Positions 1 through 64,000 of a stretch of 64,000 nt of DNA are shown piece by piece; the first letter of the stretch is position 1; each line of letters starts with the position of its first letter. The stretch is taken from the NCBI GenBank assembly GCA_023205875.1, contig CP060755.1, forward strand, positions 1,612,001 to 1,676,000. The letters are read 5' to 3'. The notes beneath the pieces are model-generated. The model was not told the origin of the DNA. It made no database searches and saw nothing but the letters and a program-made list of their open reading frames with translations. Made by a program: the position numbers and the translations under genes. The stretch is from Chloropicon primus (taxonomy: Eukaryota > Chlorophyta > Chloropicophyceae > Chloropicales > Chloropicaceae).

Positions 1-1
1 C

Positions 2-181
2 GCGTGCCCCATCTCGAGGGACCAGGCTTCCAGGGACGACCCTCCGATGATGCTCCTGTGCGGCCACGTCCTGTCCAAGCAGTCGGTGACGAAGCTGAAC
101 AAGAGCAACAGCAAACCATTCAAGTGCCCTTACTGCCCCTCGGAGCAAAAGTTCTCCGACTGCGTGGAGATCTCCTTTTGA
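2..181 (+). CDS. GID2/RMND5-like E3 ligase subunit, C-terminal end (5' partial)
   Basis: Only the last 59 codons are present; the gene begins before the window. The tail reads PPMMLLCGHVLSKQSV, then FKCPYCPSEQ, ending in CVEISF. This is the degenerate RING found at the C terminus of RMND5/GID2 (yeast Rmd5), with its typical CGHV and CPYCP motifs. In known relatives this subunit pairs with a second RING protein in the CTLH/GID ubiquitin ligase. A TGTAA poly(A) motif lies about 55 bases after the stop, and the next gene converges from the other strand. The family is fairly secure from this short tail; everything upstream is unseen. Confidence 0.75.
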   Translation, partial: ACPISRDQASRDDPPMMLLCGHVLSKQSVTKLNKSNSKPFKCPYCPSEQKFSDCVEISF

Positions 182-235
182 GGGGAAAAAAGGCGTGTGT
201 GACTCAACTTCTCGATCCTTGCGCTCTTGCGCTCT

Positions 236-240
236 TGTAA
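236..240 (+). promoter_or_regulatory. TGTAA poly(A) signal of the GID2-like gene
   Basis: TGTAA, the usual chlorophyte polyadenylation motif, 55 bases past the stop codon. A second copy follows at 248-252. Confidence 0.5.
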
Positions 241-297
241 TAATAATTGTAAGACTAAAACCAAAAACTGTCAACAAAAATCCTTTATGGATGTGAC

Positions 298-1161
298 TTA
301 TTCCGAGGAGGAGGAAGACATCGTGATTTGCCTCATGACCTGACCCGCGTACTGGAACGCCTTTCCGGTCTCGCCCACGCACTTTCCCTTCTCTTCCTCG
401 GACCACTCGCGGGCAATGTCCTCCAGCGAGTCCTTGACGCGCTTGGAGAGCTTGGAGACGGGCTCCGGGTAGTCGTGGTAAAAGTCCAGCTTACGCCCGT
501 CGAGAATCCTGTCCGAGACGGCCTTTCCGATCATCCTTCCGCCGGCGGTGTGAGCAAAGTACGTGTTGTAGTAGTGGCAGATGAAGCCCGGAAGGTTCTC
601 CTGACTCAGGGTCTTCAGGTAGGCCGAGTAATCGGACCCGGGGGACGCCTCGCCCTCCACGGCGACCGGCTGCACCTCGAGGCTCTCGATGTAAGCAATG
701 TCCTTCTCGAGCGCGCCGGCCCGCTCCAGGCCGTTCTCCAGCAGGAGCGAGAGCTCGGCCTTCTCCTTGACGATGTCCTCCATGGTCGAGAAGATGGCCC
801 GGGAGTCCACCAGGTAGCGGAGGTACCCTTCCAACGTCGGCTTGAACTCCGGCCGCTTCTTCGCCTTCTGACCCCCGCTCGCGGACTGGTCCTTGGTGTG
901 CAAGTTCATGGCCGCGCTCTTGAGGTCCTCGATGATGCTCGAGACCTCCCCCGCCGCCGAGGAGGTCCCCGTCTCCTCCAGGTCCGGCCTCGAGGCGAAC
1001 ACCACCATCGCCACCCCCCTCGCACCCGCATGGCAAGCGCACGCAGGTCTCCTTGCGCCGCTCAAGTTCCCACCGGGTCTCCGCAGATCCCTCCTGCACG
1101 GCGCACCCCGCACCCTCCCACCCCCAGCCCGCGTCGTCCTCCTCTTCACCACCCTCTCCAT
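298..1161 (-). CDS. HO1: plastid heme oxygenase, plant HY1 type
   Basis: 287 residues in one exon. Heme oxygenase opens heme to biliverdin, the first step of phytochromobilin/bilin synthesis, using reduced ferredoxin in plastids. The body matches the plant family: MNLHTKDQ near residue 86 holds the likely heme-ligand His88, then LEGYLRYLVDS, ICHYYNTYFAHTAGGRMIG, and a C-terminal KGKCVGETGKAFQYAGQVMRQI. The first 50 or so residues are rich in Arg, Ala and Gly and lack acidic residues beyond the second position, as expected of a transit peptide. The ATG at 1161 is used; a downstream Met at residue 52 would remove most of that leader. It converges on the GID2-like gene and is divergent from the first ABCG gene. 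Confidence 0.88.
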   Translation of the reverse strand: MERVVKRRTTRAGGGRVRGAPCRRDLRRPGGNLSGARRPACACHAGARGVAMVVFASRPDLEETGTSSAAGEVSSIIEDLKSAAMNLHTKDQSASGGQKAKKRPEFKPTLEGYLRYLVDSRAIFSTMEDIVKEKAELSLLLENGLERAGALEKDIAYIESLEVQPVAVEGEASPGSDYSAYLKTLSQENLPGFICHYYNTYFAHTAGGRMIGKAVSDRILDGRKLDFYHDYPEPVSKLSKRVKDSLEDIAREWSEEEKGKCVGETGKAFQYAGQVMRQITMSSSSSE

Positions 1162-1394
1162 CGCGATACTCTCTTATCCGCTCGCTCTGGTCCCCTCTCT
1201 CTCTGGTCCACGTCTCTGGGCGAATAGCTTGAGGGCGTTACGACCACAAACGCAAACGCCCCGCTCCAGACAGAGCAGAGAGAGAGGGAGAGAGGGAGAG
1301 AGTTTGCTCTTGTTGCGCTTCTTTTGCTTTGCGGTGAGGGAGTTGGGTTGTGTCTCGAGGTGTGAGACCGATTTTGAGGGGGAAAGAGCGCGCG

Positions 1395-3434
1395 ATGGCG
1401 AGTAGCGAGAGGGAGGAGAACGAGTGGCCATCGGAGGAGGTGGAGATGAAGGCCGTGTCGGTGGATCTGGAGGAGGGCGGTGGTGTGAAGAGGGCCGTGA
1501 GCAACTCTTCGTTCATGCCAAAGCCGAGGACGCCCATGCGACTCGCGTTCGGTGAAGTGTGCACCTACGTGCCCGCCCAGTTCGAGGTGCCCGGCGTCCT
1601 GAACTCGTTGAAGAAGGCGGGCAAGGCGGTCAGGAGCGCCTTCTCGTCGGAGGTGGCGAGGGCTCCGGAGAGGCAGATCCTGCACAACATCACGGGGGTG
1701 GTGAACCCCGGGGAGGTCGTGGCCATCATGGGCCCCAGCGGCTCGGGGAAGACCACCTTCATCTCCCTCCTCGCGGGCAGGAACGGCCTGAGGACGACGG
1801 GGACCATCCTGTACAACGACCAGCACAAGCCCACCGACAAGACCTTCAAGCGCACGGTGGGGTTCGTGAGCCAGGAGGACGTCATGTTCGAGGGGCTCAC
1901 GGTGTTCGAGACCCTGTACTACACCGCGGTGCTCAGGCTGCCGAGGGCGATGACGGACGCGGAGAAGAGGGAGAGGGTGTACATCATCCTGGAGGTCTTG
2001 GGAATCAGCAAGGTGAAGGGCTCCATCATCGGTGGGTTCCGCGTGGGCAGGCGAGGCATCTCCGGCGGGGAGAAGAAGAGGGTGGCGATCGGTCAGGAGC
2101 TCCTGTACAACCCCTCCGTGATTCTGCTGGACGAGCCCACCTCCGGACTCGACTCCACCACCGCGCTCAACCTGATCGGGACCCTGGAGACCCTGGCTCA
2201 GGTCGGGAACCGCACCATCGTGACGACTATCCACCAGCCGTCCTCCAGGATCTACCAGATGCTGGACAAACTCCTGCTGATGGGTCAGGGTCACCTGCTC
2301 TTCTACGGAGATGCCTCGGCGGCCACGGACTACTTTGCCGAGATCGGGTACGCCATGCCGTACGGCATGAATCCCGCGGACTACTTTTTGGACGTCGCGT
2401 CCGGGTGGAGCGGCGACGGCGAGGACAGCGGCAGCACGAGCGCCACGGACCCCGAGCTCAAGGCCCTCCTTCGCGCGATCGAGGAGAAGCCCTACTCGAG
2501 GCCGGAGGTCGGGGAGGTGGTGCTGAACGAGTCCTACGGCCCGACCGCCGAGGCGTTTGGGCACCAGTGGAAGAACTCGATCGCGTACCGGGGCGAGGGC
2601 AAGGAGCTCCTGGGGCCGAGGTACCACACCCAAGTGTACGTCATCTGCGTCAGGTCACTGAAGGAGCGCAGGTTCGAGAGGTTCAGCTCGGATTCTCTCT
2701 TCACCGTCTTCTTCATGGCGATCTTGTGCGGAGTGCTTTGGTTCCAGGCAGGCGTGGGCGCCTCTCTGGCGACCTACGTGGGCGCCGGCGACGTCGCCGC
2801 CCTCCTGTTCTTCCTGGTCACCTTTTTGTCGTTCAACATCCTGTTCTCGTCGATCTTCACGTTCCCCAACGAGAAGAACATGCTGCTCAAGGAGAGGGAA
2901 GCGGGAATGTACCCGATCTCCGCCTTCTTCTTCGGCAGAACTCTCGCGGACATTCCCCTGGACACGCTGATCCCGGTGACGGTCACCACGATCATCTACG
3001 TCATGGCGGGCCTCAAGCCCACGGCCGGGGCCTTCTTCCTGACCCTCACGGTCGTCCTCATCACTTGCTTCACCGCGGGGTCCCTGGGTCTCCTGATCGG
3101 CGCCGCCTTCCTGAACTTGAAGAGGGCCCAGTCCGCGGCGACGGTGCTCATGCTGACGATTATGTTGACCGGAGGATTCTTCGTCAAGGACATCCCGGTC
3201 TGGCTTTCCTGGATCTCCTACCTCTCGTACATCCAGTACGCGTGGGACGCCCTGATCAACATTCACTTGAAGGGCAGAGTTCCCGTCTGCGCTGACCCGT
3301 CCAGCTGCGAGGGTCTCCTCGCCCAGATCCAGTACGGAAGCCTCGGAATGCAGTTCGGCATTCTCATGCTGATGCTGACGGTCCTGAGGTTTGCGGTGTA
3401 CCTCTCCCTTAGGTTCGGAGCCAAGAATCGCTGA
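1395..3434 (+). CDS. ABCG half-transporter, copy 1
   Basis: 679 residues from the ATG at 1395; no in-frame ATG lies upstream in the open frame. Domain order is nucleotide-binding then membrane, the reverse of most ABC families and typical of ABCG/WBC proteins. Walker A GPSGSGKT is at residues 113-120, followed by the signature ISGGEKKR and Walker B VILLDEPTSGLD. Six hydrophobic segments fill the C-terminal third. Half-transporters dimerise to export lipids, sterols or other hydrophobic compounds; the substrate cannot be told here. It is the first of two tandem genes, and its nucleotide-binding domain is almost identical at DNA level to copies 2 and 3. Confidence 0.93.
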   Translation: MASSEREENEWPSEEVEMKAVSVDLEEGGGVKRAVSNSSFMPKPRTPMRLAFGEVCTYVPAQFEVPGVLNSLKKAGKAVRSAFSSEVARAPERQILHNITGVVNPGEVVAIMGPSGSGKTTFISLLAGRNGLRTTGTILYNDQHKPTDKTFKRTVGFVSQEDVMFEGLTVFETLYYTAVLRLPRAMTDAEKRERVYIILEVLGISKVKGSIIGGFRVGRRGISGGEKKRVAIGQELLYNPSVILLDEPTSGLDSTTALNLIGTLETLAQVGNRTIVTTIHQPSSRIYQMLDKLLLMGQGHLLFYGDASAATDYFAEIGYAMPYGMNPADYFLDVASGWSGDGEDSGSTSATDPELKALLRAIEEKPYSRPEVGEVVLNESYGPTAEAFGHQWKNSIAYRGEGKELLGPRYHTQVYVICVRSLKERRFERFSSDSLFTVFFMAILCGVLWFQAGVGASLATYVGAGDVAALLFFLVTFLSFNILFSSIFTFPNEKNMLLKEREAGMYPISAFFFGRTLADIPLDTLIPVTVTTIIYVMAGLKPTAGAFFLTLTVVLITCFTAGSLGLLIGAAFLNLKRAQSAATVLMLTIMLTGGFFVKDIPVWLSWISYLSYIQYAWDALINIHLKGRVPVCADPSSCEGLLAQIQYGSLGMQFGILMLMLTVLRFAVYLSLRFGAKNR

Positions 3435-3485
3435 GTGAGGAGACACACCGTGCGTCGTTGCTCACTGAGTGCGCACGTAAAAACA

Positions 3486-3490
3486 TGTAA
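3486..3490 (+). promoter_or_regulatory. TGTAA poly(A) signal of ABCG copy 1
   Basis: TGTAA about 50 bases past the stop codon, the chlorophyte poly(A) motif. Confidence 0.45.
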
Positions 3491-3690
3491 AATCATTCAA
3501 ATCCGTTTTTTCCTTGGTCCTCGTGTCCTTTTGTTCCCCCTTGGCCGACGATCTCCAGATCTCCCCCTGCCCATGACTCCCTTTTCTGCCAGATGGAGAT
3601 CAAGACGGAGATCAGGCGCCCCCCCCGGGGCGTGACCTGCGGGGGGCATAACGCCCGGCGCGATGATCGGCGGAGCCGGAGACAGAATTC

Positions 3691-5826
3691 ATGAGCGTGG
3701 CGGCGAACGACCACGACACGACCACGACAACGACCAACGTACTCGAGAACGAAAGCGATACGATGAGCACCAAGCTGTACGACGCCGCGAAGGCCGAGGC
3801 TGCGACGGTGGAACTCAAGGAGCTCGAGAGGCAGATCTCGCTCTCGAAGAGCCAGGCGAGCCTGGGCGACGTCGAGCAGGGGAGCATCGAGAGGACGAAC
3901 TCGTCCTTCATGCCCCAGCCGAAGGTTCCCATGCGACTCGCGTTCGGTGAAGTGTGCACCTACGTGCCCGCCCAGTTCGAGGTGCCCGGCGTCCTGAACT
4001 CGTTGAAGAAGGCGGGCAAGGCGGTCAGGAGCGCCTTCTCGTCGGAGGTGGCGAGGGCTCCGGAGAGGCAGATCCTGCACAACATCACGGGGGTGGTGAA
4101 CCCCGGGGAGGTCGTGGCCATCATGGGCCCCAGCGGCTCGGGGAAGACCACCTTCATCTCCCTCCTCGCGGGCAGGAACGGCCTGAGGACGACGGGGACC
4201 ATCTTGTACAACGACCAGCACAAGCCCACCGACAAGACCTTCAAGCGCCAGCTCGGGTACGTGAGCCAGGAGGACGTGCTCTTCGAGGGGCTCACGGTGT
4301 TCGAGACCCTGTACTACACCGCGGTGCTCAGGCTGCCGAGGGCGATGACGGACGCGGAGAAGAGGGAGAGGGTGGATGTCATCCTGGAGGTCTTGGGAAT
4401 CAGCCACGTCAAGGACTCCATTGTTGGTGGCGTTCGCATCGGCAGGCGCGGCATCTCCGGCGGGGAGAAGAAGAGGGTGGCGATCGGTCAGGAGCTCCTG
4501 TACAACCCCTCCGTGATTCTGCTGGACGAGCCCACCTCCGGACTCGACTCCACCACCGCGCTCAACCTCGTGCACACTTTGCACGATTTGGCTCAGGTCG
4601 GGAACCGCACCATCGTGACGACTATCCACCAGCCGTCCTCCAGGATCTACCAGATGCTGGACAAACTCCTGCTGATGGGTCAGGGTCACCTGCTCTTCTA
4701 CGGAGATGCCTCGGCGGCCACGGACTACTTTGCCGAGATCGGGTACGCCATGCCGTACGGCATGAATCCCGCGGACTACTTTTTGGACGTCGCGTCCGGG
4801 TGGAGCGGGGAGGCCAAGGACTGCGGCAACATGTGCGTGGGCGACCCCGAGCTCAAGACCCTCCTTCGCGCGATCGAGGACAAGCCCCACGTAAAGGGCG
4901 AGCTCGCTGAGGTCAAGTTGGCCAACGCCTATCCCGCGGCGGAGGAGGGCGTCGACCTCGTCGACGGCGACGGGCTGAAGGAGGCTGAGCCCTTGGGACC
5001 GACCTACTTGACGCAGATGCGCGTAATTTGCGTGAGATCCATCAAGGAGCGCAGGTTCGAGAGGTTCAACGTGGATTCCATCGGAACCGTGATCTTCATG
5101 GCGGTGCTGTGCGGGGTGCTTTGGTTCCAGGCGGGCGTGGGCGCCTCTCTGGCGACCTACAAGGGTGCCGGGGATGTCGGAGCACTCCTGTTCTTCCTCA
5201 TCGCCTTCATGTCCTTCAACCTGCTGTTCAACTCCATCTTCACGTTCCCAAACGAGAAGACTATGCTGCTCAAGGAGAGGGACGCCAAGATGTACCCGAT
5301 CTCCGCCTTCTTCTTCGCGAGGACTTTGGCGGACATACCCATGGACTTGGCGATCCCGATCGGGGCGACCACAGTGATCTACTTGATGGTCGGTCTCAAG
5401 CCAACGGTGGGAGCGTTCCTCCTGACGCAAGTTGTCGTCGTCATCACTTGCTTCACCGCCGCCTCCCTGGGTCTGCTCTTGGGGGCGGCCTTCCTGAACC
5501 TGAAGAGGGCGCAGACCGCTGCAACCATCGTCATGCTGACGCTGATGCTGACAGGAGGATTCTTCGTGCAGAACATTCCCGTGTGGCTGCAGTGGCTCCC
5601 CTACCTCTCGTACATGTCGTACGGGTGGGACGCCCTGCTGCACATCCAGCTGGCCGGAAGGGTCCCCGCCTGCCCCCCGGGCGAGGAGGACTGCGCCATG
5701 CTCAACATGGGCACTGTCAAGTTCGACACCTTGGGCCCCCAGTTCGGAATCATTCTCCTCATGATGGTCGTGTTCAGGTTCGGGGTGTACCTCTCCCTCA
5801 GGTGGGGAGCCAAGAACAACCGTTAA
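3691..5826 (+). CDS. ABCG half-transporter, copy 2 (tandem duplicate)
   Basis: 711 residues, ATG at 3691, 256 bases after copy 1. Same layout as copy 1: Walker A GPSGSGKT, signature ISGGEKKR, VILLDEPTSGLD, then six membrane spans. The N-terminal 75 residues are unique and acidic. From about 3929 to 4235 and from 4450 to 4800 the DNA is essentially the same as copy 1, while residues just before the signature differ (VDVILEVLGISHVKDSIVGG against VYIILEVLGISKVKGSIIGG). The membrane half is clearly diverged (for example LAYKGAGDVGALLFFLIAF-type changes), so the two may move different substrates or form a heterodimer; that is inference. Confidence 0.93.
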   Translation: MSVAANDHDTTTTTTNVLENESDTMSTKLYDAAKAEAATVELKELERQISLSKSQASLGDVEQGSIERTNSSFMPQPKVPMRLAFGEVCTYVPAQFEVPGVLNSLKKAGKAVRSAFSSEVARAPERQILHNITGVVNPGEVVAIMGPSGSGKTTFISLLAGRNGLRTTGTILYNDQHKPTDKTFKRQLGYVSQEDVLFEGLTVFETLYYTAVLRLPRAMTDAEKRERVDVILEVLGISHVKDSIVGGVRIGRRGISGGEKKRVAIGQELLYNPSVILLDEPTSGLDSTTALNLVHTLHDLAQVGNRTIVTTIHQPSSRIYQMLDKLLLMGQGHLLFYGDASAATDYFAEIGYAMPYGMNPADYFLDVASGWSGEAKDCGNMCVGDPELKTLLRAIEDKPHVKGELAEVKLANAYPAAEEGVDLVDGDGLKEAEPLGPTYLTQMRVICVRSIKERRFERFNVDSIGTVIFMAVLCGVLWFQAGVGASLATYKGAGDVGALLFFLIAFMSFNLLFNSIFTFPNEKTMLLKERDAKMYPISAFFFARTLADIPMDLAIPIGATTVIYLMVGLKPTVGAFLLTQVVVVITCFTAASLGLLLGAAFLNLKRAQTAATIVMLTLMLTGGFFVQNIPVWLQWLPYLSYMSYGWDALLHIQLAGRVPACPPGEEDCAMLNMGTVKFDTLGPQFGIILLMMVVFRFGVYLSLRWGAKNNR

Positions 5827-5918
5827 GTCATAATGTCATAATATATTATATTATTCATTTTGCAATTCGTGTTTTTTCTTCAAAGCCGAGTCCCTCGTCC
5901 AAAGATCAAGATTCGACG

Positions 5919-7265
5919 ATGAGGTCGACCTTCGACCGGCCATGCCACCGACTCCGCGCGCGACTGGTGCGCCCTCCAAGGAGTCGGCGGGTCGACGACG
6001 CGGGTCGGGAACCGAGCCGACATGCGGCGGTCAGGAGAAGCGGCGCTCCGCCTCCGTCGGCGGGGGCCGCGCTTTGCTCGAGGATTGGTGGTGCTCGTGT
6101 CTTGATGACAGCGCGGGCGACGAGGAAGGGGCCGACGACAGGGGGGGAGGAGAGCCTTGGGGCGGACGTGACCGCTGCTTACGGCGCGCTGTTCTTCACG
6201 CTGGTCGCGGGAAACGCGCCGGGCTTGCCAGGGAACATCCTGAGCCCTATGCCCTATTTCGCAGCGCTTGCGACGTGCAGCATCGTCATCGGGAGCAAGC
6301 GAGGGCTGCGGAACACTGAGGTCGAGATGATTTCCTTGAAGCAGGGAGCCACTGCGCCCATCTTCCTCAGCTTCTCCCTGGTCGGACTGTACACGCTGCA
6401 GCGCCTTGACATCTCCCTCGAGAGCTTCATCAACGGTTACTTCACAATTCTGGAAAGCGTCGCTGGCGTAACCTCTCTTTGGCCGCTTCACCAGGCTGCC
6501 GCGGCAAAGAGCGGGGTCCTTGGAAAGCCCGTGGGGACGATAGACTTGTCGTGGATCAGTCTCGAATCCGGGGAGACCCTCCCCAAGGAGTACGGCGTCA
6601 AGGCAGGTTCCGTCCTGTTGGTTTTGGGCTGCGTCGCGTTGGCCGTCGCCGATCGTTACGGTGGCGAGAACTTCACGCTCAATAACCTGGAGGCCTGCTT
6701 CATCGTCACGACGTGGCTGGAGCTCCTGGGAGTGAACTCCTTCAAGACGGCGGTTATTCTTCTCTTCGGGTTGCTGTTTTACGACGTCACGTGGGTGTTC
6801 GGCTCTCCCAAGATCCTTGAGCTGGCGAGCCGGCTCTTGGGAGGAGCGGGGGACTTCATGCCCAAGAACGGCAGCGTGATGGCTGACGTGGCCATGAGTC
6901 CGATGCTCTCGACGCCCACTAAATTTCTTTTCCCGCGGGCGAGTGCCTTGGCTTCGTCCTCGTCGTCGTCGGGGTTTGACTTCTCGCTCTTGGGGCTCGG
7001 CGACGTGCTCGTCCCGGGGCTCCTGATAGGCCTCCTCCTGAGGTTCGACGAGCAGGGATCGAAGGAGCAGAATTACTTCTCCAGCGCGCTGGCAGCGTAC
7101 TGCATCGGGCTCCTGGTCTCGTTCGCTGCTTCGATCGTCTCTAGCCAGGGTCAGCCGGCTCTGCTGTATTTGGTCCCTCTCACCGTGGGCACCGCTGTGT
7201 TCACGGCCTTCAAGGGGTCCGAGTTCGGTGACCTGTGGGACTACAAGGCGAGCTCCAAGAAGTAG
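5919..7265 (+). CDS. SPP: signal peptide peptidase (presenilin-type intramembrane aspartyl protease)
   Basis: 448 residues from the ATG at 5919; a second in-frame ATG at 6105 is possible and would drop a 62-residue Arg-rich leader. The family cuts leftover signal peptides and tail-anchored proteins inside the ER membrane. Both catalytic aspartates are in their signature contexts: FYDVTWVF with Asp289 and LLGLGDVLVPG with Asp362, followed by the PAL motif in QPALLYLVP. About nine hydrophobic segments are visible. The Arg-rich leader could suggest a plastid or signal-anchor role, but this is uncertain. Confidence 0.92.
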   Translation: MRSTFDRPCHRLRARLVRPPRSRRVDDAGREPSRHAAVRRSGAPPPSAGAALCSRIGGARVLMTARATRKGPTTGGEESLGADVTAAYGALFFTLVAGNAPGLPGNILSPMPYFAALATCSIVIGSKRGLRNTEVEMISLKQGATAPIFLSFSLVGLYTLQRLDISLESFINGYFTILESVAGVTSLWPLHQAAAAKSGVLGKPVGTIDLSWISLESGETLPKEYGVKAGSVLLVLGCVALAVADRYGGENFTLNNLEACFIVTTWLELLGVNSFKTAVILLFGLLFYDVTWVFGSPKILELASRLLGGAGDFMPKNGSVMADVAMSPMLSTPTKFLFPRASALASSSSSSGFDFSLLGLGDVLVPGLLIGLLLRFDEQGSKEQNYFSSALAAYCIGLLVSFAASIVSSQGQPALLYLVPLTVGTAVFTAFKGSEFGDLWDYKASSKK

Positions 7266-7316
7266 CGCGGGACCGACTCCAAGCAACAGTACACATTGTT
7301 TTCATATTACAAGTAA

Positions 7317-7321
7317 TGTAA
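7317..7321 (+). promoter_or_regulatory. TGTAA poly(A) signal of SPP gene
   Basis: TGTAA followed by a run of A, 50 bases past the stop and directly before the end of the convergent gene. Confidence 0.5.
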
Positions 7322-7332
7322 AAAAAAAGGCT

Positions 7333-8209
7333 CTAGTCATAAAAGTTCACGTCCAAGACGTCGTCCGAGTTTGAACCTCGTCTCGGCCCAGAACCTCCGT
7401 AGCCTTCATCCCCGAAGTCCTCGTCGCCGTTCGATTTGGAGGCCAAGCCGTACAGGTACCGGTACGCAAAAATGCCTGCGGGGTCCGGTCGCGCAAGACA
7501 GACCACAGACAGTCAAGTCAGTCAGTCAGTCAGTCAGTCGATCGGAACTCCATTTTCCACAACTTACCTGCAAAGCCCAGCACCGCGATGCCAAGGAAGA
7601 GACCGAGGAGCAGTTTGAGGGCACTCAAGGCCGCGATCACGAGGACCCCCCTCAAGAGCAGGGACACGGTCTCCTCGGGAACGTCCTGCAGAGGGGAACA
7701 GATTGATGTCAGCCAAACCCGTGGTCACAGCCAAACCGAGCGCGCGGAGGTGGAGAGAGGGCACGCCCTGAGCGCGAACTTACCACGAGGCTGAACTCCC
7801 TTATGATAGTCCGGGACAACTGTCCGATGAGGCCGTCGACTCGCTTGAAGAGCTCTTGCCCGAAAGTGGTGGCGCGAAACGCGAACTCGTTGTCCCACTC
7901 GCTCGCCCGCACTTCCCTCCGCCTCTTATCCTCGTCCTCTTCCCTGCGCTCCTCCTCGTCGTGGAACGAGACCCAGTCGCTCGTGCCACCCCCGCCGCCG
8001 ACACCACGCGGCCCCGGCCTCGCTCTCGCCCCCCGTCGTCCCACCTCTCCTCCAGCAGGAGGCCTGGAAGAAGAGGGACAACATCGACTCCGACGGTGAG
8101 AGTTCCCCGGCCGCGAGCACGCCCCGCCACTCCGCCGCCACTTTCCTTCTCCCTCAGGGAGCGTGGACGTCGCCTCCCCGAGCCCCCCCCCCCTCGTCGC
8201 CGTGTTCAT
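7333..8209 (-). CDS. uncharacterised membrane protein, three exons
   Basis: Exons 7784-8209, 7568-7685 and 7333-7475 join with GT-AG introns of 98 and 92 bases and keep one open frame of 228 codons. The N-terminal 80 residues are basic and low in acidic residues, possibly a targeting peptide. Next comes an acidic/charged stretch (HDEEERREEDEDKRRR), an amphipathic helix region, and one or two hydrophobic segments (VLVIAALSALKLLLGLFLG, IAVLGFAGIFAYRYLYGL). The tail is DDVLDVNFYD, a style of ending seen in some plastid membrane proteins. I do not recognise the family. The intron at 7476-7567 contains a GTCA repeat. The start at 8209 is the only ATG that opens this frame and is 90 bases from the divergent gene. 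Confidence 0.6.
7517..7539. repeat. GTCA microsatellite inside an intron
   Basis: Five tandem GTCA units plus a partial one, within the second intron of the minus-strand membrane-protein gene. Confidence 0.85.
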
Positions 8210-8299
8210 GGAGGCAAAGCGCTTCGCCCTTGGGCTGTGCTGGACTGGCCGCTCCTGGTTCCGGAGGCCGAGAGAGAGAGAGAGAAAAAAAACCAAAAG

Positions 8300-9629
8300 A
8301 TGGCGGACGCCGAGGGAGTCGTGAGCGCGTTGAGGGAGATAGACGGGGGGGTGGAGGTGCTGGAGCACGAGAACGTGCTGACGGTGGACGCGTGCGAGAA
8401 GGCATTGGCCGGAAAGGAGGGGCTGGCCATCGCGAAGAACCTTCTTCTCAAGGTAAAAAAACGTCCTTCCATTACGAGGCAGGAGGGGAACGACGACGAC
8501 GACGGAGGACCGGGACCGGAATGGGGTGGAGGTCTCGCTTCTGAGGGAGCTCTGGTCGTTCCGCGTGGCGGATTTGACCCATTGTGGATCGGCGACGTGT
8601 CCGAAGAAGCAAGCAAGCGCACGCACTGACTCTTCCTTTCTCCTCGGCCTCTTTCTTCTTCTTCCTCCTCCGCTCTGTTCTTTCCCCATCCTTTTTCTTT
8701 TGCAGGACAAGAACGGGAAGCTCATCCATATCGTCGCACTGAACTCGACTGAGATCGACATGAAAAGTGAGTTCGGGCGAAGAGGATCGCTCTGGTCGCC
8801 GAAACTCCGCGGTCTTTCGTGGTTGTGGACTCTCCGTTTCTGACTCTCGCCGTCTGCTGCTGCTTGTTCGATTCGCAGTGCTCTCACTGAGACTGGGACT
8901 CGGGAAGAAGCACCCCCGCATGGCTCCCGAGGAAGCCCTCTCGAAAATTTTCCAGGTGCCTGCGGGCTGCCTCACCCCCTTGGCCCTCTCCAGGCCGGAC
9001 ACCAAGAACGTCGTGGTCCTCCTGGACCAGAAGCTCAAGACCGAGGCCAGGGTCCTCTTCCATCCCCTGAGGAACGACAGGTCGGTGGTCATGTCCATGG
9101 ATGTGCTGGACAAGTACTTGAGGTGAGTCATCGCATCGTATAGAGTCATCGCCCCTCCCTCGGCAGACGACTGACTTTGGCGAATTCGGTTTTCTCTCGT
9201 CGCGCGCGCAGCCAATTCTGTGGGCGAAAGGGAACCTACGTGGACTTCGAGAAGAAGGACGTCAAGTTCGGCAAGGACAACCCCCCGGACCTGAAGCCGC
9301 TTCTGGACGCCGTTAAGGCCTACGAGTTTGCGCCCGAAGCCGCTGGATCGGCGGCGGCTCCGCAGAAGCAGTCCAAGTCTTCGAGCAAGAAGGGCAAGGG
9401 GAAGAAGAAGGAGGAGCCCAAGGGGAAGAAGGAGGGGGCCGGCGACCTCGCCGTCGACGACGTCCACGCCCTCCTCGCGGAGATCCAGGGCACCCTGATG
9501 AAAGGCGTCGCCCTGGACGAGAGGACCTACAAGGACCTCGAGTCCCGTCTCAACGCCTTCAAGAACGTCTCCTACACCCGCGGCTATACGGCGGCCAAGG
9601 CCGAGATCATCTCCTACATCAAGGCCTAA
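8300..9629 (+). CDS. YbaK/ProX-type aminoacyl-tRNA deacylase with eEF1B/GST-C-like tail
   Basis: Four exons: 8300-8452, 8706-8766, 8879-9122 and 9212-9629, all with GT-AG borders, giving 291 residues. The middle part (LGLGKKHPRMAPEEALSKIF, then VPAGCLTPLAL, NVVVLLDQKL, VLFHPLRNDRSVVMS) matches the YbaK/ProRS editing domain, which removes wrong amino acids from tRNA. A lysine-rich linker (KKGKGKKKEEPKGKK) follows. The last 55 residues end in LNAFKNVSYTRGYTAAKAEI, close to the GST-C-like helix found at the start of eEF1B beta (SYxxGYxxSxxD). That combination would let the editing domain dock onto synthetase or elongation complexes; this role is inferred. There is no synthetase catalytic domain. 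Confidence 0.75.
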
Positions 9630-9664
9630 AGCGAAAGCGAAAGCGAAACCGTCGTCGTTAGTAA

Positions 9665-9669
9665 TGTAA
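9665..9669 (+). promoter_or_regulatory. TGTAA poly(A) signal of the YbaK-like gene
   Basis: TGTAA 35 bases past the stop codon. Confidence 0.45.
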
Positions 9670-9682
9670 AGATGTGGCTCTG

Positions 9683-9710
9683 GTGTGTGTGTGTGTGTGT
9701 GTGTGTGTGT
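9683..9710. repeat. GT microsatellite
   Basis: Fourteen uninterrupted GT units between the YbaK-like gene and the ANTH-like gene. Confidence 0.95.
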
Positions 9711-9788
9711 ACATTCATTATTATTGTTATACCCAATCCTCTGGCTCCGCCGGATCCATGCCCGGGCTTTCGCTTTTGCGCTTCAATC

Positions 9789-9808
9789 GAAAATGAAATT
9801 TCATTTTC
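9789..9808. promoter_or_regulatory. 20-bp perfect palindrome in the leader of the ANTH-like gene
   Basis: GAAAATGAAATTTCATTTTC reads the same on both strands. It is followed by two copies of TTTTCCCGG (9804-9812 and 9815-9823). It lies about 110 bases before the chosen start codon. It could be a binding site for a dimeric factor; no function is known to me. Confidence 0.4.
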
Positions 9809-9920
9809 CCGGATTTTTCCCGGTAACGCCTCGCCTCGGAAGATCAAACCATGGATGGAAACGGAGCAGGAGGGCGGAGGAGGCGGAGGCCCCTCCTCCT
9901 CATTTCACGCGCGCATCACG

Positions 9921-11108
9921 ATGTCGGCCCCCAAAGCGAAGAGGGCGTCGCCCAGGAGCGTCCTTGCGGACTTCTTCTCCCCCCGTCGGATCGACTTCCA
10001 CAAGGAGAAGGCGACGACCGTCGGCCTGAGCCAGGGCTACGTCTCCTTCGAGGACGAGGAGAAGAGCCAGTGGTACGGGAGCAAGGGCAAGGATTACCCG
10101 GAGCACGACCAGGCTCGGAGGGAGAGGGAGGCGAGGCGGGCGAAGGAGGCGAAGCGGGCGAAGGAGGCGAAGCTCCCGGCGACGAGGCAGCCGGACATCT
10201 TCGACGTCCTGGCCGAGAAGATCCAGCTGGCGTCCCTCAAGGGCATCCTGGACAAGGCCACGGACCCCGAGGGGTACTACGCGCCCAAGGAGAAGCACGT
10301 GGAGAAGGTCGTGAAGATGGCCAAGCATCCTGCCAAGGCCAAGGCGATCGCCGAGCACTTTGACGACGTCCTGAAGGCGTGCAGCAAGGGCTCGCTCACG
10401 AGGGCGGACTACGCGATCAAGATCATGAAGGTGTGCTACGTCCTCCACAGCGTGATGAAGAAGGGGACGGCCCAGGCCTACAGGAACGTGTTCGGGAACT
10501 ACCCGGACATCTTCGAGATCCCCCAGATCGCCCTGCCGAAGAGCATCCCGTCGTCCTGCGTTGAGGCGAGGATGGCGGTGGCGTACGCCGCCTACCTGAA
10601 CACCCGGGTCAAGCTGAGGCAGCATGACACCCTCCAGAGGCTCGGCGGGAGCGAGGAGGTCCTCTCGATCCACGGCCTCAGCAGCATCAGCGCCCTTGAC
10701 CTCTTCGAGAAGGGCCTGGCGTGCAGGTTCTACCGCAAGAGGGACCTGTCCAGCGTGTTCCCAAGGGACACCATCCACCTATTCCAGGCCCACATCGTGT
10801 CTGACCTCCTGGGGCACTTCGACAGGCTCGCGGCGGAGGTCGAGGAGAAGGGGGAGGCGTCCGGCTGCCCCGAGGCGATGGCCGAGCTCCTGGCCAAGAG
10901 GGAGCAGCAGTTCGTCGCCTGGGCCGAGCGCATGCAGGCCGCCAAGCACATGTGCGACGGGGAGTACACCTGCCTGGCGTCCATCCGCAGGTCCGTCCAG
11001 AGCAAGGAGAGGAGGCAGAAGGAGGAGGAGAGGGAGGAGGAGGAGAGGGCCAGGAAGGCGGCGGCGAGCCCCTTCAAGCCCCTCCCGGACCTCCTGGACC
11101 TGAGCTGA
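9921..11108 (+). CDS. ANTH/ENTH-like clathrin adaptor protein
   Basis: 395 residues from the ATG at 9921; an in-frame ATG at 9855 would add 22 Gly-rich residues. Residues about 75-240 look like an all-helical ANTH domain as in AP180/CALM: ADYAIKIMKVCYVLHSVMKK resembles the 'H-lL-.G' helix, and ARMAVAYAAYLNTRVKL resembles the YxxYLxxR helix. A basic region near residue 70 could meet phosphoinositides. The C terminus PFKPLPDLLDLS holds a DLLDL clathrin-box-like motif after a charged coiled coil. Together these suggest endocytic vesicle coat assembly. The match is by pattern, not by a strong signature, so the family call is moderate. Confidence 0.55.
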   Translation: MSAPKAKRASPRSVLADFFSPRRIDFHKEKATTVGLSQGYVSFEDEEKSQWYGSKGKDYPEHDQARREREARRAKEAKRAKEAKLPATRQPDIFDVLAEKIQLASLKGILDKATDPEGYYAPKEKHVEKVVKMAKHPAKAKAIAEHFDDVLKACSKGSLTRADYAIKIMKVCYVLHSVMKKGTAQAYRNVFGNYPDIFEIPQIALPKSIPSSCVEARMAVAYAAYLNTRVKLRQHDTLQRLGGSEEVLSIHGLSSISALDLFEKGLACRFYRKRDLSSVFPRDTIHLFQAHIVSDLLGHFDRLAAEVEEKGEASGCPEAMAELLAKREQQFVAWAERMQAAKHMCDGEYTCLASIRRSVQSKERRQKEEEREEEERARKAAASPFKPLPDLLDLS

Positions 11109-11490
11109 GCACAAGCACAACGACGACGACGACGACGACGACGGACGGAGAGCGCGCGGAGGAGGGGACTCTCCGAAAAAGACGTTTTTTTTCTCAGCTA
11201 TGATTCTTATTATTATATTCTTTCATTATTCCTTCGGATTGCTTTGTCGACGACACCCCCGCCCCACTCCTCTTGGTCCAAAAGTTGTCCCACACCGACC
11301 GCAGCTGGATTTCGTCCGAGTCAGCACCCCCTATTTTTCTGGCTCCACAAGTGGATAATCCCATGGGAGGATTTCATCCACGGACGGGGGGAAAGAAGAA
11401 ACACAGGAACAGTTGCAACGGAGACCAAAGACCACACCTGCTGCTGCTGCTGCGGCACACGAAGAGGAAAAAAGGAAGAAGCGTCGCGTC
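11109..11490. other. intergenic region between ANTH-like gene and small orphan gene
   Basis: 382 bases. A CGA run (11118-11142) follows the stop, then an AT-rich stretch near 11195-11230 that probably ends the upstream transcript. I see no further gene; the rest is presumably promoter of the next gene. Confidence 0.5.
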
Positions 11491-12114
11491 ATGGTGCTGC
11501 ACGAGGACGGCGACGATGAGGGTGGTGGTGGGGCGTTACGAGGCGTTACGAGGAGGGGTCCCTTCCGCGAGGACCGAAGGAAGGCTCTTTTGCTGGACGC
11601 GAGGGCTTGGATTTTGGAGGCGATCCGGTGCAGCGATGCTTCCCAGCTGCTGGCGACGATCCTGCCGCAATACGAGAGGCTCTTCGGCGAGCCCCCGTCC
11701 GAGCTCGTCGCTCAGCAAGGTGAGCGCTCTCAGGATCTCCTCGCCAGAGGGAGAGTTGCTGACAGTGTCTTTGACTCTTTTTCGTTCTGCTTTCTTCTCT
11801 CTCGTGCTGCTGCTGCTGCTGCCGTCGCCGTGGTCATTTGCAACGCGCGCGCGCGCCCGAAAGACTTCGAGCGGATGAGCCCTGCCTGCTGGATCCGAGT
11901 GAAGAGGCTTCTCACGTACTCCCTCCTCACAAGGCTCCACGAGGAGATCAGGAGGGAGTCCGTTGTTGTCGCTCCTGTCCCAAACCTCAAGGACGGCGAC
12001 GGCGACGAGGACTGCGGGAGGAAGGTGGCTTGCATCGCGGGCTGCCTCAAGCTCATGCTTCAGGAGGAGACCCACCGGATCAGACTCCTGCAGCAGGCCG
12101 GGGCGCCGGTTTGA
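11491..12114 (+). CDS. small uncharacterised helical protein, two exons
   Basis: Exon 1 11491-11719 and exon 2 11864-12114 join across a GT-AG intron (donor AAG|GTGAGC, acceptor AAAG|ACTTC) to give 159 residues. The intron is 144 bases long and has no stop in frame, so a version retaining it (207 residues) would also be open. The splice is preferred because intron translation is a Ser/Phe/Ala run with no relation to the flanks. The product looks all-helical (RKALLLDARAWILEAIRC, IRVKRLLTYSLLTRLHEEIR) with scattered cysteines. I do not recognise the family. Confidence 0.55.
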   Translation: MVLHEDGDDEGGGGALRGVTRRGPFREDRRKALLLDARAWILEAIRCSDASQLLATILPQYERLFGEPPSELVAQQGERSQDLLARGRVADSVFDSFSFCFLLSRAAAAAAVAVVICNARARPKDFERMSPACWIRVKRLLTYSLLTRLHEEIRRESVVVAPVPNLKDGDGDEDCGRKVACIAGCLKLMLQEETHRIRLLQQAGAPV

Positions 12115-12276
12115 TGCACCGCCTTCGGTCGTTCCGCAAAGCGAAAGCAAAGCGCGCCTAGTTTCCTAGTTCCTGTTTCAATATAACTAATGTACACAAC
12201 AAAACGACAAAAAGAATACACACATGTTTTCGTATAATGTACTTTCAAACACCCCGCCTTTGCCCTTGGTCACTGG

Positions 12277-14301
12277 TCACTCGTGGGCTCTGTACCTCAA
12301 GGCAATGTAGACCAGGGCCCTCAGCGCGATCAGCATGCAGAGGAGTATCGAGACTTCCGTTCCCCCGTAGGCGTCCGATTTCACGACGCCGAGGGCCCCG
12401 TAGTCGCAGATCCCCTCCGTGCTCGGGTTCTCTCCGCCGCACTTGGCGAGGGCTCCCCTCAGGTGAAGCTTCACCATGGCCGACCAGCCGTACATGATGT
12501 ACGAAAGGTACTTGGCCCAGGACATCCAGGCGGGCGTCGTCCTCACGAAGAATCCTCCGGTCAACATAATCGTCAGCATCAGTACCGTCGCCGCGGACTG
12601 GGCCCTCTTCAAGTTCAGGAACCAAGCCCCCAGGAAGAGCCCAAGGGACGCCGCGGTGAAGCAGACCAGGAGGACAATACACATACTCAACACGTAAGCT
12701 CCCACGGAAGCTTTGAGACCGACCATGACGTAAATTCCCGTGGACACCAGGAGCGGGAGGCAAGTGTCCAGGGGCAGGTCCGCGAGAGTTCTGCCGAAGA
12801 AGAAGGCCGAGACGCAGTACATCCCACTGGCCCTCTCCTTCATCAGCATGGTCTTCTCGTTCGGGAACGTGAAAATGCTCGAAAAGAGCAACGAGAAGGA
12901 GAGGTATGTCAGCATGAAGAACAAGACGCCGCTGACGTCCATGGCCCCCTCGGTGGTTCCCGTGTTCTTGGACAGGCCTGACTGCCACCACAACATTCCG
13001 CAAAGCACGGCTACGAACATCATCGTGAAGACCGTGTCCACCGAGAACTTCTCGAACCTGCGGTCCTTGAGGGACCGGATCGCGATGACCCGGACTTGAG
13101 TGGCGAAGGTCGCCCCGAGCTCCTTCTTGTACTCCTCCCCGAGGCCGCCGCCACCTTTCTTGTCAATGGCGAGGGGAACCAATGCGGTGTCTGTCCCTCC
13201 CTTGGACTCAAGACCCCTCCCCCTCTCGATCGCGCGAAGGAGGGCCTTGAGCTCGGGGTCCGTGTTCTGCACGACAGATGTCCGATCCTTGGCCTTCTTC
13301 GAGCCGTCGCCGCTCCACCCGGACGCGACGTCCAAAAAGTAGTCCGCGGGATTCATGCCGTACGGCATGGCGTACCCGATCTCGGCAAAGTAATCCGTGG
13401 CCGCCGAGGCGTCGCCGTAGAAGAGCAGGTGACCCTGACCCATCAGCAGGAGTTTGTCCAGCATCTGGTAGATCCTGGAGGACGGCTGGTGGATAGTCGT
13501 CACGATGGTGCGGTTCCCGACCTGAGCCAGGGTCTCCAGGGTCCCGATCAGGTTGAGCGCGGTGGTGGAGTCGAGTCCGGAGGTGGGCTCGTCCAGCAGA
13601 ATCACGGAGGGGTTGTACAGGAGCTCCTGACCGATCGCCACCCTCTTCTTCTCCCCGCCGGAGATGCCTCGCCTGCCCACGCGGAACCCACCGATGATGG
13701 AGCCCTTCACCTTGCTGATTCCCAAGACCTCCAGGATGATGTACACCCTCTCCCTCTTCTCCGCTTCCGTCATCGCCCTCGGCAGCCTGAGCACCGCGGT
13801 GTAGTACAGGGTCTCGAACACCGTGAGCCCCTCGTACAGAGCGTCCTCCTGAGTGACGTACCCGAGCTGGCGCTTGAAGGCCTTGTCGGTGGGCTTGTGC
13901 TGGTCGTTGTACAAGATGCTTCCGGTGTGTCTGGCCTTGTTCCTGCCCGCGAGGAGGGAGATGAAGGTGGTCTTCCCCGAGCCGCTGGGGCCCATGATGG
14001 CCACGACCTCCCCGGGGTTCACCACCCCCGTGATGTTGTGCAGGATCTGCCTCTCCTTCTTGTCCGCACCCTTGATCACTTCGTCCTTACCGCGCCCGAA
14101 CGCCTTCTTCAGCTTGTTCAGCTTGGACATCATACCGGGTACCTCGAAGTGTGCAGGAACGTAGCAGCAGACTTCGTTAAAGGTGAGGTGCATGGGTGTC
14201 TTCGGCTTCGGCATGAAGTCCACCTCCTTGACCACGTTCTTACTCCCGTCCACGTCGATGGGGTGGCTCATGCCACTCAAGTCTATGTGAATGGAGCCCA
14301 T
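12277..14301 (-). CDS. ABCG half-transporter, copy 3 (inverted)
   Basis: 674 residues from the ATG at 14301. Same fold order as copies 1 and 2: Walker A GPSGSGKT, signature ISGGEKKR, VILLDEPTSGLD, six membrane spans. The N terminus (FMPKPKTPMHLTFNEVCCYV) and the membrane half are diverged, but from about residue 185 to 340 the protein is the same as copy 1, including the residues where copy 2 differs, and the DNA there (13,310-13,760) matches copy 1. This patchwork suggests gene conversion between copies on opposite strands some 10 kb apart. It converges on the small orphan gene with 162 bases between them. Confidence 0.93.
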   Translation of the reverse strand: MGSIHIDLSGMSHPIDVDGSKNVVKEVDFMPKPKTPMHLTFNEVCCYVPAHFEVPGMMSKLNKLKKAFGRGKDEVIKGADKKERQILHNITGVVNPGEVVAIMGPSGSGKTTFISLLAGRNKARHTGSILYNDQHKPTDKAFKRQLGYVTQEDALYEGLTVFETLYYTAVLRLPRAMTEAEKRERVYIILEVLGISKVKGSIIGGFRVGRRGISGGEKKRVAIGQELLYNPSVILLDEPTSGLDSTTALNLIGTLETLAQVGNRTIVTTIHQPSSRIYQMLDKLLLMGQGHLLFYGDASAATDYFAEIGYAMPYGMNPADYFLDVASGWSGDGSKKAKDRTSVVQNTDPELKALLRAIERGRGLESKGGTDTALVPLAIDKKGGGGLGEEYKKELGATFATQVRVIAIRSLKDRRFEKFSVDTVFTMMFVAVLCGMLWWQSGLSKNTGTTEGAMDVSGVLFFMLTYLSFSLLFSSIFTFPNEKTMLMKERASGMYCVSAFFFGRTLADLPLDTCLPLLVSTGIYVMVGLKASVGAYVLSMCIVLLVCFTAASLGLFLGAWFLNLKRAQSAATVLMLTIMLTGGFFVRTTPAWMSWAKYLSYIMYGWSAMVKLHLRGALAKCGGENPSTEGICDYGALGVVKSDAYGGTEVSILLCMLIALRALVYIALRYRAHE

Positions 14302-14473
14302 CTTGCCCGCGTCAAAGGCGACACACTCTTTGCCTTGCCGCCAATCCAATCAATCAATGGGCGTGTTGTGTGGGCTGACGGACCCCTTTTCCCACCACAA
14401 ACGCAAAATCGCAGATTTGGGGTCGATCGAAGAAGCAAGTCCAGGGGGGGGGGACGTAACGATCCTATAACAA

Positions 14474-16268
14474 TCAATCGTCGATGTCGTCCTCGTCGAT
14501 GAGCTTCTGCAGGTTCTTGTGCAGCATCGCTGCTCGCTCCGGGGACATCTTCCGCTTCCCTTTGTCTTCCATGGGCAGCGCGACTGCGACGTCCCCCCCA
14601 GAGGGATTTGCGATGATGAAACTGTCCGTCTGGTTAGAGGGGCTCTCCATCATCGCGCTGGGGTCCGACACATCGACGAGGTGGCTGAGCGCTGCCGCAT
14701 TGGAAGACAGTTTACCACCGAAGGCCTCGTCTCTGGAATTCCCTCCGGAGGAGGACCGGAAGTGGCTGAGGGCAGCCTCGTTTCCTGCCAACTTGCTCTC
14801 GCTCGTGTACAGACCCGGCCTCCTCCTCCTCTTGACCACCACGAAGCTAAGAACGCCCGCGACTGCGAGAACAACGAGCGCTGCCGCTACAGAACCGGCC
14901 AGGATCTCCACCGAGTTCTCGTTCCCCCGCCCCTCGGCCCCCTCCTGCGAGGACGACGACTGCGTTGGACCCATCACGTCCTGATCATCCCCCGCCTTGG
15001 TTCGGAGGACCTCGGAGTTCGAGTTCCCTTCCTTGGCTCCCCCCTCCGGAGGTGTCATCATCGGCTCCGTCGGCCCCGGCTCCGCTTCGGGGAATTCCTC
15101 CTGATCACCCCCCGCCGTGGTTCGGAGGACCTCGGACTTCGAGTTCCCTTCCTTGGCTCCCCCCTCCGGAGGTGTCATCATCGGCTCCGTCGGCCCCGGC
15201 TCCGCCTCGGGGGACTCCTCCGAGGCGCATTCCGGGATGCCCGGTCCCTCCAAAACGATGCTGAAGACGGAGGTCTGGTTTCTAGCCGATATGTTCGCAT
15301 CCAAAACCTGCGGGCCGCAACCCAGCTTGACCTCGAGCACCTCGTCGACTTCCAAGAGGATCCTCCTTCCCGAGGAGAGGACCCCAGGCACGCGTCTGGT
15401 GAACCTGGTGCTTTCCACCTCGCACCCCTCCCCCTTGCAGTCGAGGTCGACCGTGGCCTCGGGACCCAGCATGGAAAGCAAGTTCGTGATGTTAAACTGC
15501 GCGATGGAAGAGCGGAAAGAAGGGAGAATCAGTCAGTCCGAACAGGAAGGGCAAGACGGAGAAGGCCTAAGCAGCAGCACCCGAGTCACTACTTACGTAG
15601 AGGCTGTCCGTCTCGTTCTCGATGATCGCGACGTACTGCCCCTCCTTGCCCGTGGGCAGGAAGGTCACATTCTCATTCGAGAGGAGGCCCTGGTTCAGGG
15701 CGGAGACGAGGTCGCTGTCCGGGGGAAGAGTCAAAACCACCCTGCTCTGGGGCTCTCCTGCCCCCCTCTCCCCCTCCTCAGAAACGGTCTCGTTGGCCAC
15801 CACCACACCCGTCTCGTTCGCGTCGCCCCCCAGCACCGTCGTATCAGCGGCCGCATCCCCCGCAGGCGCGGTCGGCGCGCCGACCTCATCGTCTGCACCC
15901 CCGCTCCCTACGTCTCCAAGTCCGAGCTCCTCGTCCTCGAGGTCGGGGACGGCCTGGGTGTCGAGCGCGAGGTCGGGACCCCCCCCCGAGGCAATGGTAC
16001 CGCTGTCGTAATCCTTCCAGGCGTAGTAGCCCTTCACGAGCTTGTTGTACTTGTGGAAAAAGTCCCAGGTCTGCAAGGACCTCCTCGAGGCGGAAGGCGC
16101 CCCAGTCGCCGCGGTCCCAAGCGCAGCGGAGAGGAGGAGGAGGAGGAGGATGGGGCCCCACAGAGGCCTTAACCCCCCCCTCCGCGTCGCCGCAGCCGCA
16201 GCCGTCGTCCTCGTCGCTTTCCCTCGGACGGAGCGCGGAGACCCCTCCTGTGCTCGTCGTCGCCGCAT
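14474..16268 (-). CDS. type I membrane protein with internal repeat, uncharacterised
   Basis: Two exons, 15597-16268 and 14474-15496, joined over a 100-base GT-AG intron, give 564 residues. After a basic N terminus, PLWGPILLLLLLSAALG is a signal peptide. The outside part is about 390 residues with several N-glycosylation sites (NETG, NETV, NVTF, NETD, NITN) and few cysteines. ILAGSVAAALVVLAVAGVLS is the single span, followed by a KRRRR stop-transfer and a cytosolic tail of about 125 residues containing two similar blocks (NEAALSHFRSSSGGNSR and SNAAALSHLVDVSD). Just before the span a 40-residue unit rich in Pro, Glu and Gly is repeated twice. No known domain seen; a surface receptor or cell-wall link is possible. 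Confidence 0.7.
14981..15220. repeat. 120-bp tandem repeat, two units, coding
   Basis: Units 14981-15100 and 15101-15220 differ at only a handful of positions. They encode the doubled 40-residue Pro/Glu/Gly stalk (EAEPGPTEPMMTPPEGG) of the type I membrane protein. Confidence 0.9.
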
Positions 16269-16570
16269 CGTCGTCGTCGTGCCGCGCAACGGTCAATGGA
16301 AGTCAAAGTCAAAGGGTCAAAGGCCTCCCCTCTCTGCCCTCCTCCCTCGGGCCTTTTTGTCTCGGCCTCCTCGTAGGATCCGATTCCGCGGCGGTTACAA
16401 GCCGTTTTTGTGGTGTTTTTTTTTGAATCTTGGCGAGAAAGGAAACGGAAATGTGCGCACGACGGGGCCAAGGCGAAGGAAAGAGAAGAGCCTTTCTTGC
16501 AGTCGTTTGTCGTGTTGAATCACTGTCGCTTTACATGAGTTACTGCAATAATAATATCCCTCCTCCTCTA
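16269..16570. other. intergenic region between the type I membrane protein and UPL1-like genes
   Basis: 302 bases, both neighbours on the minus strand. It should hold the promoter of the membrane-protein gene and the 3' end of the UPL1-like transcript. No gene seen. Confidence 0.5.
16531..16535 (-). promoter_or_regulatory. TGTAA poly(A) signal of the UPL1-like gene
   Basis: TGTAA on the minus strand, 36 bases past the stop codon. Confidence 0.45.
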
Positions 16571-19500
16571 CTACACGAAACCGAAGCCCTGGGCGCCCTC
16601 TCGGATGGCCACCAGGAGCCTCTCCCTCAGCTTCTCCTTGGTCTCGTACTCCGGTATGTCCAGCTGGTTGAAGCACGTGTGGCTCGTCGGGAGGAGTTCC
16701 GTGGACACGAAGGCCTTGTGGATCTGGAACTTTTGGGGTCCGCTGACCCCCTGGAGGGACTTGAAGCCCTCGAGGGGAACCTTGGAGGTCCCCGTCACGA
16801 ACTGCACGAGCCTGGCCATGTCCTCCCTCTTGAGCTCGTTCAGGATCTCCCAGAACCACAGGACGACCTTGCTGGAGGGGAAGTATCCCGTGTACTCGGT
16901 GTTCTGCTTCAGGTCCCCGATGTCGTAGTCGGGCGTCCCGCTGATGATGAGCTCGAGCTCCTTCTCGGTAAAGATGTTCAAGAGATCCTTGCCGATGAGC
17001 TCCCAGAAGCCCTCCAGGAAGGCCTTGATCTGGGACTCGATGGCGTTGGTCATCCTGTGCTTGGCCACAAGGTTCACGTACTCCGCCTTGTTCTCGTTGG
17101 TCACGCTGATTTTGGCGCCGCCGGGCTTCAGCTCGACCACCGACTTCTTGTCAAAGTAGTCCGCCTCCGCCGTGAAGGTGAGCTCCAGGACGCCCTCGAT
17201 GTCGTTCTCGAGCATCCACTTGAGGTTCTTGAAGTAGTCGGGGTCCACGGCCTCGATGTCCTCGTAGGAAAGGGGCTCCCCCAGGAGGTGCTTGTACAAG
17301 GACCTCGTGAAGTAAGCGTCCAGGATCTGCCCGTCCACGAGGGCCTTGGCCACGAATCTGCCCACGAACTTGAAGTACTGCAGGTGGTCGACGCCCTCGT
17401 TCTGGATCATGCTGTTCGGGTTGGGCTGGAAAGTCACCCCGTTCCCTCCTGACGTGAAGAGCGCGAGCTCCTCCTTGAAGATGGCCCGGGACATGACCTG
17501 GTACCACTCCCTGGTCAGGCCTCCGGCGTCCACGCCGTCCTCCCCCTGGAACTGGACGTTGAGCCGGCCCTGCATCTCGTCCGCCGTTCTGTGGCGAAGC
17601 TGGTGGAAAGAGTCCTCGAAGACGCAGTCCCTTCGGACGTTCAGGCGGAGGGAGCCGTGGTGGTGGTCATCGCCCTTGCTGATCCTCCCCCTGAAGTAGG
17701 AGCACTTGTTCTCAAACTCGATGAGGCGAGGGTGCTTGAGCAAAACCTGGAAGTTATCCTCCAGACAGGAAGGGTCGTGACGGATCAGCGAGTTCACCAG
17801 CAGAGAGTGCTTCTCCGCAAAGCTTAGGAAGGTGAGGTCCGAGGCATTGGCGGCCTTGCCCCCGCTGGATCCCTCCTCCATGTTGCTCGTAATTGCGAAG
17901 CACACCATGATGGGGAAGTAGGGCAGGATCCTCTGGGGCGCGAGGGGAACGGCGCCCTCCTTGGGAGCAATCCTCTCAAGAGTCGCCTCAAGGGTGGTCG
18001 CCTGCTTCTCCAGCAGGCGCCACAGCGCTTGGGCTTGCTCCTTGAATCCCACAAAGCCGTCCACCTGGCTCAGCTCAAAGTCTTTGTGCCTCTTCCGCTC
18101 CTGGCCTTTGAGCTGTTCTATCTTCGACGAAATCTTCAAAAGCACGAATCCAGACTTGATGCTCAGGCAGGACGACTCCTTCTCCGAGATCTGCTGGCTG
18201 ACTTCCGACATGCACTGCGAGATGACCGACTGCCCCTCTGCCAGGAGAGCGCTGATCATCTTTTTGGTGTGCTTCACGCTCAGAATCGTGCAGACATAGC
18301 TCATGATCTTCTGAACGCAGTCCAAAGGCGGCCTCTCCACAACCATAGCTAAGAGAGCAGGAAGGAGCTCCAGGTAGGTGGAAGAGAGGGCTTGAACAGC
18401 TTGCTGACACTGGGCTTCTGGCAGCCGAGCGGGTTCAGATTTCTTGGGCTTGCTCTCCTCCTTCTTCTTGTCCCCCTCCTTCTTTTTCGCCGCTTCCCTC
18501 TCTTTCAAGATCCATCTCGTCACATTATTGAGGACTCCTTCAAGAAGCTGCAGCACCAAGTCAAACATGCCACTGCGGCTGCCGTTCTCAAACTCACTGG
18601 AGAGCAGCATGAACAGCTGCTCAACAATTGTCGTGCTGTCGTCCTCTCTCCTTGCAGCCTTGCCCTTCTTGTCCCTCGAAACTCTCTTTCTCTTGTAAGA
18701 ATGCGTCAAGAGCATCATAGATATCTCTGCATCGTGCTTGATCAAATACATGAGCAGGGACATGATCCTCTCCAAGATGAGAGTGGGGACCCCATAAGTA
18801 GATTTCTGAGCGAAATGAGCGTCCCCTTGGCAACCATACAACCAGTAGTCACCCCGCTTTGATTTGCTGGGATCCGAGCCCTTTGCCTTCTCTGCCCCAG
18901 GCTTGCCTTTTTGCATCGAATGACCCAAAATTTCCGAGAAGCAAGCAAGCAAATGTCTGCATGACTCCGGATGCCCGCAAATATTCATGAGCACTCTCTG
19001 CATCAGACCTTTTCCAAGGGACGAGGCTACGCGAAAGAGGCGAACGACGGAAGCAACACCATCCTTGGAGATGGGAGGCTGGGAGTGGGAAAGAATTTCC
19101 CTCCTGTTTGCCAACTTGTTCCCATGCGCGCCCCGCTTCCCTCGGGGGGGTCCGTTGTTCTGTCCGCCCTCAAGATTTTGAGCCAGAATAAGCCGCCCCG
19201 GAAATGAGTTCCTGCTTGGCCCCCCATTTCTCTGAGTCACGGCACTGTAAGAGGAGTCTTGCCCAAACGTGTAGGTCTGAAACGACCTCGAGTTCACCCT
19301 CTCACGAGCATTCTGCGCTTCCGCGAGCACATCTGGTGGCAATGAATTGATAATGCTTTCATCGAGTGTCAGCAGCACCTCTTCGCGAATCTCCGGGGGG
19401 AACGTTGCGATAATGCTTGCGATATCCATTTCAGCACCAGAAGTTGCTGCTTGCTGAGCTCTAGCATTCCGAGCGCTTTGTTGCTGAGCAAGGACTTCAT

Positions 19501-22500
19501 TCTGGATGTCAAGAGGCAAGGCTGCCAGGAACTCTGGATCAAGGTCCTGAGCTGACTCTTGTGCAGTCCTCAGCTCTTGGACTCCGGACGTCCTCTGGGT
19601 CTGACGTGCTCGCCCCTGAGAAAGGACCTCCTCTCTCAAATTCTCTGGCAACGCCTCAAGGAAGGCAGGGTCAATGCTGGGATTGGTAGCCCCTTGGGAA
19701 GCGACCGCCTGTTGGACAGGGTTCTGATTTGGTTGCTCGGCACTTGGATTCTGCTCCGATGTACGCGTGCTCGTACCTTCAGCGCCTGCACTTCCTCTCT
19801 CACGACTTTGGGAGTCTGGCACCCCCCTTTCCTCGCCTTGGCCCGACTTCTCTTGGCTAGAGGTGCCCGCGTCGCTAGGACCCGCAAGTTTCGGTTTGAC
19901 ATCCTCTTTCTTCACCGTGACATCCATTGCAGATTCAGGAGGAACGTCTTTCTTCATCGAGACACACCTTTCAATCAGCTCCTCTATCTTTTGCTCTGTC
20001 GCCCTCGCAGAAAGGGTTGTGGACAAACCACTGAGCGCGTTTCTCCCATTCTTAGAATTGTTGGGACCCTGGGCAGCAGTTTCCCGCGAGCTGAAGACAT
20101 TGAAACCTTCGTTTTGAGCCTCCACCTGCCATACACTCCGCGGCGATGCTGATCCAAACGAATCCACCAAATTTGCCAGCCTCTGGTGTACCCCCATTCT
20201 GTTCACACTCCCTTGCATGAATTCACTCTCCCAGAACAAGCTTGTGGAGTTGCTTGTGCTTGGATAGTTTCTGTAGTTTCTGTAGTCTTGGATTCCGAAA
20301 CTACCTCTCGAATTCGACGGACTGTAAAACGGGTTGAACAAAGGATGAAGACCGGTGGGGTTCCGGCTTCCCCGAGCAAGGCTCTGAAGTCTCCTCGGCG
20401 CCAGCGGCTCGTAAAGCCCGTCGTCAGAGACACCAAGAGCTCCGAAGAAGTTGTCCAAAAGAGGTATGCCTGTTTGCAGGCCGACGGATTCCCTCGCAGA
20501 AATTGCGCCACTGTTGTTGAACCGCATTTGGAATGGCGAACGCACTCGCACTTCTATCACGGGTGAATCAGACCATTCCTCCTCACTGTTATCGTCGCGT
20601 TCATGGAATACATATTCGTCTTCATTGTCAAGCATATCATTGTGCTCTCCCAAAGACCCACCACTTGATGTTGGACTCTCGATGTCAACCTCCGACATTC
20701 TCAGCAATGTCCTCGAGTGCGGGTGGAAACCTGCGTCATCGTCCCCAGAGACATGAGCATGCCCATTCATATCATCCCCCTGATGATCATCGGCACCGTC
20801 ATTGACTCTGCTGACCACAACTTGGAATCCCTCCGGCTGATTGACTCGTTCCCCTCCTCCATCGGATTCACTAATGTTCGAGAGGGATGAACTTGACGTA
20901 GAGCGAGACAACGACTCTCCTTCGCCATCTGACTCGGATATCAACTCAGATGATGGCTCAGATTCAACAAGATCAGAGATCAGAGACGAATCCGAGTCCA
21001 TGGCATTATCATCCTCGCTATCATTCTCCATGTCATCCATATGCGCGTCTTCTTCCGGATCATAGCCTCCTAGACTGCGGTATTGAACGTTCCTGAAATT
21101 CCTTTCATGTCTGTCTAGGTTCGGGGACGAAAATCCACGGCCACTTCCAAGTCCAGATGCATTTGTGTGCGGACAAATACCACCAGCACCAGATCCTTTC
21201 TTTCCGTCGTTTGCTTTAACTCTAGCAGCGACCGCAGCCGTATTGAGAGACTCAAGGATGGTATTCAGAGGCCTCAGAATTGTATTCAATACCTTGGACG
21301 CCTCTGGATTGTGCAAGTCTACGTTGTTAATGGCGCATACCAGGCCATCAACCACCTTCAGCTTCTTCATGTCCTGCACGACATTCTTCGACCAGGACTC
21401 GTCGGTTAAGTGCGCCACCTTGACTCCATTGAACATGTTTGAATTGGAAAGCAACGAGTTCACGAACTCCACGTAAGCTCTCAGTTTGCTTACTTCCACT
21501 GGTGTGTATCCAGCACTGGAGTACGAAGGCAAGGCCATCAAGCGACTCACAATGTGGTTCAGAATCTTAGGAAGAGCTAGACTACTGCACGAACAGACAG
21601 CAACAAGAAACAAGGAGCTCTTTTCAGCTATAACGGCTGGCTGAGACGACCTTTCCTTTATTTGAAGGGCGGCAGAAGGCTTTTTCTGGCTTTGAAGGTG
21701 CAGCAAACGATCTATGATGAAGCTGAGGACATTATTAGTGTCCGCTTCAACCTCAAGAATGTAATGCACACAAGATGAGTAATGGATGCAGAAGTCAGTC
21801 AGGATTGACAAGCACGTGGACACGGAATTGCGCAACCAGGTTTGCTTTGCCTCCCCATCCTTGTCTTCGCACGCGCTATCGTCCTGGTTCGTTTTTTCCT
21901 GCAGCAGGCTGGCATTCGATATAATCTTGTTCAGCAAATCCTGAACCACGGACGGAAAGACGACCTGGGAAGCTTTCAAGTTACGCTTCAAGGCGGTCAT
22001 TCTTGCTTGCACGCTTTTGCTCCTTCTAAGCAATTCCGCACCTCTCTTGCCCTGAACTTTTTGGGAGTAATCCTCCAGCGCATCCCGGCGTAGAGATATG
22101 TAGAGCATCCCGTTCTCTCTTTGAAGCTCGCAAACTGAAGATACCGCCAGTCTGAAGATTTTCTTGTCCCTCGAATAGAAGGGGAGGAAAGACTTGGAGA
22201 CGGTCTTCAACTCCACTTTTTGAAGGTGCCTGTGCTTGGGATGCAATTTCAGGACTCCACAGATCTGCAACTCCATGGCATCTTGGAGAGTCATCTCATC
22301 CTCTACTATGGATCGAAGAATTGTAGAGATCAGACCTTCAAGAGCAGGAAATTGGTTCTCTGATGGAATGCTGAGGATGGTGTCCACCATACCCATATTG
22401 TACAACTTGAGTGCAATCGCATGGTCTCGGCAGACCGTGGCTATCACTTGCAAACATGCCTGGCACAACTCCTTCCTCAGAGATACGGTGTATTCTTTTT

Positions 22501-25500
22501 TTTGCTCGACACCCCCCTCAGCAGTAGACTTCAAAGCGTCGTGTGCGCGCTGGCCTACTTCCAGCTGAAATTCTGAATCCTGCAGCTGCTCAAAAGCTTC
22601 CTTCAACTCGGCATTGCCAGAAGAGGTTTTACGAGCTACTCTCTCTGGATTTGAGAGCAACTTCAAATAGCAGTCTAGTTCCAAAAGCAAAGGCGACATC
22701 CATCTTGGTTGGGGCTTCCCTTTCGCACTATCGGTCCTCAAGAGCTCGACACAGCGAGGAATGATTCCGCACTCCAAAGCATGGTTTCTTACTGCCTCGT
22801 CTTTGCATGAAAGGAGAAGCAGTATGTGAAGAGCCACGAAAGTGTGAAAATCTGGAGATTGTGACAGTTTGGACATCAGCAACTTCACAATATTCCTCGT
22901 GTTTTCTTCCTTTTTCTCTTCACCATCAAGCACAATGCGCACAAGGACCTCGACAAGAGCAAAGGAATTTGTGAGAACAACTTCCTCGCCGTCCCCAAGG
23001 CAATTAAAAGAAACGTGGAGAAAATCTTCTACGCTTGGCAGGTGCAGCTGTCGAACATCCTGCGTCCCGCAAGACGGTTTCTGCCCCTTTTTCTTTTGGG
23101 CATCCTTTGGTTCCAAGGACATGGCCATTGCGCGCGCTAACTCATCGTCCTCCTCCTCCTCCTCGGGCTCTTCAGGGTGATTGAGAAGCCATTCCATGGC
23201 GATCTCCAAATTGTTTGACTTGACTTTGTTCAGTGCAGTCTCTGCCTGTTTTCTTGAGAATCCCATGGCCAAAATTTGCTCAATGATGCTTTCGCTAGGC
23301 TCAAATGCCTTCTCCTTCACGCTTGCGCTCGAAGGAGTGGTGCCCTTTGCTTCTCGGGCTGCATTGTGAAAAATGACCAGCAGCGCAGAGATCACCTGGG
23401 GAGGCAATCTTTGCCTCATACCAGCTTTCCATGCCTTGGTCGCTTCTTCTAAGACTTGGTGAAGCACCATCATGAACAATTGGTTGGAGTCTTGAGGTAC
23501 GTCCACTTCAGTGATACTGCGATCTCCAAACACTTCCGAGACCAAGCCCTCTGGGAACTTGGCCAAGAGCAGATGCGAAGTCGCCGTATTTACCAAGAGT
23601 GTTGACGGATTCAGCACAGACCCAAGAAAGATCAAGATCTTTGTGATAACCTTCGTCAGGGACTTTGACTCCTCCTTGTCCCGACTTTGACTGCTGCAGA
23701 GCATTGCCACATGGCTGCTCAAGCATTTCAAAGTCCTTTGGAGCACTGATCCCCTGATGAATGCGTTTATCAACAAAAAGTTGCAAGACTTCCTCCTCGG
23801 ATCTGCAAGCAAGTTGCTTATATCCTCGATCGACTGCGACACGAAAGACAGCTTTGCTCTCCTGAGCATTCCTTGACAGCATTCCCGCTCAAGGCTCTTA
23901 TCTGCATCGATCACAAACTTTTCCAAGCTCGAGGAGTCATCTTGCTTCTCCGAGAAGATAAAGTAATCAAAGCAGAGCCTTGCCAGAGCTGCAGCAGAAT
24001 CATAGGATTGCTTCCTGGGACTTGTTCTCAAATGAAGACTCCTGCTCGATCCTCTGTCACTTTGTGTATTCCTTGCCAGTGCCTGAAACAATTGTCTGAC
24101 GCTAATCAGTACCCTGCTGACAACATCAATAAACGGCTCAGACTTTGAGTATCTTTTGTGAGTCGAAGTCGTATCTGATTGCCTCGAGCTCCCGCGTGGT
24201 TCTGCGCCGCTATTGCTTTGCTCTGCAACGCTTTTGCCTGAGGTCCCTTTTCCATCAGATTCGCGAGGAGCAGAGCCGCTTTTATCGTTTGCCTTGCTGT
24301 CGTGATACCTCTTCACTTCTTCAAAGAGACAGGAGCACCAAATCAAGGACGACTGAAATGATCCGAGAAGCTCTAACAATTTTGCGCTGTAATCGATCGA
24401 AAAACCATTCAGCGTCAATGACGAGCTCCTAAGAAGATTCCCAGAGAGAGAAAATATGCCCTCTAAGGCATACAGGGTTCCCAGGATAGGCCTTTCCTTC
24501 ACACCCGGAAAAGACAACGTCTGGTCTTTGCCTTTTGCATCGTCTGAACGACCATTCGGCTGTTTCTTCACAGTATGGTCTTCAAGCATGTAGGAACAAA
24601 TCATTGACATCAAGTCGTGGCTCTCTACACCCTTCCAAGCACTAAGCAGCGCCTCGAGCTCCTTGATTAGAGAAGTCGCAACCTCCTTTGAGTGAGACGG
24701 GTTCAGCACTCGGAAGGTCGAAAACAATTGATGAGTTGTTGCCGGGCTTTGTTTTTTCACAGGAATCGTGTAAAGCTTCAGCAGAAATTTGATTCCTCCC
24801 TTTTGCACAAAAGCCTTGCCGACAGAAGGATTCGACAACATTGCTTCTAACAATCTCGCAACGTTGATGACTATTTCTGACATCGAATCCAGGTAAACAT
24901 CTGACGCAGAGGGTTGAGAGGAAGACGAAGGCCTCCCAGATCCATCAAGAGTCGAATCTGTGTCCATGGGCTGGGAGCTGCTCGCTTGACCAGCACTGTT
25001 GTCGCACCTTGAATCATCTCCCGATTCATTTTTGATGGCAGAAACCTGCTGTTCTTTCTTCAACTCCTCACCAATGCCCATGATTTTGTCCACAATGGTG
25101 AACATGACGTCAATGCAAGTCTCCTTCATTTCTGGCACGTGCCTCACTAACTCGTCCAAGCCATTGCCAAGCATGGATGGAGTGTCTCCCTGCAAAGCCC
25201 GACAATGCTGAGGAGACGTAAAGATAGAGACGAGGCAGTCCAAAACTTTGGATTTCTGAACAGCTTTCAGGCCCTTCTTGTTCAGACACAACGCCACCAA
25301 GGTCGAGGGAAGGCAGCAGACCGTATCCGGGGTCACAAGGACACCGTTTTGAACAGTTTCCAAGAAAGCTTTCGGCAGTTTGTGCTTCTCGATGATCGGA
25401 AAGCACGTTGGATCATGGTGGAGGATGTCTGCCATGACGGTAGAGGCAAGCGAAAAGACACTGCTTCCAAGATCCTTTGCCTGCTTGAATATTGCCTCCA

Positions 25501-27239
25501 AGCACTGTGGGAGACCCGAGCTCTCCCCGTCAAAGGTGAGCCTACTCTGTGACCACTCTGTGTCACTGTAGCAAGTCAAGGCGGCAGCCCTTAGAATGGA
25601 TTTTACGAGAAACCGCTTTGCGAGCACTTTACTAGCCCCCAGGCTGGCACCTTGCTCTTCCGTGCCGTTTTTGCAGTCTTCCATCTCAGAGTCGTTTTCG
25701 AGCAATCCCAGCTCCTTCTGCAAGCGCATTATCATCGCCTTGAGACCTTGAAACTCGCGAAATGTCCTCATCACTGAGGGATCACGTTCCACCAGGGCCT
25801 CCAAGATTCGCACAGCGCCAGAGACGATCTGGAGGTGGGGGCCAGTGTATGCCTTGATGATATCCACAAGTATTTGCACTAGGCCCAACTGGGCCAACAT
25901 GGCACAGCCCTGGTTTGACACAGACAAGACTGACACAAGAGACAGCAGGGACTCCAGCAGCTTCTTTCTTTCCTGCGTACCAGTGTTTGCGGCCTCGATC
26001 ACCTCCTTTAGGAAGCGCACAAATTTCTCTTTTTGCTTTCCGCTGTTGAGGTTGCGGAGAAACAGGGATTGCCTGCTCCTGTCACAGCACATGGACGCCA
26101 GCGCCCTCGCCGCCAAATTTTGCAAGTCTCCACAGCCTGCCTCCTTGTTGTGAAGGATGTTCAGCAGATCCAGGACGAGGTCAGGCTCGTTGAGTAACAG
26201 AGACAAATCTTCGTGGTCCGGGCTGGACTGAAAGAGGATGTGGAACGCGGAGAGCCTCATCCTCACCGCATCCACTCTGCTTTGGGGTTCCTTGAGGCTT
26301 CTGACGATCCTGATACGATTCAGGAGAGCAAAGCGCAACTTGAGAGGCACGCCGTACTCCTTCGTTAGGTGCTCGCACACCTCCAGGTTACTCCCGTGCT
26401 GCAAGCTCTGGTGCGTGTCCTTCAACTGGATCACTTGGTGACCCTTGGCTTTCCCCTTGGTCTCCTCGTCCCTGAAAAACTCAAAGTGCAACTCGAACCT
26501 TGAGCCGCCGCCGCTGCTGCTGCTCGCCGCATCGCTGGGGTCGCCCCTCGCTGTTACGCACGAGTACATCGATGAATACGCTTCGATGCCACCCCAACCC
26601 TGGGCCAGGGAGAATATTCTGCTGTAGAGCTCCGTGTTCCCGTGGTGCCACCGGGCGGTCGACTGGAACTGGGACCTGCGCGATATAGTCACAAGAGTGC
26701 TGAGCGACGCAAACACGACCTCAGGCTGCGATGCCGCGAGAAGGTTCGCGAGGTGGTCCAGCGACCCGTAAGCGTGCTTGCTCGTGCAGTTCTCCAGTAT
26801 TGTCCTCGACACCCGAAGAACCTCGAGGCAGGTCTCCACCGGGAACTCCTCCTTGGGCGCATGCGCCTCGTTCTCCCAATCCAGAGTGAAGCGGTGGCAT
26901 TTGACGTGCTTTTCGAACCAAGCGTCGAACAAGTTGAAGAGTTCCAGCCAGTGATTGAACTCTCCTCGGTCGAAACGGGACTGGTATTGATCGCTCCACT
27001 CGAAGGCCCTGAGCGCCTGCAGGAAGCCCTCGTCGCTCTTCCCGCCCTCGTCGGCGATGGCAGCGATGGCCTCCCTCACGGCCTCGGGCTAGGCAAGACG
27101 AACGAACGCAAAACAATGACTCAGCATATAGGTCCTTGGGGGTGGCGCGACAGCCGTGTTGGGCTGGCGGGAAGAGAAAACAAGTGTTGAAAGGCAAGGC
27201 ACTTACCACCTTGACGTTCTTCCGCGTCTTCACCCTCAT
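16571..27239 (-). CDS. UPL1: giant HECT E3 ubiquitin ligase, UPL1/UPL2 (HUWE1) type
   Basis: 3,516 residues in two exons: a tiny first exon 27207-27239 (MRVKTRKNVKV) and 16571-27088, with a 118-base GT-AG intron. The short exon gives the proper ATG; the long frame alone would start only at GTG. Layout matches plant UPL1/HUWE1: N-terminal armadillo-like DUF908/DUF913 region, a UBA domain (EQILAMGFSRKQAETALNKV) with a following UIM-like acidic helix near residues 1270-1330, long acidic Ser-rich stretch near 2010-2130, ubiquitin-binding LP-type motifs (FLEALPENLREEVLSQ, FLAALPLDIQNEVLAQ) near 2450-2600, and a C-terminal HECT domain. The catalytic Cys3483 is in LPTSHTCFNQLDIPEY. It starts head to head with the UPL6-like gene. 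Confidence 0.95.
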
Positions 27240-27699
27240 CCTTTATCTTCCTGTCTCGACGCTCTCCAGCTCCCTTCCTTAGTTCATCGTCCTCGTCCCG
27301 ACCTACGCTTCACGTACTCCACCCCTCTTCGAGCTGAGCTCCCGTGTGCTCCGAACCGTTTCGTGCTCCGCGGGTGCTCGCCGGCAAGGCGTTCGGCTCC
27401 TTCTCCTTCTCCTTCTCCTTCTCTCCCCGCCCCCCAGGCACCCTACGCGACCCCCCTCACGAGGTCTCCTCCCTTCCCTTTCCCTTCCTCCCCTCTCTCT
27501 CTTCTCGCTCTCTCTCGCGCGCGCCAGTCGGAGTCCGTCTTCTCGACGTCGACGATCGCCTCTCTCTCTCTCTCTGGCTCTTTCTTTTGGTTTCGCGATC
27601 GACAGAGGACGGGGGGGAGGAGAACGCGGACGCGGAGGCCCTCTGAAGGAAGAGGAGGAGGCGTGGTGTGCGTGCGTGTGCGTGTGGAGAACTGTCCTC
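27240..27699. promoter_or_regulatory. shared promoter region between two HECT ligase genes
   Basis: 460 bases between divergent start codons. It holds a CTCCTT repeat (27397-27422), pyrimidine-rich stretches with CTCTCTCT, and no TATA box that I can pick out. Both flanking genes encode HECT ligases, so they may be co-expressed. Confidence 0.5.
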
Positions 27700-30690
27700 A
27701 TGTTCTTCGACGGGGATCACCGAACGCGGAGGAGGAAGGTGAAACTGGGGGGGAGGAGCAAGGTGCAGGATAGGCAGCAGACCCTCCAGGAGGCGAGGAG
27801 GCAGAGGGAGGAGAGGCAGAGGAGGAGGAAGGAGGAAGAGGCTTCGAGGACCATTGGAGCCTCCGTGAGGGGAAGGCATGTGGCCAGGGAGGAGAAGAGG
27901 AGGGTGAGGGAGGAATGGGTAGAGAGGAATGGGGTACTGGGCGAGACGCTCGCGGAGTGCTCGGCCGGTGGGGAGGCTGGGCTGCTCGCCGTGAGGCAGC
28001 TCGTCTTCTTCGCCGATCACACGAGGCAGGACGCGCTCAGGCTCTGCTCGGTGTGCGATATGGCGAGGAGGAGCTTCAAAGAAGTCTGGCTGGACGAGGC
28101 GCGGTGCGAGCGGGCGGGCAGGCTCCCGAGTCTCTGCCACTTGCTGGTGGCCAGAAGCGTGTCGCTCCTGAAAAGGAGCGACTGGCTCGAGGGGCAAGAG
28201 CCGGGAAACGCTTGCGGGTCGGAGGGAGGGGGAGGGGACTTGGTGATCAAGGCTATCGAATCCGTGCTGCCCTTTCTTGAACTGTACCTGGACCTCGACA
28301 GGCGCTGCGGCGCGGCAGTCGATGCGGCCGTCGCAAGGACTCTCGCCTTCGTCGTCCAGTCGGGCCTATACCAGTGCGTCGCAAAGCTGCTCGAGTTGGC
28401 GGAGGCCGTGCCAGAGCACCGGGGTCAAATAGAACAGACTTTGATCAAGCTGGTCAAGAGGTGCTTGGAGGAAGAGCTCGTCCACAGCGATCTCTTGGAC
28501 CTGCTAACGGTGACGTGGGTTTTCGAAGAGGGGAGCAAGTTCATGGCAACTCTGAGGGAGCCCTTGTGGGAGGGACTCATGGGGGCGGCGGCCACACCCC
28601 AGGGGGCCGGAATGGTAGGGAGGCTGCTGGAGAGGCACAAAGGCGACGGTGACGTCCACGTGACCTTGCTGAACAACTTCCTGCGGCTGTCCAGGAGTCA
28701 GAGAAATCAATCTAGGTACCTGGCCCCCTTTGTTGGCTTGCTGGACTCTCTGCTCGCCCCCTCGCTCGATGCCAGGCCCGGGGCGGAGCCTCGTGGGGAC
28801 GCCGGTAGAGCCTCGGAGGAGTTGAGCCTGATAGTCACAATGCTGACGGAGAACGTGGAGATGTGGAACGGCTTATCGAAGTCCATCCTGCCCGGCACGG
28901 CGAGCGAGGAGATGAGCCAAGAGAAATTGGATGGAACCCTGGCTCTCGTTTCGCTCTTCTCGAAGCTGATCACGCACTGTGGGGACGCCCAGGCCCTTGT
29001 AGTGATGCTGACCTCGCTCGCGTTCAAAGTTCAGTTTCTGGAGAAGCTGTGGTTCTTCGTGAGGAGCCAGTTGGATTTGGCCTCCATCAGCGAGGGTGAC
29101 CAGGACGACATCAGCAAATCCATCGTCGTGCTTTGCACGGTTCACGTTCTCAGGTTGCAGATCATCAACGACAAGGAGTACTACCAGCAGAATTCCCTCA
29201 TGGACGTCTCAGAACTGAATGACGTTGTGGTGTACATCAAAACGTACATCTCCAACCTGATCGAAAGCAGGCAGCTTTCCGTGGATGACATGGAGGGCAG
29301 CCACCTTTCGTGGTACGAAAAGATGCTGTTTCACAAAGCTGTGGACCACCTGGATAAGCTTCACGAGCAGAACGGCAGGTATCACCTGGTGGAGGATGCC
29401 TCGTTCCACCTGAAAATCACTGCTGACGAGGCATTCCTGAAAGATGCTGAGAACGGAGGGAAGGCGAGATTGATTTGCGTGTACTGCCCCTACTTCATAC
29501 CGTTCCACGACAGGGTGAAGATCTTCAGGCACTTTCTTGAGAAGGACAGGGCCGATTACTACAGCAATCTTCCCCCGGAAGTGAGGATGAACCCTTTCCT
29601 CAGCGCCAAGACGGTGGTCATACGGAGGAAGTACATTCTGGAGGACGGGTACAGCAAGCTCGATCATCTGGGCCAGGCGTTGAAGTGCATCGTGAGGATC
29701 CAGTTCATCAACGAGCTTGGGGAGGATGAGGCCGGCGTGGATGGCGGGGGGCTCTTCAAGGATTTTCTGGAGAATTTAATCACGACGGCCTTTGATACCC
29801 AGTATGGGTTCTTCAAGGCGAATCCGGAGAACAAGCTCTACCCAAATCCTTCCTCGAGTTCTGTGACGACGGAACATCTCAATTTTTTCCGCTTCTTCGG
29901 CAGGATGATCGGCAAGGCCATCTACGAGGGAATTCTGGTGGACGTGCCCTTCGCCGAGTTCTTCCTTCGCAAGATCAGGGGGAAGAAGAATGGATTCGAT
30001 GACTTGCAGACTCTGGACAAGGAGCTTCACAACAATTTGTGCTTCTTGCGGGGCTACGAGGGGAAGATTGAGGATCTTGGCCTGTACTTTGCTGTGGAGC
30101 AGGACAACTTTGGCAGGGTCGTCGTGGAGGACCTTATTCCCAAGGGGAAGGACACGCTCGTCTCCAACGCTAGCGTGATAAAGTACATTCACTTGATGGC
30201 GAACTTCAAGCTGAACATTCAGATGAAGCAGCAATCCATGGCGTTCATGCAAGGCCTGCAGGACCTGGTGAACCAGGAGTGGATATCCCTGTTCAATGAC
30301 TCGGAGCTGCAAGAGCTGATATCTGGCTCGGAGAAGGGCTTTGACTTGGAGGACATGAGAAAGAGCATGCACTATTCGGGGGGCTACAACGAGGCCCACC
30401 CTGTGATCAAGACTTTCTGGTCAGTGGTCTCGGGGTTCACCATAGAGGAGCAGCAGAAGCTTTTGAAGTTCATCACGGCTTGCTCGCGACCCCCGCTCCT
30501 GGGCTTTTCCTTCCTTGAACCGCAGCTTTGTATCCAAAAGGGAGGAGGCAACGAGGGGGACTGCTCGAGGCTGCCTACTGCGGCGACGTGCATGAACTTG
30601 CTCAAGCTGCCTCCGTACGCGACCAAGGAGGAGATGGACGAGAAGATCAGGTACGCCATCAACAGTGGCAGCGGGTTTGACTTGTCTTGA
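27700..30690 (+). CDS. UPL6: HECT E3 ubiquitin ligase, UPL6 (UBE3C/Hul5) type
   Basis: 996 residues from the ATG at 27700. The N terminus MFFDGDHRTRRRKVKLGGRS followed by a basic coiled IQ-like helix (RRQREERQRRRKEEEA) is the hallmark of UPL6/UBE3C/Hul5, which extends ubiquitin chains on proteasome-bound substrates. The HECT domain fills the last 370 or so residues: VRIQFINELGEDEAGVDGGG, FFRFFGRMIGKAIYEGILVD, and catalytic Cys964 in LPTAATCMNLLKLPPY. An earlier in-frame start region exists but is not ATG-led and looks like untranslated leader. The length is close to plant UPL6. Its 3' end almost touches the convergent DEG9 gene (39 bases). Confidence 0.95.
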   Translation: MFFDGDHRTRRRKVKLGGRSKVQDRQQTLQEARRQREERQRRRKEEEASRTIGASVRGRHVAREEKRRVREEWVERNGVLGETLAECSAGGEAGLLAVRQLVFFADHTRQDALRLCSVCDMARRSFKEVWLDEARCERAGRLPSLCHLLVARSVSLLKRSDWLEGQEPGNACGSEGGGGDLVIKAIESVLPFLELYLDLDRRCGAAVDAAVARTLAFVVQSGLYQCVAKLLELAEAVPEHRGQIEQTLIKLVKRCLEEELVHSDLLDLLTVTWVFEEGSKFMATLREPLWEGLMGAAATPQGAGMVGRLLERHKGDGDVHVTLLNNFLRLSRSQRNQSRYLAPFVGLLDSLLAPSLDARPGAEPRGDAGRASEELSLIVTMLTENVEMWNGLSKSILPGTASEEMSQEKLDGTLALVSLFSKLITHCGDAQALVVMLTSLAFKVQFLEKLWFFVRSQLDLASISEGDQDDISKSIVVLCTVHVLRLQIINDKEYYQQNSLMDVSELNDVVVYIKTYISNLIESRQLSVDDMEGSHLSWYEKMLFHKAVDHLDKLHEQNGRYHLVEDASFHLKITADEAFLKDAENGGKARLICVYCPYFIPFHDRVKIFRHFLEKDRADYYSNLPPEVRMNPFLSAKTVVIRRKYILEDGYSKLDHLGQALKCIVRIQFINELGEDEAGVDGGGLFKDFLENLITTAFDTQYGFFKANPENKLYPNPSSSSVTTEHLNFFRFFGRMIGKAIYEGILVDVPFAEFFLRKIRGKKNGFDDLQTLDKELHNNLCFLRGYEGKIEDLGLYFAVEQDNFGRVVVEDLIPKGKDTLVSNASVIKYIHLMANFKLNIQMKQQSMAFMQGLQDLVNQEWISLFNDSELQELISGSEKGFDLEDMRKSMHYSGGYNEAHPVIKTFWSVVSGFTIEEQQKLLKFITACSRPPLLGFSFLEPQLCIQKGGGNEGDCSRLPTAATCMNLLKLPPYATKEEMDEKIRYAINSGSGFDLS

Positions 30691-30729
30691 CCGACTTGAT
30701 GATTCATAATTGTATTAAAGAATTTTATT

Positions 30730-32391
30730 TCACCTCTTCCGTCTCTTCTTCTGGCCCTTTCTGTCTCGCCTCAAGTACTCCTCGACGTCGCCTGACATTG
30801 CCGAACTTATCAAATGCTGCGACAAGATGCCCTCCGTCGAGTTCCTGGCCTCCTCCGTGTTGATGATGACGACCTGATCGAATTCCAGATCGAAGCGCAG
30901 GTACTCCAGGCTGCAGTTCTCTATCATGTCAACCAAGTGGTACAAGTTCTCGACCTTTTCGCCGTTGAAGGACTTGACCTGAGTGTTGACGATGTCCTCG
31001 TAGCCCACGTTCACTTTGGCCGGCAGCACCGAGCTCAGCACGACGACCTCCTCCCCCTCCTTCTCGGGAAATGCGTGGACTCGTCTCAGCAGGTGCACGG
31101 GCGCTTCGTACATGTAGTCCTTCCCGTACTCGCTCTTGAGGAACTTGAGATTGACGGGGGTGAAGAACAAACCCGCTATGACGAAATACGACGGCCGCCT
31201 CTCCTCGATGTGCTGCGGCACGAGACGGCGGGGGGGGAGCAGCACCGGCTTGATGATCATCGCCTTCGCGTTCGCCCTCGCAACCTTCCCCTCCTCCGTT
31301 CTCAGGACCTTCACCTTGGCGCTCTCTCCCGAGAACTTCTGAGAGACCAGGTAGGTGAAATTGATTCGCTCCCCGGAGCGGAACTGAACCGTGCCGTCGT
31401 TGGCGATCTCGACCCCCTCGAACTCAAGCAGGATATCTCCCCTCCTCAACAGCTTCGAGCTCGGCGACGTTTGGTTCACGCGCTTGATCAGCACGCCCTT
31501 CTGGTCCTTTCTCATCCCGAGCGCCTTCCTCAGAGCCGCGTTCTCCATCGACTGGTACACGACGCCCAGAGTGGGAAAGCCCGTGTACTTTTGGTTCCTC
31601 TCGAAGTCCGCGATAAAGTGCTCGACCACTGGGGTGGGGATCACGTACCCGCAGTTCTCCGCGTCCTCGTTCTTCAGGCTCTGGAAAGCGATCCCGACGC
31701 ACTGGCCCTCGCTGTTGAAGGCTGGGCCCCCGCTATTGCCAGAATTGATCGCGGCGTCGATCTGCAAGCTCAGCAAGTCCGTGGCGCCGTGGATGTACGA
31801 AGTCACCTCGATTCGGCTCACGACCCCAGATGTGACGCTTATGGTATCCCCCCCCACGGGGTAGCCAATGACGGTGACGTCGTCCTGCAGGCTGGGGAGG
31901 CTGCCGAACTCAATGGAACGGAGGCCTTTCCAGAAGTTCTCGTCGTCCACCGTGAGCATCGCGATATCGCACTCGATTCCGATCGATAGGACCCTCGCCA
32001 GGTACTTCTCGTCGCTCCCCCTGCGCTTGACCTTAACCTGGGTGTGGTGCTCCACCGAGTGCGCGTTCGTGAGGATCACCATGCCCCTCTCGTTCGCGCT
32101 CCGGATCACGAAACCCGAGCTCGTCGAGTTCACCCCCCGTTTCTTCTGCCAGGGCAAGCTGAAGTTGGGCTCCGTGTGCGTGCAGTAAACCTTGACGATG
32201 GAATCCATCACGTCCTTCGGGTCCGCGTCCCCCCCGTCCAGCTCCAATGCAGAGTCTGCCGGCTCCGCCATTCCGTTCAGCAGTCCCCTCCTGCTCTTCG
32301 GCGAGGACGCTCCCGGCGACGGTCCCGTCGTGTCCTTGTCCGCCCTCGTCCCCCCCCTCCTCGCTCGCGCCTTGGCCTGCCTCCCCGTCAT
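30730..32391 (-). CDS. DEG9: DEG9-like HtrA serine protease
   Basis: 553 residues from the ATG at 32391. Strong match to plant DEG9, a nuclear/nucleolar ATP-independent HtrA protease: [35 protein letters not shown] and [20 protein letters not shown] are near word-for-word family motifs. The triad is His111 (NAHSV), Asp142 (ECDIAML) and Ser220 ([10 protein letters not shown]). One or two PDZ regions follow (residues about 270-500). The C terminus [13 protein letters not shown] is a likely nuclear localisation signal, and the N-terminal 40 residues are basic too. Confidence 0.93.
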
Positions 32392-32531
32392 TCCCCTCCC
32401 TCCGCAAGTCTTCGGTCCCAAACCAAAAGGTCCTCCGTCCTTGAGTCTCCTGGGTGTGCCCCCCCCTCTTCCTCGCCCCTCTTCAAAGCAGAAGCAGGAG
32501 AGAGAGGGAGAGAGGAGTGGATAAGGCGAGG

Positions 32532-33311
32532 ATGAAGATAGGGACGTGCGAGGCCCCGAGAGGGCTGGAGGTGGAGAGGGGGGAGAGGGAGTGGGGGCGG
32601 GAGATGGTGGGGACGAGGTTTGCGCCCTCGCTCCTGGCCAAGGTGGGTGTGGCGAGGGGGAAGGCCTGCGTGGCGTCCGTCGCCAACGAAGCCGCCCAGC
32701 AGGCGTCGACCAACGCCGCGAGGTCCACCCCCCCGAACCTCCCGCTCGCCCAGAAGATCTCCATCGGGACGCCAGTGACGGGCAAGAAGGCGAAGACCGG
32801 CCCGGTCATGGCGAGTAGGAACGCCAAGGCGGAGAGGTTCAAGGTGTTCCAGGTGATGGGCGACGGGCGGTGCATGTTCCGCGCTCTTGTCATCGGCCTG
32901 GCCCTGACCAAGGGCAAGTTCGTGAGCAAGCGGTCGGAGGAGGCGGAGGCGGACACCCTCCGCATTGCGGCCGCGGAGGCCCTGTGCCGGTCGGCCAGGA
33001 TCCAGGACAGGTACGCCGACTCCGCCTTCACCGTGAAGAGCGAGTACGGCTCCGTGGATAACTACTGCGAGCTCGTGAAGACGCCGGACTTTTGGGGCGG
33101 GAACGCGGAGCTCATGGTCCTTTCGGACATGCTGGAGCAGCCCATCGTCGTGTACAGGCCGGAGAGGGAGGCGAGAGGCAAGGGGAAGGGGTTTGTCCCC
33201 TACGTGTACTACGGCACCGAGTACCTCAGGGAGACCGCCAAGGGGAAGGTCAAGAAGCCCGTGAACCTCCTGTACTCCAAGGGTAACCACTACGACCTCC
33301 TCGTGAAGTGA
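32532..33311 (+). CDS. OTU-family cysteine protease (deubiquitinase)
   Basis: 259 residues from the ATG at 32532. The OTU core starts at about residue 100: [12 protein letters not shown] carries Asp111 and the catalytic Cys114, and NHYDLLVK at the very end carries His253. Between them, [20 protein letters not shown] and [14 protein letters not shown] match the usual OTU spacing. The first 95 residues are a basic, Ala-rich leader that could target an organelle. OTU enzymes remove ubiquitin or related chains. The last seven codons and the stop lie inside the 1,395-bp duplication, whose second copy repeats them after the phospholipase gene. It is head to head with DEG9 (140 bases). Confidence 0.9.
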
Positions 33312-33806
33312 CTGCTCTTGGCGTGGGTGCCTACAGAGGGAATTGAGAATATACCGGTGATGTGACAACCTTTTTTGTGACATAATCTTTTCCGTGTTCG
33401 TCTTTTCCCGTGCCGCATGGATTGTCTTCGTCGATATCGATCGAACATGTCATGGATGGATGGATGGATGGATGGAGGGCCTCCAGCCTCCTTTCCTTTC
33501 CTTCCCGGCCCACAGATCAGATCTTTTCCCTTTCCCCTCCCTTCCCTCTCCGAACGAACGTTATTCAATCAAATAACGAATAACGTACGAAATTTGGTTT
33601 TGGAGGCGGGCAGAGGAGACCACAGCACTCGGGCGGCAAAAAGGCGCGTCCACAGGCGTTGCCGCAGGAGGACGCGGAGGACGCAGGGTTTGCCTCGTCT
33701 CACTCCCGCCCTGGGTCATTCTCAACAGGGAAGGGTAGCGCACGACGCGACCACGAAGAGGAAGAGGAAGAGGTCTCGGTCGATTGAGCGACACCATACA
33801 CAAGCG
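33312..33806. other. spacer after OTU gene, inside repeat copy 1
   Basis: 495 bases. Contains the 3' end of the OTU transcript, a six-unit ATGG microsatellite (33452-33475), a pyrimidine-rich tract (33485-33550) and probably the promoter of the 274-aa gene. The frame of that gene stays open up to an ATG at 33417, but that extension is low-complexity (MDGWMDGG) and is not preferred. Confidence 0.55.
33452..33475. repeat. ATGG microsatellite (copy 1)
   Basis: Six tandem ATGG units. Confidence 0.9.
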
Positions 33807-34631
33807 ATGTGCAGCACGGTCGCTCGTCGAAGCGGCCTCCGTCCTCTGGACTTGAACAACCCCAACAAGATCTGCAGGGAGGTTCTCTCGGAGCTTCGGG
33901 GGAGGCCTGACGCGACGCGGGTCAATCACCTGAAGACCATCTTCGACGCGGCCGAGTCCATCAAAGTGCTGACGTGCAACCACTGCGTCGAGTGCTGCAA
34001 CCCGCCGCTCTGCACGGAGGCGGACGGGAGGGAGCTGGCGTCGCTGGAGCACTTGAGGGGAGTCGTCCACCACGCCGCGCCGAACGTGAGGTCACAGAGG
34101 GTGGGAATGCCTCCCCTCACCGCACCGGACGCCGCGAGCGTGGACGCCGCCCCCTCGGCGCTCTGGCGGAGGAGGGCGGGGGCCCGCGGGGGCCTTCGGC
34201 GGCTGGCGCTGCCCGACTCGTACACGAACATACCGAGGATTTTCCAGGAAATCCTCCTGGTGAGCGACAGCGCGCGGAGGACGACGACTCCTCTCGCACG
34301 GCTCTTGCCGAGGAGCGTCGGCGAGGAGAACGTCCCGCCTCGACAGCGGAAGAGCGGGAAGAGGAAGAGGTCCCTCGCCGAGATCGAGACGAAGGACGTG
34401 AGTTTCTCCAGGAGCCAGAGCCTCTGCTCCGACTTCTCGACGGAGTTCCGCTTCGAGGGCGTCGCGGACGGGTCCCCGGATTCCGTGGGGACTCTCTCGA
34501 ACCAGAATCCGGGGGAGAGGGAGTGCCAACCCGCCAAGCTCAGACTGAAGGGGATCCTGGCCTCTTACCGCATGCTCTCGCACATGATGGAGCTCGGCAA
34601 GGCGCTTGGGACGGTCGCTGCGCGGCACTAA
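33807..34631 (+). CDS. uncharacterised Cys-cluster protein, copy 1
   Basis: 274 residues from the ATG at 33807 (an upstream in-frame ATG at 33417 would give 404). An N-terminal segment (NPNKICREVLSELRGRPDAT, then VNHLKTIFDAAESIKVLT) looks helical. A tight cysteine cluster CNHCVECCNPPLC (Cys57, 60, 63, 64, 69) could bind zinc. The middle is Arg/Ala-rich and disordered. RQRKSGKRKRSL near 180-190 resembles a nuclear localisation signal, and the C terminus LKGILASYRMLSHMMELGKA is a predicted helix. I do not recognise the family. An apparently identical second copy is at 39304-40128. Confidence 0.65.
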   Translation: MCSTVARRSGLRPLDLNNPNKICREVLSELRGRPDATRVNHLKTIFDAAESIKVLTCNHCVECCNPPLCTEADGRELASLEHLRGVVHHAAPNVRSQRVGMPPLTAPDAASVDAAPSALWRRRAGARGGLRRLALPDSYTNIPRIFQEILLVSDSARRTTTPLARLLPRSVGEENVPPRQRKSGKRKRSLAEIETKDVSFSRSQSLCSDFSTEFRFEGVADGSPDSVGTLSNQNPGERECQPAKLRLKGILASYRMLSHMMELGKALGTVAARH

Positions 34632-34989
34632 GTGAGGGGCCGCCCGGACCACGAGCTGCGATGATCCACGGAAGTGGGTGGATTGAGCCCACACACTTAT
34701 GTAATAATATTTCCCCCATTGGGGCAGAGCGACCTCGTATTAAATCGGTAGCGCACCACACGACACTGTGATTTTTTTTGATTCTGGAAGAGGACACCCT
34801 CCTCCTCCCTCCCCTCCCCCGTGCTCCTCCTCCACCACCCGCTCTCCCCCCTCGCATTCGTTCACCTGGTCCGTCCCCTCATTCATTCTAACGCTCGCTC
34901 GGCTTTTTTTTTTCCTCGTCGACGTCGAGGCGAAGGGAGAGGGGTTTCCCGTCCGCCCTTCGTTCTTTCGTGTTTCCGCGGGGCTGCCG
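34632..34989. other. intergenic region upstream of the phospholipase gene
   Basis: 358 bases. The first 52 belong to the repeat. The rest has an AT-rich stretch (34700-34790) and a pyrimidine-rich leader. The phospholipase frame is open back to 34768 but without an ATG before 34990. Confidence 0.5.
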
Positions 34990-37900
34990 ATGGCGTCGTC
35001 GATCGCGAGGGTCGAGACCCTGCGTCGGGGAGCGCAGGGCGTCACGGTTTCGTGGTCGTGGAAGGGCGTTTCCTCCCCCTCTTCTTCGGCACTCATCACG
35101 GACCTGTACCTCCAGGTGGTCCCTGCGAAGGGCACCGAGTCCCTGCGAAGGGCGGTCGTGGACAAGCTCTTCTCGCGGTGGGTGAGATCCGAGGCCTCGG
35201 AGGACCTACCGACCTCCGCGGGAAATGGCCAGATGATTCACTTCCAGGTGAGCGAAGCGGAGCAGGGGGAGAGGAAGAAGCGCATCACGCTGGTGCCCAA
35301 CTGCACGTACGAGATCTCGATCGGGGTAATCACGAGCGAGCGATACGTCCAGAGGAGCAACGTAAGCCGGGTGAGGTTGGGGTTCGTGGTCCTGTGCGTG
35401 GCGGGGTCCGGGGACCTCTCCAAGTCGAGCCGGAAGTCGAGAAGGTTGGATCTCGGCCGGAGCTCCCTCCTGTGCAGGGCGACGACGACGGTGGAGCCCC
35501 CTTCCACCAGGCTGTCGGGCGCCACGAGAGATCCGAGGGGGGAAGCGAGTTGGCACGACGAGGAGGGCGTCAAGCTGGCCGCGTCCTCGTCCTCTGCTGG
35601 CGACCACGAGCTCAGCAACTCCTGGAACCAAGCCCAGGGGCTCAGCATCACGGCGCTCCGGATGGGGGACTTGGAGCCCGTGTACCACAAATGCTTCTCG
35701 ACGTACGACTACCGAGACGATTTCGTGAGCTCCTCGGCAGTGGCCCAGCTCTACACGGAGCTCTCGGAGGTCGGGCGCATCCGGGAGATCATGAGCTCGA
35801 AGGAAGAGAAACATCTGTGGGTCATCGCCTCCTGCGGGGGTTGGGAGGTGTCGAGCAAGTCCAAGCAGCTCGGGAGTTTGCTGTCGAACTTCGTGCTGGA
35901 CCTGGGAGCCTCCGAGGAGGAGGCCAAGAATCTTTCTGAGGCCTCTTTGCGGAAGGGCTCCGCCTCGGGCAGGGGGTGCAGGCCCTTTGCCTTCGTGGGG
36001 GCGTCGCCCGTCTCGTCCACCAGAGCGTTTTTGCTGCCCGAGTGGGCGAAGAACGGCTACACGGATGCGGAGATTCAAGTCTGCCTCTCTTTTGACGAGG
36101 ACAACTGGTTTCCTGCTTTCAAGAGGACGGGAGGCCACTGGCAAGTTTGGACCGGAGTCCCTGAGGAGGCCAGGAGCGACAAGACATTCGAGAGAGTGCG
36201 CACCTCCAACGACTTGAAACTGAGAAGGAACCACGTCGTCATCAACGAGCTGGAGGAGATCTGCAAGCACTTTGCGCACCTGTCGGACGACCGAAGCTTC
36301 GTGCCCTTCGACCTTACCCAGTTCCTTCACATCATTTTTGACATGATCAAGGGCTACGATTACGGAAAAGACCCCGCTGGGCCCAAGGGGAGCGACGCGA
36401 TCGAAGGCGAAAGCCCTTCCCTTGGAATCCACGACCCAGAATGCCCCTCCCCGCGAGCATTCATGGGTGCGGTGGCTTGCCTGTCAGTCGAGCTGGAGTC
36501 TGTCCTCACGAAATTGCTGCAGAACTTTCCCCAACTCGCGTGCCAGTTGGTGGAGGCAGGAGCCGTCGAATTCTTGGTCGCCCGGATCAGCATGCACTGC
36601 GGATTCAGCAAAAGCGGGACGGCCAACAGCCTTCGGCTCTTGGTCGCTTTGGCTTCGGAGAAGATCGAGGAAGCTTTCTCTCCCAGGAAGCATTCGGGTG
36701 ATGGCTGCCCGATGTTGCTGGAGTACTCCAAGAATGCGCAGCCTCGATTGCTGGCGGAGATCCACCGCAGGGGGGGGGTCCTCGCGGCGTCCGTGAATTT
36801 TGAACGCTACTGGGTAGAGGCCGCCCACTCTGAGAATCCTTTGCCAGACTACGGACTGATGCAGAGGTTAGCTGTGTTCATGCTTCAAGTTGCAGAGATG
36901 AGAACGTCCGTGGTGAGCATCTCCTTCTCACGCGAAAATCGTTTCGGGGAAAGACAGAGCTTTGCCGTGAATGCCATCCAGTCCAGACTTCCCATCTCCC
37001 CGAAGTGCAAGGTTGTTCACCCAAAGGGCAAGGTGGTGGTGGCAGACGTGACTTTCATGCAGAATCAATTCGAGCCAGAGAAGGTCCAGGCATGGGGGCC
37101 GGGCTGGGCGAGCAGCGGGGAGCTGCTGGGTTTCTCCGACCCCTGCCTCTGCCTGTTCAAGGACTCCGTTGTCGTCATCCCCGCCGCGAGGGACTGGAAC
37201 ACGCATTGCGCCATTGTACTCCAAGCATGTCGGCTCGTCTGGATAGCCGGCTGCGCTGGAGCAGTCGGGGTGGTTTTTGTTTGGCCGGGGCCGCTGGTCC
37301 AGCAAATGTACCCGAACCTGAACTTCTCCCACCTCACAGAGATTCCCGCTTACATCGTCCCGTCGTCGTCGGAGATCTCCGGAGTCGTGGAAGGAATCCC
37401 CGGTGATGGAGCGGTGGCGGAAATGTCTTTGCTCTACAGCGCGGATGACCGCAAGCAGGCGCTAGAATACGAAGTTCTCGCGCAAGAGGAGGGGCTGTCG
37501 TCCACGGCAACACAACTCTGGGAGGAGTTCTCCATCTGCCTGAAGAGAATTTTGTGCTGTGCGCCGGAATGCTATGAGGACAAGAAAAGGCCGATAAGGG
37601 TGCTGACTCTAGATGGAGGTGGCGCGAAGGGCATCAGCACGATCTGCATGCTGAAGGAGATATCCAAGGCAATCGAAGACGAAGAAGTGGGGGGAAATCG
37701 GTCCAAGGATCGCCAGAAGAGGAGTCTGGCACAGCATTTTGATTTGGTCGTTGGAACGAGTGCGGGAGGCATCATCGCCATGGCGCTGGGTTCCGGCATG
37801 GCCCTCGATGAAATGGAGAACTTCTTCAACAAGAGCGTGCGCGAAATCTTCGCTTCGAGGGACACCTACTGGGACCAGCTTCAGCGAGGTCCAGGAGCTT

Positions 37901-38742
37901 CTGCTGCCAGGCGACTCGAGGAGCTGATAAAGGAAGAGTGGCCAAAGAGGACCCCATTCCCCTGCTCAGCCGACTCGCCTTCTGTAAGCATACCGTATCA
38001 CCGGCCGCAAAAGAATTCTGGGGACCTTCCAGGCATTTGCATGCTGACCACGCTCGTGTCCCGGGAGCCCAGTCGATGTTGCATGCTGAAGAGCTACATC
38101 TCAAACGGTGATCACAGTATTCCTTACCTTCCGGCGGTTCATAGGGCGACCATCCTGCAGTGCATTCGTGCTACCAGCGCGGCTCCCTATTACCTTGAAG
38201 AGCAGCTGTGCCACAAGGACGTGTGCACGGGAAAGTTTTACTCAAGTGATGATACCAGTAGTGTGGACTTGGGCTCAGTCCCTAAGTTGAAGACAGAGTC
38301 CTTCCTGGATTCCGTCCACCTTGAGCCCGTCATAAGCACTTACAGATTCGTTGACGGCGCCATTTCGGTCAATAACCCGACCTGCGCCGCAATCTTAGAA
38401 GCCAGAGCTCTTTACCCCGACCACCCGCTGGTCATCGTGTCCCTTGGGACTGGCAATGGCCTAGCACGCGTGCCCATCAAGACCTATCCGGCCGGGGTTG
38501 GCGTCGTCCTGCAAAATTTAATTACTAGCGTGTCTGATGTCAGCCTCGCAGACTCGTTCGCAGAGCATATGGTTGGGAAGGAGGATGCCTACTTTCGCTT
38601 CTGCCCCACTGGAGACTGCTTCAACGCGGACCTGGGAACGAAGGATCCCGAGGTGTTGTCTCTCATGCAGGCGGAGGCGAAAGCGTACATGAAGCGTCCC
38701 GGCGTGAGGGCAAAGCTCCAAGAGTTGTTGTGTCTGCTCTGA
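34990..38742 (+). CDS. large patatin-like phospholipase (iPLA2/plant PLA-I type)
   Basis: 1,250 residues, single exon. The C-terminal third is a patatin domain: oxyanion loop LTLDGGGAKGIS, nucleophile Ser924 in GTSAGG, and Asp1122 in FVDGAISVNNP, so the Ser-Asp dyad is intact. Such enzymes release fatty acids from membrane lipids. The first 130 residues resemble a fibronectin-III-like beta domain (VTVSWSWKG ... TYEISIGVITS). Residues about 495-570 look like armadillo helices (LLQNFPQLACQLVEAGAVEF, SLRLLVALASEKIEEAF), as in plant PLA-I. The gene sits exactly between the two 1.4-kb repeats. Confidence 0.85.
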   Translation: MASSIARVETLRRGAQGVTVSWSWKGVSSPSSSALITDLYLQVVPAKGTESLRRAVVDKLFSRWVRSEASEDLPTSAGNGQMIHFQVSEAEQGERKKRITLVPNCTYEISIGVITSERYVQRSNVSRVRLGFVVLCVAGSGDLSKSSRKSRRLDLGRSSLLCRATTTVEPPSTRLSGATRDPRGEASWHDEEGVKLAASSSSAGDHELSNSWNQAQGLSITALRMGDLEPVYHKCFSTYDYRDDFVSSSAVAQLYTELSEVGRIREIMSSKEEKHLWVIASCGGWEVSSKSKQLGSLLSNFVLDLGASEEEAKNLSEASLRKGSASGRGCRPFAFVGASPVSSTRAFLLPEWAKNGYTDAEIQVCLSFDEDNWFPAFKRTGGHWQVWTGVPEEARSDKTFERVRTSNDLKLRRNHVVINELEEICKHFAHLSDDRSFVPFDLTQFLHIIFDMIKGYDYGKDPAGPKGSDAIEGESPSLGIHDPECPSPRAFMGAVACLSVELESVLTKLLQNFPQLACQLVEAGAVEFLVARISMHCGFSKSGTANSLRLLVALASEKIEEAFSPRKHSGDGCPMLLEYSKNAQPRLLAEIHRRGGVLAASVNFERYWVEAAHSENPLPDYGLMQRLAVFMLQVAEMRTSVVSISFSRENRFGERQSFAVNAIQSRLPISPKCKVVHPKGKVVVADVTFMQNQFEPEKVQAWGPGWASSGELLGFSDPCLCLFKDSVVVIPAARDWNTHCAIVLQACRLVWIAGCAGAVGVVFVWPGPLVQQMYPNLNFSHLTEIPAYIVPSSSEISGVVEGIPGDGAVAEMSLLYSADDRKQALEYEVLAQEEGLSSTATQLWEEFSICLKRILCCAPECYEDKKRPIRVLTLDGGGAKGISTICMLKEISKAIEDEEVGGNRSKDRQKRSLAQHFDLVVGTSAGGIIAMALGSGMALDEMENFFNKSVREIFASRDTYWDQLQRGPGASAARRLEELIKEEWPKRTPFPCSADSPSVSIPYHRPQKNSGDLPGICMLTTLVSREPSRCCMLKSYISNGDHSIPYLPAVHRATILQCIRATSAAPYYLEEQLCHKDVCTGKFYSSDDTSSVDLGSVPKLKTESFLDSVHLEPVISTYRFVDGAISVNNPTCAAILEARALYPDHPLVIVSLGTGNGLARVPIKTYPAGVGVVLQNLITSVSDVSLADSFAEHMVGKEDAYFRFCPTGDCFNADLGTKDPEVLSLMQAEAKAYMKRPGVRAKLQELLCLL

Positions 38743-38785
38743 GCTGGGAATACACTACTCCGCATGCGCTCCAGGAGCGTCCTGT

Positions 38786-38808
38786 ACTACGACCTCCTCG
38801 TGAAGTGA
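38786..38808 (+). pseudogene. stranded 3' tail of the OTU gene
   Basis: Last seven codons plus stop of the OTU protease, copied with the duplication. Too short to code for anything, but it marks the direction of the duplication. Confidence 0.85.
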
Positions 38809-38948
38809 CTGCTCTTGGCGTGGGTGCCTACAGAGGGAATTGAGAATATACCGGTGATGTGACAACCTTTTTTGTGACATAATCTTTTCCGTGTTCGTCT
38901 TTTCCCGTGCCGCATGGATTGTCTTCGTCGATATCGATCGAACATGTC

Positions 38949-38972
38949 ATGGATGGATGGATGGATGGATGG
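38949..38972. repeat. ATGG microsatellite (copy 2)
   Basis: Six ATGG units, same count as in copy 1. Microsatellites change quickly, so the equal count supports a very recent copy or an assembly duplicate. Confidence 0.9.
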
Positions 38973-39303
38973 AGGGCCTCCAGCCTCCTTTCCTTTCCTT
39001 CCCGGCCCACAGATCAGATCTTTTCCCTTTCCCCTCCCTTCCCTCTCCGAACGAACGTTATTCAATCAAATAACGAATAACGTACGAAATTTGGTTTTGG
39101 AGGCGGGCAGAGGAGACCACAGCACTCGGGCGGCAAAAAGGCGCGTCCACAGGCGTTGCCGCAGGAGGACGCGGAGGACGCAGGGTTTGCCTCGTCTCAC
39201 TCCCGCCCTGGGTCATTCTCAACAGGGAAGGGTAGCGCACGACGCGACCACGAAGAGGAAGAGGAAGAGGTCTCGGTCGATTGAGCGACACCATACACAA
39301 GCG

Positions 39304-40128
39304 ATGTGCAGCACGGTCGCTCGTCGAAGCGGCCTCCGTCCTCTGGACTTGAACAACCCCAACAAGATCTGCAGGGAGGTTCTCTCGGAGCTTCGGGGGA
39401 GGCCTGACGCGACGCGGGTCAATCACCTGAAGACCATCTTCGACGCGGCCGAGTCCATCAAAGTGCTGACGTGCAACCACTGCGTCGAGTGCTGCAACCC
39501 GCCGCTCTGCACGGAGGCGGACGGGAGGGAGCTGGCGTCGCTGGAGCACTTGAGGGGAGTCGTCCACCACGCCGCGCCGAACGTGAGGTCACAGAGGGTG
39601 GGAATGCCTCCCCTCACCGCACCGGACGCCGCGAGCGTGGACGCCGCCCCCTCGGCGCTCTGGCGGAGGAGGGCGGGGGCCCGCGGGGGCCTTCGGCGGC
39701 TGGCGCTGCCCGACTCGTACACGAACATACCGAGGATTTTCCAGGAAATCCTCCTGGTGAGCGACAGCGCGCGGAGGACGACGACTCCTCTCGCACGGCT
39801 CTTGCCGAGGAGCGTCGGCGAGGAGAACGTCCCGCCTCGACAGCGGAAGAGCGGGAAGAGGAAGAGGTCCCTCGCCGAGATCGAGACGAAGGACGTGAGT
39901 TTCTCCAGGAGCCAGAGCCTCTGCTCCGACTTCTCGACGGAGTTCCGCTTCGAGGGCGTCGCGGACGGGTCCCCGGATTCCGTGGGGACTCTCTCGAACC
40001 AGAATCCGGGGGAGAGGGAGTGCCAACCCGCCAAGCTCAGACTGAAGGGGATCCTGGCCTCTTACCGCATGCTCTCGCACATGATGGAGCTCGGCAAGGC
40101 GCTTGGGACGGTCGCTGCGCGGCACTAA
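39304..40128 (+). CDS. uncharacterised Cys-cluster protein, copy 2
   Basis: 274 residues, identical to the product at 33807-34631, with the same upstream 495 bases, so the promoter is probably copied too. It retains the CNHCVECCNPPLC cluster and the KSGKRKR signal. Only the sequence more than 50 bases after the stop differs from copy 1, so transcripts could be told apart only at their 3' ends. Confidence 0.65.
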   Translation: MCSTVARRSGLRPLDLNNPNKICREVLSELRGRPDATRVNHLKTIFDAAESIKVLTCNHCVECCNPPLCTEADGRELASLEHLRGVVHHAAPNVRSQRVGMPPLTAPDAASVDAAPSALWRRRAGARGGLRRLALPDSYTNIPRIFQEILLVSDSARRTTTPLARLLPRSVGEENVPPRQRKSGKRKRSLAEIETKDVSFSRSQSLCSDFSTEFRFEGVADGSPDSVGTLSNQNPGERECQPAKLRLKGILASYRMLSHMMELGKALGTVAARH

Positions 40129-40394
40129 GTGAGGGGCCGCCCGGACCACGAGCTGCGATGATCCACGGAAGTGGGTGGATGGAAATACACAAAAAATACT
40201 GCCCCCAAGCAGGAGGGGCGGAGCGTGATGAATCGTGAATCAGTATAAAATTACAGTATTATTATTATTTTCAATCGGCTTTGGATCTTTTCTAGCTCCA
40301 GGCAAGGTTGCCGAGCGAGAGTACTCTGGCTCTGCTGGGACGCGAAACACCAGTTTTCTCGAGCAAACTTGACAAGATTGTGTTTGTGGCGAAG

Positions 40395-41401
40395 CTATCC
40401 CGCTTTCTTTCTCGATTTCACAGAGACGTTCAAGATGTCCGGGATGGACACCTGCACGCTCTTCCCCATGGTTGTACACAGGCTGACCGACTTGATGTAG
40501 CCCTGAACGCCACTTCCCTTGACCCCCTTGGGCCTGGCAAGCATGATGGCACTGAAGAAAGCCGCGACGTTATCTACGAGAGCATCTCTGTCCAGGTCAA
40601 CTTTGCCCAGGCCAGCGTGTATCACTGCGCCCTTGTCCTGCCTGAAGTCGACCCTTCCCTTCTTGAACTCGGTTATTGTGGAGACCACGTCGTCCGTCAC
40701 TGTGCCCTTCTTCGGGTTTGGCATGAGACCCTTTGGACCCAAAACCCTTCCAAGCTTGGCAACTTTCGGCATCATGTTAGGAGTCGCCACGAGCTTGTCG
40801 AAATCCAGCATACCTCCCGCAATCTCCTTGATGAGGTCCTCGCCCCCCGCCAAGTCCGCCCCCGCCTCCTGCAAAGGCAAAGGAAACACCAGGAAAATGG
40901 AGTGAGTGGGAGAGTGTGCGAATTGCACAAAGAGGTGGAGACTCACCTTGGCCTTCTCCAGCTTATCGAAGTCGTCCGTGAGCACCGCGACCTTGGTCTG
41001 CTTCCCCGTGCCGTGGGGCAACAGGGCGGAGCCGCGAACAATGTGATCCGACCTAAGTCACAAATGGGAAAGCACAGAATTAGCAAAGTCAGCGATCTGA
41101 ACAGTGAAGCAAAAGCAAAGCAAGGATTTGATACTAACCTCTTCGGGTCCGTCGCGAGGTTGACGTGGACCTCTAGGGTCTCCGTGAACTTGGCCTTCGC
41201 CTCCGCCAGGGCCTTGGAGACGGCTTGGTCGAGGGGGACTGTTTCATCCTTCCTCTCGCCAGCCTGGGTGGCGAACAGAACGGACCCAACCGCGCCGTCC
41301 GCCTTCGACAGGAGGAAGGACGCCGGGACGGTCCTTCCAACGTTGTCGAGGCTCCAGGTCGGTTGGCGCGAGGCACCGAGTCTCAGCAGTCGAGCAAGCA
41401 T
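40395..41401 (-). CDS. bacterial-type ribosomal protein uL1, organellar
   Basis: Three exons: 41139-41401, 40947-41052 and 40395-40868, GT-AG introns of 86 and 78 bases, 280 residues. The family pattern is clear: LLPHGTGKQTKVAVLTDD, the ADLAGGEDLIKEI loop, ATPNMMPKVAKLGRVLGPKG-type core, LMPNPKKGTVT, and VRVDF/KGAVIHAGLGKV. This is the bacterial form of uL1, which builds the mobile L1 stalk. The leader MLARLLRLGASRQPTW is Arg/Leu-rich without acids, as in mitochondrial presequences, so I favour the mitochondrial ribosome over the plastid one. Confidence 0.88.
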
Positions 41402-41540
41402 ATCGCCTCTCCTCTCTTTGTTTTTCTCTCTCAAGCGCTCGCCGGATTTTCCCGGTTGGGAGCCGGAGAGCCGATGAGCGATAGAGGAGGGAGAGCCTTG
41501 AGCAAGGAAGAGTGTCTTTGTTTGGTACAAAAATATATTT

Positions 41541-42707
41541 TTACTGCAATGGGTAAAAGGCAACCCCTTGGGCGATGGGCCTGACTGTTCTCACGTAGCC
41601 GGCCGAGATTGCGTTGAAATCGGCATCCAAGCCGATGGATATCTCCGCCGTGCCACTGGGATGTCTGATCGAGACGTCTGTCGTGCTCTCTGGCTCACCG
41701 AGTGGGCGGGAGACAAGGGACTGAGCCAGAGATCCCTCCGTCAGGCATGCCGCGGCGATGCACTGGGCTGCTGTCATGGCCAGACTGTAGTGCAAGTCTC
41801 GGTGACGCGGGTCCGTGAAGTATCGCACGCTGATGTCATCGTCCCCTCGCGCGCTCGACAGAACCGCAATCTTCGGCGACGTCTCTGCGGACACGTCGCC
41901 CATCCCCATCAGCCTGGCCGCCCCCCGGCGGAGATTCTCCATCCTCTCGTTGAGCTCCACATCGGCGTCGCACTCCTCTTTGGTCTCCTCGCCGGTCATC
42001 CCCACGTCGCTCGCTTTGCACAGCACCATGGGCCGAGAGAAATCGATGCAGCTCACTTCGATGCCGCCCACCTCGTCAACGGCGTTACCCGTCGGAAGAA
42101 TGCCGCGACCCAGCGTTCCTGCCATCCCCCGGGCCCTCACGCTCACAGGGGCGCAGCTGCCAGGCACCCCACTGATGGCTTGGTTCCCACTGTAGCGCAC
42201 GCGGATTCCCCCCGCTTCATTCTCCGTCTGCACCTCTATCTCGTACCTTGTCCCGGTGTTCAGCGACCTGAGCTTGACCGTCGTCGAGGGGCACGTCAGG
42301 CCCTTTCTTACCAGGCCTTTCTCAATCGCGAAAGCCCCGACAGAGGGAAGCATGTTGCCGCAGTCTCCATGGGTCGTATCGACTCCAAAACTTTCGATCT
42401 CGCTCTGCACGAACTTAATAAGAACGTCCTCCTCAGCATCCTCGTTCGCGCTCTCCACGATCACGGATTTGTTCGTCGACGAACGCCCCCCACCTATCCC
42501 ATCGACGCCATACACGTGCCCGCTCCCCACCAGCCTTGCCGCGATGAGCTCGCTCCGATGATCCAGTCCACCGTCCGCCGCGTCCTCCACCTGCGTTCTA
42601 ACGAGGGCATTGAAGGACGCTGGAACTCTCTCGAGGTCGCTCCGAAGGAACAGAGGGCCTTTCGAAGTCCCTGACCTGAACAGCATGAAGGGCACCCGCG
42701 CCATCAT
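41541..42707 (-). CDS. PrpF-family isomerase (2-methylaconitate / 4-oxalomesaconate type)
   Basis: 388 residues, single exon. The start MARVPFMLFRSGTSKGPLFL is the PrpF/GalD signature, and THGDCGNMLPSVGAFAIEKG, MAGTLGRGILPTGNAVD and DFSRPMVLCKASDVG fit the same two-lobed diaminopimelate-epimerase-like fold. In bacteria these enzymes isomerise 2-methylaconitate in the methylcitrate cycle or tautomerise oxalomesaconate. No methylcitrate partner lies nearby, so the substrate here is open. The family is mostly bacterial and fungal; transfer from bacteria is possible. It shares a 154-base divergent promoter with the aminotransferase gene. Confidence 0.88.
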   Translation of the reverse strand: MMARVPFMLFRSGTSKGPLFLRSDLERVPASFNALVRTQVEDAADGGLDHRSELIAARLVGSGHVYGVDGIGGGRSSTNKSVIVESANEDAEEDVLIKFVQSEIESFGVDTTHGDCGNMLPSVGAFAIEKGLVRKGLTCPSTTVKLRSLNTGTRYEIEVQTENEAGGIRVRYSGNQAISGVPGSCAPVSVRARGMAGTLGRGILPTGNAVDEVGGIEVSCIDFSRPMVLCKASDVGMTGEETKEECDADVELNERMENLRRGAARLMGMGDVSAETSPKIAVLSSARGDDDISVRYFTDPRHRDLHYSLAMTAAQCIAAACLTEGSLAQSLVSRPLGEPESTTDVSIRHPSGTAEISIGLDADFNAISAGYVRTVRPIAQGVAFYPLQ

Positions 42708-42861
42708 GGTGGGAACTCGTCCTCTCTCGTTCGTTCCCCTCCCTCAATTTATGTTTCGGGTCGGTGGGTCAGAATTTCGTCGTCGTCGTCGTCGTCGTTG
42801 GTCGTTGTCCTTGTCGTCGTTGTTGTCCTTGTCGTCGTTGTTGTTGCCAGACGCGAAGAGG

Positions 42862-44066
42862 ATGGTGAAGGAGATCGAGCCGTTTGAGTTGGAGAGGTTC
42901 TTCGCGATATGGGAGTTCAAAGCGAAGCACTTGCTTTGCTGCAGGTGAGTGAGTCTGGGACATTCAAAGTCATCCAGCAGCTGACCTCGTCTTCCTTTTT
43001 CTGCAGCGACTGCGAGCCGCTCGCGGTGAAGGATTTGCTCGAGCACGCGGACGGGGAGTGTAAGAAGCTCTGGGACGACATGGTTTTAGGGTATACCATG
43101 TCGAACGGTCGAGAGGAGCTCAGGAAGGAGATTGAGACCCTGTACAAGACCGTGAAGGCCGATGAGGTCAATATCGTGGTCCCGGAAGAGGGGATCTACC
43201 TGTCGATGATCGCACTGCTGAATGGGGGGGACCACGTCGTGTGCACCTATCCGGGCTACCAGTCCCTGTACGAGGTGGCGAGGTCCCTGGGGTGCCAGGT
43301 TCATTTCTGGATGCCTAGGATCAGTCCCGAGACCGGTGAGATCGATTTTCACCCTGAGGACTTGAAGGCCCTCCTGGATTCCGCACCCATCAAGTTGGTC
43401 GTGGTGAACTTTCCTCACAACCCAACGGGAAAGACGCTGACGCGGGAACAGCACTCGAGCGTCCTTGAGATGTGCGAGGGAAAAGGTTGCCACCTTTTCA
43501 GTGACGAGATGTACAGGCTCCTGGAGTACGAAGAGGACCGCACCCTGAGGAGCAACGTCGATTGCTACGACAAGGCGATCGTGCTAAGCGGGGTGTCAAA
43601 GAGTCTGAGCTGTCCTGGCCTGCGCATTGGTTGGATCACTTCCCACGATTCGGCGTTCATGAAGAGGCTCGCGGAGCTGAAGGACTACACCACGATCTGT
43701 CCCAGCGGCCCTAGCGAGGTCCTTGCCCTGATGGCCATCAGGCAGAGAGAAAGAATAGTGGGAGGGAACTTGAAGATCATTCGAGAAAACATTGCCCTTC
43801 TCGAGGGCTTTTGTGCCAAGCATCCCAAGCACATGAAGTGGGACCCTCCACAAGCCGGGTCCATCGCGTTCCCCAAGCTGCTGACGAGCGAGCCCATTGG
43901 GTCCTACTGCGAGAGGCTGGTGACTGAGCAGGACGTCCTGCTGCTGCCGTCTTCCGTTTATGGCGCTGACAACTTCACCAACGACAAGCGCGTGAGGTTT
44001 GGACTGGGAAGGGCGAACATCGCCGAGGGGCTTGACAGGCTGGGCAAATTCTTCTCTTCGCAATAA
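42862..44066 (+). CDS. PLP-dependent aminotransferase, class I/II
   Basis: 380 residues in two exons, 42862-42944 and 43007-44066, with a 62-base GT-AG intron. The N terminus EPFELERFFAIWEFKAKHLL and later LGYTMSNGREELRKEI, VVNFPHNPTGKTL and SKSLSCPGLRIGW match a fold-type I subgroup found in bacteria and some protists. The PLP Schiff-base lysine is Lys226. FSDEMYRLLEY holds the Asp/Tyr that contact the cofactor. Substrate not clear; no targeting leader is seen, so cytosolic. Divergent from PrpF, which might point to a shared organic-acid or amino-acid route. Confidence 0.88.
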
Positions 44067-44131
44067 TGTTACATCATGGGTATATATAGACACAGGATAC
44101 ACAAATATAAACGCACACAGTATTCTACAAC

Positions 44132-44912
44132 TCACGTGTCCATGCACATGCTGGCTTGCTTCTCCATCTTCTTCCTGTACCTCTGCTGCCTCTTCTCGGC
44201 GTCCGTGAGTTTCTTCTTCTTCTTCTTCTTCTGCTGCTGTTGTTGTTGTGCTCTGGTTCGGGTTGGTTCCGGTTCCTGACTTGCGGAAGCAAGTGTGTGC
44301 CTCAAGTGGTTTTGGACCGCCTTGAGGGGGTTCACTTGGAACACGGGGTGAGAGACCACGGCGGCCAGCCTCTCCTTCTCCTGGACGACGGAGGCCTTCT
44401 TCGGCGGCCTCTTGTTCTTCGCCACTCGAAAGCTCGACAACTCGTCCAGAGTCTCGCTGAATCCCGAAAAGGAGATAGGCTTCCGCTTGCCCTTCTTCTG
44501 CGAGTAAGTCGAACGAAGCAACGCAGGAGCGAGAGTGTCAGCGCAAGAAGGAGGACCACGCACGATCACAAAAAGGGATCAAGGGATGTAAGTGCCATTT
44601 CGACAACAAGCGTGCACGTGAACTACCGTGTTCCGGATTGACACTAGGTGATTTATCCTCGTTTCAAAGCATTCCGAGCAACCGAGAACCCGGAACGTCT
44701 GCCCAAGGAATACAGCGTGTGCTGCGTGCGTTTAAAGAGAGAGAGAGAGAGTGTGTGTGTGTGTGTGTGTGTGTTGTGGAAACACTCTTGTCCTTCCCTC
44801 TTACCTTTCCGATAGCCGCCTTCGCTCTGAGCGCGTCGGTCTTGGCCTGCTCGAGCCTTTGGGAGAAGGCCTCTTTCTTCCTCTTCCTCCTCTCCTTACT
44901 CGACCTCTTCAT
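44132..44912 (-). CDS. SLX9-like ribosome biogenesis protein
   Basis: 157 residues in two exons, 44805-44912 and 44132-44497. The N terminus KRSSKERRKRKKEAFSQRLE, then KRKPISFSGFSETLDELSSF, and NPLKAVQNHLRHTL near the end resemble SLX9, a small subunit pre-ribosome export factor (plant forms have NPxxAIHQHLQ-like ends). The tail is Gln/Lys-rich (QQQQQQKKKKKKKL), from a trinucleotide-like run at 44210-44245. The 307-base intron is long for this region and carries a GA/GT microsatellite. Divergent from the G-patch gene with 135 bases between. Confidence 0.6.
44737..44774. repeat. GA/GT compound microsatellite in an intron
   Basis: About seven GA units followed by twelve GT units in the intron of the SLX9-like gene, close to the 5' splice site. 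Confidence 0.9.
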
Positions 44913-45047
44913 CTTTTGACCTCCTTCACATGGTTCGTGGTCCCCCGCCGCCACCCCTCGTTCTGGCTCGCCCTTCCCCTTGGGAATTCCCCCGGAGAGG
45001 CGAGAGAGAGAGTGGAGGCGAGGGGTGGGGTGGGGCTCGGCTCCGGC

Positions 45048-45674
45048 ATGAGCCTGTATGGGGACCTGCCCGAAGCGAAGGGGGGGGAGGCTCATGGAGG
45101 AGGGGGGGGCGCCGGCTACCTCGGTTCGCAAGGTGCGCTTTTTGCGGCCCCCCAGGCCCTGAAACGCCGGAAGCCAAAGTCGAAGGTCCTTCCGAGGCAG
45201 AGGCGGAAGTTGGGGTGTCTTCCACCGCAACCACAACCTCAACCAGGTCACTCGGGGGTGCACACCTCGCTGAGTGCCGTGAAGGACGAGTACAATCCGT
45301 CAACACCTTTTGATTACGACGCTTTCAGTGCGGAGCGGCGAGAAGAGGAGAAGGCCGGTGCGAGGAAGAAGGCCGTCGAGCTGCGGGAGTACCTTGGACT
45401 TCGGACAGGGAGGCAGTTCCAGCCCACTAGAGTGGACTTGAATGTATCAGGAGAGGAGGCCTTCCGTCGGAGAGCTGCTTTAGGGAGTGGGCGGAAAGGA
45501 ATCGAGGAGCGAAGGGAAGAGAGCCGGCCCAAGAGCGCTGCTGAACGCATGATGGCAAAGATGGGTTGGAAGGAAGGGGAGGGTCTGGGAAAGTCGAAGC
45601 AAGGGATGAAGCACCCGCTCGCGGCGCAGAAGACGTCCAGGTCAGGTGGAACTATAGTAGAAGGGCCAAGATGA
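45048..45674 (+). CDS. SPF45/DRT111-like G-patch splicing protein lacking the RRM
   Basis: 208 residues from the ATG at 45048. The start MSLYGDLP and the inner VKDEYNPSTPFDYDAF are trademarks of SPF45/RBM17 and plant DRT111, an alternative-splicing factor. The G-patch is at residues 163-204 (AERMMAKMGWKEGEGLGKSK). In relatives a C-terminal UHM-type RRM that binds SF1, U2AF and SF3b155 follows; here the protein stops right after the G-patch. The next gene is on the other strand 225 bases later and no RRM frame is seen between, so the domain is missing rather than hidden downstream. Confidence 0.8.
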   Translation: MSLYGDLPEAKGGEAHGGGGGAGYLGSQGALFAAPQALKRRKPKSKVLPRQRRKLGCLPPQPQPQPGHSGVHTSLSAVKDEYNPSTPFDYDAFSAERREEEKAGARKKAVELREYLGLRTGRQFQPTRVDLNVSGEEAFRRRAALGSGRKGIEERREESRPKSAAERMMAKMGWKEGEGLGKSKQGMKHPLAAQKTSRSGGTIVEGPR

Positions 45675-45898
45675 GTAAGGGAGCTATTTTGTAGCACATC
45701 TCCTTGCTCAAGAGATCGATCGCCCCCGCCTCGGCCCCATCATTATATGTTTCGTGCACACAAGCTCCGTACTCCTGCCAAGCTCCCAAGCAGTCCACTG
45801 GCTGGGCGCAGCCCTCGGTGGTGCACTGCTCAATCTTTGTATGTAATTTTATATATAGTTCTCCAGCTTTTACAGCGCAACTGCTGGAGGCCGGCTGC

Positions 45899-47197
45899 TC
45901 ACATTTCCTTGGCAAGGAGAGACCTGTAGGTCGCTTTGGCTTCTTGGTATCTGTCCTTGAGGCTCTTGTAAAAAGCAACATCGTCGTCATCTCTTGCGAC
46001 TTGAGCCCCTCTTGACTTGGCCAGTGTTGGTGGCTTTTGACCACTCTCAGCGGTGACCTTGACGTCTTCTTCGGTCTTGGGGCGCTTTCCCAGGGTGGCT
46101 CTGCCCTCCTTCGCCAGCCTCAGTGCTTGGGGCAAGAGGGAGGGGTGGTCCACATCTTCCATGGACAGGTGGCGCTCGTTGGCTGCCCGCTCCTCTAGCA
46201 AGACAGACATCAGCTCCTTGTTGATGTGCTTCAGGTGCTTGATGACCTGAACCATCTTCTCCCGCTGCTCCTCGTGCTTCTCGAACCTCGCTCGAAACTT
46301 TTGAAAGTTCGAGGCCAGTTCCTGGTTCTGTTCCCGAAGCGCGGCGGCCTCGTGGTGGGACTTCTTCCTCTGGGTGGTCTCCTTGGAGAGGGCGGACTTG
46401 GCGGTGCTGAGCTCCTTCGCCATCGCACCCACCTTCTCTCGCGACTCCTCGTCAGACTGCACGGCCTTTGCAATCCTCGACTGCAGCCGCTCAAGCTCCC
46501 GTTGGCTCTGAGCGTTCTTCTGAAGCTCCTCTTTGTACCTGTCCTTGTAAATTTTGAGCCTAACCTTGAGCTGATCCTGCTGCTGAACGGCTTGCTTCTT
46601 GCCCTCCTCCGCCTCTCGCCTCTGCCTCTCCGCCAGTTCCTTCTCTGACGACGCCTTGCGAATCTTCTCCAGAAGCTGCTGGCTTCGCTTTGACTGCTGC
46701 GCAGCCTTGTCCTTCAAGTCCTTGATCTTCCTCTCGAAGGACTCCACGGTCGAGGCGATAACCTGCTGGTGCTCCCTCTGGAGCTGCGCGGCGTCCGGGG
46801 TATTGCTGGCGCTCCTCTCCGCGGCCAGAATTGCGGCCTCCTTGGTCTTCACCTCGACCCTCAGCCTCGCCACTTGACCCTCCAAGGAGGTTATTTCCCT
46901 CTCCCTGCTCCTCACCGTCCCCCGCAGGGCCGCGATCGCCGCGCTCTGGCTCGCGACCCTCGCCTCCAAGTGATCGTCCGCCTCGGGGACGACGGCGGGA
47001 GCTCGGGGGGACCGGGCGGGCGAGCCCCCCGCGAGACCCGACGGGGCCGGCATCCCAAGGGTCCTCAGAAGCCCCTCCAGCTTTCTCTGAGCCAAAACCA
47101 AGGACCTCCACTCCTCTTCCTCGTCGTCGTCGTCGCGTCGAGGAGGAGTGGATGCAGACGGCGAGTCCTCACCCCCCCTCAAACCTTTCGTCGTCAT
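45899..47197 (-). CDS. coiled-coil protein, uncharacterised
   Basis: 432 residues, single exon. An acidic disordered start (DDDDEEEEW) and Pro-rich linker are followed by nearly continuous heptads from about residue 80 to 345, with many Lys, Glu and Gln, then a basic disordered part (LGKRPKTEEDVK) and a short final helix (FYKSLKDRYQEAKATYRSL). It could be a centriolar, basal-body or cytoskeletal scaffold, but there is no family signature to rely on. Confidence 0.65.
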   Translation of the reverse strand: MTTKGLRGGEDSPSASTPPRRDDDDEEEEWRSLVLAQRKLEGLLRTLGMPAPSGLAGGSPARSPRAPAVVPEADDHLEARVASQSAAIAALRGTVRSREREITSLEGQVARLRVEVKTKEAAILAAERSASNTPDAAQLQREHQQVIASTVESFERKIKDLKDKAAQQSKRSQQLLEKIRKASSEKELAERQRREAEEGKKQAVQQQDQLKVRLKIYKDRYKEELQKNAQSQRELERLQSRIAKAVQSDEESREKVGAMAKELSTAKSALSKETTQRKKSHHEAAALREQNQELASNFQKFRARFEKHEEQREKMVQVIKHLKHINKELMSVLLEERAANERHLSMEDVDHPSLLPQALRLAKEGRATLGKRPKTEEDVKVTAESGQKPPTLAKSRGAQVARDDDDVAFYKSLKDRYQEAKATYRSLLAKEM

Positions 47198-47358
47198 CCT
47201 ATCGGTCTATTGTTCCCGTAAGTGTGTGCCCCTTGGTTCCCCCCTGGAGGAGGAGGAAGGCAGGGACTTGGGTGGTGGGTGGTGGCCGAACGACCGCGGT
47301 GCGGCCTCGCAACCCCGTGCGTAAGACGCCACAAGTCGTCTTCGTCTCGTTTTCGAAC

Positions 47359-47382
47359 CCCAATCCCAATCCCAATCCCAAT
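47359..47382. repeat. CCCAAT hexanucleotide repeat
   Basis: Four exact units. CCAAT boxes are embedded in it on the plus strand, so it could affect transcription. Confidence 0.85.
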
Positions 47383-47448
47383 CGAGTCGAGTCGGTCAGT
47401 GACGACCCCTGGAGGGATTTTTGGAGACGGCCCAAGACGCCCCTCCCA

Positions 47449-47492
47449 GGAAGGAAAGGAAAGGAAAGGAAAGGAAAGGAAAGGAAAGGAAA
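47449..47492. repeat. GGAAA pentanucleotide repeat
   Basis: About eight tandem GGAAA units. Confidence 0.9.
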
Positions 47493-47881
47493 TGAGGGAC
47501 AGCCGCCAGTGATGGATCGAGTGAGAAACAATGACCGCCCCCCGGTCTCCTGGTCCTTGGGCCTGTCTTGGTCCTCGCCTTGGTCTTCCCAGTGTGTGTG
47601 TGTGTGTGTGTTGTCCCGGTGGGGTTGTCCTTGGGATGAGGTGCACTTTGGATCTGGACATTCTACTTTCCCTTTCCCGTATGGAAATGTTTCTTCCCCG
47701 CGCGGAAAAAACGGACGGCTCGTAATCTGCCAGGAGACGCCGCCGAGAGGAGCGAAAACAAACAATCACGGAGTGTACCGCCGGCCAAGGACGAGGACGA
47801 ATTGTACTTGCTTGCTTTGCTTGCGTTTGCGACGACTGGACGGGGGACGAGAGAGGGAAGGAGGGAGAAGAACAAGGGAAG

Positions 47882-48430
47882 ATGATCGAACTGGCCAAGG
47901 CGGTGCTGTACCTGGCGATACCAATGCCGCACGCGTTCTACGCGTTGCTGTGGAACAAGCCGCAGGTTTGGAAGAAGGTGGCGAAGAAGACCAAGGTTCC
48001 GCCGGTGGACCTCCTGGCGATCGTGGCGCTTTGCATGAAGGTGGTGCAGTTCTTCAGCTTTGTATTCTACATAATGACGCTCCTCGGGACGAACGCGTTC
48101 ACCGAGACTTTGCGATTGGCCCACCCCATGACCCTGCTCTTCGGAGGGGTCCTCTTCGCCGTGGGCCAGGCTCTCAACATCGGGGTGTACAAGACCTTGG
48201 GGAAGGACGGTGTATACTATGGAATCAAGTACGGGAAGAAGGTGCCGTGGGTCACGGGCTTCCCCTTCAGCATCTGCCCCCACCCCCAGTACATCGGCTC
48301 CTCGCTGTCCGTCTGGGGTGCGCTTTGGCCCATCATCAGGGTCTTCCCGGGCAACCTCGTCGACCTCGCGGCCGTTGGACTGTACTGGAGCGCGATGTAC
48401 GCCACCTCCTCCGTGATCGAGTCGCACTAA
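47882..48430 (+). CDS. PLMT: phospholipid methyltransferase, PLMT/PEMT type
   Basis: 182 residues, single exon, four hydrophobic segments. The motif run GVYYGIKYGKKVPWVTGFPF and PHPQYIGSSLSVWG matches phosphatidyl-N-methylethanolamine methyltransferase (plant PLMT, yeast Opi3), which makes phosphatidylcholine in the ER using S-adenosylmethionine. Length is close to plant PLMT (about 164 residues). The ATG at 47882 sits just inside the first membrane segment, leaving almost no cytosolic leader, as expected. Confidence 0.88.
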   Translation: MIELAKAVLYLAIPMPHAFYALLWNKPQVWKKVAKKTKVPPVDLLAIVALCMKVVQFFSFVFYIMTLLGTNAFTETLRLAHPMTLLFGGVLFAVGQALNIGVYKTLGKDGVYYGIKYGKKVPWVTGFPFSICPHPQYIGSSLSVWGALWPIIRVFPGNLVDLAAVGLYWSAMYATSSVIESH

Positions 48431-48778
48431 GCCACTGAGAGAGAGAGAGAGAGGAGGAGTCAAGGCAAGGGTTTTATTTTTCGCTGGGCGCCGAGCGACG
48501 AAGGGTCGTGCTGGTGCGCAACTCTTCGACGTCGAGAGAATCCCCTGATAATAATTATTGGCCAATCTATCATAATTATCGCCACCGCCCGCCGCTCTCA
48601 GCTCCCCCACGCTCACTCCGCCCCCGAGCATCTGCTGGACGCCTTGGACGGCCTTTCCTTGGTTGTCGAACGCTTGCGCAAAGTCCCTCCTCGCTCACGC
48701 AAGCTGATTATTTGTGATAAAAGAATACATTTTCGGAAGCCCTGAACCCACGCCACGCCACCCTTCTCTCGTCTCAAG
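48431..48778. other. intergenic region between convergent PLMT and TrmA genes
   Basis: 348 bases. It holds a GA run after the PLMT stop, an AT-rich inverted-like stretch near 48545-48580 and presumably both 3' ends. On the minus strand about 48,480-48,700 reads as a protein-like open frame (QGKAVQGVQQMLGGGVSVGE) without a start or clear splice sites; not called as a gene. Confidence 0.45.
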
Positions 48779-50071
48779 TCACCCCCTCCTCCTCAAGTGT
48801 ACCACGCACTCGGACCACTCCGTGTACGGGAAGTGATCAAAGACCTTGAAGCTCCTCAGCTCGTGGGTGTTCGTCAATTGCTCCAGACAAGCCTTGAGCG
48901 TCTCGGCGTTGCAAGATATGTAGATGATGTGATCGAAGGCGTTCGCGACGTGGAGGGTGTTGGGGTCGAGACCTGCCCTCGGGGGGTCCACAAGAATCGT
49001 GGAGAAGTCGAACCCAGAGTAGGCTTGGAAATCTCCTCCCCTCTTCGCTCGAACATTCTGACTGAACTTCATGCAGCACGACTGGCACAGCTGCACGTTG
49101 GCAACCGAATTGCTTCTCATGTTCTCCCTCGCCGCACTGACGAGGGACTTGTTCAGCTCCACCGAAAGGATCCTGGAGAAGTGCGGTGACAAAGGCACCG
49201 TGTAATTCCCGTTCCCGCAGTACAAGTCCAGCAAATCCCTCCGGACCCCACCGTCGTCTCGCGCGATCTGCGAGGCGAGGCCGCAAATGTGTTCGATCGT
49301 CCTCTTGCAGATCTCTCCGTTCGGATTGCTGAATGAGCCCTCGACCTGCTTCCAACTCAGAACGGAGTCGTTGATGCGCATGGACTCCACGACGTAATCC
49401 TTCCCGCACACGAGCTTGACCCCCTTCGACCTGCCAATCAGAGATACCGAGAGACTGTCCCCGAGCCTCTTCGCCTCACGCTGCCACTGCTCCGCGTCCT
49501 CGAGGGGCTTGTCGTAGACGAGAGTCACCACAACGTCCTTCTCTGCGAGGGTCGTCAGGTAATGAATGCCAGTCAGGTTCGTTCTCAGGACCGGAGACCC
49601 CCGCCCCAGCGCGTCCGCTACCTTTGGCATCAGGGCATTGATCTGCTTCGAGGCGACGGGGTAGGACGAGACCGAGACCCGGGGTCCCCCGCGGTTGTAG
49701 AGAGTGTGTGTGAGAGAGAGCCCATCGACGCCGTCACCGTCGCAGCTGACGCCAAACCGACACCTCAGCCTGAAGTACGCCTTCGGCGACACCTCCCGCG
49801 TCACCTCGCACCCGTCCCGATCGAGGAGATCCCCGAAGGTCCCCTCTATGCCCCTTATTTTCGCTCCTAGGACCTCCTCATACTCCTCGGGTTTGTAACT
49901 GGAGAGCAGGGGTATCCCTGCTCCCTCCCTCGACTCCGCCCTCACCACTTTCGACGGCCCGCCGGCCCTGCTCCTCGCGAAGCCTCCGCCTGATGTCCCG
50001 CTCCTCCCCGCTCCCTCCCTCGACTCCGCCCTCACCACTTTCGACGGCCCGCCGGCCCTGCTCCTCTCCAT
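48779..50071 (-). CDS. TrmA-type tRNA (uracil-5-)-methyltransferase
   Basis: 430 residues. The C-terminal half has the full TrmA/RumA set: LDLYCGNGNYTVPL (AdoMet site), ILVDPPRAGLD, the catalytic cysteine in YISCNAETL, and the FDHFPYTEWSECV ending typical of TrmA. It makes ribothymidine at tRNA position 54. The form is bacterial-like and the N terminus is Arg/Ser/Gly-rich, suggesting import into an organelle. The first 52 residues contain a duplicated 19-residue block (SRAGGPSKVVRAESREGAG). It is head to head with STE24 (83 bases). Confidence 0.88.
   Translation of the reverse strand: MERSRAGGPSKVVRAESREGAGRSGTSGGGFARSRAGGPSKVVRAESREGAGIPLLSSYKPEEYEEVLGAKIRGIEGTFGDLLDRDGCEVTREVSPKAYFRLRCRFGVSCDGDGVDGLSLTHTLYNRGGPRVSVSSYPVASKQINALMPKVADALGRGSPVLRTNLTGIHYLTTLAEKDVVVTLVYDKPLEDAEQWQREAKRLGDSLSVSLIGRSKGVKLVCGKDYVVESMRINDSVLSWKQVEGSFSNPNGEICKRTIEHICGLASQIARDDGGVRRDLLDLYCGNGNYTVPLSPHFSRILSVELNKSLVSAARENMRSNSVANVQLCQSCCMKFSQNVRAKRGGDFQAYSGFDFSTILVDPPRAGLDPNTLHVANAFDHIIYISCNAETLKACLEQLTNTHELRSFKVFDHFPYTEWSECVVHLRRRG
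49920..50066. repeat. 57-bp direct repeat in the TrmA 5' coding end
   Basis: Bases 49920-49976 recur at 50010-50066, a 90-base period, without a visible mismatch. It duplicates part of the presumed targeting leader in frame. Confidence 0.9.
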
Positions 50072-50154
50072 CTCCTTCCCTCTGCTGCTTCTGCTCTGCT
50101 TTCTCTCTAGAGAGAGGGAAGGAGAGGAGAGGAGGGAGAGGGGTTGTTTGAGGG

Positions 50155-51486
50155 ATGGGCGAGATGTTGTGGAGGGGAGGAGGTGCTGGAGGGGTGACGC
50201 CGATGCAAGGAGTGCTGCTGTTCGTGGTGCTCAAGTTTCTCTTCACGAGCTGGCTGGAGACGAGGCAACTGAGGGAGTTGAAGAAGAGGACGGCCCCCAA
50301 GGAGCTCAAGCACCTCGTGACGAAGAAGGAGTTCTCCGCGACGAGGGAGTACGGCTTGGACAAGTGGCACTTTGGGTTCCTCGCCGCCACGGTCGACGTG
50401 GCGGAGAACATTGCGTTCCTGGCCTGGGGGGGGCTGGCCTACTTCTGGTCCCTCTCGGGCGACCTCGGGGCGTACGTGCCTGCCTACAAGTGGTTCGACG
50501 GGGAGGTGCGGCAGGCCGTTGTCTTCACGGTGATCTACGGCGTGGCGACGACGATCATGGACCAACCCTTCGTGCTGTACGACACCTTCGTCATCGAGCA
50601 GAAGCACGGCTTCAACAGGAAGACCTTCAAGATCTACCTCGCCGACCTGGTCAAGTCGCTGGGTCTCATGGTGGTGCTCGCCCCGCCCTTCGTCACCTCC
50701 ATCGTCGTAATCCTGAGGAACACCGGCCCCCACGTCGCCCTTTACCTGTGGGTCTTCCTCCTGGCCTTCAACCTCTTCATCATGACGGTCTACCCCACGG
50801 TGATTGCCCCCATGTTCAACAAGTACGAGCCGTTGGCGGAGGGGGCCTTGAAGACGAAGATCGAGGCCCTGGCGAGGGGGCTGGATTTTCCGCTTCAGAA
50901 GCTCTTCGTCGTGGACGCCAGCACCCGGTCGTCCCACTCCAACGCCTACATGTACGGCTTCTTCAAGAACAAGCGGATTGTCATCTACGACACCTTGATC
51001 TCCCAATGCACTGAGGAGGAAATCGTGGCCATCCTCGCCCACGAGCTCGGACATTGGAAGAGGCGCCACACGCCCATCCTCTTCGCCAGCTCGATGACCG
51101 TCCTGCTCCTGCAGCTCACGTGCTACACCTACGTCTCCAGCTGGGGGGGGCTCTTTGAGTCGTTCGGGTTCTCCGGCTCGAAGCCCGCCTTCATCGGGAT
51201 GGTCCTCTTCTCCATCGTGATCGGCCCCGTGGATGTCGTGATCGGCTTCCTCAGCAACGTCCTCAGCCGAGTCTTCGAGTACCAGGCGGACAGGTTCGCC
51301 GTGGACCAAGGGTACGCGAAGCAGCTCAAGTCCGGGCTCATCAAGCTGCACAAGGAGAACAAGAGCGACTACAACATCGATCACCTGTACTCTGCTTTTC
51401 ATTTTTCTCACCCTTCCTTGATCGAAAGGATCAAGCACATCGATCGGCTCGGCGCGGAGGCTGCTTCCTTGGCGAAGGAGGACTGA
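50155..51486 (+). CDS. STE24: CAAX prenyl protease 1 (STE24/ZMPSTE24)
   Basis: 443 residues, multi-pass ER membrane zinc protease of family M48 that removes the last three residues from prenylated CAAX proteins. The zinc motif HELGHWKRRH is at residues 296-305 and the third ligand lies in RVFEYQADRFAV. N-terminal SATREYGLDKWHFGF and QPFVLYDTFVIEQKHGFN are family marks. Seven or so membrane spans are visible. Length is typical (plant STE24 is about 424). Downstream STE24-family tails often end in charged residues, as here (AKED). Confidence 0.94.
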   Translation: MGEMLWRGGGAGGVTPMQGVLLFVVLKFLFTSWLETRQLRELKKRTAPKELKHLVTKKEFSATREYGLDKWHFGFLAATVDVAENIAFLAWGGLAYFWSLSGDLGAYVPAYKWFDGEVRQAVVFTVIYGVATTIMDQPFVLYDTFVIEQKHGFNRKTFKIYLADLVKSLGLMVVLAPPFVTSIVVILRNTGPHVALYLWVFLLAFNLFIMTVYPTVIAPMFNKYEPLAEGALKTKIEALARGLDFPLQKLFVVDASTRSSHSNAYMYGFFKNKRIVIYDTLISQCTEEEIVAILAHELGHWKRRHTPILFASSMTVLLLQLTCYTYVSSWGGLFESFGFSGSKPAFIGMVLFSIVIGPVDVVIGFLSNVLSRVFEYQADRFAVDQGYAKQLKSGLIKLHKENKSDYNIDHLYSAFHFSHPSLIERIKHIDRLGAEAASLAKED

Positions 51487-51726
51487 CGCCTTGGGTGGTT
51501 TTGTATCTACACTATCTACACTACACTTTATTCCTATTTTATCGTATACCAACAGCAGCCCCCCTAAATATCTTAGGCCCTCTTTTCATTTTTCCTGCCA
51601 ACGGGGACGAAAAAGCGGCTGACGACCCGAGCCACCCACCCAAACCAAACCCGCGACAGGAGGACAGGAGCGACAGGAGCGACAGGAGAGAGACACGGGA
51701 GAAAGACCTTGAGAACTCGTGGAAGT

Positions 51727-54202
51727 ATGATTAGAGCGGCGGTCATGGAAGCCCTGAGGCGTGTGAGCCACGGCTCGAACAACGGGAGGCAGCTGAGGAC
51801 TGCACCCTTTGTGTTGAGATCGTCCACCACGACCTTCTCCTCGGCGAGTGCCGGAGCGGCCGCAGCGGCGGAGAAGCAGCCCACCATCATCTACACGTTG
51901 ACGGACGAGGCGCCTCTGCTCGCGACCTACTCCTTCTTGCCAATCCTCCAGACCTTCGCCTCCAGGTGAGTAAAAACCTCAATTTTCCCTTGTTCTTCTT
52001 CTCCCTTCCTTTTGTTTTGCTCACACAACGAACGACGCGCTCCGCTCCCTCCTTCCTTGCTTCCGTCTCCATCCCCGCAGGGCGGGCGTTGGGGTCGAGA
52101 CGAGGGACATTTCCCTGTCCGGCCGCATCTTGGCTCAGTTCGGACAGTCTCACGACGCCCTCGCGGAGCTCGGGGACCTGTGCCTCAAGCCGGAGGCCAA
52201 CGTCATCAAGCTGCCAAACATCTCGGCCTCCGTGCCTCAGCTCAAGGCCGCCATCGCCGAGCTCCAGCAGAAGGGCTACGACTTGCCCGACTACCCTGAG
52301 GAGCCCGCGAACGCGGAGGAGGAGAAGATCAAGTCCCTTTACGACAAGGTCAAGGGGTCTGCCGTCAACCCCGTCCTCAGGGAGGGGAACAGCGACAGGA
52401 GGGCCCCCAATGCGGTCAAGGCCTACGCCAAGAAGCACCCACACGCCATGGGAGAGTGGACCAAGGACTCCAAGAGCCACGTTTCCAGCATGTCCAAGGG
52501 AGACTTTTACGCCTCCGAGAGGTCGATGACTGTCGCCAAGGCGACCGAGGTGGACATCGTCTTCGTTGCTGAGGACGGCTCCAGGACGGTCCTGAAGAAG
52601 GGAATCGCTCTTGAGGACGGCGAAGTGATCGACACCGCGACCATGGACATGGCCGAGCTCAGGGAATTCATCAAGGGAGAGGTCGAGGACTCCAAGAAGA
52701 ACGGAACCCTCTTCTCGCTCCACATGAAGGCCACCATGATGAAGGTGAGCGATCCAATCATCTTCGGCGCGGTCGTAGAGACGTTCTTCGCCCCTGTGTT
52801 CGAGAAGTACGCCGACCTCTTCGAGAGGACGGGCGTGGATGTCAAGAACGGCTTGGGAGACTTGCTTGACAAGGCAGAGACTCATTTCACCGAGGAGGAG
52901 AAGAGGGAGGTCCTCGCTGCAGTGGAGCAGGCTCTCAAGGACGGACCAGCTCTGGCCATGGTGAACTCCGACAAGGGGATCACCAACCTCCACGTCCCAT
53001 CGGACGTTATTATTGACGCCTCTATGCCCGTGGTCGTCCGTGACTCTGGAAAGATGTGGAACGCCGCTGGAGAGTTGCAGGACACCAAGGCTGTCATCCC
53101 AGACAGGTGCTACTCTGGTGTGTACGATGCCGTGATCAGGTTCTGCCAGGAGAACGGTGCGTTGGACCCAACCAAGATGGGATCCGTTCCAAACGTCGGC
53201 CTGATGGCCAAGAAGGCCGAGGAGTACGGAAGCCACGACAAGACGTTCCAGATGGAGCAGAACGGAAAGGTGGAGATCGTTGACGCTGCCGGCAACGTTC
53301 TGGGAGATCTCACCCAGAACGTCAACGGCGGAGACATTTTCCGCATGTGCCAGGTGAAGGACGCCCCTATCAAGGACTGGGTGAAGCTTGCCGCCAACAG
53401 GGCCAGGGCAACCGGCGATCCAGCCATCTTCTGGCTCGACGCCAACCGCCCTCACCACAGAGAGCTTATCAAGAAGGTGGACGCCTACCTCCCAGAGTTC
53501 GACACTGGAAACTTGGACCTTTCTATCGCTTCCCCTGTTGATGCCACCAAGACCTCCCTCGAGCGCATTGCCAAGGGACAGAACACCATCTCTTGCACTG
53601 GCAACGTCCTTCGTGACTACCTCACTGACTTATTCCCAATCCTTGAGGTTGGAACCTCCGCGAAGATGCTTAGCATCGTGCCTCTGATGAACGGTGGCGG
53701 CCTTTTCGAGACTGGCGCCGGTGGGTCCGCTCCAAAGCACGTCCAGCAGCTCGTCGAGCAGAACTATTTGAGGTGGGACTCCCTTGGTGAGTTCATGGCC
53801 CTCGTTCCTGCTTTCGAGCACATTGCCGAGTCCACCAGCAACGGCAGGGCATCCCTGCTGGCCACTACCCTCGATTCCGCGGTCGGAAAGTTCCTTGACG
53901 AGAACAAGAGCCCAACTCGCCGCCTCGGTGGCATCGACAACAGAGGAAGCCACTACTACCTCGCTCTCTTCTGGGCCGAGGAGCTTGCTGCCAACACTGT
54001 TGACGCTGATCTTGCCAACGCCTTCACTGACATGGCCACCGCTCTCAGGCAGAACGAGGACAAGATCGTCGAGGAGTTGCTCTCCGTCCAAGGTCCTTCT
54101 GCGGACATTGGTGGCTACTACAAGCCAGACGACGACAAGGCCGAGAAGGTCATGAGACCATCCGGAACTCTCAACGCGATCATCGAGAACGCTAAGGCAT
54201 GA
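51727..54202 (+). CDS. monomeric NADP-isocitrate dehydrogenase, probably mitochondrial
   Basis: 786 residues in two exons, 51727-51965 and 52081-54202. From [20 protein letters not shown] onward it follows the bacterial monomeric IDH (Azotobacter type, about 740 residues): [41 protein letters not shown], and the closing [20 protein letters not shown]. It turns isocitrate to 2-oxoglutarate and makes NADPH. The extra 50 residues ([19 protein letters not shown]) form an Arg/Ser/Ala-rich presequence, and the intron lies near the leader-body border. Eukaryotic cases are known in some algae and protists but are uncommon. Confidence 0.92.
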
Positions 54203-54359
54203 GCTGTCCGAAGTAGCGGAGCAGGCAAGTGGCGCAATGTAGTAAGCCCGAGTTTTGGGCTCTGCATTAAATTTATTTCCTAAGCTGTATGTAGGAAGCA
54301 TTTTTCGAAGCCTCGCTAGGAGGTCCTTCAAGTCCCGGTCCCCTGAACTCGAAACACAA

Positions 54360-54863
54360 CTAACTCTTGTTGATCCCTCCCATGAAGGTGCTTGCGTCGG
54401 GCACCACCCCGTTGACCTCCGCCCCGCTAAAGTCGAACCCGGGGTGCTCGAGCTGAAACCTCTCCAGCAGCAGCCGCTTCTGCTCGCTTTCCCGGTCCTG
54501 GACGCTTATGGCCTCGTGACCTTGGAACACTCCCGACCAGCTCTCTCCTTCTTTGAACTTCTGCAGGGTGAGGGATATCAATCCGCTCTTCGAGTCCAGC
54601 GTCCAGAACGACTCGTCAGGCTTCACCTGTCCCACAAGCTCGTGATCAAACAGAGTCTCGAACTCTTCCTTGTCCACACGGCTGCAAGAGGTGGCTTCGA
54701 GTTTCACCCGGTTTGGCCTTATGACGCACTTCACGTTCCTCTTGGCGTTCAGCCCCGTCGAGCACCTCACCACCACGTTCACCTCCTCCACGTTCTGACT
54801 CCACTCGTACCCCCCGTGCCCTCCCTCCACACCCTCCACCCTGTACCTCCCCTCCTCCTCCAT
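54360..54863 (-). CDS. NudC-like CS-domain protein
   Basis: 167 residues from the ATG at 54863 (the frame continues upstream only from non-ATG codons). The CS/p23-like beta sandwich covers residues about 1-115 with VKPDESFWTLDSKSGLISLT. The tail LERFQLEHPGFDFSGAEVNG, then PDASTFMGGI, closely follows the plant NudC-like small proteins (PGFDFS, DPRTFMGG). Such proteins act as HSP90 co-chaperones and dynein/cell-motility helpers. Divergent from isopentenyl phosphate kinase (141 bases). Confidence 0.85.
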   Translation of the reverse strand: MEEEGRYRVEGVEGGHGGYEWSQNVEEVNVVVRCSTGLNAKRNVKCVIRPNRVKLEATSCSRVDKEEFETLFDHELVGQVKPDESFWTLDSKSGLISLTLQKFKEGESWSGVFQGHEAISVQDRESEQKRLLLERFQLEHPGFDFSGAEVNGVVPDASTFMGGINKS

Positions 54864-55004
54864 CCTCTCCCACTCAAGCACTCGTGGTCGACCACAGGAT
54901 CAGACCACTGACGACCCACGAGCAGGAGAACAGGAGGAAGGGGGGCTGGCGTTGGAGAGGGGGAGGGTGGTGGCGAACGAGTGCGAGTGCAGTGCTGAGA
55001 AAGG

Positions 55005-55868
55005 ATGGGGATGATGGGAAAGAGACACGTGGGAAACCGCTTTGATTGTGTGGTGGTGAAGCTTGGAGGTGCTGCGATTACGAGGAAGGGAGAGCTGGAG
55101 ACGCTGGATCACGAGGTCCTGGGAGCGGTTGTCGAGCACATTCGACTTGTGAAGGAAGACCAAGGAGGGAAACTGCGCCTGGTGGTCGTGCATGGGGCTG
55201 GAAGCTTTGGGCACTTTCAGGCCAAGGAGTATGGAGTCCAAGGGGGCTCACTGGACGACGAGCGGACAATCAGAGGATTCGCAGAGACGAGGGTGAGCGT
55301 GACCAAGCTGAATCATGCCGTGGTCTCTGCTCTCACCGAGGCTGGGATTCCTGCGGTAGGCATCTCGCCCTGCGGTTTCTGGGACGAGGAGGCCTCGCCA
55401 AAGTCGATTGAGATTCTCAAGCACCTCCTGGCTTCTGGCTTCGTCCCGGTCGTTCACGGGGATGCCATAATCCAGGGGGACAGGACAGTTATCCTCTCTG
55501 GAGATCGAATAGTCAACTACCTCAGCGTGGAGGCTCTGAGGCCTCGCTTCGTGCTCTTTCTCTCCGACGTGGACGGCATATTCGACAGGCCGCCTGCAAG
55601 CGACGGGGCCCAGCTGATTCGGGAGATAGAGGTGGAAGCGAGTGGACGCTTTGAGCAAAAAGTGGAGTTTGCCTCGGGCCATGACCACGACACCACGGGA
55701 GGCATGGCGGCCAAGGTCGAGGACGGGGTCTTCATCGCAAAGCACGGGATCGATGTTCTGATCGCGCGAGCAGGATCGACCGCCGCGCTGTGCGCTCTCC
55801 AAAGAACGTTTCCAGCTTGTCTCAGCGACGACAAGTGGCGGGGGACCCGTATTAGTCTCAAGGGGTGA
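55005..55868 (+). CDS. IPK: isopentenyl phosphate kinase
   Basis: 287 residues, amino-acid-kinase fold. VVVKLGGAAITRKGELET at the start, VVHGAGSFGHFQAKEYGVQ, VPVVHGDAI, ILSGDRIVNYLS, DVDGIFDRPP and HDHDTTGGMAAKV match IPK, which phosphorylates isopentenyl phosphate to IPP. In plants it recycles monophosphates into the terpenoid pool. The ATG at 55005 is followed by two more in-frame Met within four codons, any of which could serve. No plastid leader is seen, so cytosolic. Confidence 0.92.
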   Translation: MGMMGKRHVGNRFDCVVVKLGGAAITRKGELETLDHEVLGAVVEHIRLVKEDQGGKLRLVVVHGAGSFGHFQAKEYGVQGGSLDDERTIRGFAETRVSVTKLNHAVVSALTEAGIPAVGISPCGFWDEEASPKSIEILKHLLASGFVPVVHGDAIIQGDRTVILSGDRIVNYLSVEALRPRFVLFLSDVDGIFDRPPASDGAQLIREIEVEASGRFEQKVEFASGHDHDTTGGMAAKVEDGVFIAKHGIDVLIARAGSTAALCALQRTFPACLSDDKWRGTRISLKG

Positions 55869-55966
55869 AACCAACTGCGGCGGAGGCGAAGCTGGTGTTT
55901 TTGTGTAATAATTATTGTGTAGAAAAAGCCTCTCGATGACACGCAATTATGAAAATATGGTTCGTC

Positions 55967-57524
55967 TTATTTCTTCCCTCTGTTCCTGAGTTTGCCCAGG
56001 GGGTCAAAGGCCTTGATATCCTCGTCCTCCTCGTCCTCCTCCTCCCCCTCGAGGTCCAGCATCCCGTAAACCGAGTTCTCCAACACTTTTGTTCTCATAT
56101 ACTTGAGGGCTTGCTCACCCGTGGGCTTGGAGTGGGCCAGGGCCCTAACAAAGTCGTCCAACGTGAGCGACCGAGGTTTGATGGTTCCCACGGACGAGGG
56201 GTTCTTCCTCTCCTTTTGAAGCAGCTCCCGGATCGGATAGTAAGCCGCGTTCGTGCAGAGTTGCTTCAGGTCACTCCCGCTGAATCCCGTCGTTTTCTCT
56301 CCCAACTTTTTGATCCCTTGGCCCATGTAGACCGACTCATCCATCACCTCTCCCTCCAGCATCTTGGAAAGAATCAACTCCCTCTGCTTCTGATCGGGAA
56401 GGCCGACCAGGAAGGACTGGGGAAGCCGCCTCAGAACGGCCTCGTCCACCTCCCACGGCCTGTTTGTCGCACCCAAGACCATGACCTGCGAGTACTCGTC
56501 CGTCGTGAAGCCGTCCCAAAGGGCCATGAACTCCGTCTTCATGTTGTTGGTCGCCTCGTGCTCGTTGCTGTGCCTCTTCCCCAGCATGGAGTCAATCTCG
56601 TCGATGAAGATGATCGACGGCTGCAACTTCATGGCGAGGGTGAAAACCGCGGTCACGAGCTTCTGAGCGTCGCCGAACCACTTGCTCTGCAGCGTTGCGG
56701 CCCTCACGTTAATGAAGCAAGCGTTGGACTCCTTCGCGATAGCCTTCGCGAGCATGGTCTTCCCCGTCCCTGGAGGGCCGTAAAGCAGGACGCCTTTGAC
56801 TGGCTTGAGCAGGTTGCCCCTCGCGAAGAGATCTGGCCTTCTCAGAGGCAAAATCACGAGCTCGTAGAGCCTCTCCTTGATGACGTTCAGGCCACCGATC
56901 TTGTCGAAAGACACCGTGAGGTGGTCAGGGTTGATCACATCGCAGGCGATGACGTCCTCGTAGGTATTCGTCTGCACGCTGCGGCCCAGGCGCTGCTTGA
57001 TCTCCTTCTTCCTTTGCGCGGCCTGCTTCGAGGCAGCTTTGTTCGGATCCAGCTGATTCAGAGTGAACTTGAGGAAGAAGAAACTGCCCAGGAGCGTGGC
57101 GGACAGGTATATTAGCTGCAGAGCGAAAACCGGGAGGACCAGCAGCAACGCCGGGCGGGGGATAAGAGGGCGTTCTGTCAGTGGTCTCGGTGCGTTTTCG
57201 GTCATCATGCAAAAAGGCTAGGCCTAGCGTTCGGGTGGCAAGCAAGCTCCTCGACACCTGCCTCCGAGTTCGGGTGGACGAGAGAAACAACGCGCTTGTC
57301 GCGCCGATACTTACGTCTCCGATCCAGTTGGGCTGCCCCCCCTTGATGCGCGTCCCTGTGGTCGCGGCGTGCGCAGGCTTCCCGCTGAACAACCTCCCCA
57401 CCCCCCTCCCTATTCCTCCGACCCCTTTTCCTATCTCTCCCAAGATCTGTCCGACAAGTGGCTTCCCGGCTTGGGTCACCACTGCCGCTACCACCCGTCC
57501 CTCCTCCGCTCTCCCTTCCCCCAT
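55967..57524 (-). CDS. Msp1/ATAD1-like AAA ATPase, membrane-anchored
   Basis: 452 residues in two exons, 57315-57524 and 55967-57115, joined by a 199-base GT-AG intron (acceptor in a good pyrimidine tract). [19 protein letters not shown] right after the splice is the single membrane anchor. The AAA domain has [20 protein letters not shown], Walker A GPPGTGKT (183-190), Walker B IIFIDEID (238-245) and [15 protein letters not shown]. Msp1 extracts misplaced tail-anchored proteins from the mitochondrial outer membrane and peroxisomes. The Gly/Lys-rich N terminus is unusual. The minus-strand frame also opens at an ATG at 57208, an alternative short form that would keep the anchor. Confidence 0.88.
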
Positions 57525-57547
57525 CCCTGTCCCCTTCCCAACACCAA

Positions 57548-57577
57548 CCTTCTCCTTCTCCTTCTCCTTCTCCTTCT
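57548..57577. repeat. CTTCTC repeat in the Msp1/ZNF830-like promoter
   Basis: Five or so tandem CTTCTC-type units between the divergent starts, like the one upstream of the UPL6-like gene. Confidence 0.85.
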
Positions 57578-57674
57578 CTCCCTCCCCAGCCCAGCGGCGA
57601 TCGCGCGCGAAACGAGACTTCAAGCAATGGCAGCAGCAGCTTTGGTCCAGGAGCGGCGCTGAAGGAGGAGGAGG

Positions 57675-58145
57675 ATGAAGCGAGGGAGGGAGGCGCTGCC
57701 GGAGGACTTCTTCGAGGGGGGGAGGGAGGGGGGGGACCGGGAGGAGGGGAAAACAGAAGGGAAGAGGGGAAACGAAGAAAAAGAAACGGCGTTTGATGAC
57801 TTTATGACCTCCATCGTTGGGGATGGGGAGCCGAGCGAGACGAGAATGCCGAGCAAGCGTTCCATAGCAAGCGCGGGAGACGACGAGCCGAGCAAGCCGA
57901 GCAAGCCGAGGGCGACGACTGAGACTGAAGCTCGGGAGGGGGAGGAAGAAGAGGGCGGGGAGGACGGGGAGGACGAGGAGAACCTGGTGAGCAGGGGGAG
58001 GGCGGCTGTGTGGAGGGAGCTCATCGAGGAGAAGAAGAGAATGAGGAAGGGGAAGGTGGTTGAGAAAGACTCGGGGGGGTCTTCGGACGAGAGCGACGGG
58101 GATGACATTGGGGGCCTCACCGACTGGCGCTCGAAGGGAATCTGA
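57675..58145 (+). CDS. acidic protein resembling the C-terminal part of ZNF830
   Basis: 156 residues, highly charged and probably disordered. ALPEDFFEGG near the start and GGLTDWRSKGI at the end, with AVWRELIEEKKR before it, resemble the conserved pieces of ZNF830/CCDC16, a nuclear zinc finger protein tied to splicing and DNA repair. The N-terminal C2H2 finger of that family is absent, and no finger frame is seen in the 150 bases before. Either the gene is a shortened relative or the likeness is by chance. Confidence 0.45.
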   Translation: MKRGREALPEDFFEGGREGGDREEGKTEGKRGNEEKETAFDDFMTSIVGDGEPSETRMPSKRSIASAGDDEPSKPSKPRATTETEAREGEEEEGGEDGEDEENLVSRGRAAVWRELIEEKKRMRKGKVVEKDSGGSSDESDGDDIGGLTDWRSKGI

Positions 58146-58186
58146 GGAATTCGAACCAACTTGGTTGCAATATAGACAACAATGAT

Positions 58187-61100
58187 TTACGTTGCCTCGG
58201 CTTCTGGCGCCTTGGCTTGATCGGGCTTCTCCTCCTCTTTCTTCGTGTAGAACAGCGCGTAAGCGTTCATAAAGTTGCCCACCGGCCCGGCCAGAACCAG
58301 CAGGGGGGCCAGGAAGACGAAAATCATGAGGAAGGAGTACGCCATGGTGAAGAGCAAGACCGCTCCAAATTTGGTGTAGAACAGAATTGTGCAGTTGAAG
58401 AGCAGGGCCCCGGCAAGGGAGGTGGAAACGGCAGCGTACAGGACTGGTGGTCCCATGGCCCAGATCGCATCCAAGGTCTTTTCCCTCCTCGTCTCCTCCT
58501 TCGACTCCTTGTACGCGTGCGCGATGTGGACGATAAAGTCACAGGACAATCCCACCAGAATCGCGAAGCAGATCGCTGTGACGGGAGAAAGGCAAGGAGA
58601 AGGTGACGGTGTTAACTCGAGTTCCTTCAGTGAGAATACCGGACGACTTACCCTCCAAGAATCCCAGGGACCACCCCATGGCGACCGTGGTTGCGGCGAC
58701 GGTTACCAGAATGCAGAAAATGGATATCACGCTGTACAGGGTGAGCAGGACGTTTCCGTTGCTGACGAAGATGATCACCGTGGCCATTGCCACCGAAAGC
58801 AATGCGGACAAGTAAGCGCTGTTTTTCATTTGCCGGTTCGTATCCCACCAGTGAAAGTCCTCGCTGATGAAGAAGAAGGAATCGGACGTTCCCTGGGGAG
58901 CCTCGAGCCTCTTTTTGTCGATGTACTCACTCCATTCGTAGAACTGGCTCTTCAGCTTGTTGTAAGGATCGTTCCACTTCACCGTGGCCTCGATGTTCAT
59001 CACGAGGAACTCGACTTGCTCTTGGCCCGGCGGCGGCGGAGCCCCTTGACCGCTTTCGGGATGATAGGATCGCTCGATCTCGCTTGCGATGCCAATGTGT
59101 TTCCGCCTGTGATCCCTCTGCGAGCGCCACTCCAAAAACCAGTAGTTGAATTGGTCGGAAGGAAGAGGCAAGGACAGGTCGTACTTGGACGTCGCAGGGT
59201 TGTACCTGCCCTTGAGCCACTGATCGAACCCGTCCATGAAGCAGTCCCCTCTGTCCGTGGTAAATGTTTGCTGCTTAATGTCCTGGCAGAATTCGAGCAT
59301 CCAGGTCTGGACGGCAGGCTGGGTGATGTCAAAGGTGGGGTCCAATATTATTTTGGACTTGGAGGTCGGATCGTTTTCGTTCCCCGTGTCCCCTGGTTTC
59401 AGACCGAAAATGACACGAACCCACGAGGTCTCCTCGCCATCGCCGACGTACAGATCATTCTTCCACTTGGTCCATTTGGTGAAGATGTGATTGTCGGGAA
59501 AGAGCTGTACTTCAGAAGTTTGCGGCATTGGAATATCCAGTGACACGAGAGTGAAGTAGATGAACAAGGCCAAAAGCCCCGGCACCAAGAAGTACCTCAA
59601 AGCAGTCGTCCCCTTGGCACACTGGACCAAAATTTTTTGCGTCATCGTTTCCTTCTTGTGCTTTTTGTCCTTCCTCGAGCAGGCTTGAGAGAAGTCGAGC
59701 AAACTCAGCTTGAAGTACCGTCCCACGTGAGCGCCCTTGGCCTTTATGGCCTGAACCCACCTGATCTGCAGAACCAGGGCAGGGGCACAGATGATGATTA
59801 CGAAAAGATAATCGAACACTGTCATCATTCCCAGGAAGACAGCAAACATTCTGATGGGAGCCACCGGAGTGATCGCGGTGGAGAAGAACGCGCCTGCCGT
59901 GGTCAACGACGTCAGAAGCATGGCGTAGGATGCCTGGGGAATCGCCACGCAGGCCAAATCGTACGCCGATGCCCCCGGCATGCTCTGTGCCGCTTGCTCG
60001 AACTTGTCAAAGAGCACGAAAATGTCGTCCGCACCGATGCCCATCACCACGAACATGGCTAAGAAATTCAGGAATGGGAAGAAGCTGAAGCCCAGCAAGA
60101 GCTTGTACGCGAAGTATGCGCTCGGGAAAGACAGGGCCACTTGGATGACCCCGACGAAGGCCATGAACACGGATCTGGTGTGAAACCAGATCAAGAAAAG
60201 GATGATGGCCGTGGCGGCGCAGGCCATGATCATATCCTCCGAAAGCACGTCGTCAATCAGCAGATCCGTAAGCTCCGCATCCCCAACATCGTAGGCCAGA
60301 TCAAAGGAGTAGTCCCCGTTACCCTTGAGCTTTCCGCTCTTGTGGAGAGCGTACACTGCATCAAGGGACCCTTCCCTCATGGGAAAGACGGTCCGCAGCA
60401 GGTTTGTTGAGTGCCTTCCGTCGTTGACTATGTCCTTTCCGGTGAGGCTCGCAAAGTAGTGCTCAGGGATAACGCTTGGCCCCACCTTCGCCTCGGAGAC
60501 GTACAGCTCCACCAACTCACCCAGCCAAGTCGCGGTGTACTCCGAGAACAGCGTGTCGCAAGTGAACCAAGGCTTCTTGCCGGGGTAATTCAGGTGCGTG
60601 TACTTCTTCAGAATCAAGTCCTCGCGAATGAGCGTGACAAAGGATATCGGATGGAAACACTCCCCGGCAATAATGGGCCAGCTCTCGTCGTCCCTCGCCC
60701 TCCTGCAGACGTCACTCTCCTCCTGGACTCGGAACACCTCCGCCTCGTATTCGCATACTTCCTTGAGGCTCTGCATGTTCAACAAGTTGAAGTCCTTGCC
60801 CTTGCCCTTGTAAAGCGAAAGAAGGTGGTTCTCCCCATGAAAGGCTTGGTCTCCGTGCGCGTTAAACTCGTGCGAGGATTCCTGCAGCAGATGACGTCTC
60901 CGCCTGTAGTCTTCCTCCTCGCCGTTGAGCCTTGCCCAAAGATTCAATCTTGCCGAGTCTTGCGCCTGCTTGTCAGCGACGGGAGTGTTTCTGCTGTTCC
61001 ACCCGTCGTTGTCTGCAGATATCTCGAACTCACCGACGATCATCCCGACGGCGCTAAGCCCGAGGGCAAAGAGAAGGGACAAGACCATGACGAGGCAAGG

Positions 61101-61229
61101 TCGCCTGGCGAGAAAGCGGACCAGGACATTGGGCCGAGGTCCCACCTGCACCGGAACCTGAACCTTGGGGCCCACGTGGAGCTCGTTCGTCGCCGCCACC
61201 CGGAGCTCTTGATCGGGAACGTAGCCCAT
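58187..61229 (-). CDS. Dispatched/Patched-like RND protein with sterol-sensing domain
   Basis: 988 residues in two exons, 58652-61229 and 58187-58575, joined by a 76-base GT-AG intron. Two repeats of six membrane spans: the first starts at CLVMVLSLLFALGLSAVGMI and includes a sterol-sensing region (ATAIILFLIWFHTRSVFMAF through LNFLAMFVVMGIGADDIFVL). The GADDIFVLFD motif and its counterpart LVGLSCDFIVHIAHAY in the second exon are the charged RND residues used for ion-driven transport in Dispatched, Patched and NPC1. Two large outside loops are present. Animal Dispatched exports lipid-linked Hedgehog; the algal cargo is unknown, probably a lipid. Confidence 0.88.
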
Positions 61230-61438
61230 AGCCTCCTCCCTGCAACAACAAGTATCCCCCTCTGCTGATCTTTCGTATCCCCCTCTGCTGATCTTTTTTA
61301 TTATTATTTTTTCCTTCCTTCAAGATTGTATCTTGGAGTGTAAGGGGTCCAGGGTTTGAATGGAACCGAGGGACAGCCCACGACAAGGGACCGGCCTCGT
61401 CGAAGAGGGACGGGCGGGCGAACAAGAACACGAACACA
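61230..61438. promoter_or_regulatory. divergent promoter of Dispatched-like and orphan membrane genes
   Basis: 209 bases between two start codons. A 23-base motif around TTTCGTATCCCCCTCTGCTGA is present twice nearly in tandem (61247-61290), followed by a T-rich stretch. This doubled element is the best candidate regulatory site. Confidence 0.5.
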
Positions 61439-63055
61439 ATGGAGGGGGAGGAGGAGGAGGAGGACTACGCGTCCTATTCAGCGTACAGGCCAAAATATGG
61501 GACGTTTAGAACGACATGCACGAGGTTTGTCGTCCTTTATGCCTCGCTGGTTATGGCGGGACTGTGTGCAGCGGCCTTGATCATGTACACGGAGCTTCCC
61601 GTGGGGCACTACCAGGACCTTGACTCGGTCACCATGCTCTTCGACCACAGGAAGGCCGCGAAGGGGATCCAGGCGGAGCACGAGTACTTTCGGAAAGAAA
61701 CCTGGGCCCGGGACGTTCAGGTTGCTTCCCTCGAGAACGACGTGACGGAAGTCTCCAGGCACATCCCTGTCGCACTGTACTGCGGCGGAACCCGGTCCCT
61801 TTGCGACAAGGACGTCCAAGTGGAGTGCCTGTCTAAGCTGACGAGCGTGAACACGACCCACTCCCTCAACGCGGACCAGGACGGCCTCGTGGCCTCCGTG
61901 CAATACTACGGGACGTGCACCGAGTTCAACGCCTTGGAGTGGGGGGAGCGCGCGGAGCGGATACGGGTCTTTCACGTGGCGCTGACGGGGTCTCAGCCCG
62001 AGGACCTCGGCCTGAGCTTGGTGGCCGAGTCTGCCTTTTGGAGCACCTGGGTCTGCTCGAACTTCGCCAGTCTGCCCGGTGTTCTGGCAAGCAAGAAGCT
62101 GACTTGCACGAGGACTTTTGACCTTTGTGCGCCGACCTCCAACGCAATCACGGGCATCAAGGGCAAGCCCTCGAACCTCGACTTCTTCAGAATTGCCAGG
62201 TCCTCGGTGTGCCTCTCGGGCCCAAGCATCCAAGTCTACCACGACTCGGTGCCACTTGGGGGCGCCCTGGACCTCGCCAGCAGGGACTTCGGCTGGGTCC
62301 TGCCCCAGGAGATAGAGGCCTTCTTCGATGCGGCTTTCGCCACGGTGTTCGGCCAAAACGCGGAGCCATACAGTCGCGTCGCAATAAGCGATGCCCTGTC
62401 CGTGAGCGGGATCAAGGTCAGCTTTGACTTCGCCACGGAGGAAGGAGACGGCATGGAAACCGGAAAGTATGTCGGGGCGCTCGCCTCGCAAGTTTCCACA
62501 ACGCCAGTGCCGGCGACGTGCCCCAACACCGCGTACACGGTGTTTCATGGCACGGGGTCGGTCTCTCTGAGCGTTGACTCTTACAACGAGTCCAGCAGTT
62601 TCGGAACGTCCGGGATGATTCCAGTCAGCATGGGGGCTGACGCGAAGCACGTTCCGCTGTACCAAGTGACGCCAAACTCCGAGGAGGGGGACTGGGCCTC
62701 CTTCGCCGTCAGCAGGCTGACCAAGCTGGAAGTTGTCGTGGCAAAGAGTGCGATCCTGAACCAGCACCTCTGGCGGATCAGCCGAGTCTCCGCCGAGTAC
62801 GGGTCCGGGTCAACGCAGGAAGAGGTGGTTCAGCTCCAAGTGGACTTGAGGGACGCGAGCGAGCCGAGAAAGGCTCAGGTCCCGGTGCTGGACCAGGAGT
62901 ACTACGCCTTAGCGGCTCTGGCCCTGATGGTCATCGCGGGAATCATCGTCTTCATGCTGCCCTTCATCCTGTACCGGGAATACATCCTGGGCCTGAAGGC
63001 CAACGGCCTTCCGCTGCCCTTCTTCAGGTACACGACCCAGTTCAGGGGCTGGTGA
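61439..63055 (+). CDS. uncharacterised two-pass membrane protein with large lumenal domain
   Basis: 538 residues, single exon. An acidic cytosolic start (EGEEEEEDYASY), one span near residues 29-51 (FVVLYASLVMAGLCAAALIM), a lumenal or outside region of about 420 residues with some ten cysteines and N-glycosylation sites (NTTH, NESS), then a second span (YALAALALMVIAGIIVFMLP) and a short tail. The topology is like CDC50/TMEM30 flippase subunits but none of their motifs is seen. It is paired head to head with the Dispatched-like gene, so a joint function is a fair guess. Confidence 0.65.
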   Translation: MEGEEEEEDYASYSAYRPKYGTFRTTCTRFVVLYASLVMAGLCAAALIMYTELPVGHYQDLDSVTMLFDHRKAAKGIQAEHEYFRKETWARDVQVASLENDVTEVSRHIPVALYCGGTRSLCDKDVQVECLSKLTSVNTTHSLNADQDGLVASVQYYGTCTEFNALEWGERAERIRVFHVALTGSQPEDLGLSLVAESAFWSTWVCSNFASLPGVLASKKLTCTRTFDLCAPTSNAITGIKGKPSNLDFFRIARSSVCLSGPSIQVYHDSVPLGGALDLASRDFGWVLPQEIEAFFDAAFATVFGQNAEPYSRVAISDALSVSGIKVSFDFATEEGDGMETGKYVGALASQVSTTPVPATCPNTAYTVFHGTGSVSLSVDSYNESSSFGTSGMIPVSMGADAKHVPLYQVTPNSEEGDWASFAVSRLTKLEVVVAKSAILNQHLWRISRVSAEYGSGSTQEEVVQLQVDLRDASEPRKAQVPVLDQEYYALAALALMVIAGIIVFMLPFILYREYILGLKANGLPLPFFRYTTQFRGW

Positions 63056-63079
63056 GCTGAAACGCAAGCGCGCGCGCGC

Positions 63080-63084
63080 TGTAA
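63080..63084 (+). promoter_or_regulatory. TGTAA poly(A) signal of the orphan membrane gene
   Basis: TGTAA 25 bases past the stop codon, next to a run of CG. Confidence 0.45.
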
Positions 63085-63108
63085 CCTTTTTGTATTTCTA
63101 ACCAAATA

Positions 63109-64000
63109 TTACTTTGACACCATCATTCCGCAATCAACGATATGGACTCTCTCCTTGGGCTCCCCTTCCGGCGTTCCGGTCTCTTCGATCTTCTTCACAA
63201 GGTCCATCCCCTCGAGAACCTTCCCCAGCACGACGTGCTTCCCGTCCAGGTGCGGCGTAGGAGCCGTCGTGATGAAGAACTGCGAGCCGTTGGTGTTCGG
63301 CCCCGAGTTGGCCATGCTCAGGACGCCTGGCCCGGCGTGCTTGCTAGAAAAGTTCTCGTCGTCGAACTTCTCGCCGTAGATGGACTCCCCGCCCGTGCCG
63401 TTCCCCTCCGTGAAGTCCCCGCCCTGAATCATGAACCCCGGGATGATCCGGTGGAAGCTGGATCCCTTGAAGTGCAGAGGCTTGCCCTTGGCGCCCTTGC
63501 CCTTCTCGCCCGTGCAGAGGGATTCGAAGTTCGCCACCGTCTTTGGAACCTGGTTGCCGAACAACCCGAGGACGACCCTTCCCGACTCGGAGGCCTCCTC
63601 GCCCCCGATCTCGACGTCGAGGTACACCTTGGAAGTGACCTCCTCGTCCGCCGGGGGCGGGAGGTCCTCCTCGAAAAGGTACTCCCACTCGAGGTAGGCC
63701 TCCGTTTTCTCCAGCACGACCTGCACGAACCTGTCCCCTCCCTCCTCCTCGATGCTCCAGAACGACTCGTCCGGGTCCACAGAGCTCTCGAAGGACCCGG
63801 AGACCCTCTCCTCCCCGTGCACCTTGAGCTCCAGCTCCTTGGGCTTTATCCTCACCCCCAGGTCCTTCCCCCTCGCTGTCTCTGGTATCGGTATCGCGAT
63901 CGTCACCTCCCCCGAGGACGCCTTTTGCGACCACTTGGGCACGGATTTCAGCCCCGTCGTCCTGAGCAGCGCCCTCGTCCTCGCCCTCGTCCTCGCCCTC
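63109..64000 (-). CDS. CS-domain/cyclophilin fusion (5' partial)
   Basis: The start lies beyond the window end. The visible part has a CS/NudC-like domain ([20 protein letters not shown] ... [20 protein letters not shown]), a short acidic linker, and then a complete cyclophilin: [33 protein letters not shown] with the catalytic Arg and Phe, [18 protein letters not shown] and [12 protein letters not shown]. Cyclophilins isomerise prolyl bonds; with a CS domain it probably works with HSP90. The first visible residues in frame ([12 protein letters not shown] after an Arg-rich run) look like a targeting peptide. Confidence 0.88.

Follow-up and report, generated by a model that had tools for sequence, protein, structure and literature searches.

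How a stretch of 1395 bases came to stand twice, without a single difference, on either side of a phospholipase gene is the question raised by this locus of Chloropicon primus. Comparison of the window (the whole 64,000-nucleotide stretch that was analysed) with itself gave a maximal exact block of 1395/1395 bases on the same strand, with copy 1 at 33289..34683 (+), copy 2 at 38786..40180 (+) and a start-to-start distance of 5497, in agreement with the direct repeats of the original prediction. The ATGG microsatellite that it had placed in both copies is likewise present at 33452-33476 and 38949-38973, as 6.2 units at 100%. No other exact repeat in the window comes close in length, the second-longest direct one having 276 bases and the longest inverted one 350, and an exact match of 1395 bases makes a chance origin negligible. 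Both of these next-longest repeats (276 direct, 350 inverted) belong to an ABC-transporter family.

Each block contains one whole gene, here called X, made up of a 274-aa ORF, the 495-nt region upstream of it and 52 nt past its stop. The claim that repeats flank the phospholipase therefore stands in so far as two direct copies lie either side of it; however, what has been repeated is an entire gene and the region upstream of it, and the copies are not boundary repeats. The ORF of copy 1 lies at 33807..34631 (+) and that of copy 2, which is intact and identical at 274/274 amino acids, at 39304..40128 (+). It has a coding score of +0.28 per codon, on a scale whose training ORFs score themselves, and a GC content by codon position of 0.60/0.52/0.88, while the part of the open reading frame upstream of the ATG at 33807 scores -0.22; the coding signal begins at that ATG, and the ORF lies whole within the block. 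The antisense frame scores 0.23 vs 0.28 in sense, and is the higher of the two in 1/11 sliding windows. The ORF starts and ends behind the coding-score, 3'-tract and flank tests are the analysts' own picks, and not all of them are verified genes. X is a predicted protein-coding gene, on the basis of codon statistics.

The X protein has no recognised family, with 0 families at E<=1 in Pfam, PHROGs and NCBIfam and no match at E<=1 among plasmids. When X was read as a longer ORF of 404 aa, Pfam gave a single match (DMAP1, E=0.57, 10.5 bits vs a cut-off of 25), and solved structures gave five weak matches, the best to 35 residues of a response regulator (E=0.044); all were taken as chance. A phage or plasmid origin was likewise set aside; at the DNA level, the sole match among phages was one of 79 nt at 76% identity (E=3e-3), to one Rhodococcus phage present as two records, which was also taken as chance. 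The predicted fold has a mean pLDDT of 45.7 and a pTM of 0.22, with only a C-terminal helix fairly confident. Pattern searches returned 83 stretches for X in genome contigs and 18 in viral contigs, and 36 and 10, respectively, for the neighbouring OTU gene, among which there was no confirmed relative of either; one junction, searched as exact DNA, had 0 matches in viral contigs. The window has no tRNA and no Rfam match at gathering score.

The direction of copying can be read from the neighbour of copy 1, a gene for an OTU-type cysteine protease at 32532..33311 (+; Pfam OTU, E=6.5e-12), whose final 23 nt open the repeat. The block begins at the second base of a histidine codon of this gene and continues through six sense codons and the stop, so that the seven OTU codons said to have been dragged along with copy 2 are found there if the stop is counted. 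At copy 1 the block is contiguous with the complete OTU gene, followed by an OTU-X intergenic region (33312..33806, +) that holds the OTU 3' end with an A+T-rich tract from 56 nt after the stop, the ATGG array and a CT-rich leader of X. The OTU protein aligns with Peptidase_C65 up to the last profile position (159-243 of 243, E=1.3e-5), and its residues 169-254 can be aligned (E=2.2e-4) with a solved chain that bears the title RNA-directed RNA polymerase L, up to the 'NHY' at which the block begins. These two alignments indicate that the tail belongs to the gene at copy 1. As the OTU gene is full-length only there and its tail is an orphan at the front of copy 2, the sequence points to copying from copy 1, the source, to copy 2, the daughter, as had been argued from the same tail.

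Copy 2 lies 43 nt after the stop of a patatin-like phospholipase gene (34990..38742, +; Pfam Patatin, E=1.6e-16 for 34993-38742; start codon putative), between this gene and a convergent gene for ribosomal protein L1. Lying between the parent X gene and its daughter, the phospholipase is a bystander. To the left of copy 2 is a 43-nt stub of the phospholipase 3' end (38743..38785, +) with no A+T-rich tract (at most 10/20 A+T), and to its right the remainder of the original phospholipase/L1 convergent intergenic region (40181..40394), with an A+T-rich tract at its start. The L1 gene (40395..41401, -; Pfam Ribosomal_L1, E=2.7e-44 for 40395-41021; start codon putative) is in pieces, with one intron of ~78 nt with GT..AG ends and, likely, a second further upstream. 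Among solved structures, its protein is closest to chain 4v61_BD (Ribosomal Protein L1), from the spinach chloroplast ribosome, with the next, a 50S L1, barely behind.

Homology stops abruptly at both ends of the block. The flanks of the two copies are unrelated, with similarity scores over 150 and 300 nt falling within those of shuffles; over 1 kb, the left flanks shared one 11-nt match (E=0.43) and the right flanks had no match at E<=1. The 60-nt right flanks had a rather high score of 17, reached by 3/200 shuffles, which was gone at 150 and 300 nt. The joins are blunt, with 0 and 1 nt of bases in common. Copying of a gene without its neighbour, together with six consecutive A some 10 nt beyond the right end of copy 2, might suggest a retrocopy or a transposon-carried copy, whether through retroposition of an OTU-X read-through RNA, a Pack-MULE or a Helitron. 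However, there was no poly(A) at the copy 2 join, where the block ends GTGGGTGGAT, the flush target-site duplication was 0 nt, and there were no terminal inverted repeats, the score of the 30-nt ends being reached by 195/200 shuffles and that of the 200-nt ends by 188/200. Helitrons have 5' TC and 3' CTRR ends and insert between A and T; the block begins with AC and finishes with GGAT, next to T and G respectively, and does not have TC...CTRR. A target-site duplication formed by two 7-mers common to the 80-nt flanks of copy 2 was also rejected, as these are not flush and at least one is present in 17% of shuffles. Given in addition that the block begins inside the OTU gene, an origin of this kind is extremely improbable, and the absence of transposon ends in the original prediction is borne out.

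The identity of the copies was also considered as a measure of age. With 0/1395 differences, the 95% upper bound on divergence is 0.215%, or ~1.9-3.3 million cell divisions at 3.23-5.55e-10 per site, the lower rate (3.23) reportedly having the same e-10 exponent. The upper rate of 5.55e-10 per site and the digits 3.23 of the lower are those given in the excerpts of PMC7486954. Identity by itself is no proof of youth, because gene conversion is visible elsewhere in the window, where three ABC-transporter genes that differ at 20-29% of aligned bases share exact runs of 350, 276 and 119 nt (a codon alignment of the first pair has a longest exact run of 220 nt, as it splits the 276-nt run). Such runs within diverged genes make conversion between linked paralogs likely here, and an older X duplicate could have been held identical in the same way. 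However, the ABC runs sit inside longer diverged homology, whereas the identity of the X block reaches the last base at both ends with no diverged fringe from 150 nt to 1 kb. Ends unprotected by conversion should also diverge, and the outermost 2 x 50 nt had 0 differences, which places their divergence at no more than ~3%. Maintenance of an older pair by conversion is therefore quite improbable.

The existence of copy 2 rests on the assembly, and the perfection of the identity even within the microsatellite is compatible with a single X having been placed twice during assembly or scaffolding, for example by gap filling or by merging haplotypes with X at different places. However, the window is without any N, both junctions are base-precise in unique flanks, and the ABC gene family, with exact runs of up to 350 nt, was also resolved in the same window. 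Repeat collapse is moreover the commoner assembly error, and an artefact is considered unlikely.

The explanation that we regard as probable is thus that a complete small gene was recently duplicated at the DNA level to a proximal site, most likely in a single step. Recent event, gene conversion and assembly error were the right three options in the original prediction, and the sequence favours the first; what it had missed was the whole gene with its own leader and the convergent-gene setting. A small part of our confidence in duplication belongs to a two-step route, itself rather unlikely, in which a ~5.5 kb tandem duplication of OTU tail, X and phospholipase was followed by loss of the second phospholipase. 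This route would give the same final arrangement and direction, with the left join of copy 2 being the tandem join, and is compatible with the sequence; however, it requires two events, and self-BLAST of the window showed nothing left of a second phospholipase on the downstream side of copy 2, while the right flanks had no match.

Under the single-step duplication, 1395 nt running from within the last OTU codons via the OTU 3' end and the whole of X to 52 nt past the X stop would have been copied 5.5 kb downstream and inserted, with orientation unchanged, where the phospholipase and L1 genes converge with little space between them, presumably joined by end-joining or template switching. A+T-rich 3' tracts, used as a proxy for 3' ends and not as mapped poly(A) sites, were found within 300 nt of 23/24 other ORF ends (probably 23/25 when the omitted ORF end at 58539, with no tract by eye, is counted), with a median start at 25 nt, and occupy 0.84% of window positions. 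The first such tract after the phospholipase stop is now at 122 nt and is the OTU one, and that after X copy 2 is at 50 nt; had the site stayed empty, as modelled with a gap of 257 nt between the two convergent genes, the phospholipase would have reached its own tract at 41 nt. Copy 2 thus seems to give the phospholipase the 3' tract of the OTU gene and to borrow the phospholipase's own. The phospholipase transcript would now end in the OTU 3' end at the front of copy 2, and X copy 2 in the old phospholipase 3' tract, so that the insertion would have harmed neither neighbour and doubled the dose of X. Both X genes are presumably expressed, and their transcripts would differ only in the 3' tails, after 34683 and 40180.

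A possible, if doubtful, generalisation is that the copy is a self-insulating module, with the transcript end of a neighbour at its front and its own just left out, so that, on insertion into a gap between convergent 3' ends, it would provide the gene that it interrupts with a replacement end and make use of the displaced one itself. Segments of this kind in compact genomes, from the 3' end of one gene to the stop of the next, may survive insertion far better than random ones, while the pair may be a result of selection for twice the dose of X, and recombination between the perfect repeats may expose the phospholipase to loss or amplification. If the duplication is real, this is a newborn gene duplicate with both joins intact, so that no comparison is needed to establish the direction of copying, its extent and its breakpoints. 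It would also be a clean test case of how, in a compact genome, a gene can land in the 3' end of another and leave it unbroken, and copy-number instability would be predicted for the phospholipase, flanked as it is by perfect direct repeats of 1.4 kb.

Duplications of this sort are ordinary, and the present one is unusually clean. MMBIR/FoSTeS covers dispersed duplications arising by template switching or end joining. The X block is similarly a short dispersed direct copy with blunt or 1-nt joins, though here such a mechanism is putative. The highly similar duplicates (HSDs) of green algae, e.g. Chlamydomonas sp. UWO241, are in the excerpts of PMC9580922 near-identical and intact, as is X, and ~30% of them are hypothetical proteins without Pfam domains, again like X. 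However, membership of that set depends on the similarity (at least 90%) and length of the proteins, whereas in the X pair the noncoding DNA is identical too, and here there is one pair only. As in the complete DNA-mediated small-scale duplicates described in excerpts of PMC3449122 and PMC2728529, a whole ORF was copied with flanking noncoding DNA. The 1395-nt size is typical of those in PMC2728529, whose excerpts give a median duplication span of 1.4 kb in C. elegans and 1,004 bp for 68 yeast events. In contrast to such small-scale duplicates, the X pair is still 100% identical and has the coding tail of the parent's neighbour attached, so that both the direction and the joins can be read from the sequence alone.

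Positions 33289-34683 (copy 1) and 38786-40180 (copy 2) are identical at 1395/1395 bases, on the same strand and at an offset of 5497 nt, exactly as given in the original prediction. Beyond both blocks the flanks have only the similarity of unrelated DNA: comparison of the 1-kb flanks of the two copies gave a single 11-nt match on the left (E=0.43) and no match at E<=1 on the right. The left-flank score was reached by 89/200, 65/200 and 153/200 shuffles at lengths of 60, 150 and 300 nt, and the right-flank score by 3/200, 40/200 and 119/200, the high 60-nt right-flank score being gone at the longer lengths. No third copy was found in the window by BLAST, which returned only 16-21 nt matches. 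Internal duplications occur in long ORFs at 14979-15221 (a 120-nt unit in two tandem copies, 95%) and 49915-50066 (a stretch present twice with 90-nt spacing, 98% over 62 nt). The main remaining doubt is an assembly error behind the second copy. Against it, the window contains no N, both joins are placed to the base in unique sequence, and an ABC-transporter family is resolved within the same window.

The block starts at base 2 of a histidine codon close to the 3' end of an OTU-type cysteine protease gene (the OTU gene, 32532-33311, +), and continues through the OTU stop, 495 nt of intergenic DNA containing an ATGG array and a CT-rich stretch, an 825-nt ORF, and 52 nt beyond the ORF stop. This ORF (X, 274 aa) occupies 33807-34631 (+) in copy 1 and 39304-40128 (+) in copy 2. 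Under a coding score trained on 12,833 codons from 17 other ORF stretches of the window, X read from the ATG at 33807 scored +0.28 per codon (GC at codon positions 0.60/0.52/0.88) and the longer ORF reading upstream of this ATG -0.22; native ORFs of the window scored 0.24-0.59, most of them under the model trained on those same ORFs. In sliding windows across 33800-34550, the X frame ranked top of six in 10/11, an antisense frame being higher in one (34100). On these coding-score and frame results, the repeat is most likely an entire gene, X, together with its upstream DNA. Searches of X against Pfam, PHROGs and NCBIfam gave nothing at E<=1, no solved structure matched it convincingly, its single-sequence fold prediction was unusable, and no relatives of X or the OTU gene were confirmed in two sequence collections. 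Elsewhere the window is eukaryotic in character apart from a monomeric NADP-dependent isocitrate dehydrogenase gene (52130-54202, +; TIGR00178, 1106 bits vs a cut-off of 950), a type best known from bacteria. Two HECT ubiquitin ligase genes lie head to head at 16571-27079 (-), an unbroken 3502-aa ORF with DUF908, DUF913, UBA and HECT domains, and 27346-30690 (+).

The protein of the OTU gene at copy 1 hits Pfam OTU, its Peptidase_C65 match extends to the last profile position, and residues 169-254, up to 'NHY' at the block start, align with a solved chain whose title reads RNA-directed RNA polymerase L and which represents the OTU domain of that protein. On these alignments, the OTU tail is most likely native to the gene at copy 1 and an orphan at 38786, which bears out the direction of copying previously proposed on this ground, from copy 1 to copy 2.

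Separating copy 2 from its neighbours are 43 nt on the side of the stop of a patatin-like phospholipase gene (34990-38742, +) and 214 nt on the side of the oppositely oriented ribosomal protein L1 gene (40395-41401, -). The predicted lack of transposon ends was likewise upheld, with no target-site duplication, terminal inverted repeat or Helitron ends; there is no poly(A) at the copy 2 join, and 0 and 1 nt are shared at the joins. The joins and the absence of mobile-element marks are compatible alike with end-joining of a DNA fragment and with a template switch, either of which would have placed copy 2 between the phospholipase and L1 genes. A 5.5 kb tandem duplication and then loss of the second phospholipase gene by deletion would produce the same final arrangement, but requires two events, and no remnant of a second phospholipase is present in the window.

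Tracts rich in A+T (15 or more of 20 nt) start within 300 nt past the stop at 23/24 other ORF ends of the window (median 25 nt), compared with 0.84% of all window positions. They follow most ORFs (e.g. 30690/30730, 55868/55967 and 63055/63109), several convergent pairs share one, and enriched words include TATTA, ATAAT and TGTAA. The 43-nt stub past the phospholipase stop contains no such tract; the first is now at 122 nt and came along with the OTU 3' end, whereas in a modelled site without copy 2 it would begin at 41 nt. X reaches the old phospholipase tract at 50 nt in copy 2, the 20-nt window overlapping the join by 3 nt, and its own tract at 59 nt, just beyond the copied block, in copy 1. 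From these compositional positions, copy 2 appears to give the interrupted phospholipase gene a 3' end and to borrow its old one. On a rough map of 27 ORFs picked by the analyst, a complete ORF is contained in about 7% of 1395-nt segments placed at random in the window, and about 23% of positions lie outside coding sequence. Insertion of an entire gene into a gap is thus not the most frequent result, a hint that the event survived as a harmless or useful one.

Zero differences over 1395 sites limit divergence to <=0.215% (95% upper bound), or about 1.9-3.3 million divisions at rates of 3.23-5.55e-10 per site per division, which may not be those of the host. The exponent of the Chlamydomonas rate, 3.23, is reportedly e-10. 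The rates are for Chlamydomonas, a diatom and a haptophyte, as excerpted from PMC7486954. Gene conversion is an alternative to youth as the source of this identity, and if it acts the bound dates the last conversion; the outer 2 x 50 nt of the block alone give a bound of 3%. Three ABC-2-type transporter genes (1350-3434, +; 3691-5826, +; 12277-14349, -) have exact stretches of 350, 276 and 119 nt in common amid 20-29% nucleotide difference, and in 40-codon bins their third-position differences are 0-25% in most middle bins and about 28-68% outside. This mosaic points to gene conversion, inverted copies included, and because exact runs are shared despite such divergence, conversion is probably active near the X pair. 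However, the transporter runs sit within longer diverged homology, whereas the X block is identical to the last base at both ends.

Perfect 1.4-kb direct repeats around the phospholipase gene should favour its loss or gain by recombination. The X pair belongs with the complete, DNA-mediated small-scale duplicates of PMC3449122, the median duplication span quoted for C. elegans is 1.4 kb (PMC2728529), and near-identical duplicates, of which around 30% lack a Pfam domain, have been reported in large numbers in green algae (PMC9580922). The X pair is a known type of duplicate in a new and unusually clean instance.
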